A stretch of DNA of 64,000 nt from Ulota crispa. Lineage: Eukaryota > Streptophyta > Bryopsida > Orthotrichales > Orthotrichaceae. The translations under genes and the position numbers were made by a program. This document shows positions 1-64,000 of the stretch, piece by piece; the first letter of the stretch is position 1; each line of letters starts with the position of its first letter. The stretch is from contig OY987248.1 of assembly GCA_963920765.1 (NCBI GenBank), forward strand, positions 5,366,539-5,430,538, written 5' to 3'. The notes below the pieces were generated by a model. The model had not been told where the DNA came from and ran no database searches. It saw nothing but the letters and a program-made list of their open reading frames with translations.

Positions 1-68
1 AATCCGAACCAGTGCGAGATTGATCAAGCGAGAGAGAGAGAGCAGAAAAGCGAGAGACACGGAATAAA

Positions 69-242
69 ATGAGGCCGTTCTGGAAAGCTCGCAACGGACA
101 GTGGCCCGCAGTCTTGTCCGACGAGGGCTTCCGTAGCGGAGACGGAGCGGGACTGTTGATGCACAACTTCCGTGCGGGAGGAGTCAGCACTCCACGTCGG
201 AATTTTTTAGGCTTCCGCCAATGGATGTGTAGCTGTATTTAG
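69..242 (+). CDS. possible short or partial gene at window edge
   Basis: A 57-codon reading frame opens at an ATG after a GA-rich leader (roughly 34-60) and ends at a TAG. The first 200 bases are much richer in GC than the following kilobase, as the real genes here are. The peptide begins MRPFWKARNGQW and matches no family I recognise. It may be a first exon, a small protein, or the end of a gene lying mostly outside the window. Codon composition is the only support. Confidence 0.25.
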   Translation: MRPFWKARNGQWPAVLSDEGFRSGDGAGLLMHNFRAGGVSTPRRNFLGFRQWMCSCI

Positions 243-1572
243 CCAGCTCGGAGAGTTTGTGGTGCCACGTGGAAACAGGATACTGGTTAGCAATTCTGAA
301 GTGGCTTTTCGTAACAGAGGCTGTAATTTGTGTCAGATGTTGTTGGGAGCTGGGCAGACAAAAGCGCCAGCTGGAGGGGCTAAAAGCAAGTAATGCGCTG
401 CCGGTGGAAGGCGGCTCTCCCTTGTACTTCACTTCAAGCATGTTGGCATCAGTGAAAACGTTTTGTGCTAATTATCGCTTTTTAAATTGGTGTGGCTAAC
501 TGTTCTATGTTCTATAGTATTTTTTGAAAAAATGTAAAATATTTAGCCAACTTTTATACATGGGTTTGGGAGTAGGAGTTTAGATTTTAGAGTTCCCCTT
601 GATGTCGTCTCATCCTACTAGTGCAATATTCTCATTTCTCACAAAATCGTCATGAGATTTAGCTTTGATGAAAGGTTGAAAGCATCCAATGTTACATTTG
701 GGTGAGGGTCCGGTTGGGGTACCCAAAAAACTATCTTACCTACAATTTCACTCTGTGTTGGGTGTGTCAAATACATTTAGTTTTTAATTAGAATAAAGTT
801 AGATTTCACCAAATGTGGTTTTAGATTTCTACACTTATAGCGTATCAAGAAAAAAAAGTTTGATTATCATCAAAGATTTTTAAATAATTTTATTTGATTT
901 TTTAATTGAAAAAGTAAGTTTTGCCTTACTTACCTAGAATCTCCAAAATTAAGCATTTGGAATATCAAGAAAATTTATTTTAGTACCATTTTTGAATATG
1001 ACCTACATTTAATTGTGTAGAGTACAAAATAATTTAATTTGTCAATAAAAAAATTAATAAATTGTGCACTCTAATGCTTGCAAATCCCAAAATTCAAGAT
1101 TTTTTTTGACACCTATGAATGGATCCAAAAAATTTAAATTTTTTAATGAAATTCTTTAGACATATACGTCTTGATTCCATTGAGACACAAGATTTATTTT
1201 TTCCCATTTTAGGGTCTTTTTACTTGATCAAAATGAACAAATTAGACAAAATTTGGAGGTTTTGAACAAAAATAACCTAATTAGTGTGTCTAAAAAGTGA
1301 TACTCCAAGTGGACATCCACCCATTTGTAAAAAGAAATGTAGTCATCCTTGCTACTTGACCATTTTTTGGTTAGAAAAAAAGCTAAGAACACTACATCCA
1401 AAATATTTTCATTGGTTGGCATAAGGTAGCGTGCTCATAAACCGTCCATCTAAAGGCTGAAATTGAATTTTGGGGAGGTGAAACTTCTTGAACTATTTTT
1501 TAGTAAATTTTTTTGAAAGACAAGAAGAATTGACATCTAACCTAAGTTATTTCATATTTTTTGGAGCTTTGA
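243..1572. other. AT-rich intergenic stretch
   Basis: No gene, RNA or clear repeat was recognised. The sequence is AT-rich with short homopolymer runs, and the reading frames present are short and low in complexity. Confidence 0.5.
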
Positions 1573-1796
1573 TGTTACGATACAAGATCAAGAGTCGACA
1601 TTCCTTTCTTATTTTGATATCACAACCTAATGTAGAAACAAACACTGAGAGACGCAAAGGTGATATTGAAAGTATTCCATTGTATTAAGCAAAATGTCAA
1701 GTGAGGAACAAACCTCTTCAGTTGGTTTAAGAAGGAAAGAGGAAGGGTAACCAACCTCTAATCAATGTAACCGTCATTACGAATTAGTTTGTAACA
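1573..1796 (-). repeat. 3' LTR of the Ty3/gypsy element
   Basis: This 224 bp repeat pairs with 10833-11056 in the same orientation. It starts TGTTAC and ends GTAACA, a six-base inverted terminus typical of LTRs. Confidence 0.88.
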
Positions 1797-1947
1797 TTAT
1801 CTTCCTTCTTAGATAGAGTTTTCTTATGGTTCGGTGCCAGCGCCTCAGGATGCTTCTTATGAAACTTTGCCACCGCTAGTAGTGCATTCTCTAAATTCGC
1901 CGCCGGCTCCCAAAAATTCTCTTCTGGTTCGTAGCCCTCCCAAGAGA

Positions 1948-2400
1948 CTAGATATTGCAATCTTCTTCCTCGACCAAAAATCCATGAATTAAGAACTTCG
2001 TAGACTTCCCGTTCAACATTTCCATTAAGAGTGGTAATTGGTGGGGGTGGTAATTGGCGTCGTCCGGAATGGAATCATGACGATATCTTTCAAGCAACGA
2101 GACATGGAACACATCATGAATCTGCAATGTTTTTGGTAATTGTAAGCAATAAACAATATCGGAGAGTTTAGCAATTACTGTAAATGGTCCCAAAAACTTT
2201 GGGGCCAATTTCCGAGACGGCTCCGTTGTTGTTATATTATCGTGCCAAAGAAGAACCTTGTCGCCTATTTGAAATGTTGGTTGTAATTGTACCCCACAAT
2301 TATAGTTGCGTTTGGCGTCCTCCCTTGCAATTTTTATCATGACCTTAAGTTCTTTGTGGACTTGTTGTAAGTGTTGCATTCGGTCTTCCGCCGCAGGCAT
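1948..2400 (-). pseudogene. integrase C-terminal and chromo-like end of gypsy pol
   Basis: The 150-residue frame contains the segment found at the end of plant gypsy integrases: a KVLLWHDN-type strand, then LAPKFLGPFTVI, and a conserved HDVFHVSLLERY block. This is the family's post-integrase region before the chromodomain. It is in the correct order relative to the integrase core and lies about 150 bp from the 3' LTR. It is open, but upstream pol is broken, so no functional polyprotein is expected. Confidence 0.8.
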
Positions 2401-2699
2401 TGTAGATGTGGTTGGTGTAGAAACCGAAAATGCCGGATGATAACCATAAGTGGTATAGAAAGGAGAGAACCCTGTTGCAGAATGACTTGCGTTGTTATAC
2501 GCAAATTCTACTATTGGGAGAAGACCGGCTCAATTATCTTGTCGGATTGTACTGAAAGTTCAAAAAAATTGCACAAGCACTTAATTTGCCCTTTCGATTT
2601 GCCCGTCCGCCTGAGGATGAAAAGCCGTGGTTGGAGATGGCCAAATTCTAAGGAGTTTGCAAAGTCTTCTCATAAACTTAGAAACAAAAACTGGCCCAC

Positions 2700-3393
2700 A
2701 ATCCGAAATTACCTCCTCCAATATGCCATGAAGCTTCTAAATATTATATAGATATAATGAAACGATCTCGTTGGAGGTAACTGTTTCCTTTGTAAGAATA
2801 AAGTGGCCTAGTTTTGTGTTTTTATCGACCACTACCATGATAGAGTCATGTCCACTGCTATTTGGTAATTTTACTATGAAATCGGTAGAAATTCTTTTCT
2901 ACGGTGCATGACCGGCCGGAATGGGTTGCATTAGTCTATATCTAGGATGGTGAGTTGATTTTGACCGTTGACACAAGTCACATCCTCCAAAGTACCGGTG
3001 AACATAGCGGTGTAATGTGGGTCAATAAAAAATTCGGCTAACCAAATCCAAAGTTTTAGTTTTCCCTTGGTGTCCCGCGGCTGGTGCATTATGCCGAGAT
3101 CGCAAAATTTGCTGCTTAAGTTTCTCATCATCTGGTACATATATCAAATTCTTAAAGCAAAGGATTCCATCATCCAATGTGTATTCTTGAAGTCGTCGGC
3201 GTATATCTTGGGGAGGTTGCTTGGAATTGTTTTTGAAAAATGACAATAGTGGTTGTAGTGTGGCATCCTCTTGCAATGCTGTCTTAAGTTGTTCTATAAT
3301 CTGTACATTTGCCCATATCGGTTCATGAGACTCAAGCGCAGCCAATCGCAGTAAGGGTCGATTCTCTTTATTTTGTTCCTCGGTGACATCCAT
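2700..3393 (-). pseudogene. integrase zinc-binding domain and core remnant
   Basis: The frame at 3022-3393 carries the pre-integrase zinc-binding region: YVPDDEKLKQQILRSRHNAP followed by AGHQGKTKTLD. Reading on through an in-frame stop near 2900 gives ISTDFIVKLPNSSGHDSIMV, the start of the DDE core with its first Asp. Stops and frameshifts separate the pieces, so the enzyme is dead. Confidence 0.75.
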
Positions 3394-4012
3394 TTGTTTA
3401 GAAAGAGAGTCTGCCCTTCCATTTAGCGATCCCGCCCGGTGGTGAATTTCAAAGTTAAAAGCAGATAGGAATTCAGACCATCAAGTTTGGCATTGATTTA
3501 ACTGTTTTGTAGTAAGAAAATACTCCAAATTTTTGTGATTCGAGAATATCCGGGTTTGATGCTGTGATCCTTCCAAATATACCCGCCAGTCTTGAAACGT
3601 CAAAATTATGCTTAAGAGCTCATTATCATAGATATCATAGTTTTATTCTGCTGGAGACATCTTTGAACTATAGAACGCATAAGGGTGGAGATGCCCATCA
3701 TCCCCGTGCTGCGAAAGAATAGCTCCTGTTGCCACATCGGATGCGTCCGCCTTTACAATGAAGGGTCGTTCAAAATTAGGATGGAGCAATACCGGTACTT
3801 GGAGAAATCTTGATCAAAGTTCCATGAAAGCCCGGTCCACTTCTATGATCCATTCAAATTTTTTAATCTTTTTTTGTCAGCATGATAAGGGAAACGACAA
3901 TTCTAGAATAATCACATATAAAACGCCGATAAAAATTGGCAAAGTCAAAGAATGCTTGCACTTCCTTCATGATTTTTGGTGTGGGCCAATCTTTAATGGT
4001 TTGAACCTTGTC

Positions 4013-4490
4013 CTAGCACATTTCCAACCCTTTAACAAACACCATCATTCCTAAAACCTCAACGGATTGACAATGAAACTGACACTTTGATTCCTTGGCA
4101 TAAAGTCTATGTTTTTCCAATCGTTGAAGAACTTCCCGCACGACTCGTACATGTTCTTCCAGATCTTTTGAAAAAATGAGGATGTCGTCCAAATATATTA
4201 CTACAGAAATGTCCAATAGATCTCCAAAGATCTCCTGCATGTAAGATTGAAAATTGGGCAGGCACATTGGTTAATCCAAAAGGCATCACTAAATACTTGA
4301 ACAACCTATGTTGTGTTTTGAATGCTGTTTTGAACTCATGTCCTAATGCCATCCGCATTCGGCGGTACGCCTGTCTTATATCCAGCTTAGTGAAATTCTT
4401 TGCTTCCACCAACCGGTCTGTGAGCTCCGGAATAAGGGGTAACGGGTAGCAATTTCGGATTGTGACTTTATTCAAATTTTGATAATCCAC
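4013..4490 (-). pseudogene. reverse transcriptase, frameshifted
   Basis: Two overlapping frames together give an RT palm. The first (4107-4490) has DYQNLNKVTIRNCYPLP, the FTKLDIRQAY catalytic strand and the VMPFGLTNVPAQF block. The second (4013-4267) has the VIYLDDILIFS active-site motif (YxDD class) and the following helix. The frame changes near 4260, so one indel breaks the domain. The RNase H region expected around 3400-3900 is present only as short broken frames. Confidence 0.85.
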
Positions 4491-4655
4491 GCAAACTCTA
4501 ATGGAACCATCTTTCTTCTTGGCAAATACAGTTGGTGCCGATACCGGAGATTTGGATTGTTGAATCCATCATTTCCCCAAATTTTCCTCTAAATACTTGC
4601 GAAGCTCTTCTAATTCCGCCGTTGACATAGGTCGGAGACCAGTATTTCGTGGCTT

Positions 4656-4913
4656 CTAGCCATGCTTGAATTCAATCCTCATGTCTGCCACGCCGTGTTT
4701 TGGCAACTCAATTGATGCATACTCACTAAAAGCTCCACTTAAGTCGCGGTATTCCTCTAGAATTGAAGAATTCTTTGTATTAGAAAGACTCATCTCAGAA
4801 ATATCAAGTGCATAAATCTTCGCATCCTTTGCTGAAAAACGAAAAGCGGCCGCTGACACAAAAGAGTGCGTTGGGGTAGATAAGTTTCTTGTAATGGGCC
4901 CAATACCTTTCAT
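4656..4913 (-). pseudogene. pol segment just upstream of the reverse transcriptase
   Basis: This minus-strand frame includes RDLSGAFSEYASIELPKHGVAD followed by IEFKHG, matching the usual run-in to a gypsy RT (an acidic or EL-PxH segment before the primer-grip region). It ends at a stop where the normal frame would continue toward the RT. It is part of the same broken pol. Confidence 0.6.
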
Positions 4914-4924
4914 TGGCTTACCGG

Positions 4925-5240
4925 GCCCTATACCCCTAAGCTCCTCATCAACCCTTGCACCCGGTATCCCTATGCCGGGTGCCAGGGTACCGGGGCGGGG
5001 GTGCCCTCAACTGCTATTCCGCAGCCGATAGCCGGCATCGGATTGCCGGATGGCGGGGCGAGGCTCACTGCCTAGGCTCGCCCGGCAGGTCCTGGCAGTC
5101 TTGGCAGAACCGCAGCGCCAGCATCTGGACTGTCTATAGGCCCCGACAGGCCCGCAGCGCCGACGCGCAGGCTATCGACGGGCCCTGACAAGCCCGCAGC
5201 GCTTGCAAGGCTTGCGGCGCCTCCTCCTTTGCTAATTTCT
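4925..5240 (-). other. GC-rich low-complexity linker inside gypsy pol
   Basis: About 300 bp of strongly GC-rich, repetitive DNA sits between the protease and RT parts of an otherwise AT-rich element. On the minus strand it codes Ala-Gly-Leu-Ser-rich peptide with a recurring AAGLSGPxDS-like unit. Its composition is unlike everything within several kilobases. It lies directly beside the CACTA insertion site at 5252. Confidence 0.6.
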
Positions 5241-5399
5241 TTTTCGATTCTCACTAGTAGAAAACTCCTTCCAAAACAACAGAAAACCAACAGTTTCTTG
5301 TTGATTTGGGCACTTGTCCACGCTAATTGACTAATTTAACAGAATTCTATAAAAAACTAAATACGTTCTGTTAATTTGGACACCATTATCTAAATCAAC

Positions 5400-6470
5400 A
5401 GAAATTTTGGAATCTTCTGAAGATCTTTTGGAAAATTTTTGACAATCTTTAAAAATCTTCAAGAATCTTTTGGGAATCATTGAGAATCTTTTCATGATTT
5501 TTAAGAATATTTAAGAATCTTTTTGAGATTTTAGAACCTTTGAGAATCTTTTAGGAATCTTCATGAATCTTTCGAAATCTTTTGGAATCTTTTCAAGTTT
5601 TTTTGGAATCTTAGAAAATCTTTGAAAATCTTTGAGAATCTTTTAGGAATCTTTTGAGAATCTTTTGGAATCTTTGAGAATCTTTGAGAATCTTTTCAAG
5701 TTTTTTTGGAATCTTTGAGAATGTTTGAGAATAATTGAGAATCTTTGAAAATCTTTGAGAATCTTTGAGAATCTTTTAGGAATCTTTTGGAATCTTTGAG
5801 AATCTTTTCAAGTTTTTTTGGAATCTTTGAGACCAATTGAGAATCTTTGAGAATCTTTTCAAATTTTTTTGGAATCTTTGAGAACAATTGAGAATCTTTG
5901 AGAATCTTTGAAAATCTTTGAGAATCTTTTAGGAATCTTTTAGAATCTTTGAGAATCTTTTCAATTTTTTTTGGAATCTTTGAGAACAATTGAGAATCTT
6001 TGAGAATCTTTGAGAATCTTTGAGAATCTTTTGGAATCTTTGGTAGTCTTTTCAAGTTTTTTTGGAATCTTTAAGAATGTTTGAGAACAATTGAGAATCT
6101 TTGAGAATCTTTTGGAATCTTTAGGAATCTTTTCAAGTATTTTGGAATCTTTGAGAATGTTTGAGAACAATTGAGAATCTTTGAAAATCTTTTTGGAATC
6201 TTCAAGAATCTTTGAAAATCTTTGAGAATCTTTGAGAATTTTTTAGGAATCTTTGAGAGTCATTTGAAATCTTTGGAAATCTTTTCAAGTATTTTGGAAT
6301 CTTTGAGAATGTTTGAGAACAATTGAGAATCTTTGAGAATCTTTGGGAATCTTTTGAAAATCCTTTTTGAAATTCAAAAAATCTTTGAAAATCTCTAAGA
6401 ATTTTCAAGAACCTTTTTGAAATCTTTGAGAATCTTTTTAAAATCTTTATGGAATTTGTTAAAGTACTTC
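5400..6470. repeat. short-unit tandem array inside CACTA copy A
   Basis: About 1 kb of degenerate tandem repeats is built on the 10-mer GAGAATCTTT, with variants such as GGAATCTTTT and interruptions of 11-13 bp. The reverse strand reads as long KDSQRFSKI-type peptides, but these are a by-product of the repeat. The homologous array in copy B (about 44390-44840) is less than half as long, which accounts for most of the size difference between copies. Confidence 0.9.
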
Positions 6471-7300
6471 AAAATACTTATAGAAATAGAATCTCTTAGA
6501 TTGAATTAGAGTCCTTTAGGAATCTTTTTGTAAATCATCAAAATACTTTCAAAAAAACTATCACAATAGTTTAGGTTTGTTTTTGAAATCTTTCTAAAAC
6601 CTTTTTGGACCTCATTAAATTTTTTTGAAGTTTTAAAAAATAAAAGAAGTTTTCAAGAAAAAAAGAATCTTTTAGAAGTTTGAGTGTACATTGACTGGTT
6701 TTATTTTCTTTACTTTTCACAATTTGATAAGATTTAAAATTAGCAGCCTTTAAAGTCAAGTAAACACATGACCATAATAACAAAAAACTCAATAGTTTTT
6801 TGTTGATCTAGATATTTTTGGACACAACTTCACTAATTCAACAAAATTTTATATAAAACGTACAACATTTTGTTGTTTTAAATACCAAAATTTCTTTACA
6901 AACAAATATAAATGATGCTCCTCAATTCTTTGATGAAATCATAAATGTCCCTTAAGGATTAAAAGTACCAAAAATATCTTTGTGTTACATGATAACCAAG
7001 TGTATAGTTTAATGCAAATTCTTACAAGAAACCAAACGTGATTTTTACATTTCAAATAACACAAGGATATATTTAACATTTCAAAATAGAAGAGTTTTTT
7101 ATTAATTTTCCAAAATAATAGGAGTATAATTGATATTCCTACAAAAAATAAGGACTATTTTTTATGTTTCACATATTTTCGGCAAAAACTTGATATTTTG
7201 AAAGACTTAAAGGGTATTTTTAGTATATTTCCTTCTATTACTAACCAAATGAATTAAAAAAAAACAATCTTATAAAATGTTTTTATAAGCTTTAAAAGAT

Positions 7301-7711
7301 GGGAATTGATATGTGTACCACACTCTTCCAAATACTATACCACACCACAGGGTAAATTTTAGATTTCTACCATCAAAAAGCTAAATTTGAAAATTTTGGA
7401 TTCAGATTTGGACTTAGAGACCATGGTATTGTCTAGAACCATAAAAAAAGTTGCAATTCAACAACCCCCAATGAAAAAGTTTAGTTAGGGAGAAAATTGT
7501 TAATTTTACTTTTGTTTGTAAAAAAAGATAAGTTTTATCATTGGGTGTTGTTGAATTGCAACTTTTTTTATGGTTCTAGACAATATCATGGTCTCTAAGT
7601 CCAAGTTTGAATTCAAAATTCTCAAACTCAAATTTTTGATGGTAGAAATCTAAATTTACTCCAAGGGTGTGGTACAGTAGTTCAAAGGGTGTGGTTCACA
7701 TATTAATGCCC
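7301..7711. repeat. foldback (long-palindrome) repeat nested in CACTA copy A
   Basis: A 411 bp near-palindrome starts GGGAATTGATATGTG and ends with its degenerate complement. The arms match for most of their length around a short centre near 7505. The same unit is in CACTA copy B (43116-43528) and stands alone at 47699-48133, so it is a separate mobile family that entered the CACTA ancestor before that ancestor multiplied. There is no coding capacity. Confidence 0.8.
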
Positions 7712-8744
7712 TTACAAAATATCCAAAACTATTCAAAAGTCAATAGAATTTTGATTTTATAATTGCAAGGTTTTAATTCTGTAACTTTTCACGACTTCAT
7801 GTTATTTGAAGCTATCAAATTATAGAGGCTATTTTAACAAAATAAGGTTATTTTTACAAAAAAACTAACACTAAATAATATTTATTAATGAATCCAACCT
7901 TTGCCTGCAACAATCCTTATGAGATTTGTGAATTCCAAAAAAAATTTATAAACAAAATCAAAAGGATGGAAATAAACAATTTATTTAAAATTTCTAAACA
8001 CCTTCTTTGATTTTAGCTCATAACTTTTGATAAAAAGACTGAAATCCAAAAAGAATTGTTGGAGGTGAAAGTAAAACACATTTACCAACTTTCCTTAGTT
8101 CTAAGTTTTTTGAAAAAAAATCTTTTAATGGGCGGAAATAGCCTCCAAAGTCTATTGGATTACTAAAGACACAAACATTTAGTGTACAAATAGAATCAAG
8201 ATTCTAATGCATGCATGTGCATTTGCACATTTTCTGGTGGTTTTGAGAATGTGCTAAGGTTGTGGAGTGTGAGAGGAGAGGTGGAGGGTTCAAACCCCGC
8301 TACTGGCAGCTGCCCAAAAGTTCGGGCAACTGCCCATCCTCCTAAAAAGTTCACATTTTTGTAAAATAATAACAAATTCTATGAAAAAAGAATTTCAAAA
8401 TGAAAAGAAAGAGAATTGAACAACATAAAATACGTAGTAGAAATCAACAACAAATTAATAGAAAATTGTAAGTAATCAACAGAAAAGTACCCAAATCAAC
8501 TTGACCAAATTCACAGAAAAAATCAACAGTTTTTGGTTGAAATTTTGTTGATTTTGTGCTGAATTTTCTACTAGTGTCTTCCTTCGTGAACTTTGCTTTG
8601 TGAATGCAGTGCACTCGCGGTAATCCTACCATCCGTTGACTGTCGCCAAGCATCATTCTCAACTCTGGAATGGAGACTCATTATTTGAAGCATTGTACAA
8701 TTCGCTCCACAATACGCTGAGTTGAACATTACATTCTTTTGTAA

Positions 8745-9101
8745 TTAACAAATAGTTGGGTCGTGACAAATCAACCAAGGGATGCCCAAAATAAATGGGT
8801 ATCTTCTTGTGTTGGTGATATCCGCCACCAACTTCTCACAATGACTCTCAATTACAAGTTCAATCACCGCTTCGTGTGTAGTATATACGGAATTAATCAT
8901 ACGGCCATCAATCACCCGGACTTCTCGTGGTGCTTCCTTGAGTTTTAGGATTACATTGCACTCCTCTGCAAGCCTAGAATGCATGAAAATACCTGTGGCT
9001 CCTGAGTCTACTAGGGTGGAGGCCGCCATGAAGTTGATTGTGGCATTCAACGTTACATGGGCCTCCGGATCCAAGTTTGCCCATAGAGGCAATGGAGTCA
9101 A
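8745..9101 (-). pseudogene. retropepsin (aspartic protease) segment of gypsy pol
   Basis: The 118-residue frame contains NFMAASTLVDSGATGIFMHS, with the D-S-G-A active-site triad of retropepsin-type proteases, and ends FILGIPWLICHDP, the ILG strand typical of gypsy proteases. It lies between gag and the CACTA insertion, in correct order. Confidence 0.85.
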
Positions 9102-9256
9102 TACACTTCCTGGATCCTAGTGGATCACTAGAGGTTTCTTCTATTGCAAACCTTGCTCATGATTAAGCTCATCATCCCCTCGTTTTGTGCTCGTGCTTTG
9201 CTTCGAGATTGTAGCCGTCGCCGTCTGGACAATGCCCGGATACTGAATCCTTCCAC

Positions 9257-10342
9257 TCAGTCCCGGGCTTCCTCTTTTCCCAAGACTGTTTCTTCCATCT
9301 TCATGGTAGCCGAAATTGAAAGTGGCCTAGAGGGATTTGTGGGGCACTTAGCTCTGATATATCCTAATTTGCCGCAACCCCAACATCGCCCATAGCGTTG
9401 ATACTCTAGCCTTTTCGCTACTGTTTTTGCCAAAGCTTGTATGGCTCGAGTCGCGTTAAGCTCTATAGGCATTGGGCCCAAATTTGCTTGAGACCTTGCA
9501 CTTAGATTATGGAAAAAAGCGGTTGGAACTCTAACATTTTGGGAATTGGATTGTACCCGCCAATTTTGCCGTCGGTCCCATGGCCTCTCATCAATCCAGG
9601 ACACCATTGCCATCCAATCTTGAAGTCTTTGTGGTTGGGTCTCTGCGGTGGCTATGGAATCCAAGATCTTATCTTTGAATTTTCCTCAAAACCGAGCCAC
9701 CAAACTAGCTTCATTCCATTTGACTTGAGCGACATATTCATTAAACGTAGAAATATATGATGCCGCCGAACCGGTTTGCCTAAGCCGACCTAAACGGTTT
9801 TCTGCGTTACCTTGTCTATCCAAATCACCGTAAACCCCAATAATGGATTTCCAAAAAGTATCATAGTCCATCAACAGCTCATGATCACGTTCTTCATCAA
9901 GGGCTTGCAAAAGTGGCATCGCCCAATTTTGTGCAGCTCCTGTCATATATGAAAGAGCATAAGCGATTTTATCGGCATCAAAATTATAAATGCGTGGCTT
10001 ACCTCGGAATACCAAACGCAATTGTGCAAGCCACCGGTACACGTCGTTACCCTTCTTTCTGGAAAACTTATCTGGTTTTGCTACTTTTGATTTTTTTATA
10101 TGAAATCCATCACCTCGAGGCTCTTCCATTCTTCTTGGTGCTCACCCTTCTTCCCCAGATGTGGATGACGCTACCGGTCCTGGCCCCAACGTCGCACGCT
10201 CTGAAAGTTCTTGCACCAAGTGGAGGATCGCCGCTTGAAACACATTTTGAATTTGTTGTTGTACGAATGAGGCCAACTCCGACCCCACCCCTTCCGGCAT
10301 TGTAAATCCTCGCGGATCTCTGGCTACGTGCTCACGATCCAT
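9257..10342 (-). pseudogene. gag of the Ty3/gypsy element with three in-frame TGA codons
   Basis: A single frame runs from the ATG at 10342 to about 9250, broken by TGA near 10142, 9686 and 9257. The middle contains the plant gypsy gag core (KPDKFSRKKGNDVYRWLAQL, then YDTFWKSIIGVYGD). Near the C-terminus is a zinc-knuckle relic CWGCGKLGYIRAKC, in which the His of the CCHC pattern is replaced by Tyr. All three TGA codons could derive from CGA by C-to-T change. Confidence 0.85.
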
Positions 10343-10832
10343 GGTAGCTCAACCTAACTTCAGAACATGACTTCTCTAACCTTCTTCATCCACCACAATT
10401 TTGCCATTGTAGACAAACATTGTTGAAACTTGCAACATGATTTACTTGATGCAAGTATTTTCTAACCCTAACCTTATTTCATTTATGCTTCTACTCTTCT
10501 TTCCTTCCTAATTACTACCAATTAATTGGCCGTTATCCTACCTACCAACCACAGTAAATGCATCGAAACCTAAAATCACCTCCTTGATAGAACTAACAAA
10601 CAACCCCAAGAACGCATTGAAACGTTGATTAAAACATGCTAAAATTTTGGAAAAAGAAAACCGCACATATTGTTTGCTACTCCTACCACCATAGAAAATT
10701 TGCAAAAACTCTTGAGCCTATTTACTTCACAATAATTTCCCAAAAGGCAACATTCCACATTTGTCAAAACCAAATACATCCCTACTCGGTTGCCTCCTCA
10801 TCCGAAAGTGGACTCTCAAAGACTTGGCATTA

Positions 10833-11056
10833 TATTACAATACAAGATCAAGAGTCGACATTCCTTTCCTATTTTGAGATCATAACCTAATGTAGAAACA
10901 AACACTAAGAGGCGCAAAGGTGATATTGAAAGTATTCCATTGTATTAAGCAAAATGTCAAGTGAGGAACAAACCTCCTCACTTGGTTTAAGTAGGAAAGA
11001 AGAAGGGTAACCAACCTCTAACCAATGTAACCGTCATTACGAACTAATTCGTAATA
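10833..11056 (-). repeat. 5' LTR of the Ty3/gypsy element
   Basis: Matches 1573-1796 with about 16 differences, mostly transitions. Both termini have lost the TG/CA signature (TA at each end). Confidence 0.88.
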
Positions 11057-11282
11057 TTTAAAGAATTAGTTATGAAATTTTGAAGTGGAAAGGCCATAGG
11101 TCTCTAAAATTGCCCACCTCCTCAAATGTAGACTACTTGTACATTTTGAAAACCTATGAAAAAAAGCATGTACAACAAGGGTACATTTGAGAAGGTGGGC
11201 AGTTTTAATGCCTAGACGATTTATGAGCAAACTACCTTAGTTTGGAAAAAAATGTTGGGAACTTAAAATACATTTTTGGGAA

Positions 11283-11531
11283 TTAATCCCTAAGTGTCCA
11301 GCCCAAATTCATGCCATGGTGCACCTCACTGCAAATGATTTGGCAGTGCAAGTTCAAAAATAACATTTAGAAGAGTTAGACAATGATATTGCATGTGGCT
11401 TAGGGTCTACAAATGTATGAAAAATTTGGTAAGTTTTCATTGCAAAGATCACAAGATTATAACAGTCAAAGACAACAAACTATTGAATATGGAGAGGCTA
11501 GATTTGGGGCACTAGGACATTCAAGGGTTAC
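11283..11531. mobile_element. TTAA-bounded MITE, copy 1
   Basis: A 249 bp unit runs from TTAATCCCTAAGTGTCC to the inverted GGACATTCAAGGGTTAC; the right TTAA has become TTAC. The interior closely resembles 60244-60496 (shared central text such as GGAGAGGCTAGATTTGGGGC). It belongs to the TTAA/CCCTTgAGcGcCC family seen eight times in the window. No coding capacity. Confidence 0.6.
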
Positions 11532-11639
11532 GGCAAAAGCACCTGTACCCAAAACTTAAGTGATTTTGTAGCAAACTACAGAGTTTGGGACAATAAATAT
11601 TTTCCCATGTAGGAAGATAAGGAATTTTTGGACTGCTAG

Positions 11640-11890
11640 TTTTATATAATTTTATTTGCAAAATTAAAATTGCTGTGAATTTTAAGAGTCAAAAAGTGCT
11701 TTAAACCGATTGCCAAATTCTAGACTCAAGTAATTTTGATAATAGTCAAACAACTTTTTGCTAATTACTTCCTACTTCACATTGGGACACGTGGCACGAC
11801 TTAAGTGCAACCAACCTTGAAAAGGACAAAACAACTCATTCCAAAGCACCTATCCATGCTAGGATTGGAAATAGCGCACCCTATTGGTTT
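11640..11890 (+). repeat. dispersed repeat also found at 63700-63950
   Basis: Similar text recurs in the same orientation near the window end: GTCAAAAAGT near the start, CTCCTACTTCAC-like, then GGACAYGTGGCAYGA and TTCCAAAGCACC. Identity is moderate and interrupted. The element class is unknown and no termini were seen. Confidence 0.5.
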
Positions 11891-13995
11891 GGTATGGGCC
11901 TTGTTAGCTATGAGTGGTTCCACGTCAAGGGCCACTTTACACTAGGAGTCAAGGCCATGAAAATTGAAAACTTAGGGACATTTTAACCAAAATTTTGGCT
12001 CACGTGGCCACATGTAGGCCCCAAGTGCCCATTATATTGCAAGTATAATGGGGGCTAATTTTCTTGTGTGTAAAGACCTTAACTCCTAAACACCCAAAGG
12101 GGTAGGGTAAAGCATAGATGCATTTTAAAATGATACTTTTGTAACTTTGATGGAGTTTGGTTCTGAAGTTAAAAAATTAAAGTTGCATTTTCTATGTCAA
12201 ATTGTACTTTCAAATTAGTGATATTTTTCATGTAGCCCACACCCATTTTAATGTTGTAAATATTGACCATATATAACAGGGTGTGATAGAATAGTTCCAA
12301 AAGGGGTGATACATGTATCAATTCCTTTCTTTTATAATAGCAACACCTTTATAAAATGTAAGAATACCAAAACTTAGGAGCTATGTATAGTATGTCATAT
12401 GTCCCACAATTCATATTCTGCTAAAAATCTCAAAACTCGATTGGTTGAGAGCTAAAGGCTAGAACTTGGAGCTTCACAACATGTCCCTAAACCCACGTTC
12501 CAATTCATTTCATTTTGCTTGTATAGCATTACAATTGAAAGTATTGGCGTATGAAAGTGGGACTCCACGCAAGGTCAAGATTGACCCTTTTGCTAATTAA
12601 ATCCAACTTCTAGCTCAAGTGCCGCCAATATTTTTGCGTAAAATATATATTTTTTCTTTACTACTCATTTTTGCCCTTAACAACAACTCAACTAAACCAG
12701 GATCTTGCATTGAGGTGAGATTTGCGTGCAAAGGTGGGGTGTGGGACGTAATGTGCACCACCCCTCAAAAACAATGAAGACAATAAGTATATGTTTACAA
12801 GTAACATTTACAAATGGGACTACAAATTAATCAAAAGTTCTACCATTGTTTATTCAATTCTTCATTAAAAAAAGAGGGTAAATATCATCAAATTAAAATT
12901 TGACTATTTAGCACATTAAACAATATTTTTGCGTTACACAAAAGCTAATTATGAAATTCACATCTAGGTATATTACAAGTCCAAGGGGAACCTTCAGTGC
13001 AATATCAAAGCATCTCCACCACACGCTAAATGTTTACATCTACTTTGAAAGTACCCTCAAATTTTTTGTCCCCCATCCTTGTTCACCAAATGTATCTCAA
13101 ATAATAATCAATCACGTAATCAATGGATCAATCACCAAGTGAAATACAAGATGAAGCTCACTAAGCTTAAGATGAATATTGTTTTGAAGTGCCACTAAGG
13201 TAGGTGCACCCATCCTCGTCATGTCCCCATGGGCGTTACCTGACATTGTCAAGAACTAACAAATGTAAATTAAATGGTTATAAGTAACTAAGAGATAATT
13301 ATGGGTGACAAAATGATGGTTGTGAGTGACTTGCATGATGGTTTTGAGTACCCAACTCACTTTATAAGAACCAACAAGCCTTGTTTTTAGCATCTCTTAC
13401 ACATGGTTCTTACAATTTCAGTGATTTTGGACTTTAAAAAATCTTTGTGAACAAATGCTTACAATTGAAACTTTGAGATTGATGCCAATATTTTTGGTTT
13501 CCACTTTCTTACAGTATTTTTTCAAAGTTAGTCAATTATTTTACCTACTCCAAAACCGTGATTTCCACGCTTATGGGTGTGCCTACCTTACTTGACACAC
13601 TACAATTGCATGCTATGAGAATAGTTTGAGACGCCAGGAGCACTTATCATCCAAGTATAGGGTATCACATCCTTAGCGCGCAACGGTGGAGATGCTCTCG
13701 TTTCCTGGACTCCTCAAAACCACTGCAAGGTTTTGTCCTCTCTTTCGCTCGCTTCGGGCTTTTCCGGAGCTTTAAGGTTTCCGGGCTTTGGTCGATGCTC
13801 TGCTAGCACAGCCACGATCGCCACACCGACGCACACTGCCACACTGCTCATCTCCAGTTCACAGCACTATTGCAGGTCTGCAGAATTTTTTCTAGGATCA
13901 CAGCTATGGCGTAAGCAAAAAATCAAGGCGATCCATATTGTTCACAACAGAGGGAGTGTCAGGATTCCCTCCCTCTGTCTTTTTTTACCTTCCAA
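11891..13995. other. intergenic stretch upstream of the CCDC47 gene
   Basis: Mostly AT-rich DNA without recognisable genes. A degraded half of the foldback family appears near 12280-12335 (GGGTGTGATAGAATAG, then ATGTATCAATTCC). From about 13690 the composition turns GC-rich, probably the promoter and 5' untranslated region of the CCDC47 gene; no core promoter element could be assigned. Confidence 0.4.
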
Positions 13996-15396
13996 ATGGT
14001 GGCAATGGTGGCAAGGGTGGCGATGGTGAAGCGATCCTCGACGAGGCGCAGCAAGCTCCAGACATGCACTCTGCTGGTGCTGGCATGCATTATTCTGGCA
14101 AGTGTTACGTTAGTGAAAGGCAAGGAGGAGCTCGAGGGTTTCGTCGAGGACGAGCTCGACAACGAGGAGCTTGAAGCGCCGTACGTAGCGCCCTCGAAAT
14201 CGCGAGCTTCAACCAAACCGAGTGCCGATGTGGAGATAGACGAGGCCATCAGCAGCAAGCCGGTAGTGGAGCCACGAAGTCGAAAGGTGAATTCGCTCGA
14301 GTATTGGGACGAGGACGAGTTCGAGGGTTTGCCCGTGCAAGAAGAGCCGGAGACCGACTCTACCACCACGCCTGCTGCCGGATTAGAAGAATCCATTGCA
14401 GGAGCGTCAAACGTTGTTACGAAGCGAGGCCCGTACGCGCTCTATTTCGAAATAGCAGGTGTGCTCTTCTTCATCATTTACGGAATAGTCTTCTGGCGTG
14501 GACGCAAAGAGAACGAGAGCATCGCTATCGCATGGGCGACGGAGTTCGCAGGCACGGATTCCATCATGGAGAAGAATTTCAGCTGGTTAGGGTTTGGCGA
14601 GGACAAGGATGCGCCTGCTTTATTGAAAGAAAGCCAAAGTAGTTTCAAGTTTTACGCAAGTGGACGACGTTACTGTGAGTCTCTTTTAGCAACAATCGTG
14701 CTCAAAAACCGTCAAGACCTGCTATCTCAGTTAATGTACTTAGTCCTTCCTGCCAATGACGAAATCACCTTTCAAGTGAACATGAATGAAGACGCCATGG
14801 AACCTGTAGTGTTCGCGTTGGTGAAGAAGAAAATTGCGAAGGATGTGCAGCGAGACGTGAAGGATTTGCAGCAGTTCGCAACAGTGTTAACCCCGCCTTC
14901 AAACAGGAAATGGATAACTGAGGATCTCGCCGTGATTAGCGAGTCTCGTGATTTGGCTGTAGATTTGTTACCAGAGGTTTTGTTAGACCAGGTGTTTGGA
15001 GAGAAAGCTTTTGCAGCTTTTGCCCCGTATTTCGTCAACCTACACTTTTCTGATCAGTTTCTAGAGTCCAACCACAAAAAGGTGTTGCAGTTCACGTTCC
15101 ACATCCCGCCAGTGGAGAAGTTGGCTGAGATGAAGCGTCTCGTTGCTCTTGTTCCGTATTTCATTGATGTTATGGGACGGTACAAAATGGGCGCCAGTGC
15201 GAAGAGTAAAGCTACCGCCATTAGGGAAAAGCTTCGAGCTGAGGAGTACAAGGAAGCTACGAAGGTCCGAGTTGAAGCTCTGCAGAAGAAGAAGTCCGAG
15301 CAACAAACGCCGTTGTCCAGTAAAAAGGAGGAGAAGGAGCGGTTGCGGCAGCTCAAGAAATCCATGCCCAAGGTCAAGATGTCGAGAGGCCACTGA
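13996..15396 (+). CDS. CCDC47: CCDC47 (calumin) family ER membrane protein
   Basis: Complete 466-codon single-exon gene. In animals CCDC47 is part of the PAT complex that chaperones multi-pass membrane proteins at the ER translocon; plants have DUF1682-type homologues of similar length. Visible order: hydrophobic signal segment (about residues 21-40), acidic lumenal stretch with clusters of Asp and Glu (43-120), one transmembrane helix (about 148-167) followed by WRGRKENE, the conserved cytosolic DUF1682 body (175-400), and a Lys-rich coiled tail ending KVKMSRGH. Four in-frame Met codons crowd the start; Met10 (14023) is as plausible as Met1 because the preceding residues are a GTGGC-repeat translation. 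No intron is needed to complete the family. The assignment rests on remembered family features; length and topology fit. Confidence 0.88.
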   Translation: MVAMVARVAMVKRSSTRRSKLQTCTLLVLACIILASVTLVKGKEELEGFVEDELDNEELEAPYVAPSKSRASTKPSADVEIDEAISSKPVVEPRSRKVNSLEYWDEDEFEGLPVQEEPETDSTTTPAAGLEESIAGASNVVTKRGPYALYFEIAGVLFFIIYGIVFWRGRKENESIAIAWATEFAGTDSIMEKNFSWLGFGEDKDAPALLKESQSSFKFYASGRRYCESLLATIVLKNRQDLLSQLMYLVLPANDEITFQVNMNEDAMEPVVFALVKKKIAKDVQRDVKDLQQFATVLTPPSNRKWITEDLAVISESRDLAVDLLPEVLLDQVFGEKAFAAFAPYFVNLHFSDQFLESNHKKVLQFTFHIPPVEKLAEMKRLVALVPYFIDVMGRYKMGASAKSKATAIREKLRAEEYKEATKVRVEALQKKKSEQQTPLSSKKEEKERLRQLKKSMPKVKMSRGH

Positions 15397-15428
15397 GAAA
15401 GCTTTTTCATAGCACTCCGTGAGTTCTG

Positions 15429-15900
15429 CACTTAACTCGCCTTGGCTCCCTATGCTTAGACTTACAAGGTTTTGTAGTTTCTTACCTGCTCTTGCTAAAC
15501 AAGGCTTCACTTTGAAACTAGAAACATTTTGTTTACAGGAGGGAACTGATCAGTCAATGCTGTCATAGAAGTTTAGAAAGTTTGGAGCATTTTGGTATCA
15601 GGGAAACGGAGATGGTAGGGGTGCTTTTTATTGTTCTTATCAAGGTTTTGCTATACTTGAATTTGTATCACTTAACTCGTCTTGGCTCCCAATGCTGAAG
15701 GTTACAAGGTTTTGTAGTTTCTTACCTGCTCTTGCTAAACAAGGCTTCACTTTGGAACTACAAAACAATTTGTTTTACAGGGAACTAATCAATCAATTAA
15801 TGCTGTCATAGAAGTTTAGAGTGTTTGGGGCGTTTTGGTATCAGGAAAACGGAGATGGTAGGGGTGCTTTTCATTGTTCTTATCAAGGTTTTGTTATACC
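15429..15900 (+). repeat. 240 bp tandem duplication downstream of the CCDC47 gene
   Basis: Two direct copies, 15429-15668 and 15669-about 15900, begin 33 bp after the stop codon. Both carry CACTTAACTCG, GTTTTGTAGTTTCTTACC and GGAGATGGTAGGGGTGC, with scattered substitutions and small indels. They probably lie in the 3' untranslated region or just beyond it. Confidence 0.9.
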
Positions 15901-17475
15901 TGATCATGAATTTGTTATCTGGGCCTGCCAGTTAGTCAGATTCTTGAGGCGTCAAGTTTCATGATTTTCTCGGTTGTGATTGTGTATGGACATAGGCTTG
16001 TATGGCTTTAATGAGAAGTGGCTGTTGAACGATTCATGTGTCTGTCGAAGTAGGCTTTTAGCTTTGGAAACGGTGTTTTATGGAGAGGATGAGTTCCACG
16101 TGCAGCAACCTTTTTGCAGTATTAGGTTAAATGCAGAATCTTTGCAACAGCTTGGCTCTCTTGGAGGACTTTAGGGTTCAGATCTGTTCTTACATTATCT
16201 GCCTTTTTTTTACTAATGTTTTGTAGAGGGCAATTGCTTTCTGAAACCTTTTACTGATCAGTTGAAAGGTTTGGTATAAAAACGATTGTTTCAAGTTCTT
16301 GCAAATAGTGTCATCACACTCAATGGTAGCTTACATTTTAACTAGTCCTTGGTTGTAGTTCACCCTAAGATTCTTAATATTGATTTCCAATAAGACAACG
16401 AGGCATGTTATTTGATGCTTTAGAGTGTAAGTTCCATTATTTTCCAAGTTCTTAGTGAGGGCACCACTTATTACTTATACTAATTGCCTATAATCCCTAT
16501 CCAACTAATACTCTTGTACATTTGCTTTGAAACTCACACATTGATGTTCTGTCTTTGGACCTCCTCGGGGCAAAAACAAACCATATGGTATCTAGAAGTA
16601 CAATAGAACATCTTATGGTGCAATTAAAGAGCCAATGCAGTCCCAATATAGGTAGTTTACCCTATTATCACTTCTCTATCTCCAAAAATTCATATTTTTT
16701 AGGGTTTAGTTTCAAATCCAAGTTTAATAGTATTGCAAGGAAGGTCTTAGAATCCTTTAGTAGTAATGCAATTTTTGTTCCATTTGACCGAAATTTGCAA
16801 TAGATATAGCGTATTAGCTATGAAGACCTTAGTTAGATGAACAATCTATTACCTCAACGTCTTAGCTATAGCAATGTCAATTGCAATAAACCATAAACAA
16901 ATAAAATTTGTCGACCAAGTTAGCACTTATGAATTATCACAAAGGTTAAGGAAAGAAGTTCAAAGATGAAAATGACAAAATATTATCATGTAGAACAATG
17001 AAAACTTTTAAGGAAGTGATAAGAAAGTGATAATATGGCAATTTCAAATTTGAGTAGAACCTTGACCTTACCTCATTGAAACCTTGACAGCTAACTCATA
17101 CTTCACTCATTTAGGAATTTGGAACTTGATACAAAACCTTGACTTGATTATCTTTCAAATGAGACCATAACCATGTCATTTGTTATATTATAAGTATTTT
17201 TTTATTGATTTTTTGTCTAAGGCCCAATGATAATAGGGTAAACTACATGTACTACAATTTAGTAGCAAAGAGGAAAATCACTTCCTTTCATAATTTCCTT
17301 TGAAATTACTAGTTGGTTTTCCTTTTTCTTTGGTTTGAAAAGTCTCCAACACTTTTCATCAAGAAGATAATTGCTACTTTTTTTAGTCACAAAATTGACT
17401 TCCAAAGGACACGTTCTTAGAGCAAATTAAAACCCTAACATCCAATGGAGTAAATAACCATATTCTTGCAATCTA
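15901..17475. other. intergenic stretch, nothing recognised
   Basis: AT-rich DNA after the CCDC47 gene. Short open frames here (for example 15980-16174 and 16555-16803) have no recognisable domains and are probably chance. Confidence 0.4.
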
Positions 17476-18057
17476 CTCCCTTTGTCCCATTATAAAGCTC
17501 CAAAAAACCTTTCCATGAGGGATTAACTGTATTTTTAGTCATTGTGCTAGTGACAAATGCATTCTAGAATTAATATACCACCTACCAAATATTTGCAAAA
17601 TTTCAAGTTCTTATGTTGCCGTTTCAACACCTAAGTTTCATGCAAAAAGTACCATTTTTGTGCATAGTTTGTGAAGGCTACTAGCTCCTCATTATTTTAG
17701 TCTTTGTATTAATGACAAATGCATTCTAGAATCAATATACCATCTACCAAATGTGTGCAAAATCTCTAACTTTGATGTTGCTATTTGGGCACCTAAATTC
17801 CATGCAAAAAGTACCATATTTGTACATGTTGCTAGCTCCTCATTATTGATGATTTAAAATTTAATAGCAACAATGGTATCTCATATGGGCAAGGTCAAGT
17901 TTGTTAGGAGAGGAATGCTCTTTAATTGCTTAACTTGCCCCCATGAGATCATTGGACATGACAAATGCTTTCTTAGCAATTGAAATTAACAAAAGAGAGC
18001 TTTTTAGTGGGACAACTAATATGCCTGATTTGGAGCTTTATATTGGGACAAAGGGAG
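17476..18057. mobile_element. Stowaway-like (Tc1/mariner) MITE with internal duplication
   Basis: Ends are CTCCCTTTGTCCCATTATAA and the inverted TTATATTGGGACAAAGGGAG, each bordered by TA (17474-17475 and 18058-18059). This matches the plant Stowaway terminal consensus (CTCCCTccGTcCC) and its TA target duplication. At 582 bp it is longer than usual because the interior contains two direct copies of about 150-165 bp (17530-17695 and 17696-17845, sharing TGACAAATGCATTCTAGAAT). No coding capacity. Confidence 0.85.
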
Positions 18058-19713
18058 TATGTGAGAAGTGGATCATAATATACCAATGAATTGTCCCATT
18101 TAAACAAGCATTATGAATTTGAACAATTGCTTAAGAATTTTTTGAAAATTCCTATATGTTTTGTTTGGCTATAATTTTTGGTTAAGAGATTTAGTACACA
18201 CCAATCTTAACAATCTACCATGCCATTCATAAAATGTGCATCTAAATTTTAAACCAACTTTTTGTTTTTCAAATTACAGATTTGAAAGCACCAAATCCTC
18301 AAGCCATACAAGGTCACAATTACATTACTTACTTTTTAGATCAAACATAAGTTCCCAACTACGTAATTACATCTTTTTAAAACTGTTCAATAAATCTCAA
18401 GTACAACCCTTAAAAGTTCCAAATTTATTATATCAATTTTGATGATGAAAACAAGGTCTCTCCACCAATATGTTGGGAGGTTTTTATAAAACTTGGTACA
18501 TTTCTTACTCTTTTTTGGTTCACTCAGTTTTGTTTTAAAATAAATCAGTCGTAACCTAGACATGTTTTTTGTGGTTGGCCAAGAACCTTTGATTTGTTTT
18601 TTCCACTTGGTTGATCTCCTAAGCTTAAAAAATTACTTTGGTTGAAATTTGAGTTTCAGTGTATTTAATTAGATTTCTTTCTTCTTACAAATGTTGCAAT
18701 AAGAATCACCTTATGTTTACCTAGTGCATGCAAAACAAGGTAGTGATCAAGGCAACAACAACCTAAAAATCAAGCTACCCCCAAGCTCTAGCCAATGCAA
18801 CTTCTTTATATTTTATAAGGATTTATTATTGACTTTTTTTCCTTGAATATCTTTGGTTGGATTTGAACTAGGTCAAGTCCCACCATCATGGGTACAAAGA
18901 TTCAATCTTCAAAAAATGTTTGGATAATAAATTGGAAGTTCACACAACTTTTGGGGTCTAGTTAGTACATGAATTGGGAATCAAGACTTGAGCTTCCAAA
19001 ATTAGGATTTACACATGAGCCTCCAAGGATTGGTGCACCAAGTGCACCTCTTCCCATCAAAGACCACCTATTCACCCACTCACCCACTAGGTCACCTCAC
19101 CCTTGTTTCTTGCTTTTTAATTTTTTTGAACTTTAGCAACATATAACTACTTGTGAGAGTGAGGTAAATTTTGGGTTTGACAAGATTTTGATAGAATCTA
19201 CCCTCATTTTGACATGGGGAAAGTGAGGATGCTCTTTTCACAAATTCAAAAAACAATTGATTTTTGTGTAGAAGGTCAAGAAATTTCCTTCCCATGAAAA
19301 AGAAATTCATAGGTTGATTTTCCCACAAATTCAAATTTCATTCAGCCTGTTTCCTCATCTTCAAATGCAAGTTCAATAAATTTCATGAAAATGAAATTGT
19401 AGCTCAGCTGACTTCCTGAAACCATGTTTTTATGGTTGGAAGCAAATCCACCAATTTTCATTTTATTTCGGGAATTCTCAAAAAAAAAGTCGGCAAGCTT
19501 GTAACTAAAAGTTGTTTCTCCCTCGGACTATGCTCTCCACCTTACATAACCCAATTCACACACCCCGTCACAACACTGAGAACAGTACTGCAAATTTCAA
19601 TGTAGTAAGAAAAACAGATGTTACAAATGAAAATCTGATCAAGATGGGTAAGTCCATAACTCTTCAATGTAAAGAACAAAACCAAATTCCATGGAGCATC
19701 CAAAAGAACTAGC
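18058..19713. other. intergenic stretch before the nardilysin 3' end
   Basis: No gene or repeat family recognised. The final part is presumably the 3' untranslated region and terminator of the minus-strand nardilysin gene. Confidence 0.4.
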
Positions 19714-22700
19714 TCACTGATATAATTCCTTCCCAGCTTTGAACGTACTCAAATCGTATATGATTGTAACATCTTTCAAAGCATCCTTTTCTCCCTTCTC
19801 TCCTTTAGCATTCCCGCCCCAAACATGGATGCTCAACTTCCGGCGACTCGGCGAAGAACTGTCGAAATACTTGGAAAAGAAATCCACCACGTCTTTCTTC
19901 TCAAAGCTCATGATTTCAGCTGCTTCCAGCTTCCTTGCGTCAAACAAATACCTACAAAGCACACACACCAATTCATCATTACAACTTTTAACCCTTAAAC
20001 GTCGGGCTAGTCATCATGACTGCTCCCTACAATAATGCTACAATGGTATGAAAGGTGCCCACACATTATGATACTATTTCCAAAAGTCAACAATGCATGT
20101 TGCCCTCCATGAAAATCGCAAAAAGGGCAACATGGAACCTTAACACCTTGTTTGTGAATCTTCTCACAATTTGAGTTACCTATAAATGTGAGTGCATTTA
20201 GTGAGGCTGTTTTTATCTTCAATAATGGACCATTACTGCATGATCACTCATAGAAAAATGGATGAAAAAGGATACTTTCCATCCTACAGAGTATTTTTTG
20301 TCATTCATCAGACAAAACCTGTCCGCCTGGCTGTTTAAGGGTTAAAAACTAGTTTGTCAATACACATTAAACTCATATTTCCAAAATGAAGAATGCACTT
20401 TCTCCTGAACTACAGTGGAATGGAAATCAAAACCTGAAACACAGGTTTTACGTGAAACACTATTGAACGAGAATGAGTTCATTGAGCTACTATAGTGCAA
20501 GACACCATAAACCAACAAATCATTGGCCAAACATGTCAAATAGTTGCCAACTTTGAATGCCAATAACTTTTTTTTGGCAAACAACAGTTCCAATCTGTTT
20601 TTGTAACTTTTACCCTAAGACTCTTCCTGCTTATAGTTACAAGGAGTTTCAACTTTGAGGGGTGCTACGAACAGCTCAGCTCATATGGTTGTTAGGTCTT
20701 TGCTGGTTTATGCTCTCTTGCACCATATAATCACCAAAAAACATTATAACAAAAAAAAATAAGACATTTGAAAGTGCACCTTTGATCCCAAATCTGTTCC
20801 CAATGGCGATCGGTTTCGTCCAACAAAGAATGGTCTCTCTCCAGCTTCTCTTCAATCAGTGCTTCCTTGTAGTTGTTAAACTCGTCATCATCAACATCAT
20901 CCTGTACAAACATAATAAGTGCTAGGATATTACCCAGTGGACGATGATGCATGGTTTCAAATGCTTACAGTAGGAGCTATAAGAAACAGATGAAGCACAT
21001 CCAAGTATGCTTAGAAAGCAAGTTTTATCTATTCTTCAACTCCGTGATTAGTTCGATCATTAGATGCTTCATGATCATTGTGGCAAGGCTTTAAATCAAT
21101 TCATGTAGAGATGGAAGAAGAAAAAAAACACAAAATAAAAATTGCAAAAGGTGAAGATATCGTTACCAGAATTTTGGAAAAGGAGGTCACAAAAGCATTG
21201 ATGCGCTGCTCAAGGTGCCCTGGGTTATACTTTGCAGACTGCACCCGGAAACAGAAACCCAGAATCTTGTACGTGACTCGAACACCACAGTCTACCCGGT
21301 ATCCCAACTGTTCCTTGGTTCTCAGTTGATTAAAGCATGGCTCTTGAGTCATTTGTTCAAACAGGTCCATAAGGCTCCGGATTCGTAAGGACTCTTTGCC
21401 TAAATCCTTCTCCAGTTGAAAATACATCTGTACAGGCCAAAGAAAGTTTTAACATGTTTACATGCAATGGGCCTAGAAACCTGCTACAACAAAGACACTT
21501 AAAAAACCTGAAAAATCAAAGAGGCAAAAGGGTGAGTTTTACCTCCACAACCGAGTTTTCCTCAGCATCGTTCTTCACGGTAGCAGTGTACAGAAGTGCA
21601 CTACTGGGGTCCAGTTTGACAATCCGCTCAACTGGCCTTGATTCCGCAGGCAACGGGTCTTTCACTAACAACTGTTTGAACACGTTGGCAATACCAAGAG
21701 CCTCCTCCTCATACAGATTTCCATGACAAAATGCTTCAATGTACGTCTGCAAGACACAAAGAAACAGGCATGTCAAAATCCTCAGTTCTACCAACGTCAC
21801 AAAAGTTCAAACTTTTTGCAGTTTAATTGTATCCATTCACTTATATTACGGACACCCGTGTCTATAAAATATAATCTAGGACAATTCCATCTACGCTCTG
21901 GGCTTCACTAAGTCCCCTTCAGCTATTGAAGGATTTCCTTGTAGTAGCCTTTAATGCAAAACCTCCCAAATCCAAAGGGTCCAAGATCAGGTACCTTGTT
22001 GAAGAGACGAGGGATATGTTTTGCAACATCAGAAACAGACAAGGTCAACAGACACGCAAGCTTGTCATCCACATGCCAAAACCGTTCCTTCAATGCTTGC
22101 AACCTCAGATACGCAGAATGCTTTAGAGGTTTCATGTTCGTATTCCTGTATCCGCGCTCCAAATCCTCCTTAATAACCTGGCATTGTAAAAACATCCAAC
22201 TACATGTCAAACACAGCCCACTTGCAAAGCAAAGCATTACAAAAAGGTAACTTTGTGTACTGACGGCCCGTAACAGCAGAAATACACTATATAACATCAT
22301 CTACTCAACCGAGGAATACACGGTCTGAGATCCTTGACGTTTAAGTTCTTAAAATAAATAACATCATTTTGCAGCTGAGAGACCATGAACCCAGAAAACT
22401 GCAATAAAATGAAAGAAGTGAAAAAGAAGAAGCGGATAGTAGATTCTAAAATGACCTGGAACCGATCTTCTCTAGGAACCAGAGAGGTCAGAAGTTCAGC
22501 AATTTTGCTAGCGAGCACGGGTAGCTTCTCATTAAACCCATGGATCTTGAGATCCAGTTTGTCGCCGCTGAAAGCCAAGGATGACTCCAGCTTGGCCACA
22601 TTTGCCTGCAATCAAATGAAAACCAGTAAGAAAACATGTTGCAAGATCGTACCAACAACGAGGAGCGTGAGTGCTTATAAACCAACTACTCACCAGATAA

Positions 22701-25700
22701 ATGGTTTCATTGAGCTCATGCTCAAGCATCTTGACATAGATCTCCGTCAATACAATACTGCGAATGTCCTCGCTTGCAGCTTTGCATGTAACTGAGAAGA
22801 AGGTGTTGGCACGAGGGGTATTGAAGGTACGATCAAGCTTGTACCACACTTTCAGGCCTGGCTCATCCAAGAGTACCCTTGGAACAACATCCTGACCCTC
22901 CGTAACATCAGCTTTCCCTGTTTTAATGGTGAAATCATGTGGAATGAAAGCATTCACTACTGGCATCTGTAGAGCAGGATCTACATGCTTGGGATCTGCC
23001 CACTGTTTCAGAATCACGTCGGAGAGTATCTCCACAGTGTATGGCACCTCAAACCAAGGCTCCAACTGAACACCTGCCATCACAACAAGTTTCATTGAAG
23101 TCACGACTCTAGCAACACGCGTGCCTTAAAATAAACTAAAATAACTAAAACTACAGAAGCAATGTAACCTGAACGTGAACATGAAAACGAGCTTCCATTG
23201 AACACAAAAAATAAAAAACAGCAGCAGCAGAGGATGTTACCAGCATTATTTTTGTCAAAATTCTTTGTGACAACGTCAAGGCGCATATTATATGGATTGA
23301 CTCGATCAATAAGATCAGCCACTAGCTCCGGATCCCAATCCTCAAACGCATAATCTCCATACACGGTGTGCTCTTCAGAATACAGGTGCATGTTTGCTGT
23401 AGTCCCAGAAAACAGGGAAAGTCAATAAAAACTATAGTGTCGCAAAAAAATCAAATAAAAAGATTCACAAAACCTAAACCTAAACCATGACAATCAGGTA
23501 GTACGTAGTATGTTCACATAAACAATTGAATCCTGATACAGAAAACCTGATTGAGTTTGAGAAAGGAGGTTATATCCAAAGTATTCATACATGCAAGGCG
23601 TACAACATATTGATCTGCAGATTCTTCCTCAGCAAATCGAAACTCCATCATGCCCATCGCTTGGAGCTCCTCAAATACCCACTTCTGAGGCCCAGTGGTT
23701 CGGAGCATTTTCACGTACTGATAGAGCATGCCGACAACGTCCAAGACCTGTAACACCCCATTTGCTGTATAAATTAAGACATCTTGCAGTAAAAAGCACA
23801 GGAAACTAAACATTGAGCAAAAAAAATCTGAACAGAAGCAATCCAAAGGAGAGTTGCATTCATGGCCTAACTAGTCGATGTAATCTTTTGTACAAGGAAA
23901 AACAGAAAAATAGAGGTTCTATGAAAGGGTTATAGTTGCAACTAGAAAAATTCTTCCAGAAAAACAAGTTAGCTTACAAAATATAAAAAGTACAACACAA
24001 AAGGACACAATTGCTTAGGCATTTACGTGTTCAACGCCAGAATCAGTAAGCGAGATGTTGACAGAGAACATGTAGCCAGCTGAGCTGTGATCATAGCCCC
24101 CATCCCCAACTCCAGCGGAGAGCCCTGTTGCCCAGCTCTTCTCCTTCAATAGAGATAACAAACTTCCAGCACCCTCTGATACATAGCAGCAATACAAGTC
24201 AATCTACTGTTCACAGCACAAAATGGTTATAGAGACCATTTTTCATACTCTCGGACATACGTTCAAAAGGTAGCTTATAAGAAAAGAAAAAAAAAAGGAA
24301 GGCTGAATACATAACCTTACATTCATAAAAGGGGATTCTCGTAAAGAATGTTTCACCGAACCAACAAAACAAAAGGAAGCTTGGATTAGGGAGATACCAT
24401 GGCCAACGAGGTGGGAAATGTAGTCCTGGGGCTTTTTCAAATACGCCGCTTCAAGACAAGGGAAGGGCCAAGTCAAGGAAAGTAAATGTTGATCCTTCAC
24501 AGATTCAATCCTGTAGAAGGATCCTGGCTCCCAAACAGGGCCATCCCAAGGGAATTTCAAAGGTGTAACACCACCTTCTTTCACTTTACCAAAAAACTCC
24601 GTCACCCACGTCTTCAAAGTCTCCAAAGGCTCTATTACATTCGTTAAATATAAAAGCCATATTAGCCAGCACTCATATGCAGAGTCACATCCACAGCAAA
24701 TTAGCAACTTCATAGCAACTACGCATAAAAATCTCCATTTTAAAGGAGTGCTGGCTCCTAAACACTGTACAATGGTGCTTGCCAACTATTCAACAAGCTA
24801 CCAAAAGATTCTAAAAACAACATATGATGTGGCAAGAGAGATTGGGTGAGGTCTTACCACCCACCTCCACCAAGGACAGTTAGTTTCATGCGACTCGCCA
24901 AGTAATGATCTTTGTAGAGCTGGATAAGCTTTCCTCTCATATCCACACCCCTTTCCATAGGCTCGCCCAAACTCTTCTTATTGCCTAAAAGAATCACGTC
25001 AAACATATGCATGAGCCGCAGGCTTCATTTTATAATGATTGAGAAACATGATGGTGGTTAATCACACTTGAACACCAGAAAGTCATAAAGAAAGCGTTTC
25101 CTCTGGAGCATTTACACCAAAGAAACCTTCACATATGATAATAAAAAAGGACCTTTTCCAATAACAAACTAAAAAAAAAAAAACCAGTTGTCTTCTAGAC
25201 TTCCAGTTCTACAGCATGTTATTAGTTTTTGGTTGGAGAGATGGCCGAGTGTTTTAAGACAATGAATTGGTAATTCTTGTACATTTTTTGAGTTCTTTTT
25301 GCGGATGAGATTTAACGATTTCGTGTGCCTGGAGAGAGACATAGCTGCTGAGGGTGATATTATTATGAAACAATTAAGTAGTACAGATCTCTAGATAGTT
25401 CTCGATTATACATTTATAGAATGGAAAGAAACAGAACAATTATGTACAGGAAACAAGTGGGAAGATCAGAGCTTTTATTTCAAATTTACTCTTTTCATCG
25501 AGTATTTTTTCTTTTTTTCAAATCTAAACCCTTAAAACTTATGTGTTTAGAATAAAATGTAAATGCTGTTCATTTAGATCCAACTATTTCTAGTTCTTTT
25601 GATACTCAAGAAACCAAAGGTGAATTTTTTGTTCCTTTTATTATAGCTATTGCCGCCGCTGAAGCGGCTATTGTTTAAGCTACGTATCGTATCAAAAAAT

Positions 25701-28472
25701 AAGAAAAATTCACGGAGTAAAACTTAACTCACCCCATGAAAATGACCGGAACGGATGGTTCGGTTTAGCAGTGTGGCATTGCAGCTGCAAAAGACGGCAG
25801 GCATCACTTTGCAGCACCTGCTCAAACTCTGACAATACAAAAAGAGTAGCAATCAATCAAAACCTTACGTTCGTTAAAAACCCCCATAGATTAGTAAAAA
25901 TGTGCATTGTTCATGTCATGCCAGGCAAGCAACCAAATCAAGTAGGCAGAAAATAGGACCTCCAGCATTAGCCGGAGGTCTTTTCACACGGTGCTGCTGC
26001 CCTCGTTTTGATCTCGCTTGGCTTGGGTATTTTTGGCGGTGTGAAAAATAAATGACTTTTGCTCGGCTTATTTACTAACTGGGCTGGGGTTTTTTTCTAT
26101 TCAGAGTATTCCTTACAGATCTCCGTGTCATATCTTTTTGCTTTTTTCAAATAGCCTCGTAGAATCGCTCAATATTCATTGGGGTGAATCCATAGTAGTA
26201 TCTGCCGTGTTTGCTTTTGTAGATTTTTATCGAATTATCTGACCAAAAGTAGAAAAGGACTCACTTGTAACTACTCTTGAAAAGGTACGGCAACAGCATA
26301 AACCAGGAATCAATTCTAAAAATGTAAGATAACCTCTAGTATCATGAGAGGTAAAAGTGAACCTGAGTCGATTGCTTGGACTTCACGGTCCATTGTCTCC
26401 GGCTTGGCCAGAGGTGCGATGAAAAACTGTGAGAATCTGCGAACATCACGACATAATTACCACAAGAAACAAAAGAAAAAGATGCTGAAAAACATTCTAA
26501 AAAACGAGAGACTGAAGAAATTCAACCAGCATGATACATGCTTACCGGTCTAGAGCTGGTTGTAAATGATTCGGGCTCACTTCAAAGTGATAAGCTGTAA
26601 ATTCTGTATCCGTGAATGCGTTTGAACCACCACCGTGCTTCGATAAAAAATTGTCATACTGCAAGATGAACAACAACCAAACCCTAAGTATGTCATGATC
26701 CAACTTTACCAGTAGGCCAAGCATTTAAATCACACTCGCTCTACATAAATACTAGCTAACACTAGAAGAAGGTGAGTGATTTCAGGAAGTAAGCAATACC
26801 TCGTTTTCATCTGGGAATTTCTCACTCCCCATAAACAACATATGCTCTGCAAATATGGATAAACGCATTCCAATTCATTATCACTTCAGAAAACCTTTTC
26901 CTTCGCAAAACTACATAACCAAAAAAATCTCAAAATAACTGAGAGGTGCGCATGTAAACCAGAGACCTTGTTTGAGAAAGATGAAAGGGTTTAGAAACTA
27001 AGACTACAGTAGCCATGAATGCAGGAGTAAGAGAATGTACACACCGAGAAAGTGAGCCAAGCCTTGTGCATCGACAGGGTCTGAAAAGCTTCCAACGCCC
27101 ACACACATGGCTGCAGCAGCCTGCAAGCATGGTGAAAAACCGATCACTTACTATGGAAAGGACCAGCCATGGCTAGAAAGTCAATATATTAAGCAACAAA
27201 AGAAGCAGAAACGTTCTCAAAAAACAATACTTGAGCAACAAAAGAAGCAGAAACATTCTAGAAAAACAATACTTAATCAACAAAAGAAGCAGAAACATTA
27301 TAAAAAATCAAACAGCACCTTCTTAGTGGGAGCCTGCATGGCGCCACCATGAGAGGGGCCATCTTCATCGTCATCGTCGTCCGAGTCCTCCTCACCATCT
27401 TCTTCAGAGCCTTCCAACTCTTCTTCACAATCGCCTGCGTAACGTTTGCACAAAATCATCAAAAGGATGTTGTCAATGCTCACCTTTCCACTCCTTACAT
27501 ATAGATTATGCGTGTTACCAGACTTAGATTATGTTGAAATTATTAAGAACTTCTCTTCGTGGTTTAGAGTTACCCTGTTTCGGACGCCCGGCTGGTCTAC
27601 GAGACACGTCAAATCCAGGTTTAGTCTTTCCTTTGGTTCCACTGCCTGCACCAGCTATAACAGGAAAGCATATAACCTCCCAGACTGTGTTTGAATTTAT
27701 AAGAAAGGTGCAGGTTTCAGAAAGTGGTGTCAAATGAGTAGCACTGATGAAACCCTAATTCGCTGCCATGACGATTACATGTAATTGCTGGTTTGAATGG
27801 AAGGTGTGATTCCTCGAGTTAGCTTGATGTGCAAAAGGTGCATTTTTGAAGTTATGGCAACGGAGACTCCAAAGCATGAGAATTCTTGTGTTGGAATGGC
27901 AGGAAGTGTGATTGTGATTATTCTCTGGAGCGGAGAAAGCGAGGAGACTCACCATTGCTGCAGCAAGCCTTGTTGTGAACATGGCCATGGCCACGTTTGA
28001 GGCCTCGGCTGCCATCTACCTCCATGCCATCACCGTCCTCGTCTTCGTCATCCTCATCGTCGTCACCTTCCTCGGAATCCTCATCGTCTTCCTCGTCGTC
28101 GTCGTCATGCTCGTCGTGGTCGTGACCACAAGCACCATGGCCACAGGCACCACCACCGCCGTCTTCTGCTTCCGGCTGGAGCCCGGACATGGCGGGGTCG
28201 TGGATCAGCAAAGCCGACAATCCATTCGGCAGCTTCAAGACCTCGTACAGGCGCTTATCCGATGCCGCCTTCACCACCGGAGGACCACCTCCCACCACCA
28301 CCGCCGTGTCCATCCCCATCGATGCTGCAACAATCGAGCCGCGAAACACGCGCCTTCGAGAGGCTTGCAAAGCGCCTTGGAAAGATGAGAAGCCTAAATT
28401 CCTGCGCCGGATGCACACCAACTGACACGAAAGCGACCCGGCGAATGGTGGAAGGGAGAGGACGAAGGGCAT
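19714..28472 (-). CDS. NRD1: nardilysin-like M16 metallopeptidase, 20 exons
   Basis: Exons: 28472-27953, 27654-27574, 27434-27319, 27120-27045, 26846-26800, 26658-26546, 26436-26363, 25828-25733, 24984-24865, 24631-24398, 24175-24027, 23747-23591, 23396-23241, 23073-22694, 22605-22456, 22177-21995, 21746-21543, 21427-21167, 20901-20780, 19951-19714. Every junction is GT-AG and in phase; the joined frame is 3477 nt (1158 aa). It is a zinc endopeptidase of the insulysin family that, in characterised members, cleaves at dibasic sites. The inverted zinc motif HxxEH is H262-E265-H266, split by intron 4; the downstream zinc-ligand Glu region follows in exons 7-8. Nardilysin's hallmark acidic insert lies at 118-148, flanked by His/Cys clusters. 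The C-terminal [12 protein letters not shown] motif is present in exon 18. The first Met follows an in-frame TGA; the first 50 residues are basic and Ser-rich, perhaps a transit peptide, with Met52 or Met54 as alternative starts. Confidence 0.95.
19988..20346. mobile_element. TTAA-bounded MITE, copy 2, in nardilysin intron 19
   Basis: A 359 bp unit with ends TTAACCCTTAAACGTCGGGC and inverted CTGTTTAAGGGTTAA lies wholly within the intron between exons 19 and 20 (19952-20779). It belongs to the TTAA family described at 33239-34519. Confidence 0.65.
25234..25330 (+). pseudogene. plastid trnS-like fragment in nardilysin intron 8
   Basis: GGAGAGATGGCCGAGTG followed by a stem-like AATGAATTGGTAATTCTTGTACA resembles the 5' half of a plastid tRNA-Ser (probably GCU type), with bases missing in the D arm and no recognisable T arm. 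It is probably part of the same organelle-derived insertion as the ndhE fragment 200 bp away. It is not expected to be functional. Confidence 0.4.
25541..25700 (+). pseudogene. ndhE: plastid ndhE fragment (nuclear plastid DNA) in nardilysin intron 8
   Basis: The plus strand, opposite to the host gene, reads MCLE, then after a small disruption NAV, then [20 protein letters not shown] and AEAAI. These are landmarks of plastid NADH dehydrogenase subunit NdhE (NuoK family): the MCLELILNAVN start of a helix and the [10 protein letters not shown] helix. It is truncated and carries indels. It sits in the intron between exons 8 and 9 (24985-25732). Confidence 0.7.
25957..25984. terminator. intrinsic-terminator-like hairpin in nardilysin intron 7
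   Basis: A ten-pair stem with one mismatch (arms 25957-25966 and 25971-25980) closes on the loop ATTA. TTTT follows on the right and an A-rich run precedes on the left, so it would work as a bidirectional rho-independent terminator. Such a structure has no known role in a plant intron and suggests prokaryotic, phage or organellar origin of the surrounding 300 bp. Confidence 0.55.
26150..26270 (-). pseudogene. short foreign-looking reading frame in nardilysin intron 7
   Basis: Minus-strand frame of about 40 codons reading [19 protein letters not shown] then [12 protein letters not shown] and a TGA. The residue mix looks like the end of a compact bacterial or phage protein, but I cannot name a family. 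A second 18-codon frame ([18 protein letters not shown]) follows within 30 bp, and the hairpin at 25957 lies downstream on the same strand, an arrangement reminiscent of tightly packed phage genes. This is inference from pattern only. Confidence 0.35.
27194..27310. repeat. 42 bp tandem repeat in nardilysin intron 3
   Basis: Almost three copies of a 42 bp unit starting CAACAAAAGAAGCAGAAAC lie between exons 3 and 4, ending about 10 bp from the exon 3 donor. Copies differ at few positions, so the expansion is recent. Confidence 0.85.
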
Positions 28473-28764
28473 GCTTGGAGCGTTAAATCGTCAACTCGAA
28501 ACCCCCGGTATCGGGCCCGTCGTTTCTACTATCCGTGAAGACGATGCCTACGTCAGCCCTAGATTGAAGATATATCACTGGCGGAGGCAGTAGAACATCT
28601 GAGCTGGCAGGAGTAATGGACCTACGTGGCAAGAATTGGGCTGTTGTGAGTTTTAGGGCTTTGTTCGAGTTTGGAGAGCTAGGGTTTGGCAGTCGCGAGG
28701 TCGAGGGCGGAGCGATGGTGGTGTAGAATTGAGAGTGGTTTCTGTCGGTTGGGAGTTTGGCAAG
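28473..28764. promoter_or_regulatory. shared bidirectional promoter of nardilysin and CBP80
   Basis: Only 292 bp separate the two divergent start codons, so both 5' untranslated regions and promoters must lie here. Visible plant housekeeping motifs are a telo-box TAGGGTTT (28680-28687, near CBP80), a site-II-like TGGGCT (28637-28642), a GGGCCC core in a CGGGCCCG palindrome (28512-28519), and two ACGT cores (TACGTCAG near 28550, TACGTGGC near 28623). Telo-box plus site II is a known combination in plant genes for RNA and protein biosynthesis. No TATA box was found in a sensible position for either gene. Confidence 0.7.
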
Positions 28765-31383
28765 ATGAGTGCGAGTTGGCATTCGTTGCTGGTGCGCATT
28801 GGCGAGCGATGTCCCGAGTATGGAGGACTCGCGGACGCGGAGGATCACGTGGAGACGTGCTTCGGCTACCTCGCGCGCGACCTCACGCACAGCAGCAGTG
28901 AGATTCTCGCGCTGCTGATGCAATGCGTGGAGGAGATTCCGCACAAGGACCCGCTCTACGGCGCGCTCGTGGGACTGATCAACACGGAGGACAGGGAGTT
29001 CGTCGGGAAGGTCGTCGAACAAACACACGCGGGGATCCAGGAAGCGCTCGACACCGACAATTGCAACAAGCTGCGGATTCTGACCCGCTTCTTAACCGTG
29101 CTCATGTGCAACAGCGTGGTTTCCCCCGCGTCGCTCATCGAGCTCTACGAGTCGCTCGTGTCGTCCGCGGCTATTACAGTGGACGACGACGGCGGCGGCA
29201 ACCCGGCGTGGCAAGCGCGCGCGGATTTCTACGTCTTCTGCATCCTGGCGTCGCTCCCGTGGGGCGGCGTCGAGCTCTCGGAGCGCGTCCCGGAGGAGCT
29301 CGAGCGCGTCCTGAATGGCGTGGAGGCGTATTTGAATCTACGAAAACCCGTGGTGTACAGCGCACTGCAAGTGTTCGAGAGCACCAGCGACAACAACGAC
29401 GACGTCGAGATGAAGACCGCATCCGACGACTACCTCGAGAACCTCTGGTCCAGCATCCAGGCCCTCATGGAAATCTCGTGGAAGTTAGACAGCGTTCCCC
29501 GCCCGCACATCGCCTTCGAATCCCGACTCGTGAACACGCAGAGCCACGATTTCGGAGCCGTGGTAGTTCCGGACACGCCGAAACCCCCGGAGAATGCAAC
29601 CGAGATAACCCTAGGCCGGCAACGTCAAGACGCCGAGCGCACGTACCCGCGACGCAACATGCGCTTGCGCATTTTTCCTGCTTCAAAAACTGATGAGAAG
29701 ATCACTCCCATTGACAGGTTTGTGGTTGAAGAGTACCTTTTGGACGTGCTGCTTCATCTCAACGGCTGCCGCAAGGAGTGCGCCGCGTACATGGTCGGCT
29801 TGCCAGTGCCGTTCCGGTACGAGTACATCATGGCGGAGACCGTGTTCTCTCAGTTGCTCTTGCTTCCGAAGCCACCCTTCCGGCTGATCTACTACACAGT
29901 CGTGATGGTGGATCTCTGCAAGGCGCTCCCCGGGGCGTTTCCCGCAGTCGTGGCCGGCGCCGTGCGCGCTCTGTTCAAGCGAGTCGCCGAGATGGACGTG
30001 GAATGCCGCACGCGCCTCGTGCAGTGGCTCTCGCACCATCTCTCGAACTTCCAGTTCGTCTGGCCGTGGGAAGAGTGGGCGCACATCCTGGACTTGCCGA
30101 AGTACGCACCGGAGCGCGTGTTTGCGAAGGAGGTGCTGGAAAAAGAGGTGCGATTAGCGTACTGGGAGAAAGTGAAAGACAGCGTTGCATCCACGCCGAA
30201 GCTCATCGAGCTTCTCCCTCCCAAAAACACGCCACTGTATGTATACTCTCCAGAAAGCAAGGGTTTGGTTCCCGAACCTGAGCTTGCGCTTGCCACGGAG
30301 CTCACAACGCTCGTGCGAGGCAAGAAAACGGTGCGCGAGATTCAGGTCTGGATCGACGAGCGAATCCTGCCGACGCAAGCGCAGCAAGCGTCGATACAAA
30401 TCGTGGCTCAAACCTTACTGTACATCGGATCGAAGAGCTTCACACATACAGTAACAGTGCTGGAGAAGTATGGACAAATCTTTCGCAAGATAGCGCCGGA
30501 TCATGCTTCTCAGATCGCCATGATCGAGACCGTCTCGCAGCTATGGCGGAACTCGGCGCAGATGACGGCCATTGTCATCGACCGCATGATGGGGTACCGC
30601 ATGGTGTCGAATCTGGCCATTGTGGCCTGGGTTTTTGGACCTCAGAATGTGCAGCAGTTTCACACCTCGGATCAGGTTTGGGAGATTCTTCGCAACGCTG
30701 TGAACAAAACCAACAACCGCACGGTGGATTTGCGAAGAGAGATCACTGCTGCAGAGAAAGCACTCAAGCTTGCTATTGCTGGAACCACAAAAGCTCATTC
30801 CAAGTGGGAGACGGCTGTGGCGGCTTTGAAGAGCACTGACATGAAGAGTGACGACACTCGGAACTCTTTGAGTGCAAAAGTGGATTGGGCTAAGACGGTT
30901 GCTGACAAAGCTCGTGACGAAGAGACGTCTGCACAGGACTCGCTGGAGTCGAAAGAGGCGCTCCTTGCAAGAGCGTTGCGAGAACAAGAGGCTTTGTTTT
31001 TAGCTGTGTATCAAAGCTTTGCAGATTTGTTGACTGCTCGGTTGTCGATGCCGTTGCCGGATGCTGCGAAGCCCATGGAGGATGTCGATGGTGTGGATGC
31101 TGAAGCACCGGCTGCTGCTGCTCCCATGGACGCTGATGATGATTCTCCCCCGGGTGAAGACGGCTCTGCGAAGAAGGAAATGAACGGTGTTGTCTTGTGT
31201 GCTGATGCAAAGGAGGAGGAGCAATGGCGTAAGTGCACTCTTGGCTATCTCGGTGCCATCTCGAGATTGTATTGTGATGAGGTGTGGCTGTTGATGGAGC
31301 GGCTCGATTCCTCTGTCTTCACTGACAAGGTTCACCCTCTGGTGGTGTCGACAACATACGCTGGACTTCAACGCTTGTCATAG
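28765..31383 (+). CDS. CBP80: nuclear cap-binding protein subunit 1 (CBP80), intronless
   Basis: Single open frame of 872 codons. CBP80 is the large subunit of the nuclear cap-binding complex; with CBP20 it binds the m7G cap and acts in splicing, miRNA processing, export and decay. The protein follows plant CBP80 (ABH1) end to end: an N-terminal MIF4G domain (about 1-240, with RIGERCPEYGG and the IPHKDPLYGALVGL block), the PIDRFVVEEYLLDVLLHLNG linker, the central MIF4G-like domain (about 320-480, with LPGAFPAVVAGAVRALF and WPWEEW), and the C-terminal MIF4G-like domain (about 500-780, with SKSFTHTVTVLEKYGQIF and IDRMMGYRMVSN). Met at 28765 is chosen because MSASWHSLLVRIGE aligns with the family start; an in-frame Met 12 codons upstream is probably leader. 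Flowering-plant genes have many introns, so the single exon is odd. Composition is strongly GC-rich in the first half. Confidence 0.96.
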   Translation: MSASWHSLLVRIGERCPEYGGLADAEDHVETCFGYLARDLTHSSSEILALLMQCVEEIPHKDPLYGALVGLINTEDREFVGKVVEQTHAGIQEALDTDNCNKLRILTRFLTVLMCNSVVSPASLIELYESLVSSAAITVDDDGGGNPAWQARADFYVFCILASLPWGGVELSERVPEELERVLNGVEAYLNLRKPVVYSALQVFESTSDNNDDVEMKTASDDYLENLWSSIQALMEISWKLDSVPRPHIAFESRLVNTQSHDFGAVVVPDTPKPPENATEITLGRQRQDAERTYPRRNMRLRIFPASKTDEKITPIDRFVVEEYLLDVLLHLNGCRKECAAYMVGLPVPFRYEYIMAETVFSQLLLLPKPPFRLIYYTVVMVDLCKALPGAFPAVVAGAVRALFKRVAEMDVECRTRLVQWLSHHLSNFQFVWPWEEWAHILDLPKYAPERVFAKEVLEKEVRLAYWEKVKDSVASTPKLIELLPPKNTPLYVYSPESKGLVPEPELALATELTTLVRGKKTVREIQVWIDERILPTQAQQASIQIVAQTLLYIGSKSFTHTVTVLEKYGQIFRKIAPDHASQIAMIETVSQLWRNSAQMTAIVIDRMMGYRMVSNLAIVAWVFGPQNVQQFHTSDQVWEILRNAVNKTNNRTVDLRREITAAEKALKLAIAGTTKAHSKWETAVAALKSTDMKSDDTRNSLSAKVDWAKTVADKARDEETSAQDSLESKEALLARALREQEALFLAVYQSFADLLTARLSMPLPDAAKPMEDVDGVDAEAPAAAAPMDADDDSPPGEDGSAKKEMNGVVLCADAKEEEQWRKCTLGYLGAISRLYCDEVWLLMERLDSSVFTDKVHPLVVSTTYAGLQRLS

Positions 31384-32555
31384 CAACGCTCATAAACACA
31401 ACAAGAACGCTTTTTATATCAAACAGATGGCGAGAATCTCTTGAACTGGAGGTGCACAAACCATTGCAAAACTGACAACATCAGATATGGCGCTGCAAGC
31501 AGCCGGCCATGCTCTTTTTTTTTGATACACCAAGCCATGGTACTCTCATGTAAACTTGCAGCCCATGTACGAGATCTGAGGCGCTGTTTGAGGAGCCTGG
31601 TTGCTTTGTGGGATCTAAATGAAGCTCGCAATGCAGAACCAGCGACCACTGAAAACGACGCCATTATTCAAGTTTCGCTCATTTTTCCACTTCGAGTGCC
31701 TGCCTGCGCATTGGTATGTTCTTCCTGCTGCTGTTCTAGATTAAGAAATGGTAGAAATGGTAGAAAAAACAAGCAGTTTTGTATAATTTTTTTGCACTTT
31801 TGGTAGCTCGTGCGCAGTGGGCGGGGACGTTTCTGATACTGTAGAGCTTGTAGAATGTTTACGTTTGTAGCCGTTGCATGCATGAGGCGTCTCCAGGGTG
31901 GTGCTAATGGCACAGGACTCCACACAACATTGTGTTCAATTTTTTGGAGAACTACACAAATGAAAAAAACTCTCGAAATATCATGGTTTGCAAATGAAAC
32001 ATTTGTATGTGGTTTTGCTTTCTTCATGGAAATAGCTAGATTATGAAGACTGTTCTGAAAGTTCAGTGGTGGTCCTTGAAAGGACAACATCTTATCTGCA
32101 TTCTTCTTTGAAGATGACAAACTTGAATTTGGAGTTTTTGACGCAGCAACTCTTTGTTTGTGCTGCTTGAGAATTCATAGTTCTCAAAAGTTGAATGTGT
32201 GGTAAGGACGACGTAATGTGGTTGTGAGCTGAGAAGCCTCTCTTGCAAAAATCGTTCTGCTACTTGGATTTGGAAATATTATTTTACCACAATTTGGTCA
32301 TGTGTCTTCTTCCACATTGGAAGAAGAAACTGTCGGAGCTTGACGCATTTGGATGCATTTTCAAGCTTTGCAAAACCTAGAACTCTAATTTTAATAGCAT
32401 ATTTACAAAGGAATTGAAACCATCTATGCAGAAAGTGTTTGACGAAACTTCAAAAATGCATTTTAGTGTTTGAAAAAATTAATTGTCAAATCAACACAAT
32501 AGATATGGGGCAAAAATAACTTAGTCGATATGAAAAATAGCATTGGAATATACAA
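31384..32555. other. CBP80 downstream region
   Basis: 3' untranslated region and intergenic DNA of CBP80. No gene or defined repeat was recognised here. Confidence 0.4.
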
Positions 32556-32836
32556 GGGAAACTTTCATGGATACTCCCGAAGTTTGCAATATTTACATTG
32601 ATACCCCTGCTTTTTTAGAAATTACACAAACACACTTGGACCATAATTTTGAGTAATGAAACCCAAAGGAAGCAATGTGTGCACAAAGGAAGTGTGTGCA
32701 CAAAGGAAGAAGGGAAGTGGCACGCACAACAAAATATGAGCCTGAAATTTTGGTCCAAAGGTATTTGCGTAATTCCTAAAAAGCAAGGGTATTTGTGTAA
32801 ATTTTGCAAACTTTGTGGGTATCCATGAAATTTTCC
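32556..32836. mobile_element. foldback MITE, second family, copy 1
   Basis: About 280 bp imperfect palindrome starting GGGAAACTTTCATGGATAC and ending GTATCCATGAAATTTTCC. Its arms share a GGACCATAATTTT/AAATTTTGGTCC block and similar text with 36854-37174. No coding capacity. Flanking target duplication was not resolved. Confidence 0.65.
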
Positions 32837-33238
32837 AAATAAAAATTGTTTTCCCAATATACATTTGTCTAATCAACAGCAATGAAGACGGGGCTAAAAC
32901 AAGTCAAACTTTGTTATAAAATCTTGAAGCTGACATTGTTTAGACACCTTAGTTTTGAAGTTTTCCTCTTGAAATCTGCATGACACTTATAACCAGCAAT
33001 TCCCAAATCTGAGCAGTTTGTCAAGAAAAAAACTATTTAAAATTTTGAGACCACCGTGATGAAGCTTGGGTTCTATTCTTCTTACTATCGTATGTGCAGC
33101 TGATTTTCAAAGGCACACTAATAGTAGCTTTATTAAACTAGTGCGACCAAATTTTGTAGCCATATTTTGCAAAACTCTAGACTGTTTCACAAATTTTGTT
33201 TGGCAAATCCGGAACCTCTTCACAAACTAGAAATAGTA

Positions 33239-33486
33239 TTAACTCCTGAGCGCCCAAAGACATTATAATGTCTCTCAAAAAGTTAGGTCAATGCAATTTT
33301 GACCAACATAATCTCATTGTTCCTTTCATGAAAATATTTTCAATTGAACCCAACATAATGGAGATGCTTTCCACAAACAATTCATATGGTCAGATCTTGT
33401 GGATGGAATTTTACAATCTATATGGGCACTTTGATTGCAAGCAGGTTAAACATTTTAGTTTCAAAGACCGGGTGCTCAAGAATTAA
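33239..33486. mobile_element. TTAA-bounded MITE, copy 3
   Basis: A 248 bp unit runs from TTAACTCCTGAGCGCCC to the inverted GGGTGCTCAAGAATTAA. Its right TTAA (33483-33486) is also the left TTAA of the next element. Confidence 0.65.
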
Positions 33487-33723
33487 CCCTTGAATGACCG
33501 AGCTACTATAATACATACTATGTACATTGCTGTATAACTAGCACTTGCTACCTACAAATAGTTTAATTTGGGATCTTGATTTCCTCATTATAACAGCATT
33601 GATCAATATTCAAACTTCTTTGTTGATCTCAAATGTAATAAAGGTGTGGATGCACTCCAAATACAAGAAAGATACTCTGTATTGTACTGGTCGCACAAGG
33701 TTGCTCGATCGTTCAAGGGTTAA
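33483..33723. mobile_element. TTAA-bounded MITE, copy 4
   Basis: A 241 bp unit with ends TTAACCCTTGAATGACCGAG and inverted CTCGATCGTTCAAGGGTTAA. The terminal inverted repeats match over about 20 bp with two differences. It shares the TTAA at 33483-33486 with copy 3. Confidence 0.7.
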
Positions 33724-33747
33724 GCAAACTTGTAGGTTCTCTTGTAT

Positions 33748-34519
33748 TTAACCCTTGAGCGCCCTAGTGCCCCATATATCGCCTCTCCAAAGTTAAAGCC
33801 TTGTTTTGAGGCACTAGATCTAACTTTTTGGTCTTGCTACAAACTACAATTATGAAGACATTCAAGTTGTCCATATCAATAGAGTAATAGTGAAGAAAGT
33901 TAAATTGTTATACAAGCATTGCAAGAGATTTGATTTGGTGAAACACGGTATGGGGCAATAGGGGTGTGGCGGCAAGTAGCATTTTACAAGTTACAAACAG
34001 TCAATATCCCTTGCAAGCTTCCTTGTGTAAGCTTTGTGGTAGCAAGAAAGTTGCTGGCAAGGGTTCAAGCATGCTCTAGACCCTTATTATGGCAATTGTC
34101 ATTGATTGTGTTGGTCATTATTTTCCATGCAATAGCAATTTGAAGCCCTAAAACATGACATAAAAAGAAGTGCAATCTTTGGTAATTTACAAGTGTGTGC
34201 ATTCACATCTAATCTTGCTGCTCACAAAATTTAAGATGAATCAGGGGCTTATAGAATTTTGTAAAAATCATCAAATAGCAACTACCTACCAAAAATTGAA
34301 ATTTTGTCATCACATGTTGTTTGATCAATAGTTATAATCTCCCATCTCCAACGGTCAATTGTTCCCAAAATTTTCAAGCCTTCTTTTAAGTAGGTGTTCC
34401 ACTATTTTCAATGGTCACTTTTTGTGGATCATTTGATTGATTGAGATACAATGCATCAAAGTTACCTATCTCCAAAAACCCTGACTTTGATGAAATCAAC
34501 CTAGGTGCTCAGGGGTTAA
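33748..34519. mobile_element. TTAA-bounded MITE, copy 5
   Basis: A 772 bp unit with ends TTAACCCTTGAGCGCCCTAG and inverted CTAGGTGCTCAGGGGTTAA, separated from copy 4 by 24 bp. No transposase-like frame was found inside. Confidence 0.65.
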
Positions 34520-35321
34520 GATAGGTGCACCTAAAACATACATGATTTGTTTCTAGACCCCTAAAAATCATGCTTAACCAAGCACAATAGATACGCAAAT
34601 TGGACATGTAGGTTAACTTAACTTGTCAACATAATTCAGTATAGGAACACAAATTGTGTAGGTGGCAATTTGGGATTGCATGTTACATGGTCTTTGTGCT
34701 GTCATTTTTTCATTTCAATACGACCATTTCAATGAGGGTCTAGTGTCCACAATAGGTAAGTCTAGGGAGTTACCTTCAACAATTCGTAGTTTATTCATAC
34801 AATCTCAAAATATTCAAAAAACAAATTTTTGCAAGTTTCCTAACCATCCTACAATCTCAGAATCCTGATGCACACTCCCAGTGAATTGATTTAACAAAAG
34901 TATCACATTTAGGTGCTTCTACCTTCGTCCCTCAAAACAAAGCAAAGCAAAACAAAACAAATAACTTGACAGATTTATGTACGCGATTCTAATTTTTTTG
35001 CAGCGGCTCTAAGATTGAGCCCCTCATTAATAAAATCAATCATTGTACAGAATACAAGCAACCACTGACAGGCTAGATTTTACCCATTTAAAATCTGCTG
35101 CAGAAGCTTCAAACCAAGACACAATTCAGAAGCAATAAATGTCGTCAAATTTCATGTTTTCGGCAGGGACCTCTGCTGTGCATATTTGTTTGTGGTCCCT
35201 GGTTTCACTGTTGATTTCGGTATCTCCTCCCTCTTCATATATTCCAGTGAAAGTTTCTGGGAGCTTACGACACCAGATAATACATTTGTAGACAAATTGT
35301 CGTGTATTCTTTTAATACAAC
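34520..35321. other. intergenic stretch downstream of the plastid-protein gene
   Basis: Includes the probable 3' untranslated region of the minus-strand gene ending at 35322. Nothing else recognised. Confidence 0.4.
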
Positions 35322-38300
35322 CGCACCTGAAATTGCAAAACACACACATGGTCAGAGACACCCTTGTAAAACATCACAACCATGTTTTTTGACCCCAACA
35401 CTAAGAAGAAAAACGAAAATAAACAACTGATCCACAACAACTGCAGATGTCCTAAACGTCTATAATTGAGCCATTTCATAGTCATCGTATTATTATTTTT
35501 TATATCATTTCCTAGTCATTGTATAGTTGTTTAAAATATTTTCACTTGTTGTGGACTAATTGTTTAGGACACTTTTTTCTTCTAGTGCAACTTTTCAAGA
35601 ATTCACATACAAAACACAAACGGCGATAGCCAAAAAAATCTCCATGATAAAGGAAGAAGGCTTGGATTAAAATACAAGTTGGTTCTAAGAAGTCTCTATT
35701 GAAGGTGAGGGCAGGCAAATAGTTTAACTTCGTGGTTATATAAGCAACTGACTATCTATCTGGGTCAAAGTACATAACTTGATTTTAACTATGTATAAAA
35801 CAATGTGCGTTGTTGAGAGCTTTCTACTACCATGAAGAATCATCAACGAAAGTGCACTAGACCTTTTAGAGAGATGTCAAATCACACTAATTCCAGCAAA
35901 TGCACGCCAATTCAAGTCAATAGAAACTTACCCCGACAGTTGCAATGAGAACAAGGTTGCCCAGAATTGCCATTGCCACGAGTCCAAACACCCAGTCAGT
36001 GAGTTTTGCATAGGGATTGACCTGCAAAAGACAATGAATATTTTGGATGACTTCAAAATACGATCAATTCAAGGAACTGGAATTGCATCAAAATTGTCCT
36101 GTTTTAGCAACTTTTCCTTGAAGTATCACAAAGAGAAGCTTCTATATGGTTCATAAAGAGGTCTCACGGTAATCACAAAAAAACAAGAAGAACTACATTC
36201 CCTGCATTTCTTTTAGTGATACCCCTTGTGAACAAAGTGTTAAATTTAAGGTAATGCTTAGAAAAGAGGGCACTACGCAAAATAAAGTTTCCTTGTCAAG
36301 CTTTTGCCCTCCTCAACCCTTTTGTCCTGACAGAAAGACTTTATTTTTTGCATAGATTTGTCTTCGTCAAGCATTATTCGGCGTAAACTTTAAAGATGAA
36401 CGAAAGTTGGTGTCAATGGATATAAAATACACAATGCTTGATTATGCAGAGATATAGTGTAACGCTTCTCAAAACCCTAATTCTACAACATCACATGCCC
36501 TACAAATGAACACAGATTTCCTCGATGGTTTATGCATCAACCACATGTTGCCATGTTTCTATTTTAAAAATTATTAATCTCAAAACTTGCGCTTACGACA
36601 TCAAATCTTCTAATGTAGCACATGAGATTTTACAGTTTACATCATGCTGTAGTGGAGGTTGCATGATCTGAACTATTCTAATGTGGTACATGAAAGCCTA
36701 AACACTTTTCGCATACAAAAAAAACAACCTCGTTTCACATGGAATCCTTGAAAGCATTGTACTACAAGGACGAAGAGTTTTTCGATACAAAAGCACTTGT
36801 GACACATGAAAAACTTCGGCTTCATGAACAAAAAAACACCCCATTTCTTTTTAGGAAAATTTTAATGGATACCCGTGAAGTTTGTAATATTTAGATAGGT
36901 GCCCCTATTTTTTCAAAAAAAATCACAAATACACTTCGACCATAATTTCCAGACATTTGTTGTGTTATGCACGCCACTTCCTTCATGATCAATATTGAAG
37001 CAAGGAGTGCAATAGAACAGGAAAGAGGTAACGTGCAAAGGGAGAAGGACATGACTTGCACAACAGAACAAAAGCTTGAAAAATTATGATCCAAAGTTAT
37101 TTGTTCAATTTCTGAAAAATCGAGACACCTATACAAACATCACAAACTTTGAGGATATCCCATCAAATTCTTCCCTCTTTTTGTATGAAGGAAGAAAGGT
37201 CACCCACCTTGTTTCGATAAAGCGTGAAGAGAATGTATGAGACTACGGGAAAAGCCAGAACGGAAGGCGCAACCCATCCTGGTGTTTCTCTGGTAACCGC
37301 TGTTACAGCTGCCTTGACAGCCTCGTCTGCAGCATCAGCAGCAGTGGCGTTCATAGTTTGACTGTTTCCAAACAAGCTTTCTGTTGTTGTTGCTAGTACC
37401 ACTAGAGTCCACCATATTCCAGAAATCTCAAGTGCCTTGGCTTCACTCTTCTCACCCTCCATGGGCTCTTCTTCTCTGCTGTCGCCTGGAAACAGCGACA
37501 GACACGAACTATCCTGTAGATTTCAATCACAATCATAATTCTCAGAACCAAAAAAATAAAACAAGAAACGATTCGATTTCGCAAATTATCTAGAGAATTT
37601 CATATTTTGACTTAAAGTTAACCTTGGTGATAACCTAAGCTGTTATATAACAGTCTTAAGCTACCTATATACCATCCTCTAAAAGAACCGTTCACTTAGT
37701 TTGCTAAATTTCCTCATTAAAAAAAAGTGGTACACAAACACCTTTGATGCTGAAACATATTTTGAGAACGCAGATTTGACAAACATTGTCTATCAATGTA
37801 CTCTATTTCTTAATAGAAGCAGAAGGAAATATTTCCCATAAAGATAAGACTAAATGGATGTGTCACCAACAATGTGTGGATCTTTTTTTGGTAGAGCACT
37901 GCACTATGCCCTCCAACAAGTTCTCAAGTTTTTTGAAACTCAGCTAGACAACAACCACTAATGAAGAGCAGCAATTGAACACTTCAAAATCGATAAAATC
38001 CCATGAGGTTGTATACTAACAATCTCAGGTCACATATCTACAAATTATACGAATGGAAAAAACACTAGCGGGGGCTATAGAACTCATAATTGTTTGACAA
38101 AGTTGAAATAATGGCTAGCTGAGTTTCAAAGACCTTTGAGAACTTGTTGGAGAGCACCGTAAATTGAGACTTTATCTCATGGGCCTTTCAAGTTCTCCAT
38201 ATCTCTACCACAAGTTACCCTAGTTGCAAGCTCCATTCTACAAACACTTTACAAACTCTCAACACTCTGTATTGTAGTTTGTTTATATTGAGTTCCTTCA

Positions 38301-39364
38301 AGATCTTGAAAGCTCGTATGTAGTTCATACAATATGTGTTACATAACCGGTTTCTTCTTGTTAACATGTCACTTAACAATTGGCTCTCAGAAGAGCGAGA
38401 GCACTTCACAATGGATAACTAGATTATATGAACATTTCAAAACCAAAAACCGGTTATATTCGATAATCATTTTATTGGAACCAGTCATCAACAAAACGAT
38501 TACCTTATACACAACCTTGTACAAAAAAGGTTTGGAGGGGATAACTAACCGAGTGTAGGGTCTTGAGGGCTTCATCATGCAAGGCTTCGGCGTCCTTGTC
38601 CATGCCCACCCGCGCAGATTCCCAAGAGCTCCAGAGCTTCTGTTCAAGCTCGACTCGTTCGTGGCGAACGAGGCATTGACGCAGCTCTGCAGCCTCGGAT
38701 TCCCAGTCAAAGCTGCTGTCCACACCATTTGCAAGCTCCTCCGTTGCCTGCACCAACCAAACTTCGACAAAATAAGTTCAAAAATCTCCGGCATGAGCAT
38801 TACAGCGAAACCTACATAGGAGTATTTGCCGTGGTCTGTTTGTTGAGGTTTTGTTACCTGCAAGGCAGCATGCCACCGCAATTCCTCAACCTTAATGCGA
38901 ACTCCGAGCTCCTCCTGCGGATCTTGGCCACTTTGGAGAAGCAAGTCCGGCTGCAAGGCGCTCTTCAGAAAGCTATCATGCAGCCAGCCATCGATGAAAG
39001 CGCCGAGGTGGTCCAAGGCCAGCGCCCTCTCGCCCTGCGCACTCAACCCCCCGAGTGCCTCTTCTCGCAGCTCACTCACCGATTGCTGCCAGTCAAAGTC
39101 GGACGAGAGCGCTAACAACCTCGGCGCCTCCGCCACTATGCTCTCCACATCGATACTCGCCGAACTTTCTAACAATGTAATGCCCACTTTAACCGCCGTA
39201 CGACTCCGGCGATGACGAGCTGCTGCTGCTGGCGATCTCTTTAACGCCAACAAGCCTGTCCTCTGCAAGAACGTCCTCTTCGAATTGCTGCTCGTGCTTG
39301 GACACTCGTGAATCAATGCTCCGTAACTGGGGCAGGATATTGCGTGGTTGGCGACGCTCCTCAT
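35322..39364 (-). CDS. predicted plastid membrane protein, five exons
   Basis: Exons: 39364-38858, 38747-38550, 37513-37208, 36021-35932, 35336-35322. All introns are GT-AG and phase 0, giving 371 aa; the last exon encodes only VRLY plus stop. I do not recognise the family by name. The first 55 residues are rich in Ser, Arg and Ala with few acids, like a chloroplast transit peptide. Residues about 60-235 are soluble, with two similar DFDW/FDWESE-type segments preceding helical, charged stretches, perhaps a repeat. The C-terminal part has a hydrophobic segment near ISGIWWTLVVLATT and two clear transmembrane helices (SVLAFPVVSYILFTLY and LTDWVFGLVAMAILGNLVLI) joined by NKVNPYAK. A non-coding first exon is likely: CAG|GTCTGGG at 39381 is an acceptor 17 bp before the ATG, and CATTAG|GTAAAA near 39627 a possible donor. 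Confidence 0.75.
36854..37174. mobile_element. foldback MITE, second family, copy 2, in an intron
   Basis: An imperfect palindrome of about 320 bp starts GGAAAATTTTAATGGATACC and ends with a degraded inverse. It is related to 32556-32836. It lies in intron 3 of the plastid-protein gene, ending about 33 bp from exon 3. Confidence 0.6.
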
Positions 39365-39627
39365 CTTGAAATCTCCCAGACCTGCAAAGGAGCATTTTCA
39401 TACAAGAATCATGATGCCAGTGCGCGAAGTTATAACAAAGAACCTCGCAAACTAAGGGTTCAAGAACTAAGCAAGGGTTACAAAATTGAGCTTATTGATA
39501 AATCCTCTGCATGATTGTAAACGCCAATTCACGGCACAAATTATCTGTTGCTAAGCAAACAATTCGAATCCGAGCCTCAATTGTGGCTATGGCAAATGCA
39601 GACAAGATCAGGCAATGGAGTTTTACC

Positions 39628-40343
39628 TAATGGCGGAATGATTTCCGAGTGAGCGCAGGCGATGAAGAAAGCGGAGCGGAACGTCAGTGCTGCATCAATG
39701 TACACTAACTAGCAAGCTCCCCGCATTTGATCAGTGCGCAATCAATCCGTGTAGAGCAAATTGCGAAGTGCAGAGAAACGCGATTGAATTGAAGCAAAAT
39801 TTGAGCGATGGAGAGAGAGCTGGAGTTTTCTGCTGTGGCTGTTGCAATGGATTGTCGAGAATTGGAGATTATGCTCTGAAAAAATGGGAATCAGATGCTC
39901 GGGTTACCATAAGAAGGAAGAGTGAGCAACCTGTATGTATGTAGTTCTAGCCTTATCGTTACCACGGTCATGGGACTTCGGCATTCTGCGGCCCATATCC
40001 GATTTCGTAACACGCAAAAGCGACGAGGATTACCGTGGACGGGGACCTAAAACCAATGCCATGGTCCCCAGCAAAGCAAAGCCGCGCACTTTAGAAGCAA
40101 TCCGGCGATGAACTTTTCTTTAGTAAGCGGGGCCCGCCTTTAGTCTTCCCATATCCCTTTCTTTTTCTTCAAGTGGACCCTACGTGAAAAAAATTAGAAG
40201 TTTTTAGGTTCAGCTTGGTACAACTTCTAGCCTCCATCATTCATAGAAATTTAGAAATTGACAATTGTGAGTAGTTAGTTATCTTCACATCCTTAAAACT
40301 ATTGGGAGGAGAAGTTACACTCCTTTATCGTTTAAGTTTTAGC
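39628..40343. other. probable promoter region of the plastid-protein gene
   Basis: GC content rises from about 39.6 to 40.1 kb, consistent with a promoter and non-coding exon of the minus-strand gene. Open frames here (39687-39944) lack any domain. No specific cis element could be assigned. Confidence 0.4.
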
Positions 40344-40719
40344 TTAACCCCTAAACGTTTGAGAGGACAAAAATCGTCCTTTCAATGCCAAAAAACACCT
40401 TAAGTGTGGAAAAAAACTTTTTTTTAATTTTTGTGTTTTGAAAGTGGTCACAGTGATGTGCCACATCACTAAATGCCAAAAATAGCCGCTTCCAATGCTT
40501 TCATCTTTTTTAAAACACCATTTTGTAAAGAGATGTACAAAGTCCCCTGCTGCCCTTTTCAAAAGGGCAGCATATACTATTGACTTTTTATTCTTTTAAG
40601 AAGAATATTCTCTTTAGTGGGCACATGCCATACTCTATTTGCTGCCCATGAATAGTATATTTTCCTTGGTTAGAGCCCCCAGTTGGCAGCGGGTTTGAGG
40701 CTTGTCCTTTAAGGGTTAA
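40344..40719. mobile_element. TTAA-bounded MITE, copy 6
   Basis: A 376 bp unit starts TTAACCCCTAAACG and ends with inverted GTCCTTTAAGGGTTAA. It is only 24 bp from copy 7. No coding capacity. Confidence 0.55.
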
Positions 40720-40743
40720 ACCACAAAACGTAACCAATATCTG

Positions 40744-41650
40744 TTAACCCTTTAAGGACCACGTGACCATATTTTGGTCACTGGGAGTGGTTTTTGGCAT
40801 GTAGGTTGAAATCGCTCAATAATTTGGAATTTGGTCTCAATGTTTGCATGTGATCACAAGAATTTTGCATCCATCTAAAAAAATAACAATGTAATTGGGT
40901 ATGTGAGTTGATAAATAATGGTGGCATGGCTTCAAAATACATATCCGATTTTTGTCAAAGATGGATCAAAGCAACAACACAATACATCAAGTATGCAAGA
41001 AGAATGTCAAATTTCAATTGCACAATTCCAAAAAAATTCAACTTGCTTAAGAAATACGCTTGTATTGTTTTCATATATTGTAGTAGTATAATTGTAGTAT
41101 TTGAAGATCTACTGAAACGTTGTTGTCATTTTGGCTTTAAAATTTGTCATTCTACATTTAAGGCCAATTCTTGATTGTTTTCACCAATTGGATTTTCCAA
41201 AATAATTATCAAATTTCTTGTAGAACCGTTTTAGTGTAGCAAAGAAAGTGGGTTTTTTGACCATTTTTACCCACTTAGCTACACCTTGTGATTGCTATTT
41301 TTGTTTATTTTGTGTGAAACTAGTCTTGTTGGAAAGGTGGGAAACCCTGCTTTCTAGAAATGTAAGGCTATTCTCAATCAAAACTTGCATGAAAGGTTAA
41401 CATTCAAAATTAAACAAGAATGAAACACAAGAGATTTTCCGCATACGGCTCACTCAATCATTATAATGTTTCACCTCCAACGGTAGATCTAGGTGAAATT
41501 TTGGTGCTTTACAACAAACAAGGTGTACTTCCCATTTGTACGGTTGAATTATTGAAAATGGGTTCATATTTGAGTCAATTCCAAATCTAAGCTTATAGCC
41601 CTTGTTTTTAGTGGATTCTGTGAAAATGGGTGTGGTCGTTAAAGGGTTAA
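40744..41650. mobile_element. TTAA-bounded element, copy 7
   Basis: A 907 bp unit with ends TTAACCCTTTAAGGACCACG and inverted TGGTCGTTAAAGGGTTAA. It is the longest member of the family here. The 88-codon frame inside (40908-41174) shows no transposase motif. Confidence 0.6.
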
Positions 41651-42227
41651 CAACCAAAAGGGCATATTTGGCCCCCCTCTCAGCACAATCGAGTGATAGA
41701 ATCTGCCAATTTTTATAGAATTGGCCAAGCAGCATATTTGTGCCAAAATTGCCACATACGCCACATATAATATATATACATTGTATATACAATGTATAAT
41801 TTGGGATACGACATCTTCATGAGTCAATTACAAGAAATGGCGTCATGCTGTAGAAAAATGCAGAGCTAAGAAATTCAGTGCAGATCATTGATAAAAAGCT
41901 ACAATGAATTTTTCAGATGGTATTGAATGAAGAAATCTATACAAAATTGATTCAATGTGAATCTCCTACTCTCGAGTGTTGCAAAATTATTCTAAAACTA
42001 AATACTACCAGGATCACAAAGCAACAGCCTTTTGCTAGAAGACTATGTTGACACAAAAAAACTACTTCAATCAAGTATTAATTGTAGCAGTAGCACCAAA
42101 CTTATTCAATTTTCTACTCTTGCTATACAAATGTGCTAAAACAAACTACCATCATCATGTGCTAAATCTACTTCAAAGAATTATTTGGAGTCATAGTACC
42201 AAAAAGAATAGAAACTACGGTAACTGC
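41651..42227. other. intergenic stretch between a TTAA element and CACTA copy B
   Basis: AT-rich, with a small AT palindrome near 41776-41796 (ACATTGTATATACAATGT). No gene recognised. Confidence 0.4.
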
Positions 42228-42464
42228 CACTAGTAGAAAATTCAGCACAAAATCAACAGAATTTCAACCAAAAACTGTTGATTTTTTCTGTGAATTTGGT
42301 CAAGTTGATTTGGGTACTTTTCTGTTGATTACTTACAATTTTCTGTTAATTTGTTGTTGATTTCTACTACGTATTTTATGTTGTTCAATTCTATTTCTTT
42401 TCATTTTTAAATTTTTTTTTCATAGAATTTGTTATTATTTTACGAAAATGTGAACTTTTTAGGG

Positions 42465-42600
42465 GGATGGGCAGCTGCCCAAACTTTTGGGGCAGCTGCC
42501 CGAACTTTTCCGGGCAGCTGCCGACAGCGAGGTTTGAACCCTCCACCTCTCCTCTCACATTCCACAACCTTAACACATTCTCAAAACCACTAGAGAATGT
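42465..42600 (-). repeat. GGGCAGCTGCCC palindromes and tRNA-promoter-like segment in CACTA
   Basis: Two perfect GGGCAGCTGCCC palindromes (42469-42480, 42490-42501) and one degenerate (42512-42523) precede, on the minus strand side, GGAGGGTTCAAACC, which fits a pol III B box (GGTTCRANNCC). Copy A has the same region at about 8230-8335 with fewer perfect palindromes. It may be a captured tRNA or SINE piece. Confidence 0.4.
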
Positions 42601-43115
42601 GCAAATGCACATGCATACATTAGAATCTTAATTCTATTTGTACATTAAATGTTCATGTCTTTAGTAATCCAGTAGACTTTGGAGGCTATTTCCGCCCATT
42701 AAAAGATTTTTTTTCAAAAAACTTAAAACTAAGAAAAATTGATAAATGTGTTTTTCTTTCACCTCCAACAATTCTTTTTGGACTTCAATCTTTTTATCAA
42801 AAGTTATGAGCTAAAATCAAAGAAGGTGTTTAGAAATTTTAAATAAATTGTTTATTTCCATCCTTTTGATTTTGTTTATAATTTTTTTTTGGAATTCACA
42901 AATCTCATAAGGATTGTTGCAGGCAAAGGTTGGATTCATTAATAAATATTATTTAGTGTTAGTTTTTTTGTAAAAAGAACCTTATTTTGTTAAAATAGCC
43001 TCTATAGTTTGATAGCTTCAAATAACATGATGTCGTGAAAAGTTACGAAATTAAATCCTTGCAATTATAAAATCAAAATTCTATTGACTTTTGAATAGTT
43101 TTGGATATTTTGTAA

Positions 43116-43528
43116 GGGCATTAAGATGTGAACCACACCCTTTGAACTACTGTACCACACCCTTGGGGTAAATTTTAGATTTCTACCATCAAAAATTTGA
43201 GTTTGAGAATTTTGAATTCAAACTTGGACTAAGAGACCATGGTATTGTCTAGAACCATAAAAAAAGTTGCAATTCAACAACACCCAATGAAAAAGCTTTT
43301 CTTTTTTTACAAACAAAAGTAAAATTAACAATTTTCTCCCTAACTAAACTTTTTCATTGGGGGTTGTTGAATTGCAACTTTTTTTATGGTTCTAGACAAT
43401 ACCATGGTCTCTAAGTCCAAATCTGAATCCAAAATTTTCAAATTCAGCTTTTTGATGGTAGAAATCTAAAATTTACCCTGTGGTGTGGTATAGTATTTGG
43501 AAGAGTGTGGTACACATATCAATTCCCA
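43116..43528. repeat. foldback repeat nested in CACTA copy B
   Basis: A 413 bp near-palindrome homologous to 7301-7711 and 47699-48133, at the corresponding position of the CACTA element. Confidence 0.8.
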
Positions 43529-44389
43529 TCTTTTAAAGCTTATAAAAATATTTTATAAGATTGTTTTTTTTTAATTCATTTGGTTAGTAATAGAAGGAAA
43601 TATACTAAAAATACCCTTTAAGTCTTTCAAAATATCAAGTTTTCGCTGAAAATATGTGAAACATAAAAAATAGTCCTTATTTTTTGTAGGAATATCAATT
43701 ATACTCCTATTATTTTGGAAAATTAATAAAAAACTCTTCTATTTTGAAATGTTAAATATATCCTTGTGTTATTTGAAATGTAAAAATCACGTTTGGTTTC
43801 TTGTAAGAATTTGCATTAAACTATACACTTGGTTATCATGTAATACAAAGATATTTTTGGTACTTTTAATCCTTAAGGGACATTTATGCTTTCTTCAAAG
43901 AACTGAGGAGCATCATTTATATTTGTTTGTAAAGAAATTTTGATATTTAAAACAACAAAATGTTGTAATTTTTATATAAAATTTTGTTGAATTAGTGAAG
44001 TTGTGTTCAAAAGTATGTAGATCAACAAAAAAATGTTGAATTTTTTGTTATTATGGTCATGTTTTTACTTGACTTTAAAGGCTGCTAAGTTTAAATCTTA
44101 CCAAATTGTGAAAAGTAAAGAAAATAAAACCAGTCAATGTACACTCAAACTTCTAAAAGATTCTTTTTTTTAGAAAACTTCTTTTATTTTTTAAAACTTC
44201 AAAAAAATTTAATGAGGTCCAAAAAGATTTTAGAAAGATATAAAAAAAAAACCTAAACTATTGTGATAGTTTTTTTGAAAGTATTTTGATGATTTACAAA
44301 AAGATTCTTAAAGGACTCTAATTCAGTCGAAGAGATTCTATTTCTATAAGTATTTTGAAGTACTTTAACAAATTCCATAAAGATTTTAA

Positions 44390-44840
44390 AAAGATTCTCA
44401 AAGATTCCAAAAAGGTTCTTGAAAATTCTTAGAGATTTTCAAAGATTTTTTGAATTTCAAAAAAGATTTTCAAAAGATTTCCAAAGATTCTCAAAAGATT
44501 CCCAAAGATTCTCAAAGATTCTCAATTGTTCTCAAACATTCTCAAAGATTCCAAAAAAACTTGAAAAGATTCCCAAAGATTCCAAAAAATTCTCAAAGAT
44601 TCCTAAAAGATTCTCAAAGATTCTCAAAGATTCTCTAAGATTCCAAAAAAACTTAAAAAGATTCCAAAAGATTTCCAAAGATTCATGAAGATTCCTAAAA
44701 GATTCTCAAAGATTCTAAAATCTCAAAAAGATTCTTAAATATTCTTTAAAATCATGAAAAGATTCTCAATGATTCCCAAAAGATTCTTGAAGATTCTTAA
44801 AGATTCACAAAATATTCCCAAAAGATCTTCAGAAGATTCC
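44390..44840. repeat. short-unit tandem array inside CACTA copy B
   Basis: About 450 bp of degenerate AAAGATTCTC units, the reverse complement of the longer array in copy A. Confidence 0.9.
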
Positions 44841-45186
44841 AAAATTTCTGTTGATTTAGATAATGGTATCCAAATCAATAGAACGTATTTAGTTTTTTAC
44901 AGAATTCTGTTAAATTAGTCAATTAGCGTGGGCAAGTGCCCAAATCAACAAGAAACTGTTGGTTTTCTGTTGTTTTGGAAGGAGTTTTCTACTAGTGTGC
45001 GTCGGGAACCATTATTTAAATAGTGCACTTCTTCAAATTCCCTTGAAAAGTTGTGCTCCCAACTATACAAGTACTTGTCACATTATATGTAGGTCCTACA
45101 AAAGCTCCATGATTCTACATCAAACTAGTAACCTCATTGAAGACATTATTATGCTCCCAAAAATCCTCATCACTAAGATAAGATAG

Positions 45187-47051
45187 TTAATTACTATTTG
45201 AACAAACAATTACAACTTGACTATTTGATCCTCCAATAGAATTGGTAGTTGTTGCACACAACTTTTGTGGAGACATAGCTGTAGATAGTATGGGTGCTTC
45301 TGTAAACAACTTCCTTGGAGAAGTTCCTTCTGCTGTAGTGGTTGATGGCATAATTGCTGAATGACTATCACCAAAATTGGGAGCACTAGCTATACAGAAA
45401 CCTTGGAGTTGTTTGAAGCAATCTTGTTCAAACTTCAATGCAGCCTCCCACAGAACATCTCTACCAGTACCGGGCATTGCCAAAGCGACATTTTGAAGAG
45501 CTCTCATGATAATTCCATCCAAATCCACGTCATAACGCATGTAACCTTCCCTAGAAGTATGACATGTCATTCTCATTCCTAATTTGGGAGGCACTCCCAT
45601 GACATTGAATTGGCATATTGTGGTAACCTTTGCATTCTTGTTCAAATAGTTGCCCTCATGTGCACCAAGGAAGAGAAGCAATCATCATCTTCAACCACTT
45701 TGCTATTGCCTTAACTCCTACTCTCTTATTTGCATACAACACTCCAAGTTCTTTCAAGTTTGCATGATCATTGATAGCATGTAGGGAAAAATGATGAGGA
45801 GGCGGTTCTTTATCAATCCATTTCGGCCAATGAGACATGTATGTCTCAAATGTTTGAACAAGGTCAAGGTGATTGCAATTGACTGAGAGCCTCATTTTTC
45901 AAGGTGGCAATGAAGTAGGTCAACTTTGTGATTCAATGTCTCCATCTCATCAAACCTGATATATCTACCATTGAGATTATCTTGGCATATTGTGAAGTCG
46001 CAATCCAATATGTTATAAAGCTCAGTTTGTGCTCAAACACAAAAATTGTGTATAACATAGTAAGCTACTCGTAACCCACAACCCCTTTGGTCAGTTTTGC
46101 ACATAATTGGAGATGCTAGTAACAGTTGTCCCATTTCATATGTGAGAGGAGAGGTGATTTTTCTTTTGCAACCTATCCATGCCTTCACAAATCTCTTCAC
46201 AGCAATTAAACAAGACACACACACTTTTTTTTGAAATATGGAACATCAATGATGTAGAACTTCTCCGCCACTTTCTTACTTTCTATAGAATTGGCCTCTA
46301 ATTTCCTCCAAATCATTTTGCCAATAGCACAAAGCATAGTCACAAGAGTTTCACTAGAATATACTTTTCTATCCTTACATTGCACTTCTAGCATGAATTG
46401 CAAAAGCAACTTGACAAGCTCACCGAGGCGATAGAGAAACATATCCTCAATAGGATCCATGTAGGAACAAACATTGAGCTTTTGCCAATCATCAAATCAA
46501 TTCCTTGTCCAGTGCTCCATGTTGATTGATTTACGCAGGCCTTTGTTTTTCAGCTGTTCTACCTTTTCAAAATCCAATTGACAAAATCCTTGTCTAAGTA
46601 ACTCAAATTCATTATTTGTCTGATTAGAATCAATTGCATTTTGCAGATCATGAATCACCTATTCTTCAATCAAAATATTCTGAGCAATGGCGCTCAAATT
46701 ACAAGTGTTGTTTGTCAACTAGTCCGGTTCATCAGCAAACTTGTCAAAATCAAGAATGTCTTCAATGACAGAATTGATATTACTATTTGAATCCAAAATT
46801 GCAGTCTCAACTACACCAAACATATCTTCAAAATTTGGTTCATTGTAAAAAGCAACAGCTGTATTGGCTTAATATGCAGCAAACGCCAAATGCAAATCGT
46901 CCTCTTCTTCATCACATTGATCTGTGTAGGACATGAACAACTCCAAATCGGCACCAACATGAGATTTTTTCAATGCAGGTGACCTCTTATAAAGTAGATT
47001 GGAAATATCTCCTAAGATTGCATGAGATGAGCTCTCCATCGTGAAGAACAA
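45187..47051 (-). pseudogene. Crypton/DUF3504-like tyrosine recombinase relic
   Basis: One minus-strand frame runs from the ATG at 47051 to 46206 with internal stops (TAA, TAG, TAG, TGA); two frame changes then lead to 45187. Reading order: an acidic N-terminal region; RKSINMEHWTRN then FDDWQKLNV, like the SAM-like core-binding start of DUF3504 proteins; LGELVKLLLQFMLEVQCKD and SSETLVTMLCAIGKMIWRKL, matching their LxxWLxKFVLEVRkKDG...YPPNTLYQLCCGLQRYLR pattern; KRKITSPLTYEMGQLL; DFTICQDNLNGRYIRFDE; VLYANKRVGVKAIAKWLKMM, like the linker before the catalytic C-terminus; then NKNAKVTTICQFNVMGVPPK and TSREGYMRYD, which fit box II (NHSlRaTaatrLfqaGVP...SlegLrhYe). The expected Arg is Lys and the final Tyr is present. 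It is a decayed gene; no terminal repeats were seen. Alternative: another phage-integrase-like family. Confidence 0.6.
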
Positions 47052-47272
47052 AACAACTCACTGCGGCAACAACATAAATATGGGGAGGGAAAGCACAAGA
47101 AGAGTGTGCAATCATAGGGCTCGCCTTTTGACTGCTTACAGGGCAGAATCAACCCTTTCCTACCCTTTCTCTAATACATAGCAATCTAGCTACAATGATT
47201 GTGAGATGGTCATATTCAACTAAATATAGACTTTGTAAAACCCATAAATAATAATAAAAAATAGAAGTCAAC

Positions 47273-47528
47273 AACACCATATTAGGTAATTTGAGCAAAA
47301 GGGTACTTTTTGGGACTTTTAGGTTCTAGGTGATCACCTTAAACCAAGCTCAAGGTTTTCTTTTTGGTACACGTGCCCTAACCTGAGAGGAGGAATTTGT
47401 GAGGGAAAAAATCTTAGTGGCTCACACTAAATCTAATACCTTCAAATTTGGTTTAAGGTAACTTTTTGGGTTTAAGGTGGAATACAAAATGGTACCTCCC
47501 TTTTGCCCAAATTACCTAATATGGTGTT
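47273..47528. mobile_element. foldback MITE with AACACCATATTAGG ends
   Basis: A 256 bp unit starts AACACCATATTAGGTAATTT and ends AAATTACCTAATATGGTGTT. CAAC flanks both sides, a possible short target duplication. No coding capacity. Confidence 0.7.
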
Positions 47529-47698
47529 CAACACAAATCTCTATTGGAAATATAAAATGTTTAAACATAGAAATATTTTTTAGTGTTTTGCTTTAAATTC
47601 AAAAATGTTGTGATGCCTTGTCTTAGTATCCTCCACATTTAGAAATATCCCAATGTTTTACATGGTCCAACTCTATGCAAAGTTTAAAAATACAGGAA

Positions 47699-48133
47699 GG
47701 GAATTGATATGTCTACCACACCCTTTCAAGTATTGTACCACACCCTTTCAAGTATTGTACCACACCCTTGGGGTAAGTTTTAGATTTCTACCATCCAATA
47801 ATTGAATTTGAGAATTTGGAATTTAGATTCGGACTTAGAGACCGTGATTTAATCTAGAATCATAAATAGGTTCTAATTGAACAACACCCAATCAGAAAGC
47901 TTATCTTTTTTTATAAACAAAAATAAAAGTAATGCTTTTCCTCTGAGCTAAGCTTTTTCATTGGGTGTTGTTCAATTACAACTTTTTTTTTATGGTTCTA
48001 AACAAAATCACTGTCTCCAAGTCCAAATCTGAATTCCAAATTTTCAAATTCAACTATTTGATGGTAGAAATCTAAAATTTATCCCGGGGGTGTGGTACAA
48101 TACTTTAAAGGGTGTGGTAGACATATCAATCCC
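47699..48133. mobile_element. free-standing copy of the foldback repeat family
   Basis: A 435 bp near-palindrome starts GGGAATTGATATGTC and ends GACATATCAATCCCC. It is homologous to the units nested in both CACTA elements and shows that the family moves on its own. A short duplication (CACCCTTTCAAGTATTGTAC twice) lies in the left arm. Confidence 0.75.
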
Positions 48134-48612
48134 CATACAAGAATAGTCCATGTTTAGATCCTAAGAGGTTTTTTGAAAGAACATAATTTGGTTTTGCAAT
48201 AATATTTAACAACTGTTACAATTTTTTTTAACAGATTATTTTAGTGAGAATCAAAACATGTGAACATTCTCATTACCTTTTTTTTCTGTATCATATGCAT
48301 AATGCAAAATTTGAAATCTATTTAGTTACTAGCACATAGAAAGGTAATTCACCAAAAACATAGAATTCTTTAATTTCGGGAAATGCTTGATTTTGGGACT
48401 TTTGAGTTCTTACATTTTCAAAAGAGTACATATTGAATATTCTTGAAAGGCATAAAACCCAAAAGTCCCCAATTACTTATTTTCCCAACTTAGGGAATAT
48501 TGCGTTCAGAATTCCTCTACGTGAGTGATTATCAAGTCAATATAATAATATGTAGATGCTTGCCTAAAATTTATACTTTTGAACATGAAACAATTGAAAC
48601 CATAAAAAATCA

Positions 48613-49060
48613 TTGGAAGGAAGCATCTTTAATCAACCCCTTAAAAACTTGTAATTTAATTGTATGTTATTGGTGTCCACAAGATTACAATAAAATCATC
48701 CTTCAGTGATCAATTAATTTACTTCAACAACCTTGAAGGCTTGTTTTATGTGGGATGGTGTATATGTAGAGCTTATGTCATGTTTATGTAAAAATTAAAA
48801 ATTAAAAGACAAATTTCTACTAATTTATATTAATTTAGTACGCATCCCCAATAAATTAAAAATTAACCATTACAAATTAGGCAAGGTTATTTTCAATTTA
48901 TGAAAAAAAAGGGAAAAGGCTTGATTCAAAATATTGACACAAATTTTTGAAAGAGGAATAACTCCAAAATCTCTAAGGAGCCCAAAAAAAACCTCTATTA
49001 TATTTATAGGGACTAGAATGAGTAATTTAGTGAGTTCTTTCAAAGTACAACTAATTATTA
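48613..49060 (+). repeat. direct repeat outside the MULE, left copy
   Basis: Matches 57580-58400 in the same orientation (GAAGCATC...AATCAAC, ACCTTGAAGG, TCTAAGGAGCC, GGGACTAGAATGAGT). It ends exactly where the MULE inverted repeat begins, while the right copy begins where the other inverted repeat ends. Confidence 0.75.
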
Positions 49061-49530
49061 TTAGGGAAAATATCAAAAATGATCTTGACAAATGGCCGTA
49101 TTTCAAAACTAGGCCTGCCTTTTCATGAATATTGAGAGTAGGCCTAGAGGAACTCTTTTAGCAACAATCTTTTTCCAAGAACAAGGCTTTTGATAAACAA
49201 TTGCTTGCAATAGCCCTTACCTTCCTGTGACAACCCTTGCTCAAGATTCATAATATAGTCTAAGCTTGTTACATTGATCATTGTCGCAATCAGATTTGCA
49301 AGTAAAGAGAGACAAAAATTGTGTGCAGGAGAGAGAGAAAGAGAGCACAAGAGAGAACCTAAACAAGAGGGTGGGGACGATTGAGCTTGTGAGCTCAAGT
49401 GGTTTCAACCTAAGAAGGCACTTACTCGTCACAAGCTTCAAAGGCTTTTTTGAGGATCCCTCTTGTCAATCTCATTGTTAACGTTTGAATGTAAGTTGAT
49501 TCTCTTTACAATTTTGTCTATTCAAGTCTA
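49061..49530 (+). repeat. left terminal inverted repeat of the MULE
   Basis: Reverse complement of 57100-57579 with few differences. Identical short peptides can be read from both arms on opposite strands, which only reflects the repeat. Confidence 0.9.
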
Positions 49531-50828
49531 TTGTGTTGTCACTGTGTCGTAGCACAAAAAAATACTTATCCTCTTATTAGCATTCAAAAGTGTTAAAATG
49601 CCAATAAGGTGACTTGTTTATTGTTCCCATAGAGATTTAGTTTGTAGACCCTTAAGACGACCAAAATAGGATAGGAAAACCTTGTTTAGAATTTGCAACA
49701 ACACACCAATACAAATACACACACAGAATAACCGGAATATCCGAATGACTATCTAGATCTTTGCTATTAGATCCGACTCTGCTAGGATGCTTAACTATAA
49801 TGAGAGAAGTTTAGCCTCTATAGTAGAGGGTTCTGCTATTTGATTAAAGAAGGCAGCGTGAGTTCCTATCCTTTGACGGTTTATAGTAAATGAAGTATCA
49901 CTAAACAAAACAACAACAAAGAACACAAGGACAATAAGATGCAATTACTTCCTTACAGCCAAATTCGGAAGTGATTCCAGACATACAGGTCACTCAAGAA
50001 ACCCTTACTATCTTAAATTACTACAACAACGGACCCTTCCTAACTTGATTCCTGGTGCTAATATAGTAACCGGATTCCTAAAGGATCCCTGTTCCTTTGC
50101 TCACAATCACTCTTGGTAATAGTGGAACCTCTCAACCGTCAACTAGCATGCATCGGGATCACTATCCAGATTGCATCTAATCTAAAACTGGCTATCCCTC
50201 ACAAGAGTATCTGGATCGTAAACCTAAACAGGAACTGTCCCTTAGAACATGCAGTTTTCCAACCACCTCAATAATGCTACAGAAACCTGATCAGACAAGA
50301 TCCGAAGACTATCTTTGTTTCCTTTACACTCAACGTCCGGCTACCCGCATAAAACAATGGTTCTAGCAGTGCTGGCATACCAACATCGCACCAAATCATC
50401 AACTCAAGACTCTGAAGTGGAAATCCAGAACTTGTTGTGCACAAAGAAAATCAAAAATATAAAATTGTTTGAGGCAACAATGGTATAGTTGCTCCTAATA
50501 ACCAATCCCTAGGAATCATCAAGAAGCTTTGTGAAGGTAAAGTTATTGATCAAAGAATGACACGTTTCATTCTCTGATCCACAAAAAAAAAATCTGAACT
50601 CCCACTGCAAGCTGTCCCTAAAAATGAATTTCAGATCCTCAAATCCAGGATCTGCGACCCCGGCAAGTAGCAAGACAAGAGGCTATTCCTACTTCCTGTA
50701 AGCGCCTCCTTTTAATTTCAAATTACAAGCAACCACTCTATACAAGAAGATAGATGATTCTTCTTCTTCTTCTTCTTCTTTTTTGCTACAGGTGTTGCCA
50801 ATTTGGCGGTGCTCTTATGTGGTTGGGA
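49531..50828. other. MULE interior without recognised genes
   Basis: No coding motif recognised. A (TTC)n microsatellite lies at about 50758-50780, just beyond the 3' end of the minus-strand frame. Confidence 0.4.
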
Positions 50829-52598
50829 TTATTGAGCCGGAGCTCGAGAACTTCTTGCCGCTTTCTCTTTTTTCTTCACCTGCTTCCCCTTTGTTAATCT
50901 TATAGCTTCCAGATTTGTGTCCGCGGAAGATTCCGTTGAAGTCTCCATTTCCTCCTCACAACTTGTGCTGGAAGCAAAAGGTTCATCATCCAAGTCAATC
51001 GTCGAGACGGGGGATGCCAACTCTTTGGAACGTTGAGGAGTACATTTCCTCTTGACAAGACTTGGTATCCGGACGACACCTCCAGTGTCAAGAGTTACTT
51101 AGGTCTGACTCCGGGTGCGTGATCCGGGTGTAGACCCTTTTCTAGGTCCAAAGTTGACCTTGCTGGACAACTGCACGGAACGAGGTGTCCTCACTTCTTC
51201 TAGTCCCTCCTTAACAGTAGAATGAAGAAACGGCGGAGGTGGAGTTTTCCGGACAGGTGTGGCTTCCTTCTTCTTGGATCCTTTTCCTTCTTCTGGCATC
51301 CTGCTCTAACCATGCAGGATTGTCTGCATCTTTTGCAACGTTTCCTCCATCTTGCCTGCATATTCCACCAACACCCCCACAAGCTTGGCACTCATTGTTG
51401 ATCCCAACTTTAGCACTTCCTCATCAAACAACTTAGCCTTTGCCACCACGTCTCCTGGAATGGTGACTATACTCCGGAGCTGAGCCATATCCTGGTAGGC
51501 ACGTTGGACTAACTTGTCCTCCTCCGATTGCTGTCGTAGTTGTGAGGTGAGGGCTGTCACTTGTCCGAATAGGTTCTACACCTCCATCCGACTCTTCTTC
51601 TTGGTCTAATAGAGATCCTTCATTGTATCATAGAGTTCATTTTGATGGATAATGTCTGTCAATACGAGCAGTTTGTAGAGAACATCTCTATCAGACATGA
51701 CTACCTCATAGATCCTCTAAATTTGACTAATAATGTCAGAAAAATGTTCCTTATCCTGGTAGTTCCTAGAACCTTTCTTGATTGGCTTCATCGGAGATCT
51801 AGAAGCCTCTGCAGGTTCTTTGCCCTCGCGTTTGGCTTGCTCCTATTTCTTCGGTTTGAGGGGCTCTTCTACCTTTGCTTCTGGTTCTTCTTCCTGCTCC
51901 GGTTCCTGTTCCGGTTCAGGTTCTGAGGTAATGTCAAATCTCATCATCACCTTGGCAGCTTCATAGGCTCTACTCTCCTTGTCCTTTAATAATTCTAGAT
52001 GTTTATACAAATGAAACAAGAAGGGACTGAGCCCTGACAGTTTAGTGTTCCCTATCAAGGTCACTAATTTCAACACTAAATCTCTGACAACTATCTCCCA
52101 ATTCATCGCTCTCTCCAAAGATAGTGCACCAAAGATGGTGTTAACATAGGTAAAGGTGAGGGCGGTAGGTCTATCCAGAAGCATAATATGAACCAAGAAT
52201 TCTAGGACTCGCCTCTCCCGGTTTTTCTTACAATCAGCGATCAAATACCCGTTCTTAGAGTCTGCTGCTGTTGCAAACTTCCCCTTGCTCTTCTCCTCTC
52301 CCCAAGGGCAGAGCCCCTCTCCTGCACTTGCAAAGGAGTATACTCCATTCTAAACCTCTTTTGACCAAATATCCAGATGGGCTTGTTTAGAGTTGTCCCA
52401 CTGACGTATCAGATCCCCTAACAACTCCCTGATCATTTCCTTGTCTTTTAAACCCCAGGGAACCTTAAAGAATTCTTTGCAACCCATTCGGCTCAGATCC
52501 TCCTCTAACATCTTTCTCACGTCAGGATCTGCAAGAACTTTTGGAACTAACGACCTAAACGCAATTGATGCTTCCTCTCTCTTATCCGTTCTACTCAT
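50829..52598 (-). pseudogene. unidentified 590-codon frame broken by TAG codons
   Basis: A single reading frame from the ATG at 52598 to a TAA at 50829 is interrupted by seven in-frame stops: TAG at 52350, 51843, 51717, 51606, 51576 and 51306, and TAA at 51099. No frameshift is needed, which is remarkable for a relic. The N-terminal half is helical (KVLADPDVRKMLEEDLSRMG; TYVNTIFGALSLERAMNWEI; LSPFLFHLYKHLELL); then come a Glu-Pro-rich linker, a coiled-coil-like section, and a basic Ser/Thr-rich tail with KGKQVKKKEKAARSSR. I do not recognise it; a gag-like or captured host protein is possible. All seven stops could come from Gln codons (CAG or CAA) by C-to-T change, expected from cytosine methylation in silent DNA. 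Confidence 0.6.
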
Positions 52599-54379
52599 GG
52601 CTCCGAAAGTGGGTGAAGAAAACTTGCAACCAACAACTCATTCCACATGATAGCCTACCGCTCACAGAGCCTCTACACTCTTCTCACAAAACAAATGCAC
52701 AAAAAGCAAGGATCAGGAAGCAAGATGAATGAAACTTTGGAAATGAACTCGCCTTCTCCTTCATAAGCTCATGATCAGGATTTCCCCACTGAACCATTGC
52801 AATCGTTCTTGTAATAATAATTACGGGACAAATTGTTGTTATCATTCCTAATTCTTCCGTTAGTGACCGTTGGTCACTGGGCAGCGCGTTTACCGTTTCC
52901 GGAATTTATCCCAATAGTGCGCTATACAACCCAGTTTATAATTCCGGGCAAACATTTCCGGTTGAACAAGAAACTATTTCCGGTTTGGCAGGAAATTGTT
53001 AATTTCCTATTAACCATTTTAACTACTTAAGGAATTGCAAAATTCCTTAATTGATAATTTCAATAAACTTCTCCTTTTTACTCTGGAAAAAAGAAAAAAA
53101 ATTTGAATAGGAAGATTTTACATGTTTTTATTGTCTAAAATCCTGAAGTTGACTTTTCAGGTTGCAACACATTGTTAATATGCTCTTTGGCAATTTTAAA
53201 ACTTTGGTTGATCAATGCAAGTTGAGTTTACAATGTGTAAACCTAGTATATGGTTTTTTTTTGTGAGGTTTTGCAAGGAATTGCTAGTTCTTTGAGCTGT
53301 TCAAAAGCTAATATTGTTGAGGTTCTAGACTCTCATTTTTAGTAACTGATGCAACCCGTGCCTCTCTAGAACAATTTACCAGAAAAGCCAAATAGATCTT
53401 TGCTTTCATGGTATTAACAACCAATTGATTTGATATGTAGAAAGAGTTTAGAGATTGTATCTAGGTTGGATACTAGTTGATTTTTCTTTTTGATGCAAGA
53501 TAGCTTTCTCGGTTGGCGATCACTTCAAGAGTTGTGCAAATTTGAAAACATTAATCAAGAAAGTTGTCGTTGCAGGGAATTTCAAAATTTATGTGCTGAA
53601 GTCCACAAAAAAGGCCTACACCATTGCATTTAAAGTTGAGAACTGTGCTTGGAGGTTGCATGCTGCCCAATTGCTTGGAAATTCTGTTTTTATAATTTGA
53701 CACATGTCAGCAGTCACACGTATATCGGACCAGCACACCTTGGGAACAACTAGGCAACGGTCGAATGGGTTGCCAACATCATTCAAGAGGGTCTACGACA
53801 AATTATAATATACATTAAAGGAAAAATGAGCTTAAGAGAAAGTCCCTATGGGAAGTGGTTGGAGGGATCAAAAGCATTTAAATGTAATGTCCTTTTTCAA
53901 ATAAAAAGAGATAAATTCCCTATATTCGCTTACAAATACTCCATGAGAATAATTTCTTTTTACAATACCATATGTTTTTTGTTTGATGAGTGTCCTTGAT
54001 TAATTAGGAACTCTCGTCCTAGTTTATTCTTGTGTCATAGTAAAAGTCCTTGCATTTGTCATTGTCATGTTATAATGTTGTTTTCCATCATCAATCCTTT
54101 TGTTATGTACCATAATACATATGAGTAGTTCACACAAAGTAGAGACATTTGTGTAGGTACCTTACCTATGCTTCTTCTACCTAAATAAATAGGGTGGTTT
54201 GTCAAGGTTGGGAGGCCTTCTCTTGAGCTTGTTTTTCCTCTAATGCAAGCTTGGTGAGATTGTGGAGGATGTACATACAACAACAACATGGTGTGACTAT
54301 AACAGTGTAATTTACATGCAAGCTTAGCGGCAAAGGAACAAGCAATGAGTCATTTGATGGGCACAGAGGAATATAGCTA
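52599..54379. other. MULE interior upstream of the transposase
   Basis: AT-rich DNA lacking recognisable domains. It may contain the decayed N-terminal part of the transposase, but no motif could be assigned. Confidence 0.35.
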
Positions 54380-56022
54380 TTGATGCCTTCCTTAATATTG
54401 CAAAGAGTTGCAAAAAGCAAATCCAAGACGTTGAGCATTGCTCATTGCATGTGGAGAAGGCATATGACACTTTCATCACTTATTTATTGCCTTCTATGCA
54501 TCCATTGCAGGATTCTTTTGTGGATGTTGTTTTCTAATCGATCTAGATGGCACTCATTTGCACAGCAAGTATTTGGGACTCTTCTGTGTGCAACTTCAGT
54601 GGTCGGAGAAGGTTGTTTGTTTCTTACTGCTTTTGTTGTTGTTGATGCTGAAAACAATGAGGACTCAAAATGGTTTTTGAACGAGCCCCTGAACGGCATT
54701 GAAGCCCTTTGCGACTGTATGTATGGCCGTGTATACAGCCGTATTTGAGCTGTTCTGAAGGCTTTCCAAATTTTGTTATGCACCCCATCATACAACCCTT
54801 CAATATGTATGATTGTAACACTTAATTTCTAATTGATTCAAACTTTTGAATACTGGGTGTGACCATATTTGGTATTGTATCTCCAGAGCCCATATGACAT
54901 TCATGGGTTAAACTTATCTTCTTGAGTCATCTTTTTGCAGATGACCACCTACCTTGTATGACGTTCTTTTCTTATTGTCAAATTTTAAGGAATTTTGGAT
55001 GCAGTTTACAAAGTCTTTTCAAACACTTACCGTGCAATTTGTATTCACCACCTTACAAAAAAATTGTGCAAGAAGTTCAAGACCTTGAAATTATCAATCT
55101 TTTGTGGAACGCGGCACAAGCGCTCACATCTAATTTGTACCATGAAGAAATTGCAAAAGTTTCTGCAATCTCTATTGAAGCTGCTACTCGGATTGCAGAA
55201 TCAAAACCAATTACTTGGGCTACTGCATTTTTTGAAGGACCTCGATATGGTCATCTCACAACAAATATTGCAGAGTTTCTTAACCAGTGGCTCACGGAAG
55301 CAAGAAATCTTCCTATCTATGAGATGATGGAGCAAATTTGTGGCAAGTTGATAGTCTTGTTTGCCAATCGCTATGATGTTGCAAACACATGGACAACCAC
55401 CTTGACACCCACGACAACAAAAAAGTTGCAAGCATTGGTTATGCGTGTACGCCGCTACACTGTTTAGTGGGTAAGCAATGTTGAGTATGAGTGCATTGGA
55501 TGCCAATAATACCACATTATTAATCTCTGCAACAAAATTTGTTTGTGCTATGGGTGGCAATAGAATGGTATTCCATGTCATCACGCAGCAAGCATACTTT
55601 TGTATGCAAAAAGAGAGCCACATGCTTTTGTGCACAAGTGCTTTACAACAGTGTGTTGCTAACAAGTGTATGAAGAGGTTGTACACCATGTGCTCCAGAA
55701 GGATCTTTGGGAGCCTAAAGAGATTGATGACGGAATCATATTGCCACCAAATACTCGTCAACCACAAGGTCAATCCAAGAAAAAATACACTCAAACAAAG
55801 GAACAAGGAATTCCAAAGCGGGCAGTACGTTGCAGTCAATGCAATGTTTTTGGCCACTATAGACAAAGTTGCCATGAACCAATTCAATTTGAAATATGTA
55901 GACATGTGCAATTTTTTGGCTTTATAATAACAAGGTTTATTTTTCACAAAGATTTTGTCCTGTACAATTGCTATTTAGAAGTTGAAGGAGAGGTAAGCAG
56001 TTTATGCATATTAGAGATTTAG
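54380..56022 (+). pseudogene. MULE (MuDR-type) transposase, frameshifted
   Basis: Pieces in order: the first catalytic block, IDLDGTHLHSKYLGTLLCAT across a frame change near 54560, then FVVVDAENNEDSKWFL (the VDaEnDesWxWFL motif); LDAVYKVFSNTYRAICIHHL, with the C-x2-H signature (54990-55060); a 181-codon frame (54922-55467) with EGPRYGHLTTNIAEFLNQWL and EMMEQICGKLIVLF; a degenerate SWIM finger with GIPCHHA near 55570; and a zinc knuckle CSQCNVFGHYRQSC (about 55830-55870). This is the usual MULE domain order. Several frame changes and stops make it inactive. Confidence 0.85.
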
Positions 56023-57099
56023 GGTTTTCTTTTCAATATACTTCAAAGTATCAGTTTGAAACTGAGATATCTTATGTTGTTGAGGCAATGTAGATCACGT
56101 GCCAGTGATTTTTAATTTTTAGGGTTTTTCTTGATATTGAGCTCCCTCAAGTGACCGTGGCGCGTGGTTATAAATTAGTCGATATTTTATTGCAACCTCA
56201 ATTTCTTGCTTTTGGATTCTCTAGGCATCAAAGGTGTATTTTTGATGATCAGAGGAAGGTAGTTGCAAGAATGATCTCTCTGTTTTGTCTCAAACACCCT
56301 TAGTACTGGTAGTACTAAGAATACTACCGAGCTTTTGGAATAATTTTTTCTAAATAAAATAAAATATAAAAAATTTGCAAAGCACTTAAAATAGCATACT
56401 TGTGAAAATTCAGACCTAGAAAAATTTTATTCTAAAAGTTATGTGCAAAACAAAATCACCTTAAAAAGCCAATTTCTTTCTTGCTTTTTAGAAAATAGCA
56501 AAATAATTCAAAAAAATAAAATAAAAATTGGCCATTTGAGAACCCATTAAACACATTCACATGGTATAATTGCTTTGCTGAGGAATTTCTTTGTATTTTG
56601 CCAATGAAGGGAGATAGGGTGCCCACTTTGAGACAATGTAGATGCCATGGAATTTATAGTTTTGCAAAATCCTTCTAGAAGTGCTTGCATGCATGCTCCA
56701 TAAACAACATCCTTGATTTGCAGCCCTAGAAAAGCTTTTTTGGACCCAAAATAGTACTAAAAACCTCCAAAATGGCCAAGGTAGATGCCTATTTGAGGGC
56801 TGCTTAAAAATAGCAAAATAACTTTAAAATACACCAAAAAATCACCAAATGTCAATTACTTGCATGTTCACATTATTCTAAAAGGACAAGTCAATATGAC
56901 TTCTTTCGCAAAAGTTACATGCAAAAAACAAGCCGTACAAGGTGAGGGGGACAGAATGTAGTACAAGTCATTCTTGCAATCACCCAGGATCACTCACAAT
57001 GTTAAGTGATGTTACATGAAAGTCTTTGTTTGTTTGAAAGGATGTTTATATTGCTTTAAGATGAATATGAGATTTTGGCTATGAAGTAGGTATGTACGG
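56023..57099. other. MULE interior downstream of the transposase
   Basis: AT-rich, no genes recognised. Short similar A-rich passages recur near 56390-56500 and 56810-56930. Confidence 0.4.
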
Positions 57100-57579
57100 T
57101 AGACTTGAATAGACAAAATTGTAAAGAGAATCAACTTACATTCAAACGTTGACAATGAGATTGACAAGAGGGATCCTCAAAAAAGCCTTTGAAGCTTGTG
57201 ACGAGTAAGTGCCTTCTTAGGTTGAAACCACTTGAGCTCACAAGCTCAATCGTCCCCACCCTCTTATTCAGGTTCTCTCTTGTGCTCTCTTTCTCTCTCT
57301 CCTGCACACAATTTTTGTCTCTCTTTACTTGCAAATCTGATTGCGACAATGATCAATGTAACAAGCTTAGACTATATTATGAATCTTGAGCAAGGGTTGT
57401 CACAAGAAGGTAAGGGTTGTTGCAAGCAATTGTTTATCAAAAACCTTGTATTTGGAAAAAGATTGTTGCTAAAAGAGTTCCTCTAGGCCTACTCTCAATA
57501 TTCATGAAAAGGCAGGCCTAGTTTTGAAATACGGCCATTTGTCAAGATCATTTTTGATATTTTCCCTAACAATAATTAG
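57100..57579 (-). repeat. right terminal inverted repeat of the MULE
   Basis: Reverse complement of 49061-49530; the match ends at CTAATTATTrTTAGGG, one base before the outside direct repeat begins. Confidence 0.9.
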
Positions 57580-58400
57580 GAGGGAGCATCCATAATCAAC
57601 ACCTTAATTTTTTTTAAATTTAATCTTATATTATCATGTTTAAAAGAATGCAGTATAATCTTCCTTTCATGATCATCAATTATTTTACTACAATAACCTT
57701 GAAGGTTTGTTTTATCTGGGATGGTGTGTATACAGAGCTTGTGTCATGTTTATGTAAAAGTAAAAAAATAAAAAGACAAATTCTCACTAATTTACATTGA
57801 TTTGGTAAGCATCCTTAATAAATTAAAAATCAAGCATAACAAATTGGGCAAAGGAATTTTCATTTTATTAAAAATTAAAGAGAAGGCTTGATTCAAAATC
57901 TTGGCACAAATTCTTGAGAGAGAAGTAACCCCAATATCTCTAAGGAGCCACAAACATAAAATATTACAGATAGGGATGCCGTTTCAAAATCATTACAAAT
58001 AAGGGCATAATTTCAAAAAAACAATGTCATTTTATTTATTTATTTTGGTTTGGACATTGGTTAATTTAGATACATCACACTAAATGTTAGTTATTTTCCA
58101 AAAAACTTAATCAAGCCTAAAAAAGAAATTTTAGTTAAGGGGATGACAATTTTTGGAAAAAATTTTAAACTTTTTGGAAGTTAGCCAACTTTAAATGTGA
58201 TGTATCTAAATCAACCAGTGTCCAAACCAAAAAAAGTTACAAAAATTACAAGGTTTTTTGAAATTATGCTGCTATTTATAATTATTTTGAAACTGCTCCC
58301 CTATCTATAATATTTAACGTTTTCATACCCCTATTTGTAATTTTCTCTTTATATTATAGGGACTAGAATGAGTCATTTAGTGAGTTATTTTGAAGTACAA
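57580..58400 (+). repeat. direct repeat outside the MULE, right copy, interrupted by a MITE
   Basis: Same orientation as 48613-49060. The match stops at TCTAAGGAGCC near 57950 and resumes at GGGACTAGAATGAGT near 58358, with a foldback insertion between. Confidence 0.75.
57955..58345. mobile_element. foldback MITE inserted in the right direct repeat
   Basis: The sequence is present in the right copy of the direct repeat but absent from the left copy, so it is a true insertion. Its arms (AATATTACAGATAGGG on the left, CCCTATCTATAATATT on the right, with TTTCAAAA blocks) are inverted. Exact ends are uncertain by about 15 bp. Confidence 0.75.
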
Positions 58401-58910
58401 TTATTTTTATTTTATTTTTCCCAAAAGAAAAAGAAAACCCATCTTACACTTTTGAATGTTTCACATTAATTCAGTATGGACTTCCACCAAATTATACATA
58501 TTTTTCTATTTTTTAGGTTCAGTACCACCTCTAATTTGACAAAGTGGTAGAATCAACAACACCTAGACCAATATTTAAATTTGTAATTTTGTGTTTGGTG
58601 CTAAGTTGACAATTTTTTTTTTTTGGGGTGCATATCTGACTTCATTAACTTATTTTTTGGTGAAGTCCACTTACAATCCCCAACTTTTTAGTGCAAAAAG
58701 ACATCTAAAGCAAATGTTTGTGACTTGACATGTGGAAAAAGGGGATGAAAGCAATCCTTGTATTGGTGGATTCTCTCAAATTCTGACAAATCACACTTAA
58801 TGTTTTCATTGGCTTTGGTGCTAATCTCAGGCTCCTTGAATTTTTTGTAGCTTTTTGGCGATTTATCGCCCAAACAAAAACACTGACCTAGACGGTTATT
58901 CATCATAGGG

Positions 58911-59112
58911 ACGATCGTTCATCAGAGGGCAACGATCGTCCATGTTGGGGACAGATCGTTCATCAGGGTTCATTAGGGGGCACCGATCGTCCACCATGGA
59001 GACAGATCGTTCATCACGGGGCAACGATCGTCCATAACGGGAATGATCGTTCGTGATGGGGACGATCGTTGGGTATTTGAACTATCATTCGTTCGTCATG
59101 AGGACGATCATG
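58911..59112 (+). repeat. array of GATCGT motifs upstream of the ankyrin gene
   Basis: GATCGT occurs eight times, starting at 58913, 58934, 58954, 58985, 59005, 59026, 59045 and 59064: spacings 21, 20, 31, 20, 21, 19 and 19 bp. Copies alternate roughly between ACGATCGTCCA and AGATCGTTCATCA, several inside the palindrome ACGATCGT. A ninth related site GGACGATCATGG lies at 59102. The array ends about 210 bp before the start codon at 59321. It could be a decayed minisatellite or a cluster of protein-binding sites spaced by two helical turns. Confidence 0.8.
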
Positions 59113-59320
59113 GACTGATAGAGGACGAGAAACTCCAACACTCGAGAAGGAAGGGAAGCCATAGAGGCAAGCAAGCGCTTGCAGCGCCTGAGCTTGAAAT
59201 TTGCCGGCGAGCCGCCGAAGCCGTTTGCCGTCACTTTCTTCACCACGCGACCTTTGTCACTTCGTCTTCAATCATCCCTTGTCTCTTTGCTCTTAAGCAT
59301 TTTCCAATTCTATTACCGAA

Positions 59321-62259
59321 ATGGCTATTTCCCGTGCAATGGAGGAAGAGGACGGGCTTGCAGCAGGGCACGGTGGTGACCATCTCCATCTTGAAGCCGT
59401 CGTGCCCGAGGACGTGAAGGCTGTGATGACCGCTGCCGAGGACGGTGATGCTCAGGCTCTCTCCACTGCACTAGGTCTCTCTCTTTCTCCCTCCCTCTGC
59501 TCCGCTTTTTGCTTTATAATCTATTTACATATGCTTCATTTTCTTTGTTCCTATGAATTAGATTTGGAACACGCTTTGATTTTCTTGGAAAAAATACTCT
59601 GTTTCGATTCTCGCATTTGGTGAATTCATCGGTTCTTGGATCATGTATTTGAAAATTCTGGAAAGATATGTCGAAGATTTATGAGCTTGTGAATGTCGTG
59701 AGCAGAAGTTGCAGTGTGTAGTGTGTTCGAAACCCTAATTTTGATGCATCGGGCTCTGATTAAGCTTAAATCGTGTGGATTATGACCGTATGCACTCAGT
59801 CGACTTGCTCAAAGTGTAATGTGTGTTACAGTAAGGTCTCGTTGAAGTCTACGTTTTGAATTTTTGAGCTGATTGTGAGAGTTGTTGTGATTGTGAGAGT
59901 TGATGTTTGGTTTGCAGGCAACCTTAGGAACGGCGTTGATTGTGAGGGCGAAGATGGCGATAGACCTCTTCACATCGCTTGTCTTTACGGTCATGCTGCT
60001 TGCGTACAGGTACCGTGGAAGTTGCATTCGTGTGGAGCTCTCGAGGAATTTCGTGATTAGTTGTAATGGTTGTGCTGAAACGATTTTTTGTCTAAATTTG
60101 GTGCTCCGTGAAAGGTGATAGTTTATGTGAGACAAACAATTCAAATTTCCATCTAGAATTGAAACTAATGATGTTCTTAAGAATCTTTTTCTTTTAATCT
60201 ACTATATTATAAAGGCTGGTGTAATATAATGACGTGTCATGCCTTAACCCCTTAGCGCCCATGCCAAATTCATGCCATGTTGGACCTCATAGCAAACAAT
60301 TTGGCACGGGCAAGTTCAAAAATAACATTTGGAAGAGTTAACCTTCGATATTGCACAAGGCTTAGGATCTGCAGCTGTATGTAAAGTTTGGTAAGTTTTC
60401 GTTGCACAGATCAGAAGATTATAACGGTCAAAGACAACAAATTGGTGAATATGGAGAGGCTAGATTTGGGGCGCTGGGGCGCTGAGTCTCCATTAACACC
60501 ACAGGTTTTAATAGAGAGGGGAAAAAGGAGCGAAAAAGGAACTCAAAGGGTGAAACATCACTAAGGGAGAAGAAAGGGCACTCAAATATGAGAGTGAAAA
60601 GTTATTTGGAAATATGAAATGTCATTGGAATTTTTAAAGAGTCATTAAATTTACACTATTTAAAAAGTTGTGACGCCATTACAATTACAATTTTTTTTAA
60701 CTATGAAAGGTCATTAAATTATTAGTCTCTATAGCACTAGGTGTCACAAATTTTGCCCACATTTCATTTACTGATTTCAAACTAGTAAATTTCAAACGGA
60801 CGCTGTGCGAAGCACGGGCAAGGCACGCTCGTATTTATAATGTCTAAGGTCTAATTGTGGTGATTTATTGAAGAGTTTTTTTATGATACTTCCTTTTTTG
60901 AAATAGTTTCTGCAAGATCAATTAGAAAAGTTAGTTTTTGAGGTGAAACACACTTTTACTCTTGAACTTTGCGGAGAAACAAGTTTTGGAGATGTGTATT
61001 ATACATTTTTTGAATACACTAGTACAGAAGCCCAATGACACGTGGATGAATAAAAACGTGAAAGTTTCTGAATGCGTGGGACTTTTATACGTTCATGCAT
61101 TGTTCAAACTTTGAACACTGGTCCTTAACGGGTTGAAGACTAGTCGTAAGAAAACATAATGAGCGTAATTCTTTATCTATCCAATATTAGCATCCCCATG
61201 TTTCCTGACATTGAGAGGTCCCAAATATTTTTCAGAATCCACTCTCGTCTATTTGAAAGTGCCTTTGAGCTTTGTAGCCGACATGTGTTGTAGAAATTGT
61301 AAAAAGAAGGGTTGGGTGCCAGGTTTTGCTTGCAGCGGGTGCAAGTGTCGAAGTTCGAGACGAGGATGGAGGGCTTCCTTTGCACGATGCGTGTGCAGGA
61401 GGTAATTAAAATATATCATCTAAAATTTCTTAATTTTTGACGAATAATCAAAGAGTTATCTTGTATGCCTTTCTGACCTGAATGATATAGTCTAATTCCT
61501 CTCTTATTGTCTTCAAAAGTGTTGGTACGGAGTTTTTCTAACTTTACGTACTGTTTCTGGATTCATTCTTTCATTTTGCAGGTTACAGAGATATTGTGAG
61601 CATGGTGCTTCGTGCTGCCAATAGCCAGGAGCAGCTTAAACGTATTCTGGACTCATTCGACATCGACGGTGATACGGTATACAGTTCTCTCCCTCCCCAT
61701 GTTGAGGCTTTATATACACCACTACATGGAGCCTTGAGTGGGTGTGTGTCAAGTCACAAGTTTAACTAGATGTTATTCCTTATATCTCGTATGATGCCTC
61801 GGGGTAACATAGCTTAGCAATCTGCATTCAGGTCCTTTAAGGAATACGTACAATTAAATTCTTGCAGTATCTAGACATCACTGAGTTTTTTATAGGAGCA
61901 CATATCTGAAGCTAAACCTTTGTGTTGGTTGAGTACGCAGCCTTTGCATCACGCAGCTAGAGGCAATCATTCAGATCTTGTGCAGATACTTCTAGATTCA
62001 GGAGCAAACCCAAAGATTTTTAATCTTGTAGGACAGGTAAATAAGCTTATTTTGGCCCTCGTTTGTATAATCGATCTATGAGCTCAACGAGTCTACTGCT
62101 CCTTTGTTGAATTTACTGCTCAAGCAAATACGTAAATTTGTGCTAATCTGTATCCTTCAAATGCAGTGTCCCGCAGACTTGGCAGACCCAAATTCTCCAG
62201 CCCAGCTCCGGTTGAACGCTGCTGTTGAGAAGCTGAATGCTGAACAAGCAGAAACTTAG
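59321..62259 (+). CDS. small ankyrin-repeat protein, six exons
   Basis: Exons: 59321-59474, 59918-60009, 61323-61401, 61582-61676, 61941-62036, 62167-62259; all GT-AG, phases consistent, 202 aa. Ankyrin units are clear: GDRPLHIACLYGHAACVQVL, then AGASVEVRDEDGGLPLHDAC, YRDIVSMVLRAANSQ, and DTPLHHAARGNHSDLVQILL then DSGANPKIFN, with a capping tail CPADLADPNSPAQLRLNAAV. The N-terminus is acidic (MEEEDG, PEDVKAVMTAAEDGDAQAL). The start at 59321 follows an in-frame TAA; Met7 is an alternative. Plants have a short family of this layout, presumably protein-protein adaptors; the partner cannot be inferred. The acceptor of exon 3 (GTGCCAG|GTT) was chosen because it keeps phase and yields QVLLAAGA; the nearer TTGCAG|CGGG breaks the frame. 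Intron 2 holds a Helitron-like insertion. Confidence 0.9.
60198..60832 (+). mobile_element. non-autonomous Helitron-like element in ankyrin intron 2
   Basis: Starts TCTACTATATTATAAAGG after an A, like the 5' end of plant Helitrons. It finishes with the small hairpin GTGCGAAGCAC, then GGGCAAGGCACGCTCG before a T; the usual CTRR end is here CTCG. No inverted repeats or target duplication at the ends, as expected. A TTAA MITE (60244-60496) is nested inside. No Rep/helicase coding. The weakest point is the altered 3' tetranucleotide. Confidence 0.6.
60244..60496. mobile_element. TTAA-bounded MITE, copy 8, nested in the Helitron-like element
   Basis: Starts TTAACCCCTTAGCGCCC; the right end is a degraded GGGGCGCTGAGTCTCCATTAA. 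The interior is close to copy 1 (11283-11531). Confidence 0.5.
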
Positions 62260-64000
62260 TGGCACGTGGATTTTCCTCTACAGTAGCAAGAAACTGCGAG
62301 CCTAGTTTTCATGTTGTACATGAAATCAGAGTACCGCAAAATCAGGGTACTTTTTCTGGCTTCTGTATCTGCTATGGAGAAGGAAATGCTACTGGTAAGT
62401 TTGTGCTTATTGTATTACAGTGCACGCGTAGAATGCAAGAATTTTCTTAGAGTTTAAGAGTCTAGACTAAAGCACAGCACACTCATTGGTATGAAGTATC
62501 CATTGGGTCATTTCACACGTATTTTGTGAGCAATGCGGCTGATTACTTGAGATTTGAGGAGTAGGAATGATTTGGACAAGAAGCGAGTGATATTATTTTT
62601 TCGTACCAATTTTGGAATGCACAAAGTTTGTGCTGTTATGACATTGTGAAATGGCTAATGAATCGTGATTTTTCTGGACAGATTGCAGTTCTTACTACAT
62701 CTAGTCAAAATTCTCTCAGTTCTTAGAGTGGGTTTGATTGGTGCTTTTACCGCTCTTGAAAATTTGGAAGACATTGGAGTCGTTTTCAACCTGTCACCAG
62801 TTCGCAATAACAGTCTCTGATTCCTTCTTTCTAAGGAATTTGTGAGGAGGGTGGTTTAAATAAACAAAAATTCAGCACTCAAATGTGATGTTTTGTGCAT
62901 TTTGCTAGAAATTTCTTGTCAAGCTGATCATCATTACCAAAGACATGTATAGTCAAATATGATATAATTTAGGTTGACTGTACGTTCATAAAAATATAAT
63001 CTGGCTGACCATATGCTTATTGTGCTTTGGTGGAAAATTAAACAAAAATACAAGTCTTGTTGTTTGGAATTGATTAGTTCACCTAACAAATGAAGAATTT
63101 AAACAGAATTAGATCTGTTTTAGATTTTTGAGACACAATCACGAAGTGATTTTCACGTGCAGGTTGCATGGTGAAATTGACTTGTATGATAAGTAAGCTT
63201 AACTTGAGTTTTTGGAGTCCATTGGGAATTGGGAGGATGTAAGTTTGGCTCTCATGGCTTTGGAGCAGTAGGTCTTATTGCAAGGTTGTCCAAATAATGA
63301 AAACTAGTTTTTGTCTTGCCTAGCCTTTATTTTTCTTTTGATTAATTATGACACGTGTATGTGCTAAAGTGTACTCATGAAGCTTCCAATAGCTGATTTG
63401 CTAATAGGCATTTAATTATAAAGCACATCTTGCATTTCTTTGGAAGATGTTCAAATTTGCCACTTTGGCACCTTTATATTAAACTCAACGCAAACAATGC
63501 ATGGCCAATTTTATGGTATTGGTGTTTGCTTGATGCAAGGCTATAGAGGAGATTATAGAAGGGATTACTTTGTATTGCTTTCTTTGGGATTCTTTGGGAT
63601 GTATGATTTAATTGTGTTGAGTTCAATGGCAACTCAATTTATCTCAATTGAAAAGCATGGTTTGGCACCGTTTTTAATGCTTTGATGAAGCCCTAAGCGC
63701 CTAATCAACCATTTTCTGGTTGTAAATTTTGGGAGTCAAAAAGTTTTCAAGGCCCATGGCCAATGTCTAGATGTATGCAATCCCACCAATAGCCAAACTA
63801 ATTTCAACTCATTACCTCCTACTTCACTTTAGGACATGTGGCATGATTTCAATAGTTTCAATCTTGAAAAGGACACAAAACGCATTCCAAAGCACCTTTC
63901 CGTGTTCATGGTGGAAATAGCACACCGCCATACCATAAGGTAGAAGCACTTAATTGTGACACCATTTGTTCTCTAACATCTACAATTAATGCATAACTAA
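62260..64000. other. downstream region of the ankyrin gene
   Basis: 3' untranslated region, then AT-rich intergenic DNA. The stretch 63700-63950 repeats the sequence seen at 11640-11890. The 81-codon frame at 63440-63685 has no recognisable domain. Confidence 0.45.

Follow-up and report, generated by a model that had tools for sequence, protein, structure and literature searches.

The window, by which we mean the whole 64,000-nucleotide stretch analysed, carries on its minus strand a dead Crypton-like gene that can be followed by frame reading and profile comparison from position 47039 to 42168. Its N-terminal part (46500–47039) begins with an ATG at 47037–47039 and contains in-frame stops at 46869–46871 (TAA), 46719–46721 (TAG) and 46659–46661 (TAG). 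A fourth in-frame stop (TGA) lies at 46497–46499, and one frame otherwise runs from the ATG to 46209. The core-binding domain is represented by 46209–46496, which matches positions 26–119 of a profile of the family (E 1.1e-18) and gives a weak match to QRICH1 (E 0.023). Past a first frameshift, a middle piece at 46036–46245 (profile positions 116–180, E 2.2e-11) leads up to box I, where a TGA at 46033–46035 occupies the position of the catalytic arginine; two relatives (L048 and L051) have arginine at this position, and the copy on contig C8 has CAA. The reading continues at 45895–46032 (positions 182–226, E 5.7e-9), then, past a second frameshift, at 45659–45898 (positions 228–308, E 2.2e-9) and, past a third, at 45190–45681, a piece which includes box II to the tyrosine (positions 313–368, E 1.9e-7) and a C-terminal extension. 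Within this last piece NKNAKVTTICQFNVMGVPPKLGMRMTCHTSREGYMRY, at 45532–45642 by coordinates derived from the reading frame, holds box II with lysine in place of arginine, a histidine at +23 and a tyrosine 9 residues further. A TAA follows at 45187–45189, where the C8 copy reads through. The C-terminal tail goes on from there (44998–45186, LSYLSDEDFW...NLKKCTI, with stops inside), resembling the tail of L003, until it meets an inserted element; beyond the insert the last codons, TVVSILFGTMTPNNSLK followed by the stop (42168–42221), resemble DATTIASMLFGALTPNNSLK in L003. In total, three frameshifts and no fewer than six in-frame stops interrupt the relic, one of the stops falling precisely on the box I arginine. 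Its box I arginine has become a stop and its box II arginine a lysine, while the catalytic histidine and tyrosine are kept.

The first-pass annotation had placed such a relic at 45187–47051. It does lie there, but the gene is larger, running past 45187, being split by the insert and ending at 42168. The whole element shared with the C8 copy extends over 41672–47176 on the minus strand, as determined by blastn and by alignment of the ends with L002 and L003; these ends are approximate. Without the insert it measures ∼2.7 kb. The C8 copy is 85–86% identical to the relic over two stretches and has an insert of its own (∼730 bp) and a deletion of ∼1.05 kb. An Rfam search gave no match.

The insert in the tail of the relic (42228–44997, no strand assigned) is 2770 bp long, has the terminal inverted repeat CACTAGTAGAAAA (13-bp ends) and is flanked by the target duplication TGC (42225–42227 and 44998–45000). 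We take it to be a CACTA-type element. The C8 copy lacks it and has an uninterrupted TTGCGTC at the homologous place. Near one end of the insert lies a minisatellite (44390–44843, AAAGATTCTC), and the same minisatellite was found at L039:5489–6001 on contig C2, adjoining another family member. The same ends (CACTAGTAGAAA) delimit a second CACTA-type element, with an apparent target duplication TCT, at 5252–8576 of the window, between the gag-like (9689–10141) and RT/integrase-like (1951–4568) frames of a Ty3/Gypsy-type element. It contains a long TTTGAGAATC minisatellite (5406–6437) like that in the insert of the relic. Long tandem arrays close to their ends seem to be a feature of these CACTA-type elements.

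Other features of the window were also recorded. The end of a very high-copy repeat (40718–41650; 2111 candidates) lies directly beside the 3′ end of the relic, and a 91.6% identical copy of it is present in L048. A MITE-like element lies just upstream of the relic (47273–47528), its inverted ends being 31 bp long and 97% complementary, and a larger palindrome is present at 47699–48134. One open frame of 871 codons (28768–31383) encodes the nuclear cap-binding protein CBP80, the nearest PDB sequences being CBP80/nuclear cap-binding subunit 1 (E 3e-95); its neighbours are CCDC47 (13915–15393) and an M16 peptidase (22535–23125).

The profile with which the relic was detected combined 35 exon pieces, all from other loci, and contained no rows from the window. 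Five colinear pieces between 46496 and 45190 were matched in profile order with E values of 1.1e-18 to 1.9e-7, against a next best of E 0.47 among 2802 frames and a best of 0.59 in the reversed window. All five were still found (E 7.3e-13 to 0.0079) when five pieces from the nearest relatives (L048, L051 and L055) were removed from the profile. The order proposed from a first inspection, a core-binding-like start, a DUF3504-like middle and a catalytic-like end (NKNAKVTT...VPPK...TSREGYMRYD), is present on the minus strand in these five pieces. A six-frame search of the window for the motif NKxx[RK]x22Hx8Y, which was defined after the fact, gave one occurrence, and 30 Markov shuffles taken together also gave one. 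Searched on its own against Pfam, the whole read-through of the relic matched 0 families at E ≤ 10, and the best single piece was the QRICH1 match already given. Such weak direct scores and the broken frames might suggest a similarity due to chance or a contaminated assembly. Five colinear pieces at E ≤ 2e-7, together with loci that occur on each of the ten large contigs and in one case inside a high-copy host repeat, leave either explanation a negligible probability.

We searched the genome (274.8 Mb in 157 contigs) for relatives of the relic. With the protein of locus L006 as the query, 44 matches were obtained, the weakest at E 2.1e-4, and these were grouped by position into 23 places. The L048 protein added three loci and the L038 protein none, giving at least 26 loci on contigs C1 to C10. 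Stops are present in 25 of the 44 matches. Twenty loci were fetched and read together with the window copy and the C8 copy, four loci being left unfetched; no intact copy was found among the copies read. Grouping by pairwise similarity, which is not a tree, places the relic with L048, L051, L055 and the C8 copy. The other clades recognised in this way comprise L037–L045, L047, L049, L050, L053 and L054, with L046, L052 and L056 left outside the grouping. In one clade the breaks between matched blocks fall at like places and probably represent shared introns. For alignment we used A4; A2 and A3 were dropped, exons being scored or placed worse in them. The same genome contains six matches to the LEAFY SAM domain (best E 1.2e-27) and 14 to dirigent (best 3.3e-25). 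These two families mark land plants and their near kin; the host is therefore a land plant, in agreement with the plant-like genome suspected at first.

In order to determine the kinship of the family, 37 of its pieces were scanned singly against Pfam. DUF3504 was matched by 9 of the 37 (best E 2.5e-6), QRICH1 by four (best E 0.0018) and Phage_integrase by one, from L043 (E 0.006, profile positions 111–169 of 172); each of five further families was matched by a single piece, with E values of 0.027 upwards. None of the matches to recombinase profiles passed the Pfam cut-offs. For DUF3504, the best piece scored 28.1 against a cut-off of 29.7, which no family piece scanned reached. In a whole-genome search with DUF3504 the relatives scored 27.4 and 27.2 bits, under the same cut-off, and the relic was absent from the matches; no DUF3504 matches were obtained in any of 14 control genomes. 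Among PHROGs, an integrase was matched by one of the 37 pieces (3.7e-5), a second integrase family scored 0.11 and 16 other single matches were 0.027 or worse. Only chance matches came from NCBIfam and from separate searches with the L048 and C8 pieces, and the family profile gave one chance match and nothing credible among PDB sequences. In viral contigs, patterns for the L006, L048 and A5 queries matched 2, 2 and 88 stretches, none of which was confirmed; plasmids searched by tblastn gave no match. The profile check suggested at the outset thus has a divided outcome: the relic alone has no significant match, which taken by itself would have counted as a refutation, while its relatives match DUF3504 and integrase profiles. 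The reading as a Crypton-like recombinase draws its support from these relatives in the same genome, all of them below the Pfam cut-offs.

Catalytic motifs were picked from tblastn output. In XerD, XerC, FimB and FimE of Escherichia coli the box II arginine and the histidine are separated by 23 positions and the histidine and the tyrosine by 9. The same spacing of 23 and 9 was found in all nine family copies compared, including the relic; the residue at the arginine position from which the spacing is counted is lysine in the relic, histidine in L038 and threonine in L056. The catalytic histidine is present in 16 of 16 copies read and the tyrosine in 13 of 14, and the arginines of box I and box II in 10 of 17 and 11 of 18, respectively. 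Box II starts with lysine in every one of the 18 copies read, so that the tetrad is R-K-R-Y, compared with R-H-R-Y in Cryptons. Lysine at this place is also found in type IB topoisomerases. By hhalign the family profile and the four E. coli recombinases are in register at boxes I and II over most of the length, at an E value (0.065) and probability (0.85%) that are not significant; A5 gave nothing in this comparison.

The box I arginine has been lost in 7 of 17 copies, where the codon is TGA, CAA, TGT or, in four copies, CAT. A single transition in a CGN codon suffices to give each of the seven, as would be expected from the decay of methylated CpG. L037, L038 and L041 share CAT (histidine), which may be a single inherited change.

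Three copies, L040 (C2), L047 (C6) and L050 (C9), are related over ∼5 kb, at 71–93% identity depending on the stretch, and stop together at ...GTGCTTAAC in unrelated flanks. When the last 874 bases of L047 were used as a query, nine matches were found: L047, L040, L050 and L060–L063 all end at the terminus, and two others are internal only. The seven termini read are CTTAACAA in five cases, CTTAACGT in one and CTTAAAGG in one. L060–L063 hold 84–126 bp of the 3′ end, comparison with L050 finding nothing more within 1.5 kb. At the 5′ end, L047 and L050 both start with TATA[AG]TGGGAG, which is altered in L040. Near the 3′ limits of L037 and L038, which belong to a diverged clade, GGGCTTAA(T/C) was found by eye, and GGCTCAAT near that of L042; by eye the motif is absent in L049 and L053. 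Defined ends of a mobile element thus hold for the L040/L047/L050 group, and those of the relic are limits of similarity with one other copy only.

An exact empty site was obtained for L047, whose flank is a high-copy host repeat. The junctions read CATTTTTG-TATAATGGG...GTGCTTAACA-AATGC, and three other copies of the repeat have the uninterrupted site CATTTTTG^AATG, as CATTTTTGAATGC in two and CATTTTTGAATGT in one. These sites are paralogous, not orthologous, to that of L047. The comparison allows a target duplication of no more than 3 bases, one of them mismatched, and no inverted repeat; neither a terminal inverted repeat nor a clear target duplication is seen at L047, and the 4–6 bp terminal direct repeats known from CryptonF and CryptonS are not seen there either. 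No empty site was found for L050 or for the relic, the 3′ flank of the latter being the repeat with 2111 candidates and uninformative. L040 (C2:16.10 Mb) is flanked on either side by an 85-bp direct repeat, 83/85 identical (98%); it may be a target duplication, of which L047 shows none, or a repeat of older date.

The ends also bear on whether the recombinase moves the element at all. It might be a passenger, or another transposase might move these elements by ends of another class. An imperfect subterminal inverted similarity near TTAAG, weak and seen by eye, would fit this, as would the four loci that hold 84–126 bp of the 3′ end alone (compared with L050, within 1.5 kb). The lack of terminal inverted repeats and of a clear target duplication at L047 argues against it. 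So do the recurrence of GGGCTTAA(T/C) near the 3′ limits, read by eye, in the diverged L037/L038 clade, which has the same gene, the recombinase as the only coding content recognised and the purifying selection between old copies described below. We regard a passenger gene as very unlikely.

L047 is 5.24 kb long with both ends, and no frame in it exceeds 105 codons except the two of the recombinase; its main open reading frames have no other recognised coding content. No reverse transcriptase or DDE transposase was found by Pfam in the main frames of L047 and other members, and the family pieces scanned gave no match to GCR1_C or C48 peptidase. This bears on a further alternative, a tyrosine-recombinase retrotransposon (DIRS, Ngaro or the DIRS type linked to ALOG) that has shed its reverse transcriptase part. 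Such elements share with the family a tyrosine-recombinase ancestry, and the ALOG domains of streptophytes descend from one according to the available text of PMC3537659, which suggests that streptophytes once held DIRS-type elements. Here the frames over 105 codons of L047 are recombinase only, no reverse transcriptase occurs in the frames scanned, and the family matches DUF3504 and QRICH1, not ALOG. This origin appears slightly less probable still than a passenger gene.

Selection was estimated as dN/dS in 15 pairs of copies, with stops left out. The ratio is 0.09–0.32 in eight older pairs and 0.53–0.56 in the three pairs within L040/L047/L050; two pairs are saturated. For the window copy and the C8 copy it is 0.86 (dS 0.135, 120 codons) and for L044 and L045 it is 0.92 (dS 0.05). 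L040 and L047, at dS 0.153, give 0.54, so that the trend to 1 in young pairs is not uniform. We read the pattern as constraint while the elements were active and drift after insertion. The L038 copy (L038:3285–6016; C2:5520284–5523015) has long open exons, histidine at both catalytic arginine places and low dN/dS against its relatives, and is a candidate for domestication.

The low dN/dS between old copies (0.09–0.32 in 8 of 15 pairs) could also reflect a domesticated host gene family of the DUF3504 type, like WOC/ZMYM or KIAA1958, spread by gene duplication, with the window copy as a pseudogene. The introns apparently shared within one clade, the histidine codon CAT common to L037, L038 and L041 at box I and the long open exons kept in L038 would agree with such a family. 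Common ends in unrelated flanks and an exact empty site would not, nor would stops in 25 of 44 matches or the fact that, of the three youngest pairs, two have a dN/dS close to the neutral value. Moreover, the histidine is kept in 16/16 copies and the tyrosine in 13/14, whereas the tyrosine is gone from all domesticated DUF3504 genes as far as the accessible text of PMC3212892 states. A host gene family consequently seems improbable, though less so than the passenger and retrotransposon origins. Because the catalytic histidine and tyrosine are kept and element ends and an empty site exist, 'Crypton-like transposon' fits better than 'DUF3504' in its domesticated sense.

We conclude, with a probability of about 0.8, that the relic in the window is a dead member of a multi-copy DNA transposon family of Crypton type in a land-plant genome. 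The protein family, the catalytic spacing, the dispersed copies with common ends, the selection pattern and the decay of the window copy are all shown here, as is the one exact empty site, which belongs to the related copy L047 and not to the relic. An intact element of this kind would be ∼2.7–5.2 kb long and hold one gene for one protein, with introns apparent in some clades. The predicted protein would consist of an N-terminal part, the core-binding domain, a catalytic domain (box I arginine, box II K-x-x-R, histidine at +23 and tyrosine 9 further) and the C-terminal tail. By the mobility that we infer to be encoded by the element, the recombinase would bind the element ends and cut with its tyrosine. 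The ends would then most likely be joined into a circle, whose integration at another site through strand exchange would leave neither inverted repeats nor a target duplication from a staggered cut. After its insertion the window copy decayed almost neutrally, its box I arginine changing to TGA and its box II arginine to lysine, and gained the CACTA-type element.

Among known systems, the family is nearest in form to CryptonA and CryptonI, with which it shares a tyrosine recombinase as the sole recognised protein, low copy number and the absence of terminal inverted repeats. It differs from them in its land-plant host, in the lysine that replaces the first box II histidine and in a C-terminal tail common to both groups. 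In the available text of PMC3212892, animal Cryptons have no terminal repeats, as in the plant family, and dead Crypton copies contain other inserted transposons, like the relic. The same source gives TATGG termini for most CryptonS elements, and two plant copies begin TATA[AG]TGGG. Unlike CryptonF and CryptonS, the plant pieces have no GCR1_C or C48 peptidase match and L047 lacks a terminal direct repeat of 5–6 bp; such repeats, present in fungal and stramenopile Cryptons, were not observed in the plant family. To the animal DUF3504/QRICH1 genes (WOC, ZMYM2-4, QRICH1 and KIAA1958) there is profile similarity over both domains, below the cut-off. These genes have lost the catalytic tyrosine and the second arginine (PMC3212892, available text), in contrast to the dispersed plant family, with the tyrosine in 13/14 and the box II arginine in 11/18. 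A green-alga mitochondrial DUF3504 gene, a candidate Crypton derivative in the accessible part of that paper, resembles the plant family as an occurrence of DUF3504 in the green lineage; it is an organelle gene of a chlorophyte. The DIRS/Ngaro and ALOG group shares tyrosine-recombinase ancestry, but the plant family has no reverse transcriptase or ALOG match. XerC, XerD, FimB and FimE share the Arg-23-His-9-Tyr spacing, with HxxR there and KxxR in the plant family; the profile comparison with them is not significant.

Cryptons are listed from fungi, animals, oomycetes and a diatom in the available text of Kojima and Jurka 2011 (PMC3212892), whose Table 1 has no plants and whose tree places a Chlamydomonas element under 'Plants'. 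A survey of 2015 counts Crypton among the superfamilies present in every group that it covered, and these groups include land plants (PMC4438587, available text), and a repeat table for Dracaena cambodiana gives 24 Crypton fragments of 1,719 bp in all (PMC6294377, available text). The accessible texts of PMC11630846, PMC8969392, PMC8226300, PMC3537659 and PMC9406493 describe no land-plant Crypton family, the last only defining Cryptons. The initial statement that no well-described land-plant lineage is known therefore stands as far as these open-access texts go, in which no described family was found, and needs qualifying for the tabulations in PMC4438587 and PMC6294377. Such elements are hardly described from land plants.

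A more far-reaching interpretation is a distinct, long-resident land-plant lineage of the Crypton type with a KxxR box II and integration without terminal direct repeats, which has perhaps been a source of host genes (the L037/L038/L041 clade, with its shared box I change and low dN/dS). We put this forward tentatively, as rather less likely than not to be right. The KxxR variant of box II is of interest to enzymologists. Tyrosine-recombinase transposons have a gap in their distribution that a plant family with element ends, an empty site and copies of widely differing age would close; such a family would also make their rule of integration testable.
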